DNA of 64,000 nt from Salvelinus alpinus. Lineage: Eukaryota; Chordata; Actinopteri; Salmoniformes; Salmonidae. The first letter of the stretch is position 1. Every line of letters starts with the position of its first letter. Location: contig NC_092094.1 of NCBI RefSeq assembly GCF_045679555.1, positions 38,227,430 to 38,291,429 of the forward strand, in the 5' to 3' direction. This document shows positions 1-64,000 of this stretch, in pieces. The translations under genes and the position numbers were made by a program. The notes under the pieces are model-generated. The model saw only the letters and a list, made by a program, of their open reading frames with translations. It was not told the DNA's origin and made no database searches.

Positions 1-154
1 CGTCGCTGCTGTGGAGATCCAGCAGATCCCAACTCCTGTCCCTGGGACCTCTCCTGTCGCTGAAGGGGCGGCCTCGCCATCTCTAGTCCTGAGAACTTCA
101 TTGAGACCTGCGGCCAAACCTCTGCCATCTGCCGTACTGAGACCATCATTTAAA
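1..154. other. Unassigned left-edge sequence
   Basis: GC-richer sequence before the LINE tail. A 61-codon plus-strand frame (11-196) runs through it into the LINE tail, but it is proline/serine-rich, has no recognisable domain and ends in repeat DNA. I see no supportable gene here. Confidence 0.3.
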
Positions 155-1318
155 AAATATATATATATTTCACCTTTATTTAACCAGGTAGGCTAGTTGA
201 GAACAAGTTCTCATTTACAACTGCGACCTGGCCAAGATAAAGCAAAGCAGTGTGACACAGACAACAACACAGAGTTACACATGGAATAACATGAAATAAA
301 AAATAAACAAGCCAATAACACAATAAACAAGTCAATGACACAGTAGAAAAAAAGAAAGTCTATATACAGTGTGTGCAAAAGGCATGAGAAGGTAGGCAAT
401 AAATAGGCCATAGTAGCGAAGAATTACAATTTAGCAGATTAACACTGGAGTGATAAATGAGCAGATGATGATGTGCAAGTAGAGATACTGGTGTGCAAAA
501 GAGCAGAAAAGTAAATAAAAACATGGGGATGAGGTAGGTAGATTGGGTGGGCTATTTACAGATGGACTATGTACAGCTGCAGCAATCGGTTAGCTGCTCA
601 GATAGCTGATGTTTAAAGTTGGTGAGGGAAATATAAGTCTCCAGCTTCAGCGATTTTTGCAATTTGTTCCAGTCACTGGCAGCAGAGAACTGGAAGGAAA
701 GGCGGCCAAATGAGGTGTTGGCTTTGGGATGATCCGTGAGATATACCTGCTGGAACGTGTGCTACGGGTGGGTGTTGTTATCGTGACCAGTGAACTGAGA
801 TAAGGCGGAGCTTTACCTAGCATAGACTTATAGATGACCTGGAGCCAGTGGGTCTGGCGACGAATATGTAGCGAGGGCCAGCCGACTAGAGCATACAGGT
901 CGCAGTGGTGGGTGGTATAAGGTGATTTGGTAACAAAACGGATGGTACTGTGATAGACTGCATCCAGTTTGCTGAGTAGAGTATTGGAAGCTATTTTGTA
1001 GATGACATCACCGAAGTCAAGGATCGGTAGGATAGTAGGTTTTACTAGGGTAAGTTTGGCGGCGTGAGTGAAGGAGGCTTTGTTGCGAAATAGAAAGCCG
1101 ATTCTAGATTTGATTTTGGATTGGAGATGTTTAATATGAGTCTGGAAGGAGAGTTTACAGTCTAGCCAGACACCTAGGTATTTATAGTTGTCCACATATT
1201 CTAGGTCAGAACCAGGGCGGTGTGGACAGGGCGGTGATGCTAGTCGGGCGGGCGGGTGCGGGCAGCGAACAGTTGAAAAGCATGCATTTGGTTTAACTAA
1301 AAATAAACACTTTTTCAC
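155..1318 (-). mobile_element. LINE 3' fragment: reverse transcriptase C-terminus plus 3' UTR
   Basis: Minus-strand frame 647-1318 encodes the end of a non-LTR retrotransposon reverse transcriptase. It reads YKYLGVWLDCKLSF near residue 45, then a conserved thumb-like region (FGDVIYKIAS, LYALVGWPSLHIRRQTHWL), and ends near residue 223. Downstream on the minus strand (about 640 to 155) lies a 3' UTR whose last 120 bp recur at 57238-57500, which identifies the 3' tail. The 5' side is truncated near 1200-1310, where the frame turns into GC-rich non-RT sequence. No catalytic YADD region is present, so the copy is dead. The clade is uncertain (jockey/Rex-like by general appearance). Confidence 0.8.
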
Positions 1319-2828
1319 ATTAACCTACAGTGTCGAGTAAAAAGTAGGTGGGTTATGTCTATCCATTACCCATTTATGCAAATTGCACATTAATAAATTG
1401 GAGACAGCTGTCGTGGAAAATTGTATAACAAATATAACACTTACAAGAACTTGTGAATTCAATATAGGCTTTTAAAACAAAATATCAGAAGCCGTGTCAG
1501 TCCGCGGAAAAGACCAACTTCCATAAGCACTGGCTCTGTTTTTATACACATACAGCATATGAGTCCATCCCACATGCAAATGAGGTTCCTTCCCTCAGTC
1601 CATCTGCCACCATTATCTTTTAGTTTAAGCTTCCTGCTTGTTCACGCCCAATAACGCCCATATCTGCTCTTGATTAGATTATAATGGTGGCAGGTCCCTT
1701 TCGTGTCCTAAAAATAATATATGTCCAGCTATCCTATGGGCCTATCTCTTTGGCCTTTGTATTTACGTTTTTAGCTTGGTGTGCTCTTTGGTATGTTGCC
1801 CTTATTAGGACTAGTAGACTGTGTGTTCCTCCAACATTAGTATGTCCAGCTTATCCTAGGCACTTATGGCCTTGGCCATTATACTTATGTTTGTTCCTCT
1901 CTATCTAATCTTTGGTATGCTGCCCTTTCCAGAATAGTATATGCACTTAAGTGTCACCTTCTCCTCTTGTGGTCTAATGTACACCTGCCTTTGCTCTATA
2001 GCATTATATCTGTCCCTATATGTACCATTTACTCCCACACAGCCTGTATGCCCTCCCACATATCTGTTTCATGTCTCAGGTTGCCCGCAAAAGCCAGCAT
2101 CGATAGAATGCAATAATTTACAAATATTTTGCCATATTCTAATAATTCTCATGTGCCAACGTATTTCCACAGTCCGTGCCATGGTGAAACTTGCACTCCT
2201 GTAGATTTGACATAATTGGATGGTGGAACTTGCTTCCAGCCAACCAGAAAAGCAAGTCGAAACAATTCAGCCATTTTTGATAGTCATAAGGATCCTGCAA
2301 AGAAACATTTTTATTGATGGAAAAATTGATTTATCAGGCAGTAGGCATTTAGAATGAAATGAGTGGCACTTCATAGCTAGGGATAAGTGTTGACATCATG
2401 TGCCCCGTGTACCTTCAAAATTATTCGGCAATCCTCATTTATTCGGAAAACCCAGATCCATCATTGTTTGTCGCAATAAAGAAAGTTAGACTAAAGAAAA
2501 ATCATCGCCTGTCAAATGGATAACAATGTCGATCTTTAGAAAATGTCTCATATCTGCCGTTTCCATTTTTTGTTGTTGCTGACATTGATTTTGTTGAATA
2601 AACCTGGGTCAATGGAAACCTGCCTATTCATAGATGACCTGCCTATTCATGATCAACCATTTATCAGCATGCAGTGCTTTTTTCTTCCAATAAAACAGAA
2701 GGTTGTCTCCCACAATGCTTTGGTTCCAACTTTAAGTTGCAGTTAGTGAGGAGGAACTGCAGAAATTTCCAGTCGACTGCAATCAAAAGTTATCACGATT
2801 GTAGTAAAGTCATGCAGTCGACATGTAG
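1319..2828. other. Intergenic DNA, no gene recognised
   Basis: AT-rich sequence with only short unrelated frames. The frames at 1684-1908 and 1941-2204 are hydrophobic by composition and have no domain. I recognise no transposon end or RNA gene here. Confidence 0.4.
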
Positions 2829-3225
2829 TTATAGGACACAGGGCGAGACCCAGATGCAGACACGGGAGGCAGATGGTTTGAGTCTCTGATATTTATTATA
2901 ACCCAAGGGGCAGGCAAGAGAATGGCCGTGGACAGGCAAAAGATCATAACAAGGTCAGAGTCCAGGAGGTACAGAGGCAGGCTCGAGGTCAGGGCAGGCA
3001 GTATGGTCAGGCAGGCAAGGGTCAAAACCAGGAGGACTAGCAAAAACAGAAAAGGAAAAAGCAGGAGCACGGAGTAACACGCTGGTTGACTGGACAAAAC
3101 AAGACGAACTGGCACAGACAGACAGAAAACACAGGTATAAATACCCAGGAGATAATGGGGAAAATGGGTGACACCTGGAGGGGGTGGAGACAAGCACAAG
3201 GACAGGTGAAACTCAGGGTGTGACA
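2829..3225 (-). mobile_element. Solo LTR-like element
   Basis: A 397-bp block flanked on both sides by GTAG (2825-2828 and 3226-3229), consistent with a 4-bp target-site duplication. Read on the minus strand it begins TGTCACACCCTGAG, and carries a TATA-like TATTTATA about 90 bp in (near 3135-3142), the layout of a retrotransposon LTR. No internal gag/pol sequence adjoins it, so it would be a solo LTR left by recombination. The far end does not show a clean CA, so the boundary may be off by a few bases. LTR assignment is inferred from structure and general resemblance to salmonid Gypsy LTRs. Confidence 0.55.
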
Positions 3226-3302
3226 GTAGTCCCAAGTCAACATACCAGTATTGGTGTAAACTAAAACTTTCTAAAGAAATGCTGGTATAAATAATACAAT
3301 AA

Positions 3303-3775
3303 TAAAAGTATGGGGCCTCCCGAGTGGTGCAGTGGTCTAAGGAACTGCATTACAGTGCTAGCTATGCCACTAGAAATCCTGGTTCGAGTCCAGTCTCTGT
3401 CGCAGCTGGCCGTGACCGGGAGAACCATGGGGCGGAGCGTCGTCCAGGTTAGGGAAGGGTTTGGCCCGGCAGGAATGTCCTTGTTCCATCGCGCTCTAGC
3501 GACTCTTGTGGCGGGCCGGGCGCATGCACACTGACATGGTTGCCAGGTGTATGGTGTTTCCTCTGACACATTAGTGTGGCTGGCTTCTGGGTTAAGCAGG
3601 CATTGTGTCAAGAAGCAGTGCAGCTTGGTTGGGTTGGGTTGTGTTTCGGAGGACGCACGGCTCTCGACCTTCACCTCTCCGGAGTCCGTACTGGAGTTGC
3701 AGCGATGAGACAAGACTGTAACAATCAATTGGATACCACGAAATTGGAGAAAAGGGTTAACAGAAAAAACTAATA
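3303..3775 (+). mobile_element. tRNA-derived SINE (salmonid SmaI/HpaI/FokI-like, long form)
   Basis: The head carries a split RNA polymerase III promoter: a degenerate A box (TGGTGCAGTGGT) and an exact B box (GGTTCGAGTCC, near 3381). The body is about 400 bp, with the GCTTGGTTGGGTTG and GGATACCACGAAATTGG motifs that recur at 17449-17879 and 18305-18788. It ends in an A-rich stretch. It is diverged by many substitutions, suggesting an old copy. Confidence 0.8.
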
Positions 3776-4769
3776 AAAGTAGGTAAAATTATATATATAT
3801 ATATTTTTTTTTACAAAGGTGGAAAAACGATTGTAAAAAAAAGAAAATAAAAAAAGGTACAATTATATTCCCAGTTTAGCGGGTCTTTGCAGGGGGACTA
3901 TTATTTTGAAATATAAAATATAATACCCTGCTGCTAGGAGAACGGTAATCCGCATTTCTCAAAACCTCTAAAATGGCTTTGGGATTTGTAGTTCTTCTGG
4001 TCATAAATCCATTCCAACACCATAGCCTCAGCTGGGTGAATTCAATACAACCATGGTGGTGTGCTTCAAGGGAACTGTCGTTTCGTCATAATAAGACGCA
4101 ACCACCGTGTCGAAAATACAGGTACGCGCACATATGCCAGATGACTGATTATGATTTAACGCTTGTGCAAGATCTATACTACCCTGCGCATGCTTATCTG
4201 TAGCATATCAGTGCTTAATTAGAGCCGGATCCTGTGGCAGCTCTCCGTTTTGGACTCTTTTGTTTCCGGAACCTGTTTGGCCGGATCCTGTACCTCTTGT
4301 GGCATGAAAAATAATTGTCACTTTTTGCAATGTAAAAATTCGAATAGAAGCGATCAATGTTCATTCGAGTTGCCTATTAGTTAATTCTCCTTGCCCCACA
4401 AAAAAAACGTATGTGAAAAAGTAGATTTTAAGCCGGGTCCTAATATTATAAGAGTTGATTTGGGTTGGGTCTGCCCGGGTTATTGGTTGGCAAAATATTG
4501 AAACTAACCTATGTATGAGACCATCGCTTGGCGCTGGCTGTGTGAGAAGCGCATCATTATGTCTCTCATACAGTGGCGACCAGTCATTCAAGGCAAGTGG
4601 CTAAGCCCCACACTTTTAAGTAAAAAAAAATATATATATACTTTTTTGGGGGGGGGGGGCTTGCATGTTTTGCTTGTTATTTTGGCATTAATACGTGTCA
4701 CATATCAGTTTGCAAACAATGTTAAGAAAATGTAATTGAGTTATTAATAAAGCCGCATACAAACATGGT
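3776..4769. other. AT-rich intergenic DNA
   Basis: Contains (TA)n and A/T homopolymer runs (3790-3860 and 4621-4640) and a G9-10 run near 4650. Short frames have no family resemblance. No gene or clear mobile element seen. Confidence 0.4.
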
Positions 4770-5280
4770 CTCTTTTTGTTTTCTTGAGTAAGGCAGCTCC
4801 AAAATGCAGGTGTTTCAGCCTAGCTCAGTGCTTTCTGTGGTGGTGGGGCTAGCCAGCAGAAACAGAGCGTTGCGCCTGATTGGCTCGGTTTTCTGTCATG
4901 ATTGACTCGGTTTTCTGTCACTCATGGGACAGTACGTCATCCCCAATTCTAAGGTTAGAGCTTGAAAATGTTTGCCCCTTGTGGTTCTGCCATAGAGTTA
5001 TATTAGAAGTGCCCATCCAAGAAGGCTCAAGGTCATTGGCCACAGATAGAATGACATCAAATCACATTATATCTACAGTAGCTTTGATTGGACTGATCAT
5101 GTCAACATCATACTTTCATACATTCAAAATCTTAGCTGGCAAGCGAGCAGTCGTCATCATTAATCAGGTCGACAATCAACTTCTTTTCAATCCTTGTCAT
5201 ATGAAGAGAAATTAGAGATAAGACGTCTTGGTGCTCACCGACCAAATTCAACAATGAGTGGTTTGGGAAGGTATCAGTGA
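4770..5280. repeat. Unclassified dispersed salmonid repeat (tentative)
   Basis: A block from the GTAAGGCAGCTCC-like start to about 5280. I recall this sequence type as recurrent in salmonid genomic DNA, but no second copy lies in this window to prove it. The plus frame at 4880-5215 (111 codons) has no recognisable domain and is probably not a gene. No terminal inverted repeat or coding motif was seen. Confidence 0.35.
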
Positions 5281-5477
5281 CTAACTGTGAGTTCAAGACA
5301 ACTGGGAACTCGAGTTTTCATTGTTTGTTTATATGTAAGAACGGCCCATGTTCTGAATTCTATCGCTATACATTTCAAAAGTGCTGAACAAATTGTTATA
5401 TTGACTACCTCCGTCATCTCTCGCTCATTAATGTTTTAATCGAAATTACGGATTGCCTCTTATCCGATTGTCGCCAC

Positions 5478-5784
5478 TGCTGACAACCGTATACCACGGG
5501 TATGACAAAACATCTATTTTTACTGCTCTAATTACGTTGGCAACCAGTTTATAATAGCAATAAGGCTCGAGGGGATGTGGTATGTGGCCAATATACCGCG
5601 GCTAAGGGCTGTTCTTATGCACAACGCAAAGCGGAGTGCCTGGATACAGCCCTTAGCCGTGGTATATTGGCCATATACTACAAACCCAGTGGTGCCTTAT
5701 TGCTATTATAAACTGGTTGCCAACGTAATTAGAGCAGTAAAAATAAATGGTTTGTCATACCCGTGGTATACGGCTGTCAGCCAA
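5478..5784. repeat. Large palindromic (foldback) element, about 300 bp
   Basis: The left arm (5478-5570: TGACAACCGTATACCACGGG, TTACGTTGGCAACCAG) is the inverted complement of the right arm (5695-5780). A second inner pair, TGGCCAATATACCGCGGCTA at 5585 against its complement near 5655-5674, surrounds a loop of about 34 nt. Almost the whole element can fold into one long cruciform or hairpin. This is the structure of an Angel-type foldback MITE. The 126-codon frame at 5575-5955 crosses it and is an artefact. Confidence 0.8.
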
Positions 5785-5977
5785 TCAGCATTCAGGCCTC
5801 GAACCCCTCAGTTTATAACAAGGAATAGCCTACAGTCAGGAACGCGATGCAAATCTGTCAGTGAAAAAACAGCACCCAGACAAAACAGGCCTTTCGCAAT
5901 ATTTCAAATACAATCGAGGGAAAACACCGGTTGGAAAGAAAATGGCTCCTGCTGAAAAGAGAAGACTCTATGCTGTA

Positions 5978-6215
5978 TGTAACCGATGTGAAATGGCTAG
6001 CTAGTCAGCGGGGTGCACACTAATAGCGTTTCAATCGGTGATGTCACTCGCTCTGAGACCTTGAAGTAGTTGTTCCCCTTGCTCTGCAAGGGCCGTGGCT
6101 TTTGTGGCACGATGGGTAACAATGCTTTGAGGATGACTGTTGTCGATGTGTGCAGAGGGTCCCTGGTTCGGGCCCAGGTAGGGGCGAGAAGAGGGACGGA
6201 AGCTAAACTGTTACA
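5978..6215 (+). repeat. tRNA-like repeat with short inverted ends
   Basis: Bounded by TGTAAC (5978-5983) and GTTACA (6210-6215). It holds a B-box-like GGTTCGGGCC at 6165-6174 after a TGGCTAGCTAG stretch. It looks like a short pol III-type or MITE-like salmonid repeat; the class is uncertain. It directly abuts the 3' end of the following LINE. Confidence 0.45.
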
Positions 6216-7025
6216 TTAGTGCCGTGACCCGATCATTAAGAGTATCTCTACCGCTCCTGCAGTCTCTAGAGAGTTGAAAACAGCAGGTCTGGGACAGGTA
6301 GCACGTCTGGTGAACAGGTCAGGGTTCCATAGCCGCAGGCAGAACAGTTGAAACTGGAGCAGCAGCACGGCCAGGTGGACTGGGGACAGCAAGGAGTCAT
6401 CATGCCAGGTAGTCAGTCCTAAGGCATGGTCCTAGGGCTCAGGTCCTCCGAGAGAGAGAGAGAGAGAGAGAATTAGAGAGAGCATACTTAAATTCACACA
6501 GGACACCGGATAAGACAGGAGAAGTACTCCAGATATAACAAACTGACCCTAGCCCCCCGACACATAAACTACTGCAGCATAAATACTGGAGGCTGAGACA
6601 GGAGGGGTCAGGAGACACTGTGGCCCCATCCGATGATACCCCCGGACAGGGCCAAACAGGAAGGATATAACCCCACCCACTTTGCCAAAGCACAGCCCCC
6701 ACACCACTAGAGGGATATCTTCAACCACCAACTTACCATCCTGAGACAAGGCCGAGTATAGCCCACAAAGATCTCCGCCACGGCACAACCCAAGGGGGGG
6801 CGCCAACCCAGACAGGAAGATCACGTCAGTGACTCAACCCACTCAAGTGACGCACCCCTCCTAGGGACGGCATGAAAGAGCACCAGTAAGCCAGTGACTC
6901 AGCCCCTGTAATAGGGTTAGAGGCAGAGAATCCCAGTGGAGAGAGGGGAACCGGCCAGGCAGAGATGGCAAGGGCGGTTCGTTGCTCCAGAGCCTTTCTG
7001 TTCACCTTCACACTCCTGGGCCAGA

Positions 7026-8245
7026 CTACACAGTCTTCAGTGAAGACTTAAAAGTTGAGACCGAGTCTGTGTCTCTCACATGGGTAGGCAGACCATTCCA
7101 TAAAAATGGAGATCTATAGGAGAAAGCCCTGCCTCCAGCTGTTTGCTTAGAAATTCTAGGGACAATTAGGAGGCCTGCGTCTTGTGACCGTAGCGTATGT
7201 GTAGGTATGTACGGCAGGACCAAATCGGAAAGATAGGTAGGAGCATGTAATGCTTTGTAGGTTAGCAGTAAAACCTTGAAATCAGCCCTTGCCTTAACAG
7301 GAAGCCAGTGTAGGGAGACTAGCACTGGAGTAATATGATCAAATTTTTGGGTTTTAGTCAGGATTCTAGCAGCCGTATTTAGCACTAACTGAAGTTTATT
7401 TAGTGCTTTATCCGGGTAGCCGGAAAGTAGAGCATTCCAGTAGTCTAACCTAGAAGTAACAAAAGCATGGATACATTTTTCTGCGTAATTTTTGGACAGA
7501 AAGTTTCTGATTTTTGCAATGTTACGTAGATGGAAAAAAGCTGTCCTTGAAACAGTCTTGATGTGTTCGGCAAAAGAGAGATCAGGGTCCAGAGTAACGC
7601 CGAGGTCCTTCACAGTTTTATTTGAGACGACTTTACAACCATCAAGATTAATTGTCAGATTCAACAGAAGATCTCTTTGTTTCTTGGGACCTAGAACAAG
7701 CATCTCTGTTTTGTCCGAGTTCAAAAGTAGAACGTTTTCAGCCATCCACTTCCTTATGTCTGAAACACAGGCTTCTAGCGAGGGCAATTTTGGGGCTTCA
7801 CCATGTTTCATTGAAATGTACAGCTGTGTGTCATCCGCATAGCAGTGAAAGTTAACATTATGTTTTCGAATGACATCCCCAAGAGGTAAAATATATAGTG
7901 AAAACAATAGTGGTCCTAAAACGGGACTTTGAGAAACACCGAAATGTACAGTTGATTTGTCAGAGAACAAACCATTCACAGAGACAAACTGATATCTTTC
8001 CGACAGATAAGATCTAAACCAGGCCAGAACTTGTCCGTGTAGACCAATTTGGGTTTCCAATCTCTCCAAAATAATGTGGTGATCGATGGTATCAAAGGCA
8101 GCACTAAGGTCTAGGAGCACGAGGACAGATGCAGAGCCTCGGTCTGACGCCATTAAAAGGTAATTTACCACCTTCACAAGTGCAGTCTCAGTGCTATGAT
8201 GGGGTCTAAAACCAAACTGAAGCATTTCGTATACATTGTCTTCAG
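7026..8245 (-). pseudogene. LINE reverse transcriptase core and C-terminus
   Basis: About 400 codons: [13 protein letters not shown] (RT block), [13 protein letters not shown] (catalytic Asp of block A), [13 protein letters not shown], and [13 protein letters not shown] (YADD active site), then the thumb and the C-terminal [21 protein letters not shown] typical of L2-like elements. This frame is itself open. It is separated from the upstream frame by a 1-nt shift near 8245, just beside an A/T homopolymer at about 8280 (plus-strand T run). Known role: target-primed reverse transcription. Confidence 0.85.
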
Positions 8246-9600
8246 GAAGGCAGTGAGTTGCTGCGCAACAGCTTTTAATTTTTTTTTTGAGAGGAATGGA
8301 AGATTCGATATAGGCCGATAGTTTTTTATATTTTCTGGGTCAAGGTTTGGCTTTTTCAAGAGAGGCTTTATTACTGGCACTTTTAGTGAGTTTAGTACAC
8401 ATCCGGTGGATAGAGAGCCGTTTATTATGTTCAACATAGGAGGGCCAAGCACAGGAAGCAGCTCTTTCAGTAGTTTAGTTGGAATAGGGTCCAGTATGCA
8501 GCTTGGAGGTTTAGAGGCCATGATTATTTTCATCATTGTGTCAAGAGATATAGTACTAAAACACTTAAGTGTCTCTCTTGATCCTAGGTCCTGGCAGAGT
8601 TGTACAGACTCAGGACAGCTGAGCTTTGGAGGAATACGCAGATTTAAAGAGGAGTCCGTAATTTGCTTTCTAATGATCATGATCTTTTCCTCAAAGAAGT
8701 TCATGAATTTATTACTGCTGAAGTGAAAGCCATCCTCACTTGGGGAATGCTGCTTTTTAGTTAGCTTTGCGACAGTATCAAAAAGAAATGTCGGATTGTT
8801 CTTATTTTCCTCAATTAAGTTGGAAAAATAGGATGACCGAGCAGCAGTGAGGGCTCTTTGATACTGCACGTTACTGTCTTTCCAAGCTAGTCGGAAGACT
8901 TCCAGTTTGGTGTGGCGCCATTTCCGTTCCAATTTTCTGGAAGCTTGCTTCAGAGCTCGGTTATTTTCTGTATACCAGGGAGCTAGTTTCTTATGACAAA
9001 TGTTTTTAGTTTTTAGGGGTGCAACTGCATCTAGGGTATTGCGCAAGGTTAAATTGAGTTCCTCAGTTAGGTGGTTAACTGATTTTTGTCCTCTGACGTC
9101 CTTGGGTAGGCAGAGGGAGTCTGGAAGGGCATCAAGGAATCTTTGTGTTGTCTGAGAATTTATAGCACGACTTTTGATGCTCCTTGGTTGGGGTCTGAGC
9201 AGATTATTTGTTGCGATTGCAAACATAATAAAATGGTGGTCCGATAGTCCAGGATTATGAGGAAAAACATTAAGATCTACAACATTTATTCCATGTGACA
9301 AAACTAGGTCCAGAGTATGACTGTGGCAGTGAGTAGGTCCAGAGACATGTTGGACAAAACCCACTGAGTTGATGATGTCTCCAAAAGCCATTTGGAGTGG
9401 GTCTGTGGACTTTTCCATGTGAATATTAAAATCACCAAAAATTAGAATATTATCTGCTATGACTGCAAGGTCCGATAGGAATTCAGGGAACTCAGTGAGG
9501 AACGCTGTATATGGCCCAGGAGGCCTGTAAACAGTAGCTATAAAAAGTGATTGAGTAGGCTGCATAGATTTCATGACTAGAAGCTCAAAATACGTATATA

Positions 9601-11195
<1,595 letters not shown>

Positions 11196-11674
11196 TATAT
11201 ATATTTTTTTGTAAATTGAAATTTGCTATCGTAAATGTTAGCAACACCTCCGCCTTTGCGGGATGCACGGGGGATATGGTCACTAGTGTAACCAGGAGGT
11301 GAGGCCTCATTTAACACAGTAAATTCATCAGGCTTAAGCCATGTTTCAGTCAGGCCAATCACATCAAGATTATGATCAGTGATTAGTTCATTGACTATAA
11401 CTGCCTTTGAAGTGAGGGATCTAACATTAAGTAGCCCTATTTTGAGATGTGAGGTATCACGATCTCTTTCAATAATGGCAGGAATGGAGGAGGTCTTTAT
11501 CCTAGTGAGATTGCTAAGGCGAACACCGCCATGTTTAGTTTTGCCCAACCTAGGTCGAGGCACAGACACGGTCTCAATGGGGATAGCTGAGCTGACTACA
11601 CTGACTGTGCTAGTGGCAGACTCCACTAATCTGGCAGGCTGGCTAACAGCCTGCTGCCTGGCCTGCACCCTATT

Positions 11675-12157
11675 TCATTGTGGAGCTAGGGGAGTTAGAG
11701 CCCTGTCTATGTTGGTAGATAAGATGAGAGCACCCCTCCAGCTAGGATGGAGTCCGTCACTCCTCAGCAGGCCAGGCTTGGTCCTGTTTGTGGGTGAGTC
11801 CCAGAAAGAGGGCCAATTATCTACAAATTCTATCTTTTGGGAGGGGCAGAAAACAGTTTTCAACCAGCGATTGAGTTGTGAGACTCTGCTGTAGAGCTCA
11901 TCACTCCCCCTAACTGGGAGGGGGCCAGAGACAATTACTCGATGCCGACACATCTTTCTAGCTGATTTACACGCTGAAGCTATGTTGCGCTTGGTGACCT
12001 CTGACTGTTTCATCCTAACATCGTTGGTGCCGACGTGGATAACAATATCTCTATACTCTCTACACTCGCCAGTTTTAGCTTTAGCCAGCACCATCTTCAG
12101 ATTAGCCTTAACGTCGGTAGCCCTGCCCCCTGGTAAACAGTGTATGATCGCTGGATG
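11675..12157 (-). pseudogene. LINE ORF1 fragment, SGNH/GDSL esterase-like domain
   Basis: The frame reads ...GGRATDVKANLKMVLAKAK, then VIHVGTNDV (GTND block, near residue 25 of the ATG-initiated frame) and DGLHPSWRGA near its end. GTND and D-x-x-H are conserved blocks of SGNH hydrolases, a domain known in ORF1 proteins of CR1/L2-clade LINEs. The N-terminal GDS nucleophile block is missing because the frame runs into the junction with the hAT at 12157. A TGA stop separates it from the endonuclease frame that follows. Function would be in retrotransposition (RNP or membrane association), inferred from the family. Confidence 0.75.
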
Positions 12158-14287
12158 ATTCGTTTTAAGTCTAATACTGCGGGTATTTTCCCTTACCCGG
12201 GAAAGCCCCGAACAACAGACAGGAACGTTAGACCATCGAAGAGGCGCAGATATGATGAGAACTACATTGATTTGGGGTTCACTTATATTGGGAGTGGTAC
12301 CTTTACTCAGCCACAGTCAGTGTGTTATGTGTGCAAAAGTACTATCTCACAACTCGATGAAACTTTCACTCTTGCGCAGACATTTAGAAACAAAACATGC
12401 CAATTTGAAAAATAAGCCACGGGAGTTTTTTGATCGAGAATTAAGACGATTTTCGAGTAGTAAGACATGTATAAAAGCAACAGATACCATTAATAAGAAG
12501 GGTCTAGAAGCGTCTTATATGGTGAGCTACAGAGTGGCTAGGACAGGCAATCCCCATACTATCGTGGACGACTTAATTCTTCCTGCTGCTGCAGATATGG
12601 CTGGGACAATGCTGGGGGAAAAGGCCCCCAAAAAATATACAGACAATGTCTCCATCAAACAACACTGTTTCATGACGCATCAGTGACATGGCAGGAGATG
12701 TTTTGAAACAATTACTGCTTTGGATACAAGCCAGTGAATTATATGCGTTACAGCTGGATGAGTCAACAGACGTGGCGGGCCTGGCACAGCTCCTGGTATA
12801 TGTCCGTTACGTTTATGGGGGGTCAATTAAGGAAGACATCCACTTCTGCAAACCACTGGAAACTAGGACAACAGGAGAGGATATTTTTTAAGTACTGGAC
12901 AGCTTTGTGACATCAAATGGACTTTGGTGGTCAAGATGTGTTAGTATCTGTACTGATGGCGCAAAGGCCATTACAGGGAGACATAGTGGAGTGGTAACGC
13001 GCATGCAAGCAGTTGCTCCCGACACTACTTGGGTACGCTGCAGCATCCACCGAGAGGCTCTTGCTGCCAAGCCTGACAGCTTGAAAGATGTTTTGGACAC
13101 TTCAACAAAAATGGTTAACTTTGTTAAAGCAAGGCCCCTGAACACACGTGTATTTTCTGCACTATGCAATGATATGGGCAGCGACTATGTAACGCTTTTA
13201 CAACATACAGAGTGCGCTGGTTATCAAGAGGCAAAGTATTAACATGTTTTTTAAAATTGAGAGACAAGCTTTTCAGTAAAGTTTTCTTTACTGACCATAA
13301 TTTTCACTTGTCTGACCGCTTGCATGATGACGAGTTTCTCACACGACTGGCCTATCTGGGTGATGTTTTTTCTCGCCTGAATGATCTGAATCTAGGATTA
13401 CAGGCACTCTCTGCAACTATATTCAATGTGAAGGACAAAATTGAGGCTATGATTAAGAAGTTGGAGCTCTTCTCTGTCTGCATTATCAAGGACAACACAC
13501 AGGTCTTTCCATTATTGTATGATTTTTGTGTGCAAATGAACTCAAGCTTACGGACAATGTCAAATGTGATATAGCGAAGAACCTGAGTGAGTTGCATGCG
13601 CAATTACGCAGGTACTTTCCCGAAACGGATGACACAAACAACTGGATTCGTTATCCCTTTCATGCCCTGCCTCCAGTCCACTTACCGATATCTGAACAAG
13701 AGAGCCTCATCGAAATTGCAACAAGCAGTTCTGTGAAAATTGAATTTAATCAAAAGCCACTGCCAGATTTCTGGATTGGGCTGCGCTCAGAGTATCCTGC
13801 CTTGGCAAATTTAGCTTTTAAGACACTGTTGCCCTTTCCAACCACATACCTATGTGAGAGTGGATTCTCGGCCCTCACTAACATGCAAACTAAATACAGG
13901 CACAGACTGTTATTTAAGACAGACTGTGCATCCTTTCAAGCACACCCTTCTCATTAACCTGTGGTGAGTTATTCACAATTTTCGTTGAACATATAAGGTT
14001 TTATATGTAAGATGGTTAAATAAAGAGCAAAATGATTGATTATTATTACTTGTGCCCTGGTCCTATTAGAGCTCTTTGTCAGTTCCCACGAGCCGGGTTG
14101 TGACAAAAACTCACCCTCATTCTTATGTTTAATAAATGTATCGTATAGTGTGTGTGTGTGGCAGGCTTACAATAATGGTAATAAACAACATTTGAGAGTG
14201 CGCTGACCCTGGTGCTAGAGGGGGTACGCAGCAGGAGGTTGAATGTTTGAAGGGGTATGGGACTTATAAAAAATTTGGGAACCACTG
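12158..14287 (+). pseudogene. hAT transposase relic (ZBED5/SCAND3-like), 5'-truncated
   Basis: Plus-strand broken gene. A BED-type finger region (VCYVCKST..., then LLRRHLETKHANLKNK in another frame, 12290-12420), then LQLDESTDVAGLAQL (RNase H-like region, 12745), SICTDGAKAITGRHSG (12950), CSIHREALAAK (13040), and a C-terminal dimerisation segment LPFPTTYLCESGFSALTNMQ (13830-13890). At least four frame changes or stops separate these. The right terminus GGGAACCACTG at 14277-14287 matches hAT-type ends (CAGTGGTTCCC). The left end is missing, cut at the LINE junction. Such transposases gave rise to vertebrate ZBED-like host genes, but this copy is degenerate. Confidence 0.8.
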
Positions 14288-14440
14288 CTGTAGGGGCTCT
14301 TTATTATGCACATGAACTGATCCCAAAAATGTATATGCTGCTAGACATATTTCAGTTCAGAATCTTTACATCATGTCGTTTTTGTGAGCTATAGTGACTT
14401 TATTCTAACACGTTGTGGATGCTTTTTGGGGGACATCTCT

Positions 14441-14565
14441 CTCAATTAAATTAAATCCAAAGAGCTTTATTGGCATGGGAAACATGTTTACATTGTCAAA
14501 GCAAGTGAAATATACAATAAACAAAAGGGAAATAAACAATAAAAAGTGAACAATCAGAAATGATC
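14441..14565. repeat. Dispersed LINE-tail-like repeat
   Basis: Short block with AAAGAGCTTTATTGGCATGG and AATATACAATAAACAAAAGG. I recall this as a recurrent teleost 3'-tail repeat; no second copy in this window confirms it. Confidence 0.4.
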
Positions 14566-15569
14566 TCTCTCTGAGTCTGCAGTCTACACTGACTGACGAC
14601 TACCTGCACGGCTGCACCTGCACCTTTTGTCCAACCTAAGCAACGCATGGGCATTGTCGCCACCTATTGGAATAGCTCGTCAACTGTAATTCATTGCGCC
14701 TTTTCATTATATTTTTATGATAATTTCAAGACAAGTAGAATGTAGATTTTCCATTTGAGATAAATCAAATATAACTTCTATGGCGTAACCGCTTTGAGTT
14801 TCGTGTTATTCCCATATAATTGTGTAGCTAGGTCTCAGGCACATTGTGGACCGATTTTTGATGACGTCGCAGATCGTGAAGAGGACCCACGATCGACAGG
14901 AAAGCGTTTGTCCGCAGAAGTATCAACAAATTGACGGTGTGACTGAAATTCATAATCTAGTTGATATCAGTTTCATCCTAACTGATACATCGGTAAATCA
15001 TTTTCATACAATATCCGCACAATACAATATAGAAAACAAAATATATATCAATATTTTCTTTTTACGTCTTCCTCAATTTTGAAGATGGGCGCTTGTGGGT
15101 ATACGGAGTGATTGAATGAAACAACTGCGAGTGCTAGGGTAGCTAACTCGAGCAAGCAAGCCTTGTTTTGCAAAGTTACATTGTCTATTTCGTTAAAATA
15201 TTTTGTAATGGTGGGCTAACGTTACTGTTATTATTGCGGTTATGTTGGACCTGGCTGGTTGCAACAACGACCAATGGGTTTGTGTAGAATCAACTTTCCG
15301 CAGTTGGCTAGGCTGGGCTCTACGTAGTAGCTAACTAGATAGCTAGCTAACTAGTAGCGGCACCCGTGTCTTTGAAAGCGCCTTTGTATGTAGTCTATGT
15401 TGTCTAGCTAGCTATCATCAACTGAGTTGACAATGTTTTTGCTTGCGGATGTATAATGTGTCTGCAGTATCCTGTGCAATAGTTAACTAGTTACCGCACT
15501 AAGTTAGCTATGTTATAATACTGAAATGTTTGCTGTAATGCAAAAATGTACTCCTCCTTTCTTCCTCAG
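14566..15569 (+). promoter_or_regulatory. sf3b3: sf3b3 upstream region, probable promoter and first intron
   Basis: The first exon I can define opens at a clear acceptor (CTTCCTCAG, ending 15569) with 57 nt of 5' UTR before the ATG. At least one upstream noncoding exon must therefore lie here or earlier. A CRE-like TGACGTCG sits at 14862-14869 in a CpG-containing patch (14860-14930), a plausible promoter motif for a housekeeping splicing gene. The transcription start cannot be placed by sequence alone. Confidence 0.4.
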
Positions 15570-15626
15570 AACCTGGTGTTGCTGTGGCCTCTTTGACCAG
15601 CACCTGAAGGTAGAGAAACAGACACT

Positions 15627-18600
15627 ATGTTTCTGTATAACCTGACCCTGCAGCGAGCCACTGGCATCACCCACGCCATCCATGGAAACTTCTCAGGTAC
15701 ATAACGTTCTTCTCTTGGGGTCTCTCATCCAGGTTACATGGATAATGTAACCTGTGATCTGGTATGGTTATCATTATTGTCTTGCCTTGCAGGAACCAAG
15801 ATGCAGGAGATAGTTGTTTCCAGGGGGAAGATCATTGAGCTGCTGCGCCCAGATGCCAACACAGGGAAGGTTCACACCCTGCTTACCATGGAGGTGTTTG
15901 GCATCATTCGCTCCCTCATGGCCTTCAGGCTGACAGGAGGAACTAAAGGTGTGTGTTATGAGATGTATGTGTGTGCGTGTCAGCATATATGTGTGTCTGC
16001 ATGTACACCTGAGATTCAGACCCCTTGACTTCCCACATTTTGTTACGTTACAGCATTATTCTAAAATTGATTAAATTGTTTTCCTCCTCAATCTACACAC
16101 AGTACCCCATAATGACAAAGTGAAAACAGGTTTTTAGAAATGTTCGCTAATGTACTACAAATAATATACAAATGCCTTACTTGCATACTTATTCAGACCC
16201 TTTGCTATGAGACTTGAAATTGAGCTCAGGTGCATCCTGTTTTCATTGATCACCCTTGAGATGTTTCTAAAACTTGACTGGTCCACCTGTGGTAAATTCA
16301 ATTGATTGGACATTATTTGGAAAGGCACACACCTGTCTATATAAGTTCCCACAGTTGACCGTGCATGTCAGAGGTCGAAGGAATTGTCGTAGAGCTCCGA
16401 GACAGGTTTGTGTCGAGGCACAGATCTGGGAAAGGGTACCAAAAAATGTCTGCAGCATTGAAGGTCCAAGAACACCGTGGCCTCCAAGTTGGATCCACCA
16501 AGACTCATCCTAGAGCTGGTCGCCTGGCCAAACTGAGCAATCGGGGGAGAAGGGCCTTGGTCAGGGAGTTGACCAAGAACCTGATGGTCACTCTGGCAGA
16601 GTTCTTCAGTGGAGATGGGAGACCCTTCCAGAAGAACAACCATCTCTGCAGCACTCCACCAATCAGGCCTTTATGGTAGCGTGGCCAGACGGAAGCCACT
16701 CCTCAGTAAAAAGCACATGACAGCCCGCTTCGAGTTTGTCAAAAGGCACCTAAAGACTCTCAGACCATGTGAAACAAGATTCTCTGGTCTGATGAAACCA
16801 AAATTGAACTCTGGCCTGAATGCCAAGCGTCACGTCTGAAGGAAACCTGGCACCACCCCCACGGGTGGCAGCATCATGTTGTGGGGATGTTTTTCAGCCG
16901 CAGGGACTGGGAGACTAGTCAGGATCGAGGTAAAGATGAATGGAGAAAAGTACAGAGAGATCCTTGATTAAAAACCTGCTCCAGAGTGCTCAGGACCACA
17001 GACTGGGGCGAAGGTTCACCTTCCAACAGGACAACAACCCTAAACACACAGCCAAGGCAATGCAGGCGTGGCTTCGGGACAAGTCTCTGAATGTCCTTGA
17101 GAGGCCCAGACTTGAACCCGATCAAACATCTCTGGAGAGACCTAAAAATAGCTGTGCAAGGACGCTCCTCATCCAACCTGACAGAGCTTGAGAGGATCTG
17201 CAGAGAAGAATGTGAGAAACTCCCCAAATACAGGTGTGCCAAGCTTGCAGCGTCATACCCAAGAAGACTCTGCTGTAATCGCTGCCAAAGGTGCTAAAAC
17301 AAAGTACTGAGTAAAGTGTCTGAATACTTTTTTAAATGTGATTTTTTATTTTTAATACATTAGCAAAAATGTCTAAACCTGTTTTTGCTTCATCATTATG
17401 GGGTATTGTGTGTTTGAGGGGGGAAAACAATCAATTTTAGAATAAGGCGGGGCCTCCTGGGTTCGCGCCCAGGCTCTGTCGCAGCCGGCCGCGACCGGGA
17501 GGTCCGTGGGGCGACGCACAATTGGCTTAGCGTCGTCCGGGTTAGGGAGGGTTTGGCCGGTAGGGATATCCTTGTCTCATCGCGCTCCAGCGACTCCTGT
17601 GGCGGGCCGGGCGCAGTGCGCGCTAACTGAGGGGGGCGGGTGCACGGTGTTTCCTCCGACACATTGGTGCGGCTGGCTTCCGGGTTGGAGGCGCGCTGTG
17701 TTAAGAAGCAGTGCGGCTTGGTTGGGTTGTGCTTCGGAGGACGCATGACTTTCGACCTTCGTCTCTCCCGAGCCCGTACGGGAGTTGTAGCGATGAGACA
17801 AGATAGTAATTACTAGCGATTGGATACCACGAAAATTGGGGAGAAAAGGGGATAAAATTTAATTTAAAAAAAATAATAATTTTAGAATAAGGCTGTAACG
17901 TAACAAAATTTGGAGAAAGTCTCTGAATACTTTCCGAATACACTGTATATAATGATTGTGACTGAGTTCCATCTCAAAAGTAGTTTGAATAGCCTAAAAT
18001 CAGAAGGTAGCCAGGGGGCTAATAATGAGAGAGTACAAACAACAATAGCCTACAGATAAATCTAAGGAAAATCCCTCCATGCAAGGTTGAATAGCAAATT
18101 GCCAATAACCTATCCTCCTACTAGGCCTATCAAAAGCTTTAAGACAAGTTTATGGTCTAATGCCGCCGTTATCGCAATATCAAATCATTTCTGGGTAATA
18201 AGGAAGTACCTTACTGTGATAGTTTTCAATGAAAATGGTTTAAAAAAATAAAGCTTCTTAGCAAAGAGCAATTGGTAATCGGTGTCGTCAACATGTTAAT
18301 TACAGGGGCCTCCCGGGTGGCGCAGTGGTCTAGGGCACTGCATCGCAGCGCTAGCTGCGCCACCAGAGTCTCTGGGTTCGCGCCCAGGCTCTGTCGCAGC
18401 CGGCCGCGACCGGGAGGTCCGTGGGGCAACGCACAATTTGCATAGCGTCGTCCGGGTTAGGGAGGGTTTGGCCGGTAGGGATATCCTTGTCTCAACGCGC
18501 TCCAGCGACTCCTGTGGCGGACCGGGCGCTGTGCGCGCTAACAAAGGGGGCCAGGTACACGGTGTTTCCTCCGACACATTGGTGCGGCTGGCTTCCGGGT

Positions 18601-21600
18601 TGGAGGCGCGCTGTGTTAAGAAGCAGTGCGGCTTGGTTGGGTTGTGCTTCGGAGGACGCATGGCTTTCGACCTTCGTCTCTCGAAGGCTACAACTCGAGC
18701 CCGTACGGGAGTTGTAGCGATGAGACAAGATAGTAATTACTAGCGATTGGATACCACGAAAATTGGGGAGAAAATGTGATTTAAAAAAACATGTTCATTA
18801 CACGGTTCATAAGCAGTTCATAATATGGTCATAACACTGTCATGACCAATATTTTCACCTGAAGTTTCCATTCGTTAAAGTTTCTCAAGTCCCTTGTTTT
18901 TGTTGTAATGAATTCTTCAGTCATGTTTTTTTTCAGTATATTTTTTTTATAACTTGTAGAAAATACACTTTAAAACACTGTCATGAAGCATTATGATCAT
19001 TCTGTGTCACTTTACTTGGATTAAGAAAATACACTTTGACACTCAAGACACACTATGACCACCATAATCATATACGGAAGATAGGCCTATCACATTTAAC
19101 ATTTAACATTTAAGTCATTTAGCAGACGCTCTTATCCAGAGCGACTTACAAATTGGAAAGTTCATACATATTCATCCTGGTCCCCCCGTGGGGAATGAAC
19201 CCACAACCCTGGCGTTGCAAGCGCCATGCTCTACCAACTGAGCCACACGGGACCGTAACGGGATTGTATCACGTACAATCCCTTATATCAGTCAAAAAGA
19301 GGGTGTTTTGTCCTGCAATCTGCTCCTGCATTCATCCCTGTCATCAGCAACAGGGCACTGGGGTAGGTGCATGTCTGACATCAATGTGTGTGCAATTACA
19401 ATGAGCATTTAACATGCTCAATAAATAAAACAGTGTGTGGTAGGTTTTGACACTCTTATGTAGGTGTCATAACCAGCCATAAAATCAAGCAATATATACA
19501 TCAGGTGTAAATATACTGTGTGTCATGACAGTGTTATGGTCATATTATAACATGACGCTGGTGTTAACTTCTCTAGGGGGTGTGGGACAGTAGCGTCCCA
19601 CCTGGCCAACATCTGGTGAAATTGCAGAGCGCCAAATACAAATAAAATTACTATAAATATTTAACTTTCATGAAATCACAAGTGTAGTACATCAAAATAA
19701 AGCTTAGCTTGTTGTTAATCCAGCCGCCGTGTCAGATTTCAAAAAGGCTGTACGGCAAAAGCAAACCATGCGATTATCTGACCGCTCAGCACACAAAACA
19801 TTACATACAGTTACCGGCCAAGTAGATTAGTCACGAAAGTCAGAAATAGCAATAAAATGAAACACTTACCTTTGATCTTCGTATGGTTGCACTCACAAGA
19901 CTCCCAGTTACACAATAATGTTTGTTTTGTTTGATAAAGTCCCTCTTTTATATCCAAAAACCTCAATTTTGTTGGCGCGTTTTGTTCAGTAATCCAATAG
20001 TTCAAATGCGGTCACAACGGGCAGACAAATTCCAAATAGTGTCCTTAAAGTTTGTAGAAACATGTCAAACGATGTTTATAATCAATCCTCAGGTTGTTTT
20101 TAGCCTAAATAATCGATAATATTTCAACCGGACAATAGCGTCGTCAATATAAAAGAAAAACAAGAAAAAAGCGCTCTGGGGACATCCCACTATCCACTCA
20201 TTCAATGTTGTCATTCTCCCTAACATTTCCGAAAACTTAATCGGCCCTAATTAATCGGCCATTATTTTAACAGTTTTAGAAACTTTGGGGTGTTTGCTAT
20301 CCAAATCTACTAATTATATGCATATCCTAGCTTCTGGGCCTGAGTAGCAGGCAGTTTACTTTGGGCACGCTTTTCATCTGGAGGTGAAAATAGTGCCCCC
20401 TACTAGAGGTCGACCGATTATGATTTTTCAACGCCGATACAGATTATTGGGGGACCAAAAAAGCCGATAACGATTAATCGGACGATTTTATTTATTTATA
20501 TATATAATTTATTTTATTATTACCCTAGTGAGGTTAAGTAAAGTGTTATTGAGCAATTCCTCAAGCAAGACTTTTGCCAGGACTGTCTGGGAGTGGTCTG
20601 AGTGGGGAGGGGAAAACTGTTTTTGGCAGAGAGGTATGGAACTCTTTCTTATTGGTCTATTAACTATGCTGAACAAAAATATAAACGCAACATGTAAAAT
20701 GGTCTGAAATAAAATAAATGCTCCATATGCACAACGTTTATTTCTCAATGTTGTGCACAAATTTGTTTACATCCCTGTTAGTGAGCATTTCTCCTTTGCC
20801 AAGATAATCCATTCACCTGGTTAAAAGATCATTATGCCGGCGCTGGGGACAAACATGACAACAGCCCCATGTCGCAAGGATCTGTACACAATTCCTGGAA
20901 GCTGAAATTGTCCCAGTTCACACAGATACAAACCTGCTCCATGCTGAAGCTCTTCCACCAGAAAGGATATTTGAAAAGATGAGCCTGCACTTAGCCTCTG
21001 CCCAGACTTTCAACAACATTGTCTTTCGTCATGATTCATCCAGTTGTAGCAATACATTTTCCTGCTATAGCCCAATGGTCGTTTTAGCCGGTTTAAAATT
21101 ATTATAATATATTTTTGGGGGGGGCCAATAGTAGGCGATAACATCGTATATCGCAGTGTTTTATGGATACATAATCACGATAGGCCCAATGTTGACATCG
21201 CCCAATCCTAGTGTGAAGTAGATGCAAGTTTTCTGTGTGTGGTTGAACAGCTCTTATTTTAAATTTGAGACATTTGTGCTTTTGATCCCCAGACTATATT
21301 GTGGTGGGCAGTGACTCAGGCCGCATCGTGATCCTTGAGTACCACCCCTCCAAGAACATGTTCGAGAAGATCCACCAGGAGACCTTTGGCAAGAGTGGAT
21401 GTCGTCGCATCGTCCCTGGACAGTTCCTCGCCGTCGACCCCAAGGGCAGAGCAGTCATGATAGGTAAAGAGCTCAGAGAACTGAGAGATATGATGTTGTG
21501 GAGAGAGTTGGTAATGGTTTGAAAATTGAACAAAATTTCAAGTTGACAAATCCTTGGCTTGATGAGAGAATCCCCTGTTGCAATGGACATGTTTTTTGTC

Positions 21601-24600
21601 TGTTGTAGTTTGCTAATTACCTCTGTGTTTCCAGGTGTTGTAGTTTACTAATTACCTCTGTTTTCAGGTGCCATTGAGAAGCAGAAGCTGGTGTACATCC
21701 TGAACAGAGATGCAGCAGCGCGTCTCACCATCTCCTCTCCCCTGGAGGCTCACAAGGCCAACACACTGGTCTACCATGTGGTAGGAGTTGATGTGGGCTT
21801 TGAAAACCCCATGTTCGCCTGTCTGGAGATGGACTATGAGGTGAGAGCCTAGCACTGGCCGCTATGATTTGTGAATTTGCTCATGCGCTCTTGTTACGTA
21901 CTAAAGAAACTTACCTAATCTATGTTTACACACAGGCTCCGATGTGCTTCTGTTTTATTCTCTATACACCCAAGTGCTGTTGAAATGATGAGTCTTCATG
22001 TCTCTTCTCTGACAAACCACTGTAGGGAGCTTAAACACTTCTGATTCCAACATAATCCCACTGTTGTAGCTCCTTTGCTACTAAAGATGTTCTGTAAATT
22101 CTCATCCTGTCCTCTTCATTTCCACTGACCCACGGTGTGTGGCCTATGACCTCTCCCTCCTTCCAGGAAGCTGACAATGACCCCACTGGCGAGGCTGCAG
22201 CCAACACACAGCAAACCCTGACCTTCTATGAGCTGGACCTGGGTCTGAACCACGTTGTGCGCAAGTACAGCGAGGCCCTGGAGGAGCACGGCAACTTCCT
22301 CATTACAGGTAGCTACACTGAACAATAATGTAAACGCAACATGCAGCATTTTTTTTTTACCAAGTTACAGTTCATATGTGACCGACCAGCTCGATTTGGT
22401 CCTATATAGCGGGGGGGGGGGAAATTACATTGGATATAAGAGACTCGGTCCTCGAAAATAGTATATCACACACTACAGTTGAGGAACAAGGGAAAGTAAT
22501 CCTGGTTTGAAAGTTGATTAACTTGTAACCTCACTTTTGATAAAATGACCCTTGAATGTTTTGGTACACCTACTGGGGGGCTCTTTGTCTACACCTATTC
22601 AGTATCGTTCACACCCTCTAAAGCCTTAGCCCCACCCATCTCTTTAAGGATTCACATATGAGGCCGTGTACTAAACAACCAAAGATTTCAAAACTAAAGG
22701 CTGGTTTATACTACAGGTGTGTTTGTAAATTTGATCTGGAGTGCCAGAGTGTGCTCAGGGTGGGCTCTAGGCGTTCATAAACTCAGAGCGTTGTCAGTTT
22801 ATCAGTTTGTAAATTCAGAGCGTTTCGCTCTCCCGAGTGTTCAGAGCGCACACTGGACGCTCTGGCCGAGGAGTAGGGTTGATCTGAGCATTCTGACCAG
22901 TCAAGAACCCAAGCTAACTGGCTAATATTGGCAAGTTTGCTAGCTACTTCCAGACAAAACTCTCTAGAAAGGCAGGAACCTAGGAAGAAACCTAGAGAGG
23001 AACCAGGCTCTGAGGGGTGGCCAGTCTTCTTCTGGCTGTGTCGGGAGGAGATTATAACAGTACATGGCCAAGATGTTCATAGATGACCAGCAGGGTCAAA
23101 TAATAGTCCTGAGGCATGGTTTTAGAGCTGAGAGAGAGCTTAAATTCACACAGGACAGGAGAAAAATTCCAGATATAACAGATTGACCCTAGCCCCCCAA
23201 CACAAACTACTGCAGCATAATTACAGGAGGCGTCGGGAGACACTGTGACTCCGTCCGACTATAACCCCGGACAGGGCCAACCAGGCAGGATATAACCCTA
23301 ACTACTTTGCCAAAGCACAGCCCCCACACCACTAGAGGGATATCTTCAACCACCAACTTACTACCCTGAGACAAGGCTGAGTATACCCCACGAAGATCTC
23401 CCCCACTGCATGAACCCGAATGGGGTGCCAATCCGGACAGGAAGATCACGTCAGTGACTCAACCCACTCAAGTGACGCACCCTTCCTAGGGACGGCATGG
23501 AAGAGCACCCGTAAGCCAGTGACTCAGCCCCCATAATAGGGTTAGAGGCAGAGAATCCCAGTGGAGAGAGGGGAACCGGCCAGGCAGAGACAGCAAGGGC
23601 GGTTCGTTGCTCCAGAGCCTTTCCGTTCACCTTCACACTCCTGGACCAGACTACACAGTCTTCAGTAAAGACTTAAAAGTTGAGACCGAGTCTGCGTCTC
23701 TCACATGGGTAGGCAGACCATTCCATAAAAATGGAGATCTATAGGAGAAAGCCCTGCCTCCAGCGGTTCGTCTTGTCTGACCTCAGATAATTATCTGGTT
23801 TTCATTCTTTTGTCCATGCTCATTGCGGTACACACAGTAACACAAAACAGGAGAATGAGTCATTTTCTCTATTCAACCTGGTTGAATATGTGATTTTTAT
23901 ACTGCATGCACCTTCAACTCACAACAGGTGAGTTCAATTCCAAAGTAAATGATAATCACCTGCTTGAAATCTAACTACTTCTAGACGGTGCCAATAATAT
24001 TGTCTGGGCCATTTTAGGATTTCTTTGTGGAATTAGCTCAGATTTAGTAAATTATTCAGATTGGTTTGTTTTGTACAACTGCATACCGAAGACATACATA
24101 TGTGGATACCAAAATATGTTTTCATTTCAACCGTTTTCTGGAAGAAATTGTGCATTATTTGAAAAAAGTGCAAGGGTTCATTATTTTTGGCCATGACTGT
24201 ATATAATAATTAAAGTAAAATAACAACAGCAAGACTATATACAGGGGGTACCGGTACAGAGTCAATGTGCAGGGGCACAGGTTAGTTAAGGTAATATGTA
24301 CATGTAGGGCTCCTACATGGTCTAAGGCACTGCATCTCAGTGCTAGAGGTATCACTACAGACACCCTGGTTTGATTGCAGGCTGTATCACAACTGACTGA
24401 GATTGGGAGTCCCTTAGGGCGGCGCACAATTGGCCCAGCCTCGTCTGGGTTTGGCCGTCATTGTAAATAAGAATTTGTTCTTAACTGACTTGCCTAGTTA
24501 AGTATAATGTAGGTAGAGTTAAAGTGACTATGCATAGATAATAAACAGAAGCAGCAGCGTGAAAGAGGGGGGGGGGGGGGCAATGCAAATAGTCTGGGTA

Positions 24601-27600
24601 GCCATTTGATTAGCTCTTCAGGAGTCTTATGTCTTGGGGGTAGAAGCTGTTAAGAAACCTTTGGACCTAGACGTGGCGCTCCGGTACAGCTTGCCGTGTG
24701 GTAGCAGAGAGAACAGTCTATGACTAGGGAGGCTGGTGTCTTTGACAATTTTTAGGGCCTTCCTTTGACACCGCCTGGTATAGAGGTCCTGGATGGCAGG
24801 AAGCTTGGCCCCAGTGATGTACTGGGCCCTACGCACTACCCTCTGTAGTGCCTACTAGCAGTTGCTATACCAGGCAGTGATGCAACCAGTCAGGATGCTC
24901 TCGATGGTGCAGCTGTAGAACTTATTGAGGATCTGAGGACCCATGCCAAATCTTTTCAGTCTCCTGAGGGGAAATAGGCTTTGTCGTGCCCTCAGCAATA
25001 GGTCAGTTATTCTGCGCTTTGGCACACTCGGAGGTGAGTGCTCTGAAATCGTATTAGATAGCCAGAGCGAATTGACCAGCTACGTCTATCGACAGTTGTC
25101 GCAGTGACATGAACATTCTATTGAAATGCATACTTGCATAGTGTTTAGACATGTAGCTAGCTAGCTAAACAATGAACCATAATCCCAACTCATAACGTTA
25201 CTACCCTGCAAGAATCTGCAGGGAGCTAACCAACCAGGTTCAATGTTAGCTAGCTAACATTAGGCTATAACTAACAATGCAACTATAACTAACAACGGCT
25301 CTGAGATACAAGTGATATTACTACTCGGATCATACATGTAAAGTTAGCGAGCCGGCCAGCTAACGCTAGCTAGCTAACAGTACACTAACTTGACATGAAA
25401 ACAACCTTCTGACTAAATTAGAAACGTATAATATCTGAAAATGTAGCTAGCTAGACTCTTACCTGTATACATGGATGGACACTTCTCCCTCTGTGTCACG
25501 GATTCCATGGTTGCCCTTAGTTTGAAGATGTAATCCGGAGAAAGGTGTTTTATACAACCGAATTCTGGGTGTTCTCTTTTCGACTTTGCAATCAAATGCC
25601 AGAATTTTCTCCATCTCCTTAGCTATCATACTCTAATTCCACTGATTTCAATACTCGGTCCAATAGAACGTGTAGTTCTACTACGTGATATCTTTAAAAA
25701 AAATCCTTGTTAGAAAGGATTACATACACATACTGACCAGCTCATGTTATAGACAGAAGCATGCTACATGGCAGACCAATCCATAATCATCTCTCGGCAT
25801 GTCCAGTCCATTCATTATCTCAGCCAATCATGGCTAGCGGGAAGGTTGCTGCTCTTCCATGGCTAAACCAACTTGGCTCGTAATTTAACATTTGTATTCC
25901 TATTTACAAATGACATACAAGTTTGTTATTAAGGCACATGAAAGTTCACATGTTCCAGAAGGCATTTCTGCCAAAAAACGCATTTGGATAAATAAAAAGT
26001 TTGTTTTCCTGTGAAGTAGTGTTGCGCGACATACACCTTGTTTCCTGAAACGAGTCGCATGTATAAGGAAATCAGTCAATTGAAATATATTAATTGGCTG
26101 TGCGAAGTTGCTGGATATTGGTGGGAACTGGAACACGCTGTCGTACACGTAAATCCAGAGCATCCCATACATGCTCAATGGGTGACATGTCTGAGTATGC
26201 AGGCCATGGAAAAACTGGGACATTTTCAGCATCCAGGAATTGTGTACAGATCCTTGCAACATGGGGCCGTGCATTATCATGAGGTGATGGCAGCGGCTAG
26301 ATGGCACGACATTGGGCTTGAGGGTCTTGTCACGGTATATCTGTGCATTCAAATTGCCATCGATAAAATGCAATTGTGTTTGTTGTCCATAGCTTGTGCC
26401 TGCCCATACCATAACCCCACCGCCACCATGGGGCACTCTGTTCACAACTTTGACATCAGCAAACCGCTCGCCTACATGACGCCATACACACTGTCCTGCC
26501 TTGTGCCTGGTACAGTTGAAACCAGGATTCATCCGTGAAGAGCACACTTCTTCAGCGTGCCAGTGGCCGTTAAAGGTGAGCATTAGCCCACTGCAGTGGA
26601 TTACGACTCCGAAAGAACCTGGTGAGGACGACGACCACGCAGATGAGCTTCCCTGAGACGGTTTCTATCAGCTGTCATGGTGGCTGGTCTCAGACGATCC
26701 CGCAGAGGAAGAAGCTGGATGTGGTGGTCCTGGGCTGGCGTAGTTACACGTGGTCTGCGGTTATGCGGCCCGTTGAACGTATACTGACAAATTCTGTACA
26801 ACAGCTTTAGAGGCGACTTATGGTAGAGAAATGTACTTATGGTTGAGAAATGATCTGGCAACCGCTCTGGTGGACGTTCATGCAGTCAGAATGCCAATTG
26901 CACGCTCCCGCAACTTGAAACATCTGTGGCGTTGTGACAAAACTGCACATTTTAGTGGCCTTTAATTGTTCCCAGCATAAGGTGCACCTGTGTAATGATC
27001 GTGCTGTTTAATCAGCTTCTTGATATGCCACACCTGTCAGGTGGATGGATTATAATTTGTGCACAATTTCTGGGATCTTTTATTTCTGCTCATGAAACCT
27101 GGGACCAACACTTTAGATGTTGCATTTATATTTTTGTTCAGTGTACATTATTTCCAGTAGAGGGCAGTCAGAGCCAGGTTATGAGTTGTTTGCAGGCTGG
27201 ATTATTTTTTTAAATGTTTTAATTTAGGTGTAAACCTATTGTGTGATTATTACCCTTTCCCCCTCTCTTTTCCAGTTCCTGGAGGCTCTGATGGGCCCAG
27301 TGGAGTACTCATCTGTTCAGAGAATTACATCACCTACAAAAACTTTGGGGACCAGCCTGACATTCGCTGTCCCATCCCACGCAGGAGGGTGAGTTTCTGT
27401 TATGTTTTATAAATGCGAAAACGGATTTCAAATAACTTGGCTAACAAGACATGGTCGTACATGTTAACAGTTTGAATGTTTGTGTGGATCACAGTTGATT
27501 TGATACCATCTGCACTGAACCCTCAATTCTTTTTTCTTTTGCCTGAACACAGAATGACCTGGATGACCCTGAGCGAGGCATGATCTTCGTCTGCTCAGCC

Positions 27601-30600
27601 ACCCACAAGACCAAGTCCATGTTCTTCTTCCTGGCCCAGACGGAGCAGGGCGACATTTTCAAGGTCACCCTGGAGACAGATGAGGAGATGGTGAGGCCAG
27701 CAGGGTGCAGTCTGAGACAGGAACTGGGGGAGGGGGGGCAGAGGTGTTCATCTGATGTGTGGGAAATAGAACCATGCTGTTGAGGTGATGAGTCTTCATG
27801 TCTCTTCTCTGACAAAAACATGGAGAGAGCATAAACACCTCTGATCTCAGCATGCACACACACTAACTCGGGTCAGTGTTCACATGATGGGATATTCTGT
27901 GATTCCTTCTATTTCAAATAAACGTTTGTATCCCCCAGGTTACAGAGATCAGGATGAAGTACTTTGACACCATACCTGTAGCCACATCTATGTGCGTGCT
28001 GAAGACCGGCTTCTTATTTGTGTCCTCAGAGTTTGGTAACCAGTAAGTCATTCATTATACTGTAATACCTCACACATCCCATCTATGTCCATGCCTCTTG
28101 CTCTCTTGTGTTCATTGTCTTCTCTCTCTCTCTCTGCTAGTTACCTGTACCAGATAGCCCATCTGGGAGATGATGATGAAGAGCCAGAGTTCTCCTCTGC
28201 CATGCCCCTGGAGGAGGGAGATACCTTCTTCTTCCAGCCACGCCCCCTCAAGAACCTAGTGCTGGTGGATGAGCAGGAGAACCTCTCCCCCATCATGTCC
28301 TGCCAGGTGTGTGTGAATCTCTTTCTGTTGTATGTTTGTTGTGCGTGCAACGGTTTTAGCTTTTGATTCCCATGGATTGTGTAGTGGATGAACTTAGTGT
28401 GCCACACCTTTCCCTTTGTTCTACTGAACCAAATTGTAACATCTTTAGCTGGGGTAGGTGTGTTTTCCCACTATTTTTAGCACAATGAACCTGATTTTGA
28501 CTTTACTTGAATGCGAGTTAGTTGGAGTACCAAGATTATATTCTTTTTTTCACATTTTTATAAGTAGGATTCACGTTAACCCCCTGTCCCCCCCCACACA
28601 CACACACACACACACAGATTCTTCTGAAGTCTTTCGGCAAGGTTTGAGGAGAAGTTGTGCTGTTGAAGTGATGAGTTTCTCATGTCTCTTCTGACTAAAT
28701 ATTGTTAGGTTCTAATTATCAGAGTAAGAACTCAACAGACGCTATGAAAGCTTAGACCAAGTTTATTCTTCTCAAAGGATCGAACAGTTGACCCGACAAA
28801 GACATGATTAGAATAGTGGTGGTATATGTACCCCACTGTGGGTGGAGTCTCCTCCTTGCTAAACATTGCATCTTTTTTTGCTAGGCAGGAAACTAAGTGA
28901 TTGGGGTAATAAACTGTTCCTTTTCCCTTAGTGACCTGTCCTCGACCCCCTTATCCACGCCTCTCCCCTTATCAGTACTGCCACGTGACCATTTTCCCTG
29001 CTCTCAGCCCCTCCCAAGCTTAATTGCACCCACCATAACCCTTCCTCCGACAGACAACTCCTGGTGTAAATCCTGGGCTACGGCACCCCTCATGTCTCTA
29101 TTAGAACAAATAAATCATAATAGTTAAAGCTCACAAATCCAAACCTATCAATGGAGAGAGTTTAAACACCTCTGATCTCAGCGTTAGAACGTGACACAGA
29201 CACCACATGTGAGACTACCTTGTTTACTTCTGGAGCTGTACTACTTGTTAAGTTCTGTCCTCTTAGAATACATACGGATCTCTTACTCACCACTGGCTCA
29301 TTGTTCCACTCACCTCATCTGTTTCTCTCTCCCTGTGTAGATTGCTGATCTGGCTAATGAGGACACTCCTCAGCTGTATGTGGCCTGTGGCAGGGGACCC
29401 AAATCCACCCTCCGAGTCCTCAGACATGGGCTGGAGGTATGTGTACTGCAATTCCACCTCCCATCGCACATTCACATCCCAGAAAGTGCTCATGCACACA
29501 TTCTCTCGGTGTGGCACATGCCACAGTATTATTTGAACAATGACAACATTTTAACAAAATCATGCGGATACTCACTCACATGCACACTGGAAACCAGAGT
29601 TGGGACAGAGTTTGGGTTTTAAGTTTCTGGCGCTGTTGCTTTTCTCACACACCAGTTAATGTTTGACGTGTTTAAGAAGCTGGATGAAATGATATACATG
29701 TCTTCTCTGACAAAGCACCAGAGAGAGAATGTGTGTATACCTCTGATCTCAGCAGATCTCAACCTGTTAATGCAGAGGTAACAGACTGGTAAATGCTTAG
29801 GTTAGATTACAATGAAAGTCTGATCAGTGATTGTTCCCTCCAGGTATCAGAGATGGCTGTGTCTGAGCTGCCCGGTAACCCCAATGCTGTGTGGACTGTG
29901 CGCCGACACATTGAAGGTGCTTGTTCTTTATTTTTAACTAGTTGCAAGTTATTCTCCCTTCTACCTCATTACAGTCCACTTCTGCAGTATTTGGTTGCAG
30001 TTATTGTGTAGGACATGGTTGTAAAGTGGCATTGTTTTAATCTTAATACTGTCAGGTCTCATGTTGTAGACTGGCATCAGAGTGCATTCTTGAAAAAAGT
30101 CACTCAGCCAGACTATTCCCAGAAGTCATGTGATTTCAGAGATTTTTCCTGACGTGGTATAGTGCAGTGGCCTAGTTCCACTGCAGCTGCCTGGTAGAGA
30201 GACCTGTTCAGGCGTGGCTTCACTTTCACTCTAGCATTCATCCATTACACAGAAGACTTGGCTCATCCAGCTGTTTAGCCTGCACAAGTCAGACATTGTA
30301 ACTTCTACACACTGGGTTACAGACGTAGATTTCAAGATTGTGATGCCATACTCTAGGTTAGTGAAAAACCAAAATAAGGGTATGAGATTGATTGTAAATC
30401 ATGTACCAGATTAGGGCACATTCCTCTGAAGTCTCATGGCAGGGTTTGTTGTGCTGTTGAAGTGATGAGTTTGTCATGTCTCTTCTCTGACAGAAATATC
30501 AATGGAGAGAGTTTAAAACACCTCTGATCTCAGCATTATACATACTTTGTGAATAAATAAACTCAGCAAAAAAAGAAATGTCCCTTTTTCAGGTCCCTGT

Positions 30601-33600
30601 CTTTCAAAGATAATTCGTAAAAATCAAAATAAGTTCACAGATCTTCATTGTAAAGGGTTTAAACACTGTTTCCCATGCTTGTTCAATGAACCATAAACAA
30701 TTAATGAACATGCACCTGTGGAACGGTTGTTAAGACACTAACAGCTTACAGGCGTAGGCAATTAAGGTCACAGTTATGAAAACTTAGGACACTAAACAGG
30801 CCTTTCTACTGACTCTGAAAAACACCAAAGAAAGATGCACAGGGTCCCTGTTCATCTGCGTGAACGTGCCTTAGGCATGCTGCAAGGAGGCATGAGGACT
30901 GCAGATGTGGCCAGGGCAATATGTCCGTACTGTGAGACGCCTAAGACAGCGCTACAGGTAGACAGGACCGACAGGTGATCGTCCTCACAATGGCAGACCA
31001 CATGTAACAACACCTGCACGGGATCGGTACACCCGAGCACCACACCTGCGGGACAGGTACAGGATGGCAACAACAATTTCCTGAGTTACACCAGGAACAC
31101 ACAATCCCACCATCAGTGCTCAGACTGTACGCAATAGGCTGAGAGAGGCTGGACTGAGGGCTTGTAAGCCTGTTGTAAGGCAGGTCCTCACTAGACATCA
31201 CCGGCAACAACGTCGCCTATGGACACAAACCCACCGTTGCTGGACCAGACAGGACTGGCAAAAAGGGCTCTTCACTGACGAGTCGCGGTTTTGTCTCACC
31301 AGGGGTGATGGTCAGATTCACGTTTATCATCGAAGGAATGAGCGTTACACCAAGGCCTGTACTCTGGAGCGGGATCGATTTGGAGGTGGAGGGTCCGTCA
31401 TGGTCTGGGGCGGTGAGTCACAGCATCATCGGACTGAGCTTGTTGTCATTGCAGGCAATCTCAACGCTGTGCGTTACAGGGAAGACATCCTCCTCCCTCA
31501 TGTGGTACCCTTCCTGCAGGCTCATCCTGAATCAGCCATGCTGCTCGTTCTGTGCATGATTTCCTGCAAGACAGGAATGTCAGTGTTCTGCCATGGCCAG
31601 CGAAGAGCCCGGATCTCTACGTCTGGGACCTGTTGGATCGGAGGGTGAGGGCTGGGGCCATTCCCCCCCAGAAATGTCCGGGAACTTGCAGGTGCCTTGG
31701 TGTAAGAACTGGCAAATCTGGTGCAGTCCATGAGGAGGAGATGCACTGCAGTACTTAATGCAGCTGGTGGCCACACCAGATACTGCTTTTGATCCCCCCC
31801 CCTTTGTTCAGGGACACATTTAATTTCCGTTAGTCACATGTCTGTGGAACTTGTTCAGTTTGTCTCAGTTGTTGAATCTTGTTATGTTCATACAAATATT
31901 TACACATGTTAAGTTTGCCGAAAATAAACGCAGTTGACAGTGAGAGGCTGTTTCTTTTTTTGTTGAGTTTAAATGTAATTGATGATTGATGAATTGCTTC
32001 ATGTATCAGATTAACACTAAACCATAGGTTTATTGAATAAAAGGAAGGGTCCAGAAGTCCCCTCAGTGTGAAACTCATTTAAACACCTCTCCTCCTCCAG
32101 ATGAGTTTGACGCGTACATCATCGTTTCCTTCGTCAACGCCACCCTGGTTCTGTCTATCGGTGAGACCGTAGAGGAAGTGACAGACTCTGGCTTCCTGGG
32201 GACCACCCCCACCCTCTCCTGCTCTCTGCTGGGGGAGGATGCTCTGGTGCAGGTCAGTCACCCACACTACACACGCCTCTCAGAGTGGCCTGAACATGCA
32301 CCTTATGTTCTGGAGGGAATACAATGCTAATGCTAGAAGTGAAGATGAAGGGAGTTGAAGTGCATGACAGATTTAATATGGCTGTTGAAGTGATGAGTCT
32401 TCATGTCTCTTCTCTGACATTACAATGGAGAGAGTGTAAACAACTCTGATCTCAGATACACAAACATTAGACACCCTGGCCAGGCCCCTTCCCCAGCCCT
32501 GTGTAAACTGAATAACCCTGTTGTACAGGTGTATCCTGATGGGATCCGTCACATCCGTGCTGATAAGCGTGTGAATGAGTGGAAGACTCCAGGGAAGAAG
32601 ACCATTGTGCGCTGTGCAGTCAACCAGAGGCAGGTGGTCATCGCTCTGACCGGAGGAGAGCTGGTCTACTTTGAGATGGACCCTGTGAGTATACTTTCAT
32701 CCCCTGGGTGTCTATTTTCTCAGACCCAGTTTCGTCTGCTTTTTGCAAATATCCAGAAGTCTCTCCTGCTCAGTGTAAAGGTTATATTTCTTCTGACAGT
32801 AAATGTTTATGATAACCTTCCCCTCTGTCTCTCCCCCCAGTCTGGACAGCTGAATGAGTACACAGAGAGGAAGGAGATGTCAGCTGACGTGGTGTGTATG
32901 AGCTTGGCCAATGTCCCCCCTGGTGAGCAGCGCTCCCGTTTCCTGGCGGTGGGGCTGGTGGACAACACCGTCCGCATCATCTCCCTGGACCCCTCGGTAT
33001 GACTCTCACCGTACTCTGTGCAGCCCGTGCGATCTGTTTGTTTGTTTGTCTGTTTAGAATGGGTCTGATTCATACTGACTGCTCTGCGAGTTGGTAACAA
33101 GCACCAGATGTTCTTGGACAATTACAAGGAAACTCATCTAGAGCTCGTTTTCTCTGCTCACGTTTTTTCTTTTTGTTGCAATTCCAGCCAGGGTGAAAAA
33201 AACAAAGTTAACACGGTGCCATTGTGGATATTTGCCCTCTTTTTAACATGCGTTTATCTCAAAGCTGTGTTTGTAGCCACTAACCCCTCTGTGTGTTTGT
33301 GGTGTAGGACTGTCTCCAGCCCCTCAGTATGCAGGCCCTGCCAGCCCAGCCTGAGTCTCTGTGTATAGTGGAGATGGGAGGAGTGGAGAAGGAAGATGAG
33401 CTAGGAGTGAAGGGCACTGTCGGCTTTCTCTACCTCAACATCGGACTGCAGGTAAAATACGCTATGACCAAAAGCTTGACGAACATCTCATTCCAAAATC
33501 ATGGGCATTAATATGGACTTGGTCGCCCTTTGCTGCTGTGACAGCCTCCACTCTTCCGAAAAGGCTTTCCACTAGATGTTGGAACATTGCTGTGTGGACT

Positions 33601-36600
33601 TGCTTCCATTCAGCCACCAGCGTTAGTGAGGTCAGGCACTGATATTGGGAGATTAGGCCTGGCTCGCAGTCATCGTTCCAATTCATCCCAAAGGTGTCCG
33701 ATGGGGTTGAGGTCAGGGCTCTGTGCAGGCCAGTCCCGTTCTTCCACACCAATCTTGACAAACCATTTCTGTATGGACAATGCATGGGTGCATAGTCATG
33801 CTGAAACAGTAAAGGGTCTGTCAGAACAGAAATTACAAGGGTATGTTATAATGCTGTTATTGCATCAAATGGGTGTTTTATGTAACAGAATAAGGGGTTG
33901 TTAGAATGCTCATCTGTGTGTTCTACTGAGGATGGCCCTCTGGGAGATTTACGATGCCTTTGGGTAATACTGCATTCCAGAGCATGAGTTAATGTTTCTG
34001 TGCTGGGGTACCAGGGGGAGATGACTCTGGGGCCAGACCCTGGTCTCTACACAATGAGATACTGTCTGCTGTGAATTATAAGTATCTTTCATACTAATCT
34101 TAACCTTGTGACCCATTCCATTAATCTGTTTGTCATGTAGCCTGAAGGGGGTGAATCTTGGCTATAAAAGACCTTTGTGTTTTTGACTCGGGACTCTGAA
34201 TTGATTCGTTGACCAGCCATTATTAACGTGGAGCACTCAATCGATTCACTTTATATGTGTGTATTGTATTGACCTGCTCCCTTATTAACAAGTGAGTAAA
34301 GATTTAGTTTAAGTATAACTCTGACTTATGTGATAAATTTGTCTCTCATTTGATAGTAAAGAAATTAACCACAAAGTTGGAAGCACAGAATCATCTAGAA
34401 TGCTGTAGCGTTAAGATTTCCCTTCACTGGGACTAAGGGGCCTAGCCCAAACCATGAGAAACAGCCCCAGACCATTATTCCTCCTCCACCAAACTTTACA
34501 GTTGGCACTATGCATTCGGGCAGGTAGTGTTCTCCTTGCAAGATTCGTCCATTGGCCTGCCAGATGGTGAAGCGTGATACATCACTCCAGACAACGCGTT
34601 TCCACTGCTTCAGAGTCCAATGATGGCGAGCTTTACGACACTCCAGCCGACGCTTGGCATTGCGCATGGTAATCTTAGGATTGTGTGCGGCTGCTCGGCC
34701 ATGGAAACCCATTTCATGAAGTTCCTGATTAACAGTTTTTGTGCTGATGTTGCATCAAGAGGCAGTTTGAAACTTAGTAGTGAGTGTTGCAACGGTCCTG
34801 TTTTGTGAGCCTGTGTGGCCTACAAGTCAGCGGCTGAGCGGTTGTTTGTCCTAGACGTTTCCACTTCACAATAACAGTACAGTTGTTCCCGGGGCATCTC
34901 TAGCAGGGCAGAAATTTCACAAACTGACTGGAAAGGTGGCATCCTATAACGTTGCCACGGTGAAAGTCACTGAGCTTTTCAGTAAGGCCATTCTACTGCC
35001 AATGTTTGTCTATGGAGATTGCATGGCTGTGTGCTCGACTTTATACACCTGTCTGCAACAGGTGTTGCCGAATCCATTAATTTGAAGGGGTGTCCACATA
35101 CTTTTGTCTGTATATAGAGTGTATATGTCCTCTGTGTTGAGGAAGAGTTTGAGTAGAGGGATATTGTGGTGCTGTTGAAGTGATGAGTTTCCTCATGTCT
35201 CTTTTCTGACAAATAATGGAGAGAGTTTAAAACATCTCTGATCTCAGCATACAGTATATATATATACACACCTACACTATCTGTTACTGCCTGTTTACTT
35301 CTGCCACTGTATTACTTGATATTTTGTGCTCTGTTGGAATACATACTAGAGCTTTTATTTGTGACGTTAACATGTCTGTCTTTCCTCAGAATGGTGTGTT
35401 GCTCAGGACCGTGCTGGACCCAGTGACTGGAGACCTGTCTGATACTCGTACTCGGTACTTGGGGTCGCGACCTGTGAAGCTCTTCCGCGTCAGGATGCAG
35501 GGACAGGAAGCTGTAAGTGAAATCCTATTAGTTGCTATGTTTTTGCAGCTTTATGGAGCTGAAACATAACATTGAGGCTGTGTGTATTTGTATCCTCTCT
35601 GACATCTCCATCTCCTTCAGGTGTTGGCCATGTCTAGTCGCTCCTGGCTGAGTTATTCCTACCAGTCCCGATTCCATCTGACGCCCCTGTCCTATGAGAC
35701 GCTGGAATATGCCTCTGGCTTTGCCTCTGAACAGTGTCCAGAGGGCATTGTGGCAATCTCCACCAACACCCTGAGGTACACACACACACAGAGAGAACTA
35801 AAGTAAACACATCTATACTGAGTGTACAAAACATTAGGAACACCTGCTCTTTCCATGACAAACTGACCAGGTGAAAGCTATGATCCCCTATTGATGTCAC
35901 TTGTTAAATCCACTTCAATCAGTGTAGATGAAGGGGAGGAGACAGGTCAAAGAAGGATGTTTAAGCCTTGAGACAATTAAGACATGGATTGTGTATGTGT
36001 GTCATTCAAAGGGTGAATGGGCAAGACAAAATATTTAAGTGCCTTTGAATGGGTTATGGTAGTAGGTGCCAGGTGCACTGGTTTGTGTCAAATGGTTTAC
36101 CTCCCAAAGGACATCCAGCCAACTTAACACAACTGTGGGAAGCATTGGAATCAACATCCCTGTGGAACGCTTTTGCCACCTTGTAGAGTCCAGACGAATT
36201 GAGGCTGTTCTGAGGGCAAAATTAGGGCAACTCAATATTAGGGAGGTATCTTTAATGTTTTGTGTGCACTCAGTATCTATTGAGGAAATGTCTTCATTGA
36301 CAAGGCTTGAAAGTAGAGCAGTTATGCTGTTGAAGTGATGAGTCTTCATGTCTCTTCTCTGACAAACCAATGGAGAGAGTGTAAACATCTCTGATCTCAG
36401 CATATACACAGATCACATCTCATTTTCTCTCATTCACCCTCAACCATCCTCATTCTCAATTATAACGCTGATACTTAACTTATGAATTATGTCCCATTTA
36501 CTTTTTGAAATGTTATTTCTGTTCCCATTATGGCTGAGTTGTGGCATGGCACACCTGTTACGTGGTACACATCTTCTGACACTGCTTTTGTCTCCCTCTT

Positions 36601-39600
36601 AGGATTCTGGCCTTGGAGAAGCTGGGTGCCGTGTTCAACCAGGTGGCCTTCCCCCTGCAGTACACACCTCGCAAGTTTGTCATTCACCCAGAGACAAACA
36701 ACCTGATACTCATAGAAACTGATCACAATGCCTACACAGAGGCCACCAAGGCCCAGCGCAAGCAGCAGATGGCAGAGGTATGGTTCTGTTCTGACTGAGA
36801 GGGAGAGAGTGCTGAGGCTATGTGTTGTACACCCAGGCTGTGTAGATTGTGTGGGCTGATATTATGAAAGTGTAGATATAAGATAGGCAAAACTTCAATA
36901 TAAATAATTTACAATTGTTTTTTATAGCACTTTTCTAAAACCCGAAGCGGATTAATTGAAGGCAGGGTTTGAGGCGAGGGGTGTTATGCTGTTGACATGA
37001 TGAGTTTCTCATGTCTCTTCTCTGACAGAATAATGGAGAGAGCTTTAAACATCTCTGATCTCAGCATATATACAGAGATTACACACACAGTGTAGAGATT
37101 GACATGGGGAATTAGGCTAATACTTTGCTTCAATTTATGTCGATATCTCTCACCCCCTCCCTACTTTTCTTTCTCTCTGTTTGTAACTGACGCTGACACC
37201 ACTTCTGTGTTGTTCCCTTCTATAGGAGATGGTTGAGGCAGCTGGTGAGGATGAGAGGGAGCTGGCAGCAGAGATGGCTGCTGCCTTCCTCAATGAGAAC
37301 CTGCCAGAGGCCATCTTTGGGGCGCCCAAGGCCGGGTCTGGCCAGTGGGCCTCTCTGGTGCGTCTGATCAACCCCATCCAGGGAACCACTCTGGACCTTG
37401 TCCAACTGGAGCAGAATGAGGCTGCCTTCAGGTGAGGACAGGATGGATGAGTGGAAAAGAGCTCCCCAGCTTGTAGTTCAAAAAAAAAAAACGAAATGGA
37501 TGAATTCTGTTTCGTTCAGCCATTCCTATGGGAGAAAAAATTGGGTTTTGGGAGAAACGCCAAAATAAGGTCAGATCTTATATGTTTTGTTCTATGAGAT
37601 AATGTTATGGCCCTATAAAATCCGCGCTGCAAAAAAAACACAGAATCACAGAATCCTGACATTTAAATGGAATTCAACAACATACATTTGTTATTGAAGT
37701 TAATAGGAAATCAATTTAGGAGAAAATGTATTAATTAGCCCAAGTTAAACATAAGACGTGAACAAAATGCATCATGAACCATATACGAGTAAAGTCAAAT
37801 TGTCAACAATTTTTTTTATTTGCAACATCTGTGATGGATGCAGTCAAATAATTTGTTTGTTTGATGTGGTGGGATCTTTTGTGTTAAAAAAAAATAATAA
37901 TGTGGGAAATGGCAGTGGACACTCCTTTATGTGCAAATATTGATGTGATAACCATATCAAAGCACATTTGGAGTCATGCGATGATATGTTGTGTGGTCCT
38001 CCCACTACCACTCGGGAAACCATGCAGTTTATTAGGCTACAAATGAATTAAGTTATGATGAACTTTACAGGGTGGTGAAAGTGCACAGTGTCGAGCTTGA
38101 TGCTTCTTTCCCAAAAATATTGAGGGTCTTATTCTGGTGACATGATGATCGATGCTTGGCTGCCGTTTGACACAAAAAAAAAATCTTACTCCTATCCCCG
38201 GTAATCTACATTTGGTATTTTATTAGGATCCCCATTAGCTGTTGCAAAAGCAGCAGCTACTCTTCCTGGGATTCACACAAAACATGGAACATGACATAAT
38301 ACAGAACATTAATAGACAAGAACAGCTCAAGGACAGAACTACATAAATAAAAAATAAAAGGTACACGTAGCCTACATATCAATACCAATACATTAACAAA
38401 CGATCTAGGTCAAATAGGGGAGAGGCGTTGTGCCGTGAGGTGTTGCTTTATCTGTTTTTTGAAACCAGGTTTGCTGTTTATTTTAGCAATATGAGATGGA
38501 ACGGAGTTCCATACAATAATGGCTCTATAATACTGTACGCTTTCTTGAATTTGTTCTGGATTTGGGGACGGTGAAAAGACCCCTGGTGGCATGTCTGGTG
38601 GTGTAAGTGTGTGTCAGAGCTGTATGTAAGTTGTCTATGTAAACAATTTGGGATTTAACACATTAATGTTTCTTATAAAAAGAGACTGGCATGCGAGAGA
38701 CTGGCATGCGTAGTATTTATATCCGCCTTCAGATTACAATGAAGAGCAAGACGTGCCGCTCTGTTCTGGGCCAGTTGTAGCTTAAACTTCTTCGGGATCG
38801 GTCTCCCTTCCACGGAACGGTTGAGCTAATGTAGGCTAATGCGATTAGCATGTGGTTGTAAGTAACAAGAAAATTTCCCAGGACATAGACACATCTGATA
38901 TGGGCAGAAAGCTTAAATTCTTGTTAATGTAACTGCACTGTCCAATTTACAGGAGCTATTACAGTGAAATAATACCATGCTATTGTTTGAGGAGAGTGCA
39001 CAATTTTGAACATGAAAAGTTATTAATAAACAAATGAAGCACATTTGGGCAGTCTTGATACAAAATTTAGAACAGAAATGCAATGGTTCATTTTGCCCAT
39101 GCACTGCTGCCATCTAGTGGTCAAAATCGAAGCTACACCTGGGCTGAAATAATAGATTTTGGCCTTTCTCTTGCATTTCAAAGATGATGGTACAAAAAAA
39201 ATACAAAAGAACGGTTTTCTTTCTTTGTATTATCTTTTACCAGATCTATTGTGTTCTTCTCCTACATTCCTTTCACATTTCTATAAACTTCAAAGTGTTT
39301 CCTTTCAAATGGTACCAAGAATATGCATATCCTTGCTTCTGGGCCTGAGCTACAGGCAGTTAGATTTGGGTATGCCATTGTAGGCGAAAAGGGTTTTAAG
39401 AGGTTTTAACTAGATCTTTCCTTGCAGCACTCGACCACACGACTGGACAATAATCAAGATAAGACAAAACTAGAGCTTGCAGGGCTTGCTTTTTTGAATG
39501 AATAACCTTGTCACGTAGACTAGACAACCCGCACAACCTACCTGCATTGCATCTGCCAGCTGTTGGCTTGAGCGCAGGTGCCAAGGCCAGAGTGGCACAT

Positions 39601-42600
39601 TTTCTATTTAACTGACAAAAATGTGATGAATAAGCATTGAACATTAGATTTTTATTCGGTACATGAACACTTAAGAGAAGGTATGTTTTGTGGGCACTAC
39701 GTCATCACACACTGATTTGTATCCACAAGAAGTTCATTTGGTGGAAATGCGGATTCTATAATATTTGCATGAAAATCACCAATTGGATGGAAACCTAGCT
39801 ACTGATTCATATTTTCCTGGAACTTCCTGAAGCAGCACAGGAATGCCTGTCTCTGTGTGCTGCTGGTAGATGGAAATAATCAATTAAATGTTAACTACAG
39901 ATTTACATTCATGTATTTATGTATGCCTAACTGACAGAATGCATATTTGCATCAATCAAGTGGCAATTTATTTTGAAAACTGCAATCACATGAGCGCTAC
40001 AGAAACGCTGTTAATCAGACAAGGTTTCTGGCTAGTGTACATTTGCATTAAAGGATAACTGCACCCACATTTCTAAATTTCTTAGATTTTTCCCAGACCA
40101 CAAGTGGACTCCTGATGTGGTTAAAGCATTGTACTTAGAACATCCAATTGAGTTGTTTTTCTATTAAACAGGTGTGATTTTGAGAGCCTAAACCTGGGAG
40201 AAACAAAAACCTGGAAAAGCCAAATCGGGGGGGAAAACAAACAGGATCATGCAAAAAAATATATATAACAGATTTTATAAGGCCCTATAATATCAGTCAG
40301 ATGACATGACCTTTATGAATTATGAAGCCTTTGTGCTTTAGGTGCTTGTTTTGATTTACATAAATGTTTCAAAATGTACAAGTGACGTTTGCTGATGAAG
40401 ATCTTACAGAACAAAATGTATAACATCTCCTAAGCCTTTGTTTAACACAAACCTTATTTTCGGTGTTTGTCCCAAAAAAACATGGAGTTCTCCATAGGCT
40501 TTGGCCATCAAGCCATAGCGGAGTTAGCCTGCGTTAGTGCCAACATAAAGACGTTATTGCTCTCTGTAGTGCCACTAGGGAGATGTTATTATTGGCTCTG
40601 CTGGTTTTCCTGTTCAGATTACCAGCTCTTATGCAATTACACAGAGAAAATCTTAACTGTCATTTCAGGCAAGGTTTGAGGAGAGTGAAGTTGTGCTATT
40701 GAAGTGATGAATCTTCATGTCTTCTTCTTGATTTAGTAATAATGGAGAGCGCTTTAAACACCTCTAATCTTAGCATTTAACACAGTTCACACGCAAAAGG
40801 TAGATATTGACACAGGGAATAATACTTATCCCTTCCCGCTCTCCTACTTTCCCTTTGTGTTCTGTCCCTGCAGTGTGACTGTTTGTCGGTTTGCCAGCGG
40901 AGGTGATGACTGGTATGTGCTGGTGGGGGTGGCCCGGGACATGATCCTTAACCCCCGCTCTGTGGGAGGCGGTTTTATCTACACCTATCGGCTGGGAGGG
41001 GGAGGGGACAAACTGGAGTTTATGCACAAGGTGAGTGAGTGACAGAGGATATGACTAATCCAGTGGTTTTCTGGTCTTGTTGACCACAGCTGTGTGCACA
41101 GGAATTCCCCGGCTGTTATTTTTGAATGGTCATAATTGCCATTTGAGAGTCAGAGTACTCTTTCTTGTTTCCACCCCTCCCCTTTACCCAACTCCCTGAG
41201 GGACAATGGTGACTTTGTTGACGCATTCTGACTTTCTGTCCCTTTTCCAGTCTCAGCGGGTCTTATCAGTATTTTAGGCTTTACATTTTTTGTTTAACCA
41301 TTTATCCAGGCAAGTCAACTAAGAACAAATGCTCATTCAAAAAGGTGTGATTTTGAGAGCAAACCCCTGAAAAAAATGGAGGGAAGTGGAAACCTGGAAA
41401 AACACAACAGAGAGAACTGAATTTGAGGGGGGAAACGGAAACAGGCAAAAAAAATAAAAAAAATTAACGGCCCTATAATATGTAACTTAACATTACCTTT
41501 TTGAATTATGAAGCCTTTGTCACCTGTCAAGAACAAGGCCCGTGGTACATTTCTATCCGGCCTTCGTAATGATTTGGGTTGTCAATTAATTTTGGCCAGC
41601 TTCCATGGCCTGCCAGAACAGCGTCAATGCGCCTTGGCATAGATTCTTCAAGTGGACCTAAACCACGCCAGGAAAATGCACCCCACACCATAACATATAC
41701 TTTGTATCCTCGTTTACTGAAGTGTTTCCTTTGTTTTGGCAGTTACCGGTATGTCTACATTCGGGTAGGCCGCAGTTTGGGCAGCATGCGTGTCAAATAT
41801 ACAGCTTGTTGCGTTGTGGCCATAGACACATAATGCATAGAAGGGTTTTGTAACCCTGGCAATTTGACTGTTAAATTGATGGAAACAATAGCAATGGATA
41901 CCAGTCCTGACTTGAATGGGAACTGACATCTAGGGTTGCAAAGGGTCTGACATTTTCAATGGGATGTTAAGCCCTGGAATTTGGGGAATTTTGCTTAAAT
42001 TCATCAAAGTTAGCTTATAACAGTGAACCTTTTTTTGTGGGATACACATAAGGCAATTATAGGTATTGTGGCATATTTTGGTTAAACTATCCCCAATTCA
42101 ATGGAATTGCAACCGTCTGCATGCACAGTGCACTCTTCCATCACATGTACACCTGATTCTCAAGATCTTGCACACTAATGAGATGCTATTGAGCCCACAC
42201 TACTACACTGTCTGAGCCAAGGTCTACATGCTTTCTAGTAAGTTTTGATCTCCTGCAATACTGGGTGGGGTGAATATATTTTATAACATAATTAATTTTT
42301 TGTTAACTAGTAAATAGTAGCCTACAGCAAAGTGTTTAAATAATTTCTAACTTGTTAACAATTTCTGCTAGTTAACTATTTATCTGTACATGGAATCGTT
42401 TTTGGGGCTACAATTTTTTTTCCTAATATTTACAGGAAAATGCCACGGGCACTATCTGATGTGTGGAGGCATTTCACTGCAGCTAATGTAGAAGGAAAAG
42501 CTGTGTACATTTGCAAATACTGTGCCAAATCATATGTGAAGAATGCAACAAAGATGCAGAATCAAATGGCCAAGTACATACATTTCCCTCAGCACTCACA

Positions 42601-45600
42601 ACAAGCAACCTCTGACAAAAGTCCCTCTACTTTTATTCGAGGTGAAAATAATAAATCAGACACCGTATCGATAGCAACAGCTCATGGTCCTCCTGGAATC
42701 AGAAGTTTTGACTCAATGGAGGAACGTAGTCAGAGAAATGCTGATGAATGTCTTGCTCGACCTGTGTATGCAACTGGTTCACCTCTGATGCTCACAGACA
42801 ATGTGTATAAGAAGAGATTTCTGAATGTTCTTCGCCCAGCATACACCCCTCCAACCAGTTATGGTCTATCTACTCATTTGCTGGATGCAGAGTTCAACAG
42901 AGTTCAAACAAATCATAGAGAAAGCAGACTGTATTGCAATCATCTCTGATGGGTGGTCGAATGTTCGCGGGCAAGGAATAATTAACTACATCATTTCCAC
43001 CTCTCAACCAGTATTCTTCAAGAGCACAGACACAAGGGACAACAGACACACTGGTCTCTACATTGCAGATGAGCTGAAGGCAGTCATCAATGACCTTGGT
43101 CCACAGAAGTTATTTGCACTGGTGACAGACAATGCTGTGAACATGAAGGCTGCTTGGTCTAAAGTGGAGGAGTCCTACCCTCATATTACACCCATTAGCT
43201 GTGCTGCTCATGCATTGAATCTGCTACTCAAGGACGTCATGGCACTACAAGAGAGCCAAGGAAATGGTTTGCTATGTGAAGTTAAAGCAGCAATCTACCT
43301 CACCAAGTAAAGTGAGAAGAATAAGAACACCACGTTGAAGCTGCCCAGCAATACCTGTTGGGGTGGTGATGTCATCATGTTTGACAGTCTCATGAAGGGG
43401 AAGGAGTCTCCAAGAAATGGCCATATCACAGTCTGCCGATATGGACAGCCATCAAGAGGATCTCCTGGATGATGTATTTTGGGAGAGAGTGGTAAACAGC
43501 CTGAAACCTATAGCAGTAGCCATTGCACAGATTGAGGGAGACAATGCCATCCTGTCTGAAGTTCAGGCTCTGCTTGCAGATGTAAGAGAAGAAATCCGTA
43601 CTGCCCTGCCCACTTCACTGTTGTTCCAAGCAGAGAAAACTGCAGTTCTGAAATGCATCAAAAGCATGAATACTTCTGCCTAAAGCCCATACACACCACA
43701 GCGTACATGTTGGGCCCCAAGTAAGCTGGCAAGAGCATCCTGTCTGGTGCAGAGATCAACCAGGCCTATGGTGTCATCATTACCGTGTCTCGCCACCTTG
43801 GCCTGGATGAGGGAAAGGTTCTTGGCAGTCTGGCAAAGTACACTTCCAAGCAAGGGCTTTGGGATGGAGATGCAATATTGCAGTCGTGCCAACATATCTC
43901 ATTAGCCACTTTGTGGATCTGAGGCTATTTCCCCTGTTGCCTCCATCATCCTCCAAATCCCACCAACATCAGCCTCCTCAGAGCGCAACTGGTCCTTGTT
44001 TGGGAACACATACACCAAAGCACGCAACAGGCTGACCAATACAAGGGTTGACAAATTGGTGGCCATCTGTGCAAATTTGAGGCGCTTTGAGGCTCAACAA
44101 CAAGCCATTCTCAACAAGGTTGGAACGTGACAGTGAAGATGAGGCCTCAGTCAGATGTTCAAGAGGTGGACATTGAGGAGGTCCAGGGAGAAGACATGGA
44201 AGTCTGAGAGGAAGACAACCAAAGCTTTAATTTCTAGACTATAATTTTACAGATGTATGTTGAAAACGTTTTTGGAAGATGCGATGGATCATTGGATCAT
44301 TCAATATTCCCTTTTGTTGTTCAGTGAAATCATCCCATGTGAAGAGTCAACTCATTTAATTCAAGTTCAAGTCGTAACTAAATCGTTTTTTTATTTCTAT
44401 TGGAAGGATTTAATCATTTGCAATTATGTCTACTTATGATAAGGTAAAATGTTTATGTTTCTGTCCCTATATGATATGGTAAATATATCCAATGCAAAAA
44501 AACATTTAAATGGTATTAATATTAATTTGCATATATTCCTGTGAATTTTCATTAATTCCGACAAAGTTTCCACCCGAGTATTCCCCAAAATGTGCAACCC
44601 TACTGCCATCTATGGATTATATTTCTAATGTTGGTTGCGGCTGTCAGTTTATCCTTGTGCAGATTTACAATCTTGGGAAAAACGTACAGTTGAAAACAAA
44701 TGCCTACTGCAGAAAAGAGAAGACTTATCCATCTGTAGAACCAATGAAAACTATTTTTAGCTAACCGCAGCACCGTTTTTCAAAGTACCTCATCTTGAGA
44801 TAGGCTGTTGCCACGACGAGCGCTTCGGCCATCACCGTGAGTAGCCTATGGCTTCATCATTAGGTGTTTGTGCCACTTGAAATTGTATTTAGTAGCCTAC
44901 TGTAGCCTATGATATATACTGTATATATATTTCTTCGTAATATTGTACAATCTGTGTGTCGCTTTATTGGCCTGGGCTATTGTTTGAATTCAAGACCAGA
45001 TTGATCGCAGTTTGTCAGTCGGCGTAGCCAGTCGTTTGGTCATTTGTGTGGTATTAAAAAAAGATAAAGCTAATGTCTTCTGTCATGGAAATGACGTAGA
45101 ATTACTTAAAATCTGTTTTTAAAAGGCTGAAATTTTTTGGGCCCTGCTAAATTATGTTACCCATGTGTGGAAGTACGAAATAAAAATCTGCTCAACTGTA
45201 GCCTACATTAAATGTAATCTTGGTTGTCAAAAAGTTACTAGATAAAGGATTTACAAGCAGGTATAAATTGACCGCTGAGTCATCTAATTTATGAAACTAC
45301 AGCCGGATGCGCTGCTATTGTGTGTCCTGTTTACCGCACACAGCGGAGGGAAAATGTGCAGACCCATACCACAGTCCTCGCTAGGCTATTAAAAGTTTGC
45401 AGCCTGGCTTCTATTTTTAATGCTTGACAACGAATTACAAAAAAACGAAACCTGCAACAAAACACCATGCGGAGGAGAACCAAGCATGCCTATTACAGCA
45501 ACATTTGAGAAGTAGCCTAGGCTGGCTACTCAACTATAACACATTTTAAGTGCACCATACAGCAATGCTGATTTCAACCGCAGCGGTGAGTCATGCAGTG

Positions 45601-48600
45601 CAAAACAAATATTAACCTAGCTATGTTTTTGTTATTTGGAGTTAAATACTTTTTTTGCAGCATATTATGCACATTTGCAAGCATAGCAGCAAAGGCTGGA
45701 CCAATATTATTGATCTATTTAGTTTTATGCTTAATGCTATATACAGCATCTTATGTACATCAAGGGCCATATTATTTCTATTAGAACATTGGCTAGTTTG
45801 GGTCACAGTTGTATGCAAGTTGTTTTTTGTAACAACAAGCAGGCAATGTCTGGCCCACAAATTTGTAGTTTTTTCAGTATGGCCCTTGCACTGGTTGAGT
45901 TTGACACCCCTGAGTTATGTGCTTGTTTTGATTAAATAAATGCTTCAAAATTCACAAATTAGCGGATAAAGATTATCTCATGGAACAAAATGTGTATTAG
46001 ATCTCTTAAGCCTGTGTTTACCACAGACATTATTTTCAGAATGGTCATAATTGCCCTTTGAGAGTCAGAGTACAGTACCATCATTCTTACCCCCCCCCCC
46101 CTTTACCCAACTCCCTGAGGGACAATGGTGACTTTGTTGGAGCCGGCTGCCCTTTTTCCAGTCTCACTGGGTCTTATCAGTATTCTGGAGTCTATTAACA
46201 TCTTATTTACGATGATGGCCTGGCAAGAGGCAAAATGTTGTGCTAAAGAGAGGATACTTAAAATGGCCTTATGTTTGCGCCTGCGTTTTGCTAGTGATGT
46301 CCACCCGCCAACACTGTCGAGATCACAATGGTGAGTTGGACAACTCTGATTGTTGACAAAACGAAAGGCTGCATGATACAGAGTTAAGAGCCTTCAGTGT
46401 AGAGCAACACAGAGAGAAAAGTACAACGAATCACCTATTTTCTGGCTGGAAGGAAAAAACAGCTTTGTGCCGGTAATAAAACCCAATACGCCGCTTGAGT
46501 TCCCTGACAAGGTTCTCTACATGGGTGGTGAAGCTCAACTTCTCATCCACCCAAACTCAAAGAAATGTGTAAGCTTTGACAGGCTCTACAGAATGTCCTT
46601 TCAAGGTAGTATGTTACTGACCTTTACTATCAGTTGTTGACATGGTAAAGGAATGTTGTTTTGACAGACTCCAGTGGAGGACGTTCCTCTGGCCATCGCT
46701 CCGTTCCAGGGCCGTGTGCTGGTGGGCGTTGGCAAACTGCTGCGCATCTACGACCTGGGCAAGAAGAAGCTGCTCCGGAAGTGTGAGAACAAGGTGAGAC
46801 CGAAGCCTGACGTTTCACACACACACACACAAATAAACACACAAGGATGTATATTTAAACTATTGACTCTACTGTGTAAACACAAGACCAGACGGCAGTG
46901 TGGCAAGTGGCTGGTTAGGAAGGCTAACAAGCTCTCAGACCAGGAAGTGTCAAGGGGTCAGATTGATGCTCCTGCGACTGTCTTTTGTAATCGCACCACT
47001 TTACTTTTTATGTTGTTACAAAGTGGGATTCAAATGGATATAATTGTCATTTTTTGTCAACGATCTACACAAAATACTCTCAAAGTGCTCTCAATTCACT
47101 GGTATTTAGCAATGTTTTTTTATCGATTGTAGGGCTGTAGCCACAGGATTCTCGTAGTTTTCAACTATCAATCACAACCTTTTCAGCTGGCAAAATACAG
47201 CCAATGGCGCGCACGCCGCCTCTCGCCACAGCTGCTTCAGAAAACGGCGTCAATCACTCCCACACAGCTAGCAAGCTAGCACTCGTCATGGAAATGGGGA
47301 TGGCGGAATGTAAATTTGTTCCAATCCCTGTCAACCCATACATTAAAACGTAGCTATGAAGCTCTACTTTGTAACCTGCTGTTTTTTTTATTTTCTCTGA
47401 TTTAATTTTTTTTATTGATGTAGCCGAAATAAACTTTTTACCTAATATTTCAGTCCAAGAACGTCCAATGACCGTGAAACAACCTCAGGACTTTCCAAAA
47501 CTTTTTAGCAATACAATATCACATCGATCTTACTCTGGTAGGTTGACTAATACCTTCCACCAAATATGAACACATCGATTTTTGCGGTTTTCACAAAAAG
47601 GGCTGTCGCAAAGAGTTGAAAGTGCTTAGCGCGGCACTTGCTTTACATTTGCAATCATGTCGTGTACAGTTTATAACTTACGGTATTAGTGTTTTTAGAC
47701 ATCGGTAACAACTGCCATATTAATGTTTTTTTAAATGATTTATGACATTGACATTTAGTGGATTATTTATGTCCATTTATGATGGTATTTGATGTTTCTG
47801 AATATTAATAGTTCTAAACGTGCTTTGAGTAGTGCAAATGAATTGTAAGTTGTTTTAATGGGCTTTCTTCATTCTGACTGCTTTATACTTTTCAACCAAA
47901 CTTCACTGTCAGTTTTTATCCTATTATTTTAGGTTGACGTAGTCTTATTTGTAGAACATTGAATATAAATCCTCCTTTGTAGTCACAAACTCTGGTACTC
48001 GACCAGTGGTTATCATTTGCATAGTTATTTAATTCCAGCATTAACTTCAAGAAATGTAATCAATTAATTTCCTGCAGTAGTTTATCATGTATACACTGTC
48101 ACGTTTCTTTTGTCTTAGTATGCCTCTTATTTATTTCTTTATGAGAATAATCATTCTATTTGACCACTATTAAATTTCAGTTTTTACTTTCGCAACGTGA
48201 CGACAGTATGACGTTTTCCAGGTGTCTCTACTCCCGAAGTTGTTGACTTGTTCTTGCAAGTTCGCTAGTCGTTCTCAGCTGAAGAGCAGTTTCTTATTGC
48301 TGATTAAATTGTGATTGCTATATTTTTTATTTACATTTAAGTCATTTAGCAGACGCTCTTATCCAGAGCGACTTACAAATTGGTGCATTCACCTTATGAT
48401 ATCCAGTGGAACAACCACTTTACAATAGTGCATCTAACTCTTTTAAGGGGGGAGGGGGGGGGGTTAGAAGGATTACTTTATCCTATCCTAGGTATTCCTT
48501 AAAGAGGTGGGGTTTCAGGTGTCTCCGGAAGGTGGTGATTGACTCCGCTGACCTGGCGTCGTGAGGGAGTTTGTTCCACCATTGGGGTGCCAGAGCAGCG

Positions 48601-51600
48601 AACAGTTTTGACTGGGCTGAGCGGGAACTGTACTTCCTCAGAGGTAGGGAGGCGAGCAGGCCAGAGGTGGATGAACGCAGTGCCCTTGTTCGGGTGTATG
48701 GCCTGAAGGTACGGAGGTGCCGTTCCCCTCACAGCTCCGTAGGCAAGCACCATGGTCTTGTAGCGGATGCGAGCTTCAACTGGAAGCCAGTGGAGAGAGC
48801 GGAGGAGCGGGGTGACGTGAGAGAACTTGGGAAGGTTTTATGCATCATTAGTGAGTTATTTCATGGAACAAATCATCTATCCACAGCATTGTGTGGATAT
48901 ATACCGGTATATAGTCAAATGCAATTTACCACCCAGCCTAGTTTAAGACTAACCTGAAGTATTTTAGTTTAAAGGTCTCAAAGGAATCAAGTTAACCGCT
49001 GTAGAATTGATAGCTATCTAAGTGCAGTAATCACGTTCGGGAGAAGATTGATTTGTAAGAATCTTCTTCCAAAATCAAAGATAAAAGGCCACAGCATCAT
49101 CCATCCATTGTACCAAAGGACAATTTACCACTGTCCACCTCTTGTTTAGGTTCCAGACCTTCCAAATAAAATCTATATGGCAGTCCATTGAGGACAGAGG
49201 TGTTCAGTTGATGTCATCTGTCTCGTTTGCAGCATGTGCCCAACCTGGTGACTGGTATCCACACCATCGGTCAGCGGGTCATAGTGACTGATGTACAGGA
49301 GAGTCTGTTCTGGGTGCGCTACAAGCGCAACGAGAATCAGCTGATCATCTTCGCTGACGACACCCACCCTCGCTGGGTCACCACCGCCTGCCTGCTGGAC
49401 TACGACACCATGGCTTCAGCCGACAAGTTTGGCAACATCAGCATTGTATGTGGTCGCTCTTTATTGTTCCTTTCTTACAAAGGTGTTGGGTATTATATTG
49501 GATACTACCTTTTCTCTAAAAGGAAGTGTTTGCCAGACGCGTCATACTAACAGTTTTATCCAATTTATGATATTTCAATGATGCCACAAACATCTTGATG
49601 GCTTTTACACTTACATTTTGTACCCCCTCAGGTGCGCCTTCCCCCTAACACCAGTGACGATGTGGATGAGGACCCAACTGGGAATAAAGCATTGTGGGAT
49701 AGAGGTCTGCTGAACGGAGCTTCTCAGAAGGTACAGGCTTTCTGCTCTTCTGTCACAGCTCTATAGAGACTTGTTGTCTGTCCCTCGCTCTGTGGATCAC
49801 TGTTTGTCTTGGTGATGTTGTGGTTTGCCTCATCTGAGGCCAGACCTGCTCTCCAAATCTTGGCAGCTCTCCAGGCCAATTTGCTGTTAAATATGCTGTT
49901 TTCCTTTTAAGCTGTTTATTGGAAGCTTTTAAGAGCTAGAAGATGTTTAGGTAGTCAGTGGGAAATTCCCTCCGCTTGGACTTATTGTGGGCAATTGGTA
50001 AAAAGGGTGCATATAAGCAATGTTTTCTGGGTGTGTGTCATGGGTGAGAATTGTTCTGTAATGCCCTGTCTGTGCCTGACCCTGTACCATGTCTGTTCCC
50101 CTGTGTCAGGCTGAAGTGATCATGAACTACCACATTGGGGAGACGGTGCTGTCACTGCAGAAGACCACACTGATCCCCGGAGGCTCGGAATCTCTGGTCT
50201 ACACAACTCTGTCTGGAGGCATCGGCATCCTGGTGCCCTTCACTTCCCACGAGGTACCTCACTGACACACTCAATGTCTTCAGAAAGTATTCATACCGCT
50301 TGACTTATTCCACATTTTGTTGTTACAGCCTGAATTCAAAATTGGTGAGATTAAAAAATATATATATGTTATCAATCAACACACAACACCCCATAATGTT
50401 TAAGTGAAAATATGTTTTGAGAAAGTTTTGCAAATTTATTCATAATGAAATACCGAAATCTAATTTACATAAGTTATTTGTACCCCTTTGCTATGACACT
50501 CCAAATTCAGCTCGTGTGCATCCAATTTCCATCATTACAACTTGTTTGGTTTCCACCTGTGGCCAATTCAATTGTTTGGACATGATTTAGAAAGAAACAG
50601 ACCTGTCTATAGAAGGTTCCATAGTTGACAGTGCAGAAACTATTAGGTTAAAGGAACTGTCCGTACATCTCCAAGATAGAATTGTGATGAGTCATACAGT
50701 GCATTCGGAAAGTATTCAGACCCCTTGACTTTTCCCACATTTTGTTACGTTTTAGCTTTATTCTAAAATTGATTAAATTAATTTTCCCCTCATCAATTTA
50801 CATACACTACCCCATAATGACAAAGCGAAAACAAGTTTTTAGAAAATTTTGCTAATGTATTACAAATAAAAAACAAATGCTTTACTTGCATACGTATTCA
50901 GAACCTTTGCTATGAGACTCGAAATTGGGCTCAGGTGTATCCTGTTTTCATTGATCATCCTTGAGATGTTTCTAAAACTTGACTGGTCCACCTGTGGTAA
51001 ATTCAATTGATTGGACATTGTTTGGAAAGGCACACACCTGTCTATACAAGGTCTCACAGTTGACCGTGCATGTCAGAGCAAAAACCAAGCCATGATGTTG
51101 AAGGAATTGTCGTGGAGCTCTGAGACAGGTTTGTGTCGAGGCACAGATCTGGGAAAGGGTACCAAAAAATGTCTGCAGCATTGAAGGCCCCCAAGACCAC
51201 CGTGGCCTCCATCATTCTTAAATGGAAGAAGTTTGGAACCAGCAAGACTCTTCCTATAGCTGGTCGCCCAGCCAAACTGAGCAATCGGGGGAGAAGGGCC
51301 TTGGTCAGGGAGGTGACCAAGAACCTGATGGTCACTCTGACATAGTTCCTCTGTTGAGATGGGAGAACCTTCCAGAAGGACAACCATCATCTCTGCAGCA
51401 CTCCACCAATCAGGCCTTTATGGTAGCGTGGTCAGACGGAAGCCACTCCTCAGTAAAAGGCACATGACAGCCCGCTTAGAGTTTGCCAAAAGGCACCTAA
51501 AGACTCTCAGACCATGTGAAACAAGATTCTCTGGTCTGATGAAACCAAGATTGAACTCTGGCCTGAATGCCAAGCGTCACGTCTGGAGGAAACCTGGCAC

Positions 51601-53332
51601 CATCCCCACGGTAAAGCATGGTGGTGGCATCATCATGCTGTGGAGATGTTTTTCAGCCGCAGGGACTGGGAGACTAGTCAGGATCAAGGGAAATATGAAT
51701 GGCGCAAAGTACAGAGAGATCCTTGATGAAAACCTTCTCCAGAGTGCTCAGGGCCACGGACTGGGGCGAAGGTTCACCATCCAACAGGACAATAACCCTA
51801 AGCGCACAGCCAAGACAATGCAGGAGTGGCTTCGGGACAAGTCTCTGAATGTCCTTGAGTGGCCCAGCCAGAGCCTGGACTTGAACCCGATCTAACATCT
51901 CTAGAGAGACCTGAAAATAGCTGTGCAGCGACACTCCCCATCCAACCTGACAGAGCTTGAGAGGATCTGCAGAAAATAATGAAAGAAACTCTCCAAATAC
52001 AGGTGTGCCAAGCTTGTAGCGTCATGCCCAAGAAGACACGAGACTGTAATCGCTGCTAAAAGTGCTTCAACAAAGTACCGAGTAAAGGGTCTGAATACTT
52101 ATGTAAATGTGATATTTCAGTTTTTTTTTTTTTATTAAATGTGCTAACATTTCTAAAAACCTGTTAATGCTTTGTCATTATGGTGTATTATGTGTAGATT
52201 GATGGAGAATAAAAATAAAAAATCTATTTTAGAATGGGCTGTAACATAACAAAATGTGGAAAAGTTCAAGGCGTCTGAAAACTTTCTGAATGCACTGTAT
52301 ATATGGGAAAAGTAATCCAATCGATTGGTCAAAATATTTTTTGGGGGTCGGGACAGCCCTAATTGATGTGGAGAATTAATCTATGGTGTGCCTGTTTGTC
52401 TTCAGGATCATGACTTCTTCCAGCACTTAGAGATGCATATGCGCTCAGAGTTCCCCCCTCTGTGTGGCAGGGACCACCTCAGCTTCCGCTCCTACTACTT
52501 CCCTGTAAAGGTGGGTACTACCTGATTAGGTTGCATTACTATTCCCCTAGTATGGTGGGGCAAAGAATCTATACTCCCAGCGATGTAGAGGGAATGTGTC
52601 CAGAGGACACCACTGTTAACAAATGGAATCTGATACCAAATATTTTGGGTGAAAAGTTATGCCAGGAACCAACTGCATGTGGTTCCTGACATATATTTGG
52701 CTGGATCAGTATTAGTATTGTATTTATTATGGATCCCCATTAGTTCCTGCCAAGGCAGCAGCTACTCTTCCTGGGGTCCAGCAAAATTAAGGCAGTTATA
52801 CATTTTTTAAAACATGACAATACATTCATAACAGATTTCACAACATATTAAGTGTGTGCCCTCAGGCCTCTACTTTACTACCACATATCTATAACGTGTG
52901 TGTATAGTGCATGTGTTATCGTGTGTTTGTATGCATGTGTCTTTGTTTGTGTTGCTTCACAGTCTCCGCTGTTCCATAAGGTGTATTTAAAATCCACTTG
53001 CATGAGTTATATGTACTACTGTGCGCCTCCCGTAGTCTGTTCTGGACTTGGAGACTGTAGACATGCTGTGAATTATTAACAGATTGCATGCGGTCTCTGA
53101 ACATGATTGCGAAAATCGGAAGCCTTGTTCTTTGGCCATCCAGACAGTCTTACCTACTGTTTCTGACCCTCTCTCCTGTCTGTGTGTGCAGAATGTGATA
53201 GATGGAGATCTGTGTGAGCAGTTCAACTCCATGGACCCCCACAAGCAGAAGAGTGTTGCTGAGGAGCTGGACCGTACCCCCCCTGAGGTCTCAAAGAAAC
53301 TGGAGGACATCCGCACACGCTATGCCTTCTAG
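15627..53332 (+). CDS. sf3b3: Splicing factor 3B subunit 3 (SF3b130/SAP130)
   Basis: Core U2 snRNP SF3b subunit. With SF3B1, PHF5A and SF3B5 it supports branch-site recognition; nuclear. Family: three WD40-like propellers (MMS1_N-like front, CPSF_A-like C-terminus), as in DDB1 and CPSF160. Exons: 15570-15696 (ATG 15627), 15793-15948, 21293-21463, 21668-21840, 22167-22308, 27276-27388, 27553-27690, 27939-28042, 28141-28306, 29341-29436, 29844-29916, 32101-32252, 32529-32684, 32841-32996, 33308-33451, 35390-35512, 35621-35775, 36603-36777, 37226-37431, 40874-41030, 46668-46793, 49233-49445, 49632-49730, 50110-50253, 52406-52510, 53192-53332. All introns GT-AG. Coding sum 3654 nt = 1217 aa, the known vertebrate length. 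Starts [13 protein letters not shown], ends EDIRTRYAF. No stop or frameshift found. An acidic stretch DDDEEPEF lies in exon 9. The CPSF_A-like part begins near exon 20. Salmonids often keep duplicates; which ohnolog this is cannot be told. Confidence 0.97.
16014..17945 (+). mobile_element. Tc1-like relic with nested SINE, sf3b3 intron 2
   Basis: The left inverted repeat begins at GATTCAGACCCCTTGAC, having lost its outermost ~23 bp. The right end reaches CTTTCCGAATACACTG at 17945. The family is that of the element at 50697-52298. Transposase remnants read on the plus strand ([16 protein letters not shown] near 16410; [14 protein letters not shown] near 17025) but are broken by frameshifts and a stop. 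A 431-bp SINE interrupts the right inverted repeat. Confidence 0.88.
17449..17879 (+). mobile_element. tRNA-derived SINE with perfect 14-bp target duplication
   Basis: Flanked by TTTTAGAATAAGGC at 17435-17448 and 17880-17893. Same family as 18305-18788, but lacking about 58 bp of the tRNA head including the A box; the B-box-like GGTTCGCGCCC remains. Low divergence from its neighbour suggests recent activity. Confidence 0.92.
18305..18788 (+). mobile_element. tRNA-derived SINE, full-length head
   Basis: Flanked by ACATGTTAATTACA (18291-18304) and ACATGTTCATTACA (18789-18802), a 14-bp target duplication with one mismatch. A-box-like TGGCGCAGTGGT and B-box-like GGTTCGCGCCC are present, with the body and tail as in the other long copies. 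Confidence 0.92.
18817..19553. repeat. Foldback-type repeat with about 28-bp inverted ends
   Basis: CATAATATGGTCATAACACT (about 18819) is inverted at 19523-19553, with about two mismatches. Internal variants of the same word recur. A SINE (19092-19254) lies inside. Probably a MITE of unknown family. Confidence 0.55.
19092..19254 (-). mobile_element. tRNA-headed SINE with HE1/V-SINE-like tail
   Basis: Minus strand. Exact A box TGGCTCAGTTGG, near-consensus B box GGTTCATTCCC, then a tail containing GTCGCTCTGGATAAGAGCG and GCTAAATGACTTAAATGT. The same tail closes the LINE fragment at 48330-48860, so this SINE presumably borrows that LINE's retrotransposition machinery. Confidence 0.82.
19564..20404. 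mobile_element. piggyBac-like MITE, copy 1
   Basis: Starts at TTAA (19564-19567) followed by CTTCTCTAGGGGG. Near the right end it carries TAGCTTCTGGGCCTGAG, a word shared with the MITE at 38786-39405 and, inverted, with 54235-55150. No transposase. The right TTAA is not visible because the element abuts another repeat. Confidence 0.55.
20405..20666. repeat. Short repeat of the TCGACCGATTA type
   Basis: Contains TAGAGGTCGACCGATTATG and a poly-AT stretch. A related fragment with inverted TCGTATATCGC words lies at 21115-21210. Class unknown. Confidence 0.35.
20669..20870. mobile_element. Tc1-like end fragment
   Basis: Begins GAACAAAAATATAAACGCAA, the same terminal sequence as the split element at 22315-27148. 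It continues with about 180 bp of that family's end (CATCCCTGTTAGTGAGCAT), then turns into unrelated DNA. No transposase is left. Confidence 0.7.
21601..21667 (+). repeat. sf3b3: Tandemly duplicated 3' splice acceptor of sf3b3 intron 3
   Basis: Two adjacent 33-34 bp units, each TGTTGTAGTTT(G/A)CTAATTACC followed by a T-rich tract and CAG|G. They end at AG 21634 and AG 21667. The downstream AG gives the correct SF3B3 frame (ATA G|GT GCC). The upstream AG would add 33 nt that read into TAC TAA, an in-frame stop. Confidence 0.8.
21975..22052 (+). ncRNA. Box C/D snoRNA copy 1 (SNORD111-like), sf3b3 intron 4
   Basis: C box ATGATGA (21985-21991), guide TTCATGTCTCTTCT, D' CTGA (22009-22012), D box CTGA (22041-22044), 122 nt before the 3' splice site. 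The 5' stem half TGCTG is present, but the 3' half is degraded (CCAACA), so the terminal stem is weak. The guide is identical to copies 2, 6 and 8. Human SF3B3 hosts SNORD111 and SNORD111B, which supports the family call. Confidence 0.8.
22960..23766 (-). mobile_element. 5'-truncated copy of the L2/CR1-like LINE 3' UTR
   Basis: 23030-23766 matches 6480-7143 of the large LINE at high identity (for example the block CTCAACCCACTCAAGTGACGCACCC). It breaks off within the last RT codons at 23766. An internal deletion near 23110 removes sequence present in the larger copy. Confidence 0.85.
24204..25010 (-). mobile_element. LINE 3' fragment with nested short SINE
   Basis: Minus frame 24836-24627 reads [30 protein letters not shown] and [15 protein letters not shown], a non-LTR RT C-terminal tail. 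A short tRNA-type SINE (about 24308-24505) is embedded in its 3' UTR, flanked by ATGTAGG on both sides. A G14-like run sits near 24565. Confidence 0.75.
24308..24505 (+). mobile_element. Short tRNA-derived SINE (HpaI-like)
   Basis: GGTCTAAGGCACTGCATCTC head, degenerate B box (GGTTTGATTGC), GGCGCACAATTGGCCCAG, and the tail AATAAGAATTTGTTCTTAAC. Flanked by ATGTAGG repeats. Confidence 0.75.
27775..27852 (+). ncRNA. Box C/D snoRNA copy 2 (SNORD111-like), intron 7
   Basis: TGCTG/CAGCA terminal stem (27775-27779 with 27848-27852), C box GTGATGA (27785-27791), D' CTGA (27809-27812), C'-like ATGGAGA, D box CTGA (27841-27844), 94 nt from the acceptor. All boxes are intact. 78 nt long. Confidence 0.88.
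28594..28617. repeat. (CA)n microsatellite, intron 9
   Basis: Twelve uninterrupted CA units after a C-rich run, 40 nt upstream of snoRNA copy 3. Confidence 0.9.
28658..29183 (+). pseudogene. Box C/D snoRNA copy 3, intron 9, split by a 448-bp insertion
   Basis: The 5' half (28658-28702) has TGCTG, C box GTGATGA (28668-28674) and D' CTGA (28691-28694). The 3' half (about 29148-29183) resumes with CAATGGAGAGAG, D box CTGA (29172-29175) and CAGCG. The guide is also 2 nt shorter (TCTCTT then CTGA). With the C and D boxes about 500 nt apart, a normal snoRNP could not form. Confidence 0.85.
28703..29150. mobile_element. LTR-like insertion inside snoRNA copy 3
   Basis: 448 bp bounded by TG and CA with imperfect 9-bp inverted ends (TGTTAGGTT and AACCTATCA). 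AATAAA occurs near both ends, on opposite strands (29109-29114 plus; minus complement at 28762-28767). It has no coding capacity. Boundaries were set by comparison with the uninterrupted snoRNA copy 5 (AAATATCAATGGAG). TAT occurs on both sides and could be part of a target duplication. A solo LTR is the best guess; another short non-autonomous element is possible. Confidence 0.6.
29679..29754 (+). ncRNA. Box C/D snoRNA copy 4, degenerate, intron 10
   Basis: The C box is altered to ATGATAT and the guide is shortened (CATGTCTTCT), but D' CTGA (about 29707-29710), D box CTGA (29743-29746) and 3' CAGCA are kept, 97 nt from the acceptor. Probably decaying; expression is doubtful. Confidence 0.65.
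30452..30535 (+). ncRNA. Box C/D snoRNA copy 5 (SNORD111-like), intron 11
   Basis: TGCTG (30452-30456) and CAGCA (30531-30535) stem, C box GTGATGA (30462-30468), intact guide CATGTCTCTTCT, D' CTGA, D box CTGA (30524-30527). A Tc1 relic just downstream moves it to 1573 nt from the 3' splice site; without that element the distance would be about 160 nt. Confidence 0.87.
30559..31971 (+). mobile_element. Tc1-like relic between snoRNA copy 5 and exon 12
   Basis: Inverted ends AACTCAGCAAAAAAAGAAA (left) and TTTCTTTTTTTGTTGAGTTT (right), about 1413 bp. Plus-strand transposase remnants: [20 protein letters not shown] (30834), WDQTG-like and VWGG/HGGG-like regions near 31390, [10 protein letters not shown] near 31608. 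Multiple frameshifts and stops. Confidence 0.82.
32380..32457 (+). ncRNA. Box C/D snoRNA copy 6 (SNORD111-like), intron 12
   Basis: C box GTGATGA, guide TTCATGTCTCTTCT, D' CTGA, D box CTGA (32446-32449), 79 nt from the acceptor, the closest of the set and close to the spacing known to favour vertebrate C/D snoRNP assembly. The terminal stem is shortened (GGCTG against CAGAT, 3 bp). Confidence 0.87.
33476..35118 (-). mobile_element. Tc1/mariner relic in intron 15, interrupted by LTR-like DNA
   Basis: Minus-strand transposase pieces: 34712-34395 ([34 protein letters not shown] with the first catalytic Asp, [13 protein letters not shown]) and, beyond the insert, 33785-33462 with [14 protein letters not shown]-type C-terminal remnants. 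The right end is ACATACTTTTGTCTGTATA at 35100-35118. The left terminus is truncated. Confidence 0.78.
33881..34373 (+). mobile_element. LTR-like insertion (retroviral/retrotransposon type) in Tc1
   Basis: Begins TGTAACAGAATAAGG and ends near ACCACA, with a TATA box TATAAAAG at 34163-34170 about two-thirds through, the U3-R layout of an LTR. No internal coding region is present. Endpoints are uncertain: an AGTAAAG word flanks a slightly larger block (33808 and 34355). Described as LTR-like only. Confidence 0.5.
35170..35249 (+). ncRNA. Box C/D snoRNA copy 7 (SNORD111-like), intron 15
   Basis: TGCTG/CAGCA stem, C box GTGATGA, guide CATGTCTCTTTT (one C-to-T change beside D'), D' CTGA, D box CTGA (35238-35241), 148 nt from the acceptor. 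It lies downstream of the Tc1 mosaic in this intron, so its position relative to the acceptor is undisturbed. Confidence 0.86.
35818..36273. mobile_element. Tc1-type MITE, 456 bp, intron 17
   Basis: Inverted ends CTGAGTGTACAAAACATTAG and its near-complement CACTCAG at 36273, with TA on both sides (35816-35817, 36274-36275). The interior keeps a short stretch resembling transposase coding DNA but no open frame. It is an internally deleted derivative. Confidence 0.75.
36325..36402 (+). ncRNA. Box C/D snoRNA copy 8 (SNORD111-like), intron 17
   Basis: TGCTG (36325-36329) and CAGCA (36398-36402), C box GTGATGA, intact guide, D' CTGA, C'-like ATGGAGA, D box CTGA (36391-36394), 208 nt from the acceptor. 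It is close to the consensus of the ten copies. Confidence 0.89.
36987..37066 (+). ncRNA. Box C/D snoRNA copy 9 (SNORD111-like), intron 18
   Basis: TGCTG/CAGCA stem, C box ATGATGA, guide CTCATGTCTCTTCT, D' CTGA, D box CTGA (37055-37058), 167 nt from the acceptor. The upstream flank (GGCAGGGTTTGAGG) also matches flanks of copies 3, 5 and 10, indicating duplication that included flanking intron. Confidence 0.88.
38205..39645 (-). mobile_element. LINE 3' fragment split by a piggyBac-like MITE, intron 19
   Basis: Minus strand. RT C-terminal part [23 protein letters not shown] (39530-39412) continues beyond the MITE as [16 protein letters not shown] (38780-38730), and ends with [12 protein letters not shown] (about 38500). 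The 3' UTR tail TTATTAGGATCCCCATTAG near 38220 recurs at 52730. Confidence 0.82.
38786..39405. mobile_element. piggyBac-like MITE, copy 2, precise TTAA duplication
   Basis: 620 bp between TTAA 38782-38785 and TTAA 39406-39409. Removing the element and one TTAA joins the LINE codons GAT CTA GTT AAG CTA CAA exactly in frame. Ends ACTTCTTCGGG and AAGAGGTT. It shares internal sequence with 54235-55150 (inverted) and end motifs with 19564-20404. Confidence 0.82.
39646..40693. other. Intron 19 remainder
   Basis: No gene or clear transposon. 40161-40330 shares words with 41340-41525 (GTGTGATTTTGAGAGC, GGCCCTATAATAT, GAATTATGAAGCCTTTGT), and 40335-40466 resembles 45915-46036, indicating local duplications. 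Confidence 0.5.
40694..40775 (+). ncRNA. Box C/D snoRNA copy 10, degenerate D box, intron 19
   Basis: C box GTGATGA is kept, but D' is TTGA and the D box is CTAA (40764-40767), so it is probably inactive. The terminal stem is TGCTA (40694-40698) with TAGCA (40771-40775): both halves changed together relative to TGCTG/CAGCA, keeping pairing. 106 nt from the acceptor. Confidence 0.72.
41119..41278. repeat. Intronic duplicated segment, copy A
   Basis: TGAATGGTCATAATTGCC through AGGGACAATGGTGACTTTGT to GGTCTTATCAGTATT. Repeated in direct orientation at 46036-46195 in the same intron (intron 20). Confidence 0.8.
41535..41705. mobile_element. Deleted Tc1/mariner-like fragment
   Basis: Contains AGCGTCAATGCGCCTTGGCA and AATGCACCCCACACCATAAC, words of an opposite-strand Tc1-type transposase with the middle missing. 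No open frame. Confidence 0.4.
41931..44602 (+). mobile_element. hAT transposon, complete ends, intron 20
   Basis: Perfect 10-bp inverted ends TAGGGTTGCA and TGCAACCCTA, flanked by 8-bp CTGACATC (41923-41930) and CTGCCATC (44603-44610), one mismatch. 2672 bp, plus-strand transposase remnant inside. Inserted in intron 20 of sf3b3 in the same orientation as the gene. Confidence 0.93.
42440..44150 (+). pseudogene. hAT transposase (BED finger, RNase H-like, dimerisation), frameshifted
   Basis: [32 protein letters not shown] gives the BED-type CxxC finger (residues 1-45). The frame changes near 42900, then [13 protein letters not shown] (first catalytic Asp region, 42945), [14 protein letters not shown] (second Asp region, 43120) and [14 protein letters not shown] (43200). 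A stop falls at 43308-43310, the frame resumes at 43417-43683, and the C-terminus [24 protein letters not shown] (43960-44040) is the hATC dimerisation motif. Three or more lesions, so inactive. Confidence 0.85.
44611..45914. other. Intron 20 middle, no element recognised
   Basis: AT-rich with short frames only. A GC-richer patch at 45300-45480 (GCGCTGCTATTGTGTGTCC) has no identifiable coding or RNA structure. Confidence 0.4.
45915..46195. repeat. Intronic duplicated segment, copy B
   Basis: 45915-46036 resembles 40335-40466 and 46036-46195 resembles 41119-41278. The two blocks are contiguous here but flank snoRNA copy 10 and exon 20 in the first location. Confidence 0.7.
46800..48327. other. 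Intron 21, mostly unassigned
   Basis: Contains a (CA)n tract near 46818-46830 and a CpG-bearing patch at 47200-47300. No transposon ends or RNA gene recognised. Confidence 0.4.
48330..48860 (-). mobile_element. LINE 3' fragment sharing its tail with a SINE
   Basis: Minus strand. The coding end translates to W-N[22 protein letters not shown] (about 48575-48500), a C-terminal motif of L2-like RTs, with frameshifts upstream. The 3' UTR has a C-rich run (plus-strand G run near 48455-48470) and ends with the GTCGCTCTGGATAAGAGCG tail (48345-48380) also found in the SINE at 19092-19254. Confidence 0.78.
50275..50694. mobile_element. Tc1-like left-end fragment, interrupted
   Basis: CAGAAAGTATTCATACCGCT start and family-typical inner sequence. 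It is cut at 50695 by the next Tc1; its right part is not found on the far side of that element. Confidence 0.65.
50697..52298 (+). mobile_element. Tc1-like transposon, both ends present, intron 24
   Basis: TA-flanked (50695-50696, 52299-52300), ends CAGTGCATTCGGAAAGTATT and its near-complement. The transposase remnant on plus reads [20 protein letters not shown] (51139), HTH N-part to 51345, then a 178-codon frame (51359-51895) with [14 protein letters not shown] and [13 protein letters not shown] (second Asp). The first DDE Asp region is out of frame (FSGLMKP) and a stop replaces the region just before the Glu (DLNPI*). Inactive. Confidence 0.9.
52715..53070 (-). mobile_element. LINE 3' UTR fragment, intron 25
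   Basis: TTTATTATGGATCCCCATTA and GGCAGCAGCTACTCTTCCTG match the 3' end of the LINE at 38205. It is 5'-truncated and noncoding, ending about 120 bp before exon 26. Confidence 0.75.
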
Positions 53333-53995
53333 AACCCTCCTGTACTGTACATACACAAATACACTCACTATGTTAACATGAGGAGGAGTTGAGAGCTTTC
53401 TTGGTTTCCTGCCGAGATGTCGACAAAACATAGTTTCCTTGCCTCTTCACAATCTATGAACACTCTGAATTGATCTTTAGGCCCTGTTTTCTTTATTAGG
53501 CCTATAAAATGTCATGAATTGTGGTAACAGTCTATGGTGAATATTTACCCCAAGGTTTTCACTCACGGGATGTCATTTAAACCTAGCCGGATTCTGTAGA
53601 ATGTATCATGTGTGTAGCATCAGTGCTTTAGAGTCTCATACAGGAGCAGTCGCTGGGTTTTCAACCGTGAGAAGCATGACCTAGTAAACCCTTTGATAGA
53701 ATTAGCTCGACTGTTTTTGCATTGTGTGATTTGTTTAAACGATCCATTTTAAGTATTTTTCTGTAACTGCTACAAATGGATTTTGTTTTCTGTATCGATT
53801 TGAATCCTAAAAACGTCAGTGTCCAGCAGCTGTTTATTTAGTGCTTAAAAAGTATATTCCTTTGATAGACAAATTGTCCATATCTATTACACAGGATGAC
53901 AGGATTGTGTAAAAATAGCGACGGAAAGCGATACCATTCCGTATTAGTCATGAGAAAACAGGCAGGCAAATTTGTAAATAAAGTGTTTTTTTTAT
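53333..53995 (+). other. sf3b3: sf3b3 3' UTR
   Basis: Follows the TAG at 53330-53332. An AATAAA signal at 53977-53982 precedes a T-rich stretch, so cleavage is expected around 53995-54010. The UTR is about 660 nt and free of recognisable transposons, unlike the introns. Confidence 0.75.
53977..53982 (+). terminator. sf3b3: Polyadenylation signal AATAAA of sf3b3
   Basis: Canonical hexamer about 645 nt after the stop codon, followed by a T-rich downstream element (GTGTTTTTTTTATC). Confidence 0.75.
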
Positions 53996-54234
53996 CTCTT
54001 GTAATGCCGTGTCACATTGTCTGTTATAATTATATGGGAGAGGCAAAGGAGCAGTGAGTTTTAACAATATCTGCATAGTTTACTGTTTAATTGGATTACA
54101 AAGCCAGCTCTGATTTTGGCTTTCATTTTACAATAGGTCTTCTGTGTCTTGTTTTTCAGTCTGCTCTCATGGATGGAATTTAGAATTTTTCACTGAAATG
54201 GTGAAACGGCAATAATATCCTCAAGGATCATAGC

Positions 54235-55150
54235 CTTTTTTTCAATTTTCGCCTAAAATGACAAACCCAAATCTAACAGCCTGTTGCTCAGGACCTGAAG
54301 AAAGAATATGTATGTTCTTGATAACATTTGAAAGGAAACACTTTGACATTTGTGGCAATGTGAAATTAATGTAGGAGAATATAACACACTAGATCTGGTA
54401 AAAGATAATACAAACAAAACATTTGTTATTTTTTTCTTCATCTTTGAAATGCAATAGAAAGGACATACTTTCAGATAGGAGTCTAGGTGTAATTTAGATT
54501 GTGGGCACCAGATGGCAGCTGTGTGTGTACAAAGTTTGACTGATCCAGGGAAGAATTACATTACTACACAATATTTTGTATCAAGTCTGCCAGGAGTTTG
54601 CCCAAATATGCGGAATTGGTCAATTGATACATTTGCAAGTGCATAACTATAGAGAACATACAAAAATGCGACGGTAATAAAACAAAGTTTACACACGCCC
54701 AGGAATGTCACACATGATGGATCATTAGCTTATACACTAACTTTCACACATCTAGTTGTCTGGGCCGGGTGGGTGTGGAGCCAGAGAGAGCAGTGGGGTC
54801 AAACTGTAGAACCCAGTTCCTACATTTGAACATAAATATTTTATCTCTGGGACCTTCAGGATGACAATTCAGAGGAAGATTACTGAATGTAAGTACATTA
54901 TTTACCTTCAGAGGTGAATGTATCAAACCAGTTGCCGTGATAAGTTTTTGTTGTGCACTCTCGTCAAACAATAGCATGGTATTTTTTCACTAATAGCTCC
55001 TGTTAATTGGACACTGCAGTTAGATTAACAACAATTTAAGCTTTCTGCCCATAAAAGACATGTTTATGTCCCGGAAAGTTGGCTGTTGTATGTAACAACA
55101 TTCTAGTCACATTAGCATACGTCAGCAACAACCGTCCCGTTTAGGGACAC
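54235..55150. mobile_element. piggyBac-like MITE, copy 3 (inverted, longer)
   Basis: The reverse complement of 54240-54470 aligns with 39150-39395 (ATTATCTTTTACCAGATCTA, AGTGTTTCCTTTCAAATG). 54990-55030 pairs with 38920-38960. About 300 extra internal bp. Flanking TTAA not clearly seen. Confidence 0.65.
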
Positions 55151-55289
55151 CCATCCTGTAGAGGATGAGGGTTAGCCAATCATATATGCAGATGTTGATT
55201 GTAAGATAAATCTATTATGTATGAATGAATCATGTCTATGTCCCTTCCTTTGAGATTATTTGCACTCCGGGAGATTGTATGCCAATCCG

Positions 55290-55975
55290 TTTTATTGGCT
55301 CTTAACCAACTGTGCTAGTTTGTTTTTTCGCATTGTTTGGAACTTATTTTGTACATAATGTTGCTGCTACCGTCTCTTATGACCGAAAAGAGCTTCTGGA
55401 CATCAGAACAGCGATTATTCACTTCAAATTGGAAAAATTATTATTCTTTAATGAGTCGGACGGGAAGGATATACTCCAAACAGGCCCTCATCCCCGTCAT
55501 TCGCTGGAGAAAGAAACAAATTTTGCGGAAAGAGATTGGGGTACCTTGTGAGGATCAAGCGAAGAGTGGCTAATCTGCCTTTGCCATCCGTACTGTTAGC
55601 TAGCGTTCAATTGCTGGAAAATAAATGGAACAAACTGAAAGCATGTATATCCTACCAACGGGACATTAATAACTGTAATATCTTATGTTTCACCGAGTCG
55701 TGGCTGAACGACGACAATAATATACAGCCGGCAGGTTATACACTCTATCGGCAGGATGGAACAGTAGTAGGACACGGGGCGGGGGCCTATGTATATTTGT
55801 AAACAGCTGGTGCACGATATCTAAGGAAGTATAGGTTTTGCGCGCCTGAGGTAGTGTGGTCTACAGCTTATCATTAGATACTCTATCTACCTAGTGAGTT
55901 CATCTGTATTTTTCATAGCTGTCTACATACCACCATAGACCGATGCTGGCACTAAAACCGCACTCAATGAGCTGT
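55290..55975 (+). pseudogene. LINE 5' coding fragment (endonuclease N-terminus)
   Basis: Plus strand. CNILCFTESWLNDDNNIQPAGYTLYRQDG (55675-55765) is the APE endonuclease start with the catalytic TESW Glu. After a stop, AVYIPP (55920) continues it. Truncated at 55975 by the Tc1. Upstream frames (55312-55551) read the basic leader region in two frames. Inactive. Confidence 0.7.
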
Positions 55976-56125
55976 ACACTACCGTTCAAAAGTTTGGGGT
56001 CACTTAGAAATGTCCTTGTTTTCCATGAAAACATACATGAAATTAGTTGCAAAATGAATTTAAAATATAGTCAAGATGTTGACAAGGTTATAAATAATGA
56101 GTTTTAATTGAAATAATTATGTCCT

Positions 56126-57160
56126 TCAAACATGGCTTTCGTCAAATAATCCTCCATTTGCAGCAATTACAGCCTTGCAAACCTTTGGCATTATAGTTGT
56201 CAATTTGTTGGGGTAATCTGAAGAGATTTCACCCCAGGCTTCCTGAAGCACCTCCCACAAGTTGGATTGGCTTGATGGGCACTTACGTACCATAATGTCA
56301 AGCTGCTCCCACAACAGCTCAATAGGGTTGAGATCCGGTGACTGTGTTGGCCTCTCCATTATAGACAGAATACCAGCTGACTGCTTCTTCTCTAAACAGT
56401 TCTTGCATAGTTTGGAGTTGTGTTTTGGGTCATTGTCCTGTTGTAGGAGGAAATTGGCTCCAATTAGGCGCCGTCCACATGGTATGGCAATGAGTTGCAA
56501 AATTAAGTGATAGCCTTCCTTCTTCAAGATCCCTTTTACCCTGTACAAATCTCCCACTTTACCAACACCAAAGCACCCCCAGACCATCACATTGCCTCCA
56601 CCATGCTTGACAGATGGCGTGAAGCACTCCTCCAGCATCTTTTTATTTTTTCTGCGTCTCACGAATGTTCTTTGTGATCCGAACACCTCAAACTTCGATT
56701 CGTCTGTCCATAACACTTTTTTCCAATCTTCCTCTGTCCATTGTCTGTTCTTTTGCCCATCTTAATCTTTTATTTTTATTAGCCAGTCTGAGATATGGCT
56801 TTTTCTTTGCAACTCTGCCTAGAAGGCCAGCATCCCTGAGTTGCCTCTTCACTGTTGACATTGAGACTGATGTTTTGCGGGTACAATTTAATGAAGCTGC
56901 CAGTTGAGGACTTGTGAGGCGTCTGTTTCTCAAACTAAACACTCTAATGTACTTGTCCTCTTGCTCAGTTGTGCACCGGGGCCTCCCACTCCTCTTTCTA
57001 TTCTGGTTAGAGCCAGTTTGCGCTTTTCTGTGAAGGGAGTTGTACACAGCGTTGTACACAGCATTGTCTTGGTAATTTCTCACATGGAATAGCCTTCATT
57101 TCTCAGAACAAGAATAGATTGAGTTTCAGAAGAAAGATCTTTGTTTCTAGCCATTTTGAG
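56126..57160 (-). pseudogene. Tc1 transposase, frameshifted, DDE residues present
   Basis: The N-part frame (57083-56688) carries SGRPRCTTEQEDKYIRVFSLRN (HTH/linker). A frame change near 56716 leads to the C-part (56716-56126): MLWTDESKFEVFGS (first Asp), VKHGGGNVMVWGC, LLQQDNDPKHNSK (second Asp) and [14 protein letters not shown] (Glu). A stop near 57085 separates the initiator region. Catalytic residues kept but not in one frame. Confidence 0.85.
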
Positions 57161-57225
57161 CCTGTAAACGAACCCACAAATGCAGATGCTAATCTAAAGA
57201 AGGCCAGTTTTATTGCTTCTTTAAT

Positions 57226-57505
57226 CAGTATAATTTTTTTATTTCACCTTTATTTAACCAGGTAGGCTAGTTGAGAACAAGTTCTCATTTGCAACTGCGA
57301 CCTGGCCAAGATAAAGCATAGCAATTGGACACATACAACAACACAGAGTTACACATGGAATAAACAAAACATACAGTCAATAATACAGTAGAAAAATAAG
57401 TCTATATACAATGTGAGCAAATGAGGTGAGATAAGGGAGGTAAAGGCAAAAAAAGGCCATGGTGGCGAGGCAATTACAATATAGCAAGTAAAACACTGGA
57501 ATAAC
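57226..57505 (-). mobile_element. LINE 3' tail nested in Tc1
   Basis: TTCACCTTTATTTAACCAGG to ACAATATAGCAAGTAAAACA matches the 3' tail of the LINE at 155-640. Heavily 5'-truncated. Confidence 0.82.
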
Positions 57506-57723
57506 AGTTTTCAGCTGTGCTAACATAATTGCAAAAGGGTTTTCTAATGATCAATTAGCCTTTTAAAATGATAAACTTGGATTAGCTAACACAACGTGCC
57601 ATTGGAACACAGGAGTGATGATTGCTGATAATGGGCCTCTGTACGCCTATTTAGATATTCCATTAAAAATCAGCTGTTTCCAGCTACAATAGTATTTTAC
57701 AACATTAACAATGTCTACACTAT

Positions 57724-58761
57724 ATTTCAATATTAGTTTTTATTGATAAGCAATTTTGGTGCATTACTAATCGGTAGTAAGGCAATTACTCAATGTTGTG
57801 ACGGGTATTAGGACATTTAACCTGTATCTTGATCATTCAAGTTAAGGCACTGATGCCCTACAATTGATATGGATTTAGCAGAGGGTTATTTTGAGTCACT
57901 GCCTCTTCCTCTACTTTTAATTTTCAACGTGTCATTCAACAGCAGAACATAATACCATTGTGCCATTTTCGAGGTTGGTGTTGTGCCATTCCTGAGGTTG
58001 GTGAGATTGCTGGGAATATAGGTAGTTAGGCATAGTGCAGAGAGATGTTTGTAAACTAAGTGTGGTATCTTTCAGTGAGCTTGTTTGTGCATATTTGTGT
58101 GATCAGTGTTGCACCCCAGTGTATGTTTGTTATTATGGCTTGAAGAGGTGCTTATTCTTTGGAATGTGTTTGTCATTCACCACAGTTTGACTCAAGACTC
58201 AACCAGTTGCCTTGTTAATGTAGCTTCTCAAAATGATGGTGAAACATCCTTTCTGCTGGCCAGAGATAGACGTCCCAATTAAAGACATATTTTCAAATTG
58301 CATGCATATTTACATATAAATGTATACTTAGTAATCTGTCTCAGACATTTATTTACTTCAATTAAATAGTTTTCTAAAATAACTTCAGTAAACTCCATTG
58401 ACCTCTTTACTGCATCTGTTTTATGCAAACATCTTGGTGTTGTAACTGCAAGCAGGAATGAATATGTTAGCAGACTAAAATATTGAGCACCGGGGTCGTT
58501 CACCCCGCCCCTTGTTTGAGTAAGAATGCTGAGGATGTACATTCCCTCCATTGGAGAGTCATTGGTCTCCATCTTCTGGGATTTCCCCCCTGATGTCACT
58601 TTGTCTGGACTAGCAGATGGTGTTGTTATGATTGAGGTTTGGTTTAAGATTTTGGGGTCTGCACTGTACATGGAATGCCCCTTCTCAAAATGTCTCCAGT
58701 GTCTATCTGGCTCTAGGCCAGCCTGAAATCTGAAATGACAGTTCGTCTCGATGGCCTACAG
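57724..58761. other. Intergenic DNA
   Basis: No domain in any frame, including 58279-58671 minus (130 codons, no recognisable motif). Nothing further seen. Confidence 0.4.
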
Positions 58762-59341
58762 CAGGGGTTCTTAAAGTGGGGTCTGTGGATGAGGTACAGC
58801 AGCTAGTCCGGAGCCAGATCTAAAACATATATTTAAAAAAAAGAATTTTTTTACATTAATTTTTTTAAAGAATATTACTAACTGATTAAACACATTTTGG
58901 CCGAGGGATCCATGGAATAAGTTTAGAAGGTGTAAATCAATATTATTAAACAGAAGCAAATGGAACAAAACATACCTCATTTGTCCAATAGAAGCTCTCG
59001 TTTGCAATTGTTGGACTTATGATTACACCCTAGATCAGTTAGATGCAGGCAAGACAGTATTTAAAGCGACAACAACAAAACATCTCTGCCCCATGACAAA
59101 ATGTGTAGAATTGCAGGAAAATTGCTTGAAAACAGCTAAATGTTCTCTCAGATGCCAAGAGATGGGCCTTCCCAGGGCCTGAGATTTGTTTAGTTCGGCC
59201 ATGCACTGTCAAAGTCATAGTAGAACTCCTTGTATGCTATTTTTTTTTTATCTCACTGGAGTTTTTCCTGATTGAGGGGGTCCCTGATGAATTTACTATC
59301 ACAAAAGGGGTCCCGGCCCCAAAAACGTTTGAGAACCCCAG
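58762..59341. mobile_element. Non-autonomous hAT-like MITE
   Basis: Ends CAGGGGTTCTTAAAGTGGGG and TTTGAGAACCCCAG are imperfect inverted repeats of hAT type. About 580 bp, noncoding. An 8-bp duplication is not clear. Confidence 0.55.
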
Positions 59342-61075
59342 GTGTAAAGGAGCTTCCTCTGCAATTATCTTGATTTTGAAACATAGAAATAAACAATATT
59401 GTATCAGAGGTGTTTGCTTTCACCAGTAAACTTTTTTCACACACAGCATCTGAAGGGGAGGAAACAGGGGAGAGGATTCCACTTTGACTGTTGGCTACCC
59501 ACCCCTTCTAGTGTAATTAGGTTTAGGCTATTCTAATAAGACCTAGACTTTGATTTTACAGCTGACTAATGGATGATGATAAGTTAACCACTTGGGTCAG
59601 AAGGCAAATGAATGTCCTCCATAATATTGTAATTTTCTCGAACACGAGCAGCCCCATTTCAGCTTCAGAAATGTTACCAAAACCATTAACAAATCCTGTA
59701 GCCTTTGTAGTATTATTTTCCAGTCTCATTCATGCTGCACCTCAGTACTGCGGGATAAAGGCCAAATAAATCCATAATGATCCACGTGGGCGTTTGTGGT
59801 GGGACAGTTTGGTACCCTAGCTGTCCTGAGTAGGCATATGTTGGTCACTCGAGCAGTCAGTCTATTTGTTCACAATGAACTCTGCCCTAGAAGATAAGTG
59901 ATGTTAATGTCATGAAATTGTGTGATTGTGAATAAATTGCCTTACATGGCCGCGTGGCTGTTGAGCACATGGAGTAAGTTTTAAGCCTATTGAGCTGAAT
60001 GTGGAGTATGGTGCGATATCTGTGCCAACAAATTGTATTTGAATTCTATAATTTTTAATTTGTATTAGGATATTGAATTAGAATGTAATATTTAGGGCAG
60101 TCTAGTCGGGGGTGAGAATATTATTTGGGAGAGTTATGGCGCAGTGTATGGAAAGTGAAAGTAAAACCTGACAATTTACGCCTGCAAGGTGGAGCTGGAG
60201 ACGACCATATGGGCATTGCGCAATTAATCAATATTCTCTCGTTTTGGAGTTCTGGGCCAAAGAAAGTGAGGCTTCAGGGAGTTTCCCAAATTCGCGTTCG
60301 CCTAAAACGGGGGTTTTGCTCTGGGAGTTGCTACGCGCAGGTCATCTATTAAAGATGACATTGTTTCAATGTCACTGACCAGACACGCACGCGTGGTTTC
60401 CCAGCCTTGTAAGTAAGTCGTTTGTGTGAACCATGTGTGCTTTTGGTCGCTGCTGCTGATGGTCATTCTGAAGATAACGGAGTGTTGAAGTTGCGAGTTT
60501 CTGTGGAGTTACTGCTGTGATTGTGCAGGTGAATATGGAAGTGATATTTGTAACGTCTTGAGCAAATATTGGATGTGTATTGCTGCGCTTAGCCAACTTT
60601 AGTTATATGGCCTTATAAGACATGCTATTATTTAATATGGACGCTGAGGATGCAACCCGAAGGTGCTGTTTTGATATTGTAGGCTATAGGGCTAAATAAT
60701 GAAGACCCTTGGGATCCATGATCCAAAGGATAGATTATAACATTTCCCATCACACTTAGAGACATGTTATTTGCCAGTGTTGGCTATGCCTACTCTATTT
60801 GCTATGCATTTTATTGTCATATAACATATGTCCATACATGTGATATATGTAAGTTATTTTTGGGGCACTGTCCTCTACTTTTCTCCAAGTTACAGCTGTG
60901 ATGTGTGATTTAATGTTCTTGTTGTCAATTTTGTCATAATTTTCTGTATTTTTTTTGGAACTGATCATGGAAATTCACGTGAATGAATGATCACATCATT
61001 CACACGCCATTCACATTTGTCATGCCTCCAGATGTGAGAATTTCAGAATTCAAATGTATTTTGGATTCACATGTG
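59342..61075. other. Intergenic DNA, possible distal promoter or noncoding exon
   Basis: No coding frame with a domain. Around 60360-60540 there are CpGs and two consensus donors (CCTTGTAAGTAAGTCG at about 60405 and GTGCAG|GTGAAT at about 60525), so a noncoding first exon of a downstream gene is possible but unproven. Confidence 0.3.
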
Positions 61076-62717
61076 AAGTTGAGTCATTAAAACTCGTTTT
61101 TCAACCACCCCACAAGTGTCTTGTTAACAAACTAGTTTTGGCAAGTTGATTCAGACATCTACTTTGTGCATGACACAAGTAATTTTTCCAACAATTGTTC
61201 TGTGATTGTGCATGACACAAACTATTTTACCAACAATTGTTCAGAAACAGATTATTTCACTTATAATTCACTGTATCACAATTCCAGTGGGTCAGAAGTT
61301 TACATACACTAAGTTGACTGTGCCTTTAAACAGCTTGGAAAATTCCAGAAAATGATGTCATGGCTTTAGAAGCTTCTGATAGGCTAATTGACATCATTTG
61401 AGTCAATTGGAGGTGTACCTGTGGATGTATTTCAAGGCCTACCTTCAAACTCAGTGCCTCTTTGCTTGACATCATGGGAAAATCAAAAGAAATCAGCCAA
61501 GACCTCAGAAAAAATGTGTAGACCTCCAAGTCTGGTTCATCCTTGGAGCAATTTCCAAATGCCTGAAGGTACCACGTTCATCTGTACAAACAATTGTACG
61601 CAAGTATAAACACCATGGGACCACGCAGCCGTCATACCGCTCAGGAAGGAGACGCATTCGGTCTCCTAGAGATGAACGTACTTTGGTGCAAAAAGTGCAA
61701 ATCAATCCCAGAACAACAGCAAAGGACCTTGTGAGGATGCTGGAGGACACAGGTACAAAAGTATCTATATCCACAGTAAAACGAGTCCTATATCGACATA
61801 ACCTGAAAGGCCTCTCAGCAAGGAAGAAGCCACTGCTCCAAAACCGCCATAAAAAGCCAGACTACGGTTTGCAACTGCACATGGGGATAAAGATCGTACT
61901 TTTTGGAGAAATGTCCTCTGGTCTGATGAAACAAAAATAGAACTGTTTGGCCATAATGACCATCGTTATGTTTGGAGGAAAATAGGGGATGCTCGCAAGC
62001 CGAAGAACACCATCCCAACCGTGAAGCACAGGGGTGGCAGCATCATGTTGTAGGGGTGCTTTGCTGCAGGAGGGACTGGTGCACTTCACAAAATAGATGG
62101 CATCATGAGGGAGGAAAAGTATGTGGATATATTGAAGCAACATCTCAAGACGTCAGTCAGGAAGTTAAAGCTTGTTCGCAAATGGGTCTTCCAAATGAAC
62201 ATTGACCGCAAGCATACTTCCAAAGTTGTGGCAAAATGGCTTAAGGACAACAAAGTCAAGGTATTGGAGTGGCCATCACAAAGCCCTCACCTCAATCCTA
62301 TAGAAAATGTGTGGGCAGAACTGAAAAAGCGTGTTCGAGCAAGGAGGCCTACAAACCTGACTCAGTTACACCAGCTCTGTCAGGAGGAATGGGCCAAAAT
62401 TCACCCAACTTATTGTGGGAAGCTTGTGGAAGGCTACCTGAAACGTTTGACCCAAGTTAAACAATTAAAAGGCAATGCTACCAAATACTAATTGAGTGTA
62501 TGTAAACTTCTGACCCACTGGGAATGTGATGAAAGAAATACAATCTGAAATAAATCATTCTCTACTATTATTCTGACATTTCACATTCTTAAAATAAAGT
62601 GGTGATCCTAACTGACCTAACACAGGGAATTTTTACTAGGATTAAATGTCAGGAATTGTGAAAAACGGAGTTTAAATATATTTGGCAAAGGTGTATGTAA
62701 ATTTCCGACTTCAACTG
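61076..62717 (+). mobile_element. Tc1-like transposon of the Sleeping-Beauty-ancestor type
   Basis: The left inverted repeat has inner direct repeats (GTCAGAAGTTTACATACAC at about 61292), but the outermost ~40 bp are lost. The right end AAATTTCCGACTTCAACTG is at 62717 followed by TA. 1.64 kb. Transposase on plus, defective. Confidence 0.88.
61474..62491 (+). pseudogene. Tc1 transposase, inactive
   Basis: Starts [15 protein letters not shown] then TAG (61522-61524). The frame resumes 61683-61875 (VQINPRTTAKDLVRMLEDTGTKVSIS, the second HTH region). It is shifted again around the first catalytic region, which reads SSGLMKQK in the open frame; the shifted frame has [10 protein letters not shown] stop at 62052-62054 follows. 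The last frame (62105-62491) has VFQMNIDRKHTSK, where the usual second catalytic Asp of DNDPKH is Asn, and SPHLNPIENVW with the Glu. Multiple inactivating lesions. Confidence 0.86.
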
Positions 62718-62725
62718 TATATATA

Positions 62726-62992
62726 CAGTATCAGTCAAAAGTTTGGACACCTTCTCATTCAAGGATTTTTCTTTATATTTACTATTTTCTACATTGTAGA
62801 ATAATGAACACATCAAAACGATGAAATAACACATATGGAATCATGTAGTAACCCAAAAAGTGTTAAACAAATCAAAATATATTTTATATAATAGCCACCC
62901 TTTACTTTGATGACAGCTTTGTACACTCTTGGCATTCTCTCATCCAGCTTCACCTGGAATGCTTTTCCAACAGTCTTGAAGGAGTTCCCACA
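62726..62992. mobile_element. Tc1-like end fragment
   Basis: Starts CAGTATCAGTCAAAAGTTTG after TA (62724-62725) and runs 267 bp to the start of the next element. No transposase remains beyond a short opposite-strand C-terminal remnant. Confidence 0.72.
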
Positions 62993-62994
62993 TA

Positions 62995-64000
62995 CAGTGG
63001 GGCAAAAAAGTATTTAGTCAGCCACCAATTGTGCAAGTTCTCCCACTTAAAAAGATGAGAGAGGCCTGTAATTTTCATCATAGGTACACTTCAACTATGA
63101 CAGACAAAATGAGAAAAAAAATCCAGAAGATCACATTGTAGGATTTTTAATGAATTTATTTGCAAATTATGGTGTAAAATAAGTATTTGGTCACCTACAA
63201 ACAAGCAAGATTTCTGGCTCTCACAGACCTGTAACTTCTTCTTTAAGAGGCTCCTCTGTCCTCCACTCGTTACCTGTATTAATGGCACCTGTTTGAACTT
63301 GTTATCAGTATAAAAGACACCTGTCCACAACCTCAAACAGTCACACTCCAAACTCCACTATGGCCAAGACCAAAGAGCTGTCAAAGGACACCAGAAACAA
63401 AATTGTAGACCTGCACCAGGCTGGGAAGACTGAATCTGCAATAGGTAAGCAGCTTGGTTTGAAGAAATCAACTGTGGGAGCAATTATTAGGAAATGGAAG
63501 ACATACAAGACCACTGATAATCTCCCTCGATCTGCGGCTCCACGCAAGATCTCACCCCGTGGGGTCAAAATGATCACAAGAACGGTGAGCAAAAATCCCA
63601 GAACCACACGGGGGGACCTAGTGAATTACCTGCAGAGAGCTGGGACCAAAGTAACAAAGCCTACCATCAGTAACACACTACGCCGCCAGGGACTCAAATC
63701 CTGCAGTGCCAGACGTGTCCCCCTGCTTAAGCCAGTACATGTCCAGGCCCGTCTGAAGTTTGCTAGAGAGCATTTGGATGATCCAGAAGAAGATTGGGAG
63801 AATGTCATATGGTCAGATGAAACCAAAATAGAACTTTTTGGTAAAAACTCAACTCGTCGTGTTTGGAGGACAAAGAATGCTGAGTTGCATCCAAAGAACA
63901 CCATACCTACTGTGAAGCATGGGGGTGGAAACATCATGCTTTGGGGCTGTTTTTCTGCAAAGGGACCAGGACAACTGATCCGTGTAAAGGACAGAATGAA
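62995..64000 (+). mobile_element. Tc1-like transposon running off the right edge
   Basis: Left inverted repeat CAGTGGGGCAAAAAAGTATT after TA (62993-62994), about 200 bp IR, then an open transposase frame. Related to, but distinct from, the element at 9601-11195 (similar IR interior and transposase). The right end lies outside the window. Confidence 0.9.
63361..64000 (+). CDS. Tc1 transposase, open frame, C-terminus beyond window
   Basis: ATG at 63361 and 213 codons without a stop to the edge. N-terminal paired-type HTH ([36 protein letters not shown]), GRPR-like linker replaced by [11 protein letters not shown], second HTH ([26 protein letters not shown]), then [13 protein letters not shown] with the first catalytic Asp at about residue 154, and [14 protein letters not shown]. 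Length fits a Tc1 transposase of about 340 residues with about 125 still to come. It cuts and pastes at TA sites (known for the family). It is the only transposase in this window without a visible lesion; the second Asp and Glu cannot be checked here. Confidence 0.85.

Follow-up and report, generated by a model that had tools for sequence, protein, structure and literature searches.

Many copies of one box C/D snoRNA are found in the SNORD115 and SNORD116 arrays, whose copies are not, to our knowledge, spread over the introns of a protein gene. On human chromosome 15, these arrays comprise 30-50 copies in tandem (PMC3349704). A protein gene whose introns carry a single copy each of the same snoRNA has been described, in which the snoRNA belongs to another class and six copies are present, and the same source gives human U17HG as a non-coding host with intronic snoRNAs in a gene without coding potential (PMC7601244). 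Closest to the present case are SNORD111 and SNORD111B (HBII-82; Rfam RF00611), hosted by vertebrate SF3B3. Human SF3B3 carries two of them, SNORD111A and SNORD111B (PMC6124571), and chicken SF3B3 also carries 2, in introns 3 and 6 by the count of PMC2653536. Drosophila Sf3b3 is likewise loaded with snoRNAs, six C/D and three H/ACA, the most among the species considered for this gene in the excerpt of PMC12309372, which include zebrafish; the fly C/D RNAs grouped apart from the expressed vertebrate ones.

Here we analysed a window of 64,000 nucleotides, the whole stretch of DNA under study, and found that 10 of the 25 coding introns of sf3b3 hold one box C/D snoRNA each, homologous to SNORD111. 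The host was identified by matching 27 concatenated open frames to SF3B3 chains of PDB, and the gene model built from GT-AG joins had 25 coding introns and no internal stop. A single mismatch and a single gap separated the protein from the Oncorhynchus tshawytscha entry, which lacks the part concerned by the gap; the fish is likely a salmonid. The original prediction proposed that the array could tie guide dosage to the splicing of sf3b3 itself; any intronic snoRNA requires splicing of its host. All copies were in sense orientation in the sf3b3 introns, one per intron, and within the window were confined to this gene; seven had all boxes and three (introns 9, 10 and 19) were decaying. The coordinates, intron numbers and box states given in the original prediction were consistent with the sequence, the numbers 4, 7, 9, 10, 11, 12, 15, 17, 18 and 19 being exact when introns are counted between coding exons. 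The features are as follows.

15627-53332, plus strand: intact sf3b3 coding region of the host gene, with 26 coding exons encoding 1217 aa
21974-22054, plus strand: SNORD111 copy of intron 4, with the guide and the boxes C (ATGATGA), D' (CTGA) and D (CTGA) all intact
27774-27854, plus strand: SNORD111 copy of intron 7, intact, with a counterpart at the equivalent place in a second sf3b3 on another chromosome (C15)
28657-29186, plus strand: SNORD111 copy of intron 9, split into a 5' part (28657-about 28704) and a 3' part (about 29143-29186)
28679-28689, plus strand: CTCATGTCTCT in the intron 9 copy, repeated at 29089-29099
29674-29754, plus strand: SNORD111 copy of intron 10, degenerate, with AATGATA as C box and the guide 2 nt shorter
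30451-30537, plus strand: SNORD111 copy of intron 11, intact, a decayed remnant being at the equivalent place on C15
32379-32459, plus strand: SNORD111 copy of intron 12, with intact boxes and guide and a weakened terminal stem
35169-35251, plus strand: SNORD111 copy of intron 15, boxes intact, guide with one C-to-T change
36324-36404, plus strand: SNORD111 copy of intron 17, intact, with a degenerate counterpart at the equivalent place on C15
36986-37068, plus strand: SNORD111 copy of intron 18, intact, top Rfam score (44.8 bits)
40692-40777, plus strand: SNORD111 copy of intron 19, degenerate, D' TTGA and D CTAA
36960-37112, plus strand: segment enclosing the intron 18 copy, 78% identical to the one at 40667-40820 that encloses the intron 19 copy

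The likeness between introns 18 and 19 indicates that the duplicated unit was larger than the snoRNA. In the intron 9 copy, several hundred nucleotides separate the 5' and 3' parts, and CTCATGTCTCT, a piece of the guide, flanks the insert on both sides, as would a target-site duplication. The terminal stem of the intron 4 copy has one C-A mismatch, and that of the intron 19 copy is preserved by a two-sided change. Nine of the ten copies end 73-198 nt upstream of the 3' splice site and the tenth 1563 nt upstream.

Family membership was examined in several ways. When 22 kb was searched with RF00611, 8 of the 10 copies matched at 28.5-44.8 bits, the best with an E-value of 2.7e-5; E was at most 0.003 for seven of the eight and 0.26 for the intron 10 copy (28.5 bits), while the intron 9 and intron 19 copies were unmatched. 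All scores were below the Rfam gathering score of 46 bits, which is a detection threshold and not a biological trait, and no copy was reported at that score. We therefore call the copies homologous to SNORD111, their membership resting on guide, boxes, stem and host. A covariance model was built from nine of the copies, leaving out the two intron 9 pieces, and run over the whole window without filters. It gave 11 matches with E of 2e-5 or less, all within the ten named introns, intron 9 appearing as two pieces; the next match in the window had E of 0.31. A plain C-D'-D box pattern occurred at 8 places in the window, namely the seven copies and one unrelated site at 62526. The original prediction of box C/D snoRNAs, akin to SNORD111 and hosted by sf3b3, is supported.

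The copies resemble vertebrate SNORD111 (PMC6124571, PMC2653536) in host, C/D layout, D' guide CATGTCTCTTCTCTGA and terminal stem, and differ from the human and chicken cases in that 10 copies (7 with all boxes) and not 2 are present in one gene, scoring below the Rfam threshold. In the best copies, the D' guide agrees fully with the Rfam consensus over CAUGUCUCUUCUCUGACA. The stretch TCATGTCTCTTC equals the guide of human SNORD111B over 12 nt, as implied by the antisense oligo in the excerpt of PMC6124571, where knockdown of SNORD111B lowered 28S Gm3923 by 71%. The seven full-box copies are therefore likely guides, predicted from this identity, of one 2'-O-methyl mark on the 28S guanosine corresponding to human Gm3923. 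A new target need not be sought, since the guide already equals a known one. According to PMC8393311, the level of Gm3923 varies from one cell line to another and drops when fibrillarin is depleted, so guide supply could matter at this site.

A count of copies in the second sf3b3, which had been proposed earlier as a check, gave eight on C15, another chromosome, at least five of them at shared places. There, 23 of 26 exons were found, in order; exons e10, e11 and e19 were not found. Frameshifts are present in e2, e12, e13, e20 and e22 and a stop in e18, by which lesions the gene is to be read as a coding pseudogene. Intron alignments placed copies of introns 4, 7, 12, 15 and 17 at equivalent positions in both genes, the C15 counterpart having all boxes in intron 12 and being degenerate in intron 15. 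In addition, C15 has the remnant for intron 11, one copy that corresponds to that of intron 18 or of intron 19, and copies in introns 5 and 24, where the flank alignable to the window (52 and 34 nt) is too little to separate gain from loss. The boxes RUGAUGA (C), CUGA (D') and CUGA (D) followed one another in this order over about 80 nt in 7 of the 10 window copies and 3 of the 8 C15 copies; a fourth C15 copy has the C box GTGATGT, and four or five are damaged. As five intron positions are common to both genes, the expansion is older than their split, and a recent burst of copies is ruled out. The two genes have diverged to a dS of 0.25.

That this is a large expansion, as had been predicted, is clear from the numbers, ten copies exceeding the 2 of human, the 2 of chicken and those of any species considered for Sf3b3 in the excerpt of PMC12309372. 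It is a known guide that has been greatly expanded and not a new kind of RNA, and in the literature examined we met no protein gene with as many as ten copies of a single C/D RNA. We searched the literature on SNORD111 and on snoRNAs with SF3B3, salmonids, zebrafish and same-gene copies in fish, with little coverage of subscription papers, and the array was not named in titles or abstract openings.

We consider it probable (about 0.75), from the sequence comparisons, that these copies, seven of them with all boxes, are redundant, mutually replaceable guides for one 28S guanosine, evolving by birth and death. The copies would have spread through duplication of intron pieces inside sf3b3, before the two genes split, probably at the salmonid genome duplication. 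With such turnover, individual copies would be lost but the overall supply maintained. As is known for intronic snoRNAs, each would be released by splicing and debranching and then trimmed back by exonucleases to its C/D core, and fibrillarin would then act on the base facing the fifth position before D'.

The principal alternative is that only one or a few copies are expressed, for example those of introns 4 and 7, which may be the ancestral pair, and that the rest are neutral duplicates in the course of being lost, the number ten having no function. The chicken pair likewise lies three introns apart (PMC2653536), and much of the annotated snoRNA gene set is not expressed (PMC12309372). Moreover, with damage in 3 of the 10 window copies and in four or five of the 8 on C15, where just three have all boxes, many copies may be inert. 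Against this stand the seven full-box copies, which have lasted despite long divergence, and the closeness of nine of the ten to their 3' splice sites. The key sites have also changed more slowly than the spacers: in the six pairs shared by the window and C15, the C box, guide, D' and D differed at 7 of 155 sites and the spacers at 53 of 313 (p = 1e-4), or at 13 of 155 and 56 of 316 (p = 0.008) when the ambiguous C15 copy was paired with intron 19 instead. Among the seven full-box window copies, 1 of 12 guide columns varied as against 23 of 54 outside the C box, guide, D' and D (Fisher p = 0.043), so the earlier claim that the guide is the most conserved part was right, though statistically modest within the window. 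In 14 of the 18 copies of the two genes, 95.2% of terminal stem cells pair, and two-sided changes, seen in 4 of 6 pairs, were reached by 0 of 500 shuffles. The shared snoRNAs were more alike than their own flanking introns in 5 of 6 pairs. Two results count against the preferred reading of redundant guides: the intron 12 pair was the exception (84.0% against 88.4% in the flank), and a tree of the 80-nt copies was poorly supported, the window intron 12 copy grouping in it with the window intron 17 copy (65) and not with its C15 partner. Expression of only a few copies has a real but minor chance of being correct.

It is less probable still that a high guide dose was itself selected, such that the array would increase the methylated fraction at a 28S site that is only partly modified, with the broken sf3b3 retained as an additional source. 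The variability of Gm3923 and its sensitivity to fibrillarin level (PMC8393311) would fit, as would one further intact SNORD111 copy outside the sf3b3 genes, which likely sits in a ybx1 intron; no common stretch of 7-14 nt, as a sign of retroposition, was found between the 119 nt on either side of it. Splice dinucleotides at the 23 retained C15 exons are kept in 44 of 44 cases, the exon 13 donor lying one base on. However, coding function on C15 was lost late, at a rough fraction of at most 0.16 of the divergence time, and the 27 key sites of each copy should have gathered only about half a change since then (arithmetic from dN 0.020), so the three intact copies need no later selection. Selection on the C15 copies after loss of the frame is thus unsupported, the loss being too recent.

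With regard to C15 itself, it lost coding capacity recently, to judge by these estimates, and the status of a pure snoRNA host, like that of U17HG, may be arising there. Like such hosts, C15 lacks an intact frame, and it carries full-box intronic snoRNAs as well as AG/GT at the retained exons. A tentative and rather unlikely proposal is that C15 is a snoRNA host whose protein is being lost in the wake of genome duplication, the trait that is retained being guide dose; its partner would keep the protein and ten guides and C15 only guides (three full-box) in still spliceable introns. If true, the sf3b3 pair would illustrate the passage from a coding gene to one that serves solely as a host of snoRNAs.

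That the copies have acquired different targets by way of the region preceding box D, which does differ between them, is very improbable, as that region is variable and unlike the Rfam consensus while the D' guide is nearly constant. Mobile-element remnants are present in the window, some presumably so by their resemblance to known elements, and the 12-nt guide by itself, when as many as 2 mismatches were allowed, gave 14 matches against 7.3 expected by chance. A transposable element or chance matches have nevertheless next to no standing as an explanation and were rejected on the RF00611 match (E 2.7e-5), the covariance scan and the genome-wide distribution of the exact 16-mer, together with the sense, one-per-intron placement only in sf3b3; 10 of 13 occurrences of the 16-mer fall in the two sf3b3 genes, 1 at the ybx1 place and 2 elsewhere in unconvincing snoRNA surroundings (7.2 and 14.9 bits).

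Most of the remainder is ordinary snoRNA biology. The locus offers a countable, dated case of one guide RNA expanded inside its host, in a live gene plus a recently broken duplicate. With it one can examine whether methylation at a variable 28S site is limited by guide dose, and whether snoRNAs keep a host transcribed after its protein has been lost.

The host gene sf3b3 is intact in the window. SF3B3 PDB chain was matched in 16 ordered stretches by 27 concatenated open frames, and the coding region (15627-53332) could be assembled with GT-AG joins into 26 coding exons encoding 1217 residues without an internal stop. At least 120 public matches were listed for the protein, among them pike, brown trout, chinook salmon and a whitefish; it differs from the chinook entry by one mismatch and one gap, which makes a salmonid source likely. 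The window also carries probable mobile-element remnants. A tRNA-like stretch adjoins a UnaL2 LINE 3' element, an arrangement seen in tRNA-derived SINEs, at 19109-19252 (minus strand), and a second UnaL2 tail lies at 48336-48389 (minus strand). Open frames at about 16271-17300, 50408-52050, 61388-62488 and 63297-64000 resemble Tc1-type transposase remnants, and those at 12137-13954 and 42359-44127 resemble hAT-type transposase remnants.

SNORD111-homologous box C/D snoRNA copies were located in coding introns 4, 7, 9, 10, 11, 12, 15, 17, 18 and 19, with the same numbering as in the original prediction, and a box-pattern scan of the window bore out its count of seven copies possessing C, D' and D boxes. 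The pattern also matched one unrelated place, at 62526. The Rfam SNORD111 model matched 8 of the 10 copies at 28.5 to 44.8 bits; since all scores were below its gathering score of 46 bits, none is reported at Rfam default settings. Run unfiltered over the window, a model made from 9 of the copies matched in the ten introns and gave nothing above noise elsewhere. The intron 9 copy is interrupted by several hundred nt (28679-29099) with CTCATGTCTCT at both edges of the insert, which looks like a target-site duplication; no second copy of the insert was found in the window. The intron 10 copy has an altered C box and a guide shorter by two bases, and in the intron 19 copy D' is TTGA and D is CTAA. 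In nine of the ten copies, 73-198 nt separate the copy's end from the 3' splice site, against 1563 nt for the intron 11 copy. The array of ten copies, of which seven retain all boxes, is genuine and old.

The fifth base from D' is C, which would face G as originally proposed; pairing with the fish's own 28S is predicted. The stretch TCATGTCTCTTC before D' is identical to the human SNORD111B guide, as read off an antisense oligo in PMC6124571. The same paper confirmed SF3B3 as host of two human SNORD111 snoRNAs, SNORD111A and SNORD111B, both intronic and both predicted guides for 28S Gm3923, which fell by 71% upon SNORD111B knockdown. PMC8393311 lists Gm3923 with the sites that are variable across cell lines and decrease upon fibrillarin depletion.

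A second sf3b3 is present on another chromosome (C15:28600001-28710000, minus strand), where 23 of 26 exons were found in order. Exons 10, 11 and 19 were not found in this region, and 24.7 kb separate exons 9 and 12. Five exons (2, 12, 13, 20 and 22) carry frameshifts and exon 18 a stop, which makes the C15 gene a coding pseudogene. Splice dinucleotides at its retained exons are AG at 22/22 acceptors and GT at 22/22 donors, the exon 13 donor lying one base further. Between the two genes dS is 0.25 and dN 0.020. The 47 residue differences comprise 45 changes on the C15 side, one on the window side and one unassigned. Loss of the C15 reading frame came late: by rough estimate the pseudogene phase takes up about 0.16 of the divergence time or less. 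The flanks of both genes show collinear matches amid mobile elements on either side, which is what a large duplicated segment should show.

The C15 gene carries eight snoRNA copies.

Copies in C15 sf3b3
Introns 4, 7 and 12: copies with all boxes
Intron 24: copy with T as the last base of the C box
Introns 5, 15, 17 and 18/19: degenerate copies

Introns 4, 7, 12, 15 and 17 align between the two genes with a copy at the same place in both, and because these positions are common, at least five copies predate the split of the two genes. One further C15 copy corresponds to the intron 18 or 19 copy of the window, and the intron 11 position retains a remnant. The C15 intron 5 and 24 copies had no alignable counterpart in the window.

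In six shared pairs, differences occur at 7/155 aligned key sites (C box, guide, D' and D) and at 53/313 aligned spacer sites, gaps left out (p = 1e-4); taking intron 19 instead of intron 18 for the ambiguous C15 copy gave 13/155 vs 56/316 (p = 0.008). Whole copies exceed their flanking intron in similarity in five of the six pairs; for intron 12, the copies are less similar than the flank (84.0% vs 88.4%). The terminal stem was examined in 14 of the 18 sf3b3 copies (window introns 9 and 10 and C15 introns 5 and 15 left out): 95.2% of cells pair, with two-sided changes in 4/6 pairs, a result reached in 0/500 shuffles, although this comparison may be inflated by the shared ancestry of the copies. 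Of the leads, the C15 pseudogene with its three intact guides stands out most, but its intact copies are explicable without selection.

Homologous stretches reach beyond the snoRNA, spanning 157 nt around the intron 18 and 19 copies and 133 nt around those of introns 15 and 18. Introns 9 and 15 share another 133-nt stretch, which runs from the intron 9 copy toward the 3' splice site. Such homology past the snoRNA ends favours spread by duplication of intron pieces within sf3b3. In the copy tree, both intron 4 copies (window and C15) group with the C15 intron 5 copy apart from all others (support 89), so this intron 5 copy probably has its origin in intron 4. The two copies of intron 7 are joined at support 49 only, and window intron 12 groups with intron 17 (65), not with its C15 partner. 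The case for shared copies rests on positions, not on the tree.

The exact 16-mer CATGTCTCTTCTCTGA, to which the genome-wide copy count is confined, occurred 13 times in the 2.37-Gb assembly, in which the window is C9:38227430-38291429. Six occurrences are in the window, four on C15 within 42 kb, one on C25 and two on C28, as against 3 for the control, the pattern read backwards. With 7.2 and 14.9 bits for the sequence surrounding the 16-mer, the places on C25 and at 32.85 Mb on C28 were unconvincing as snoRNA copies. At C28:9813500-9813581 lies a copy with all boxes (97.6 bits), 94% identical to the window intron 18 copy. It has sense orientation and lies between open frames that likely belong to ybx1. 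The joined frames match zebrafish YB-1 across the cold-shock part; those directly flanking the snoRNA probably encode the C-terminal part, for which there is no PDB chain.

The kind of system is already known. In contrast to the ten copies of the window gene, chicken SF3B3 has two SNORD111 copies, in introns 3 and 6, and the chicken maximum is four copies of one C/D RNA per host gene (PMC2653536). C/D copies are fewer in placental mammals, SNORD87 having 4 genes in zebrafish, 4 in frog and 1 in human, and a reply printed with that paper cites SNORD115 and SNORD116 with 30-50 copies (PMC3349704). SF3B3 is a recurrent snoRNA host, fly carrying the most among species including zebrafish (PMC12309372). 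Ten is the largest count we found for one C/D RNA per protein gene, in the limited literature examined. The tie between guide dosage and splicing of sf3b3 suggested in the original prediction is speculative so far. The copies likely serve as redundant sources of one 28S methylation guide and would be subject to birth and death.
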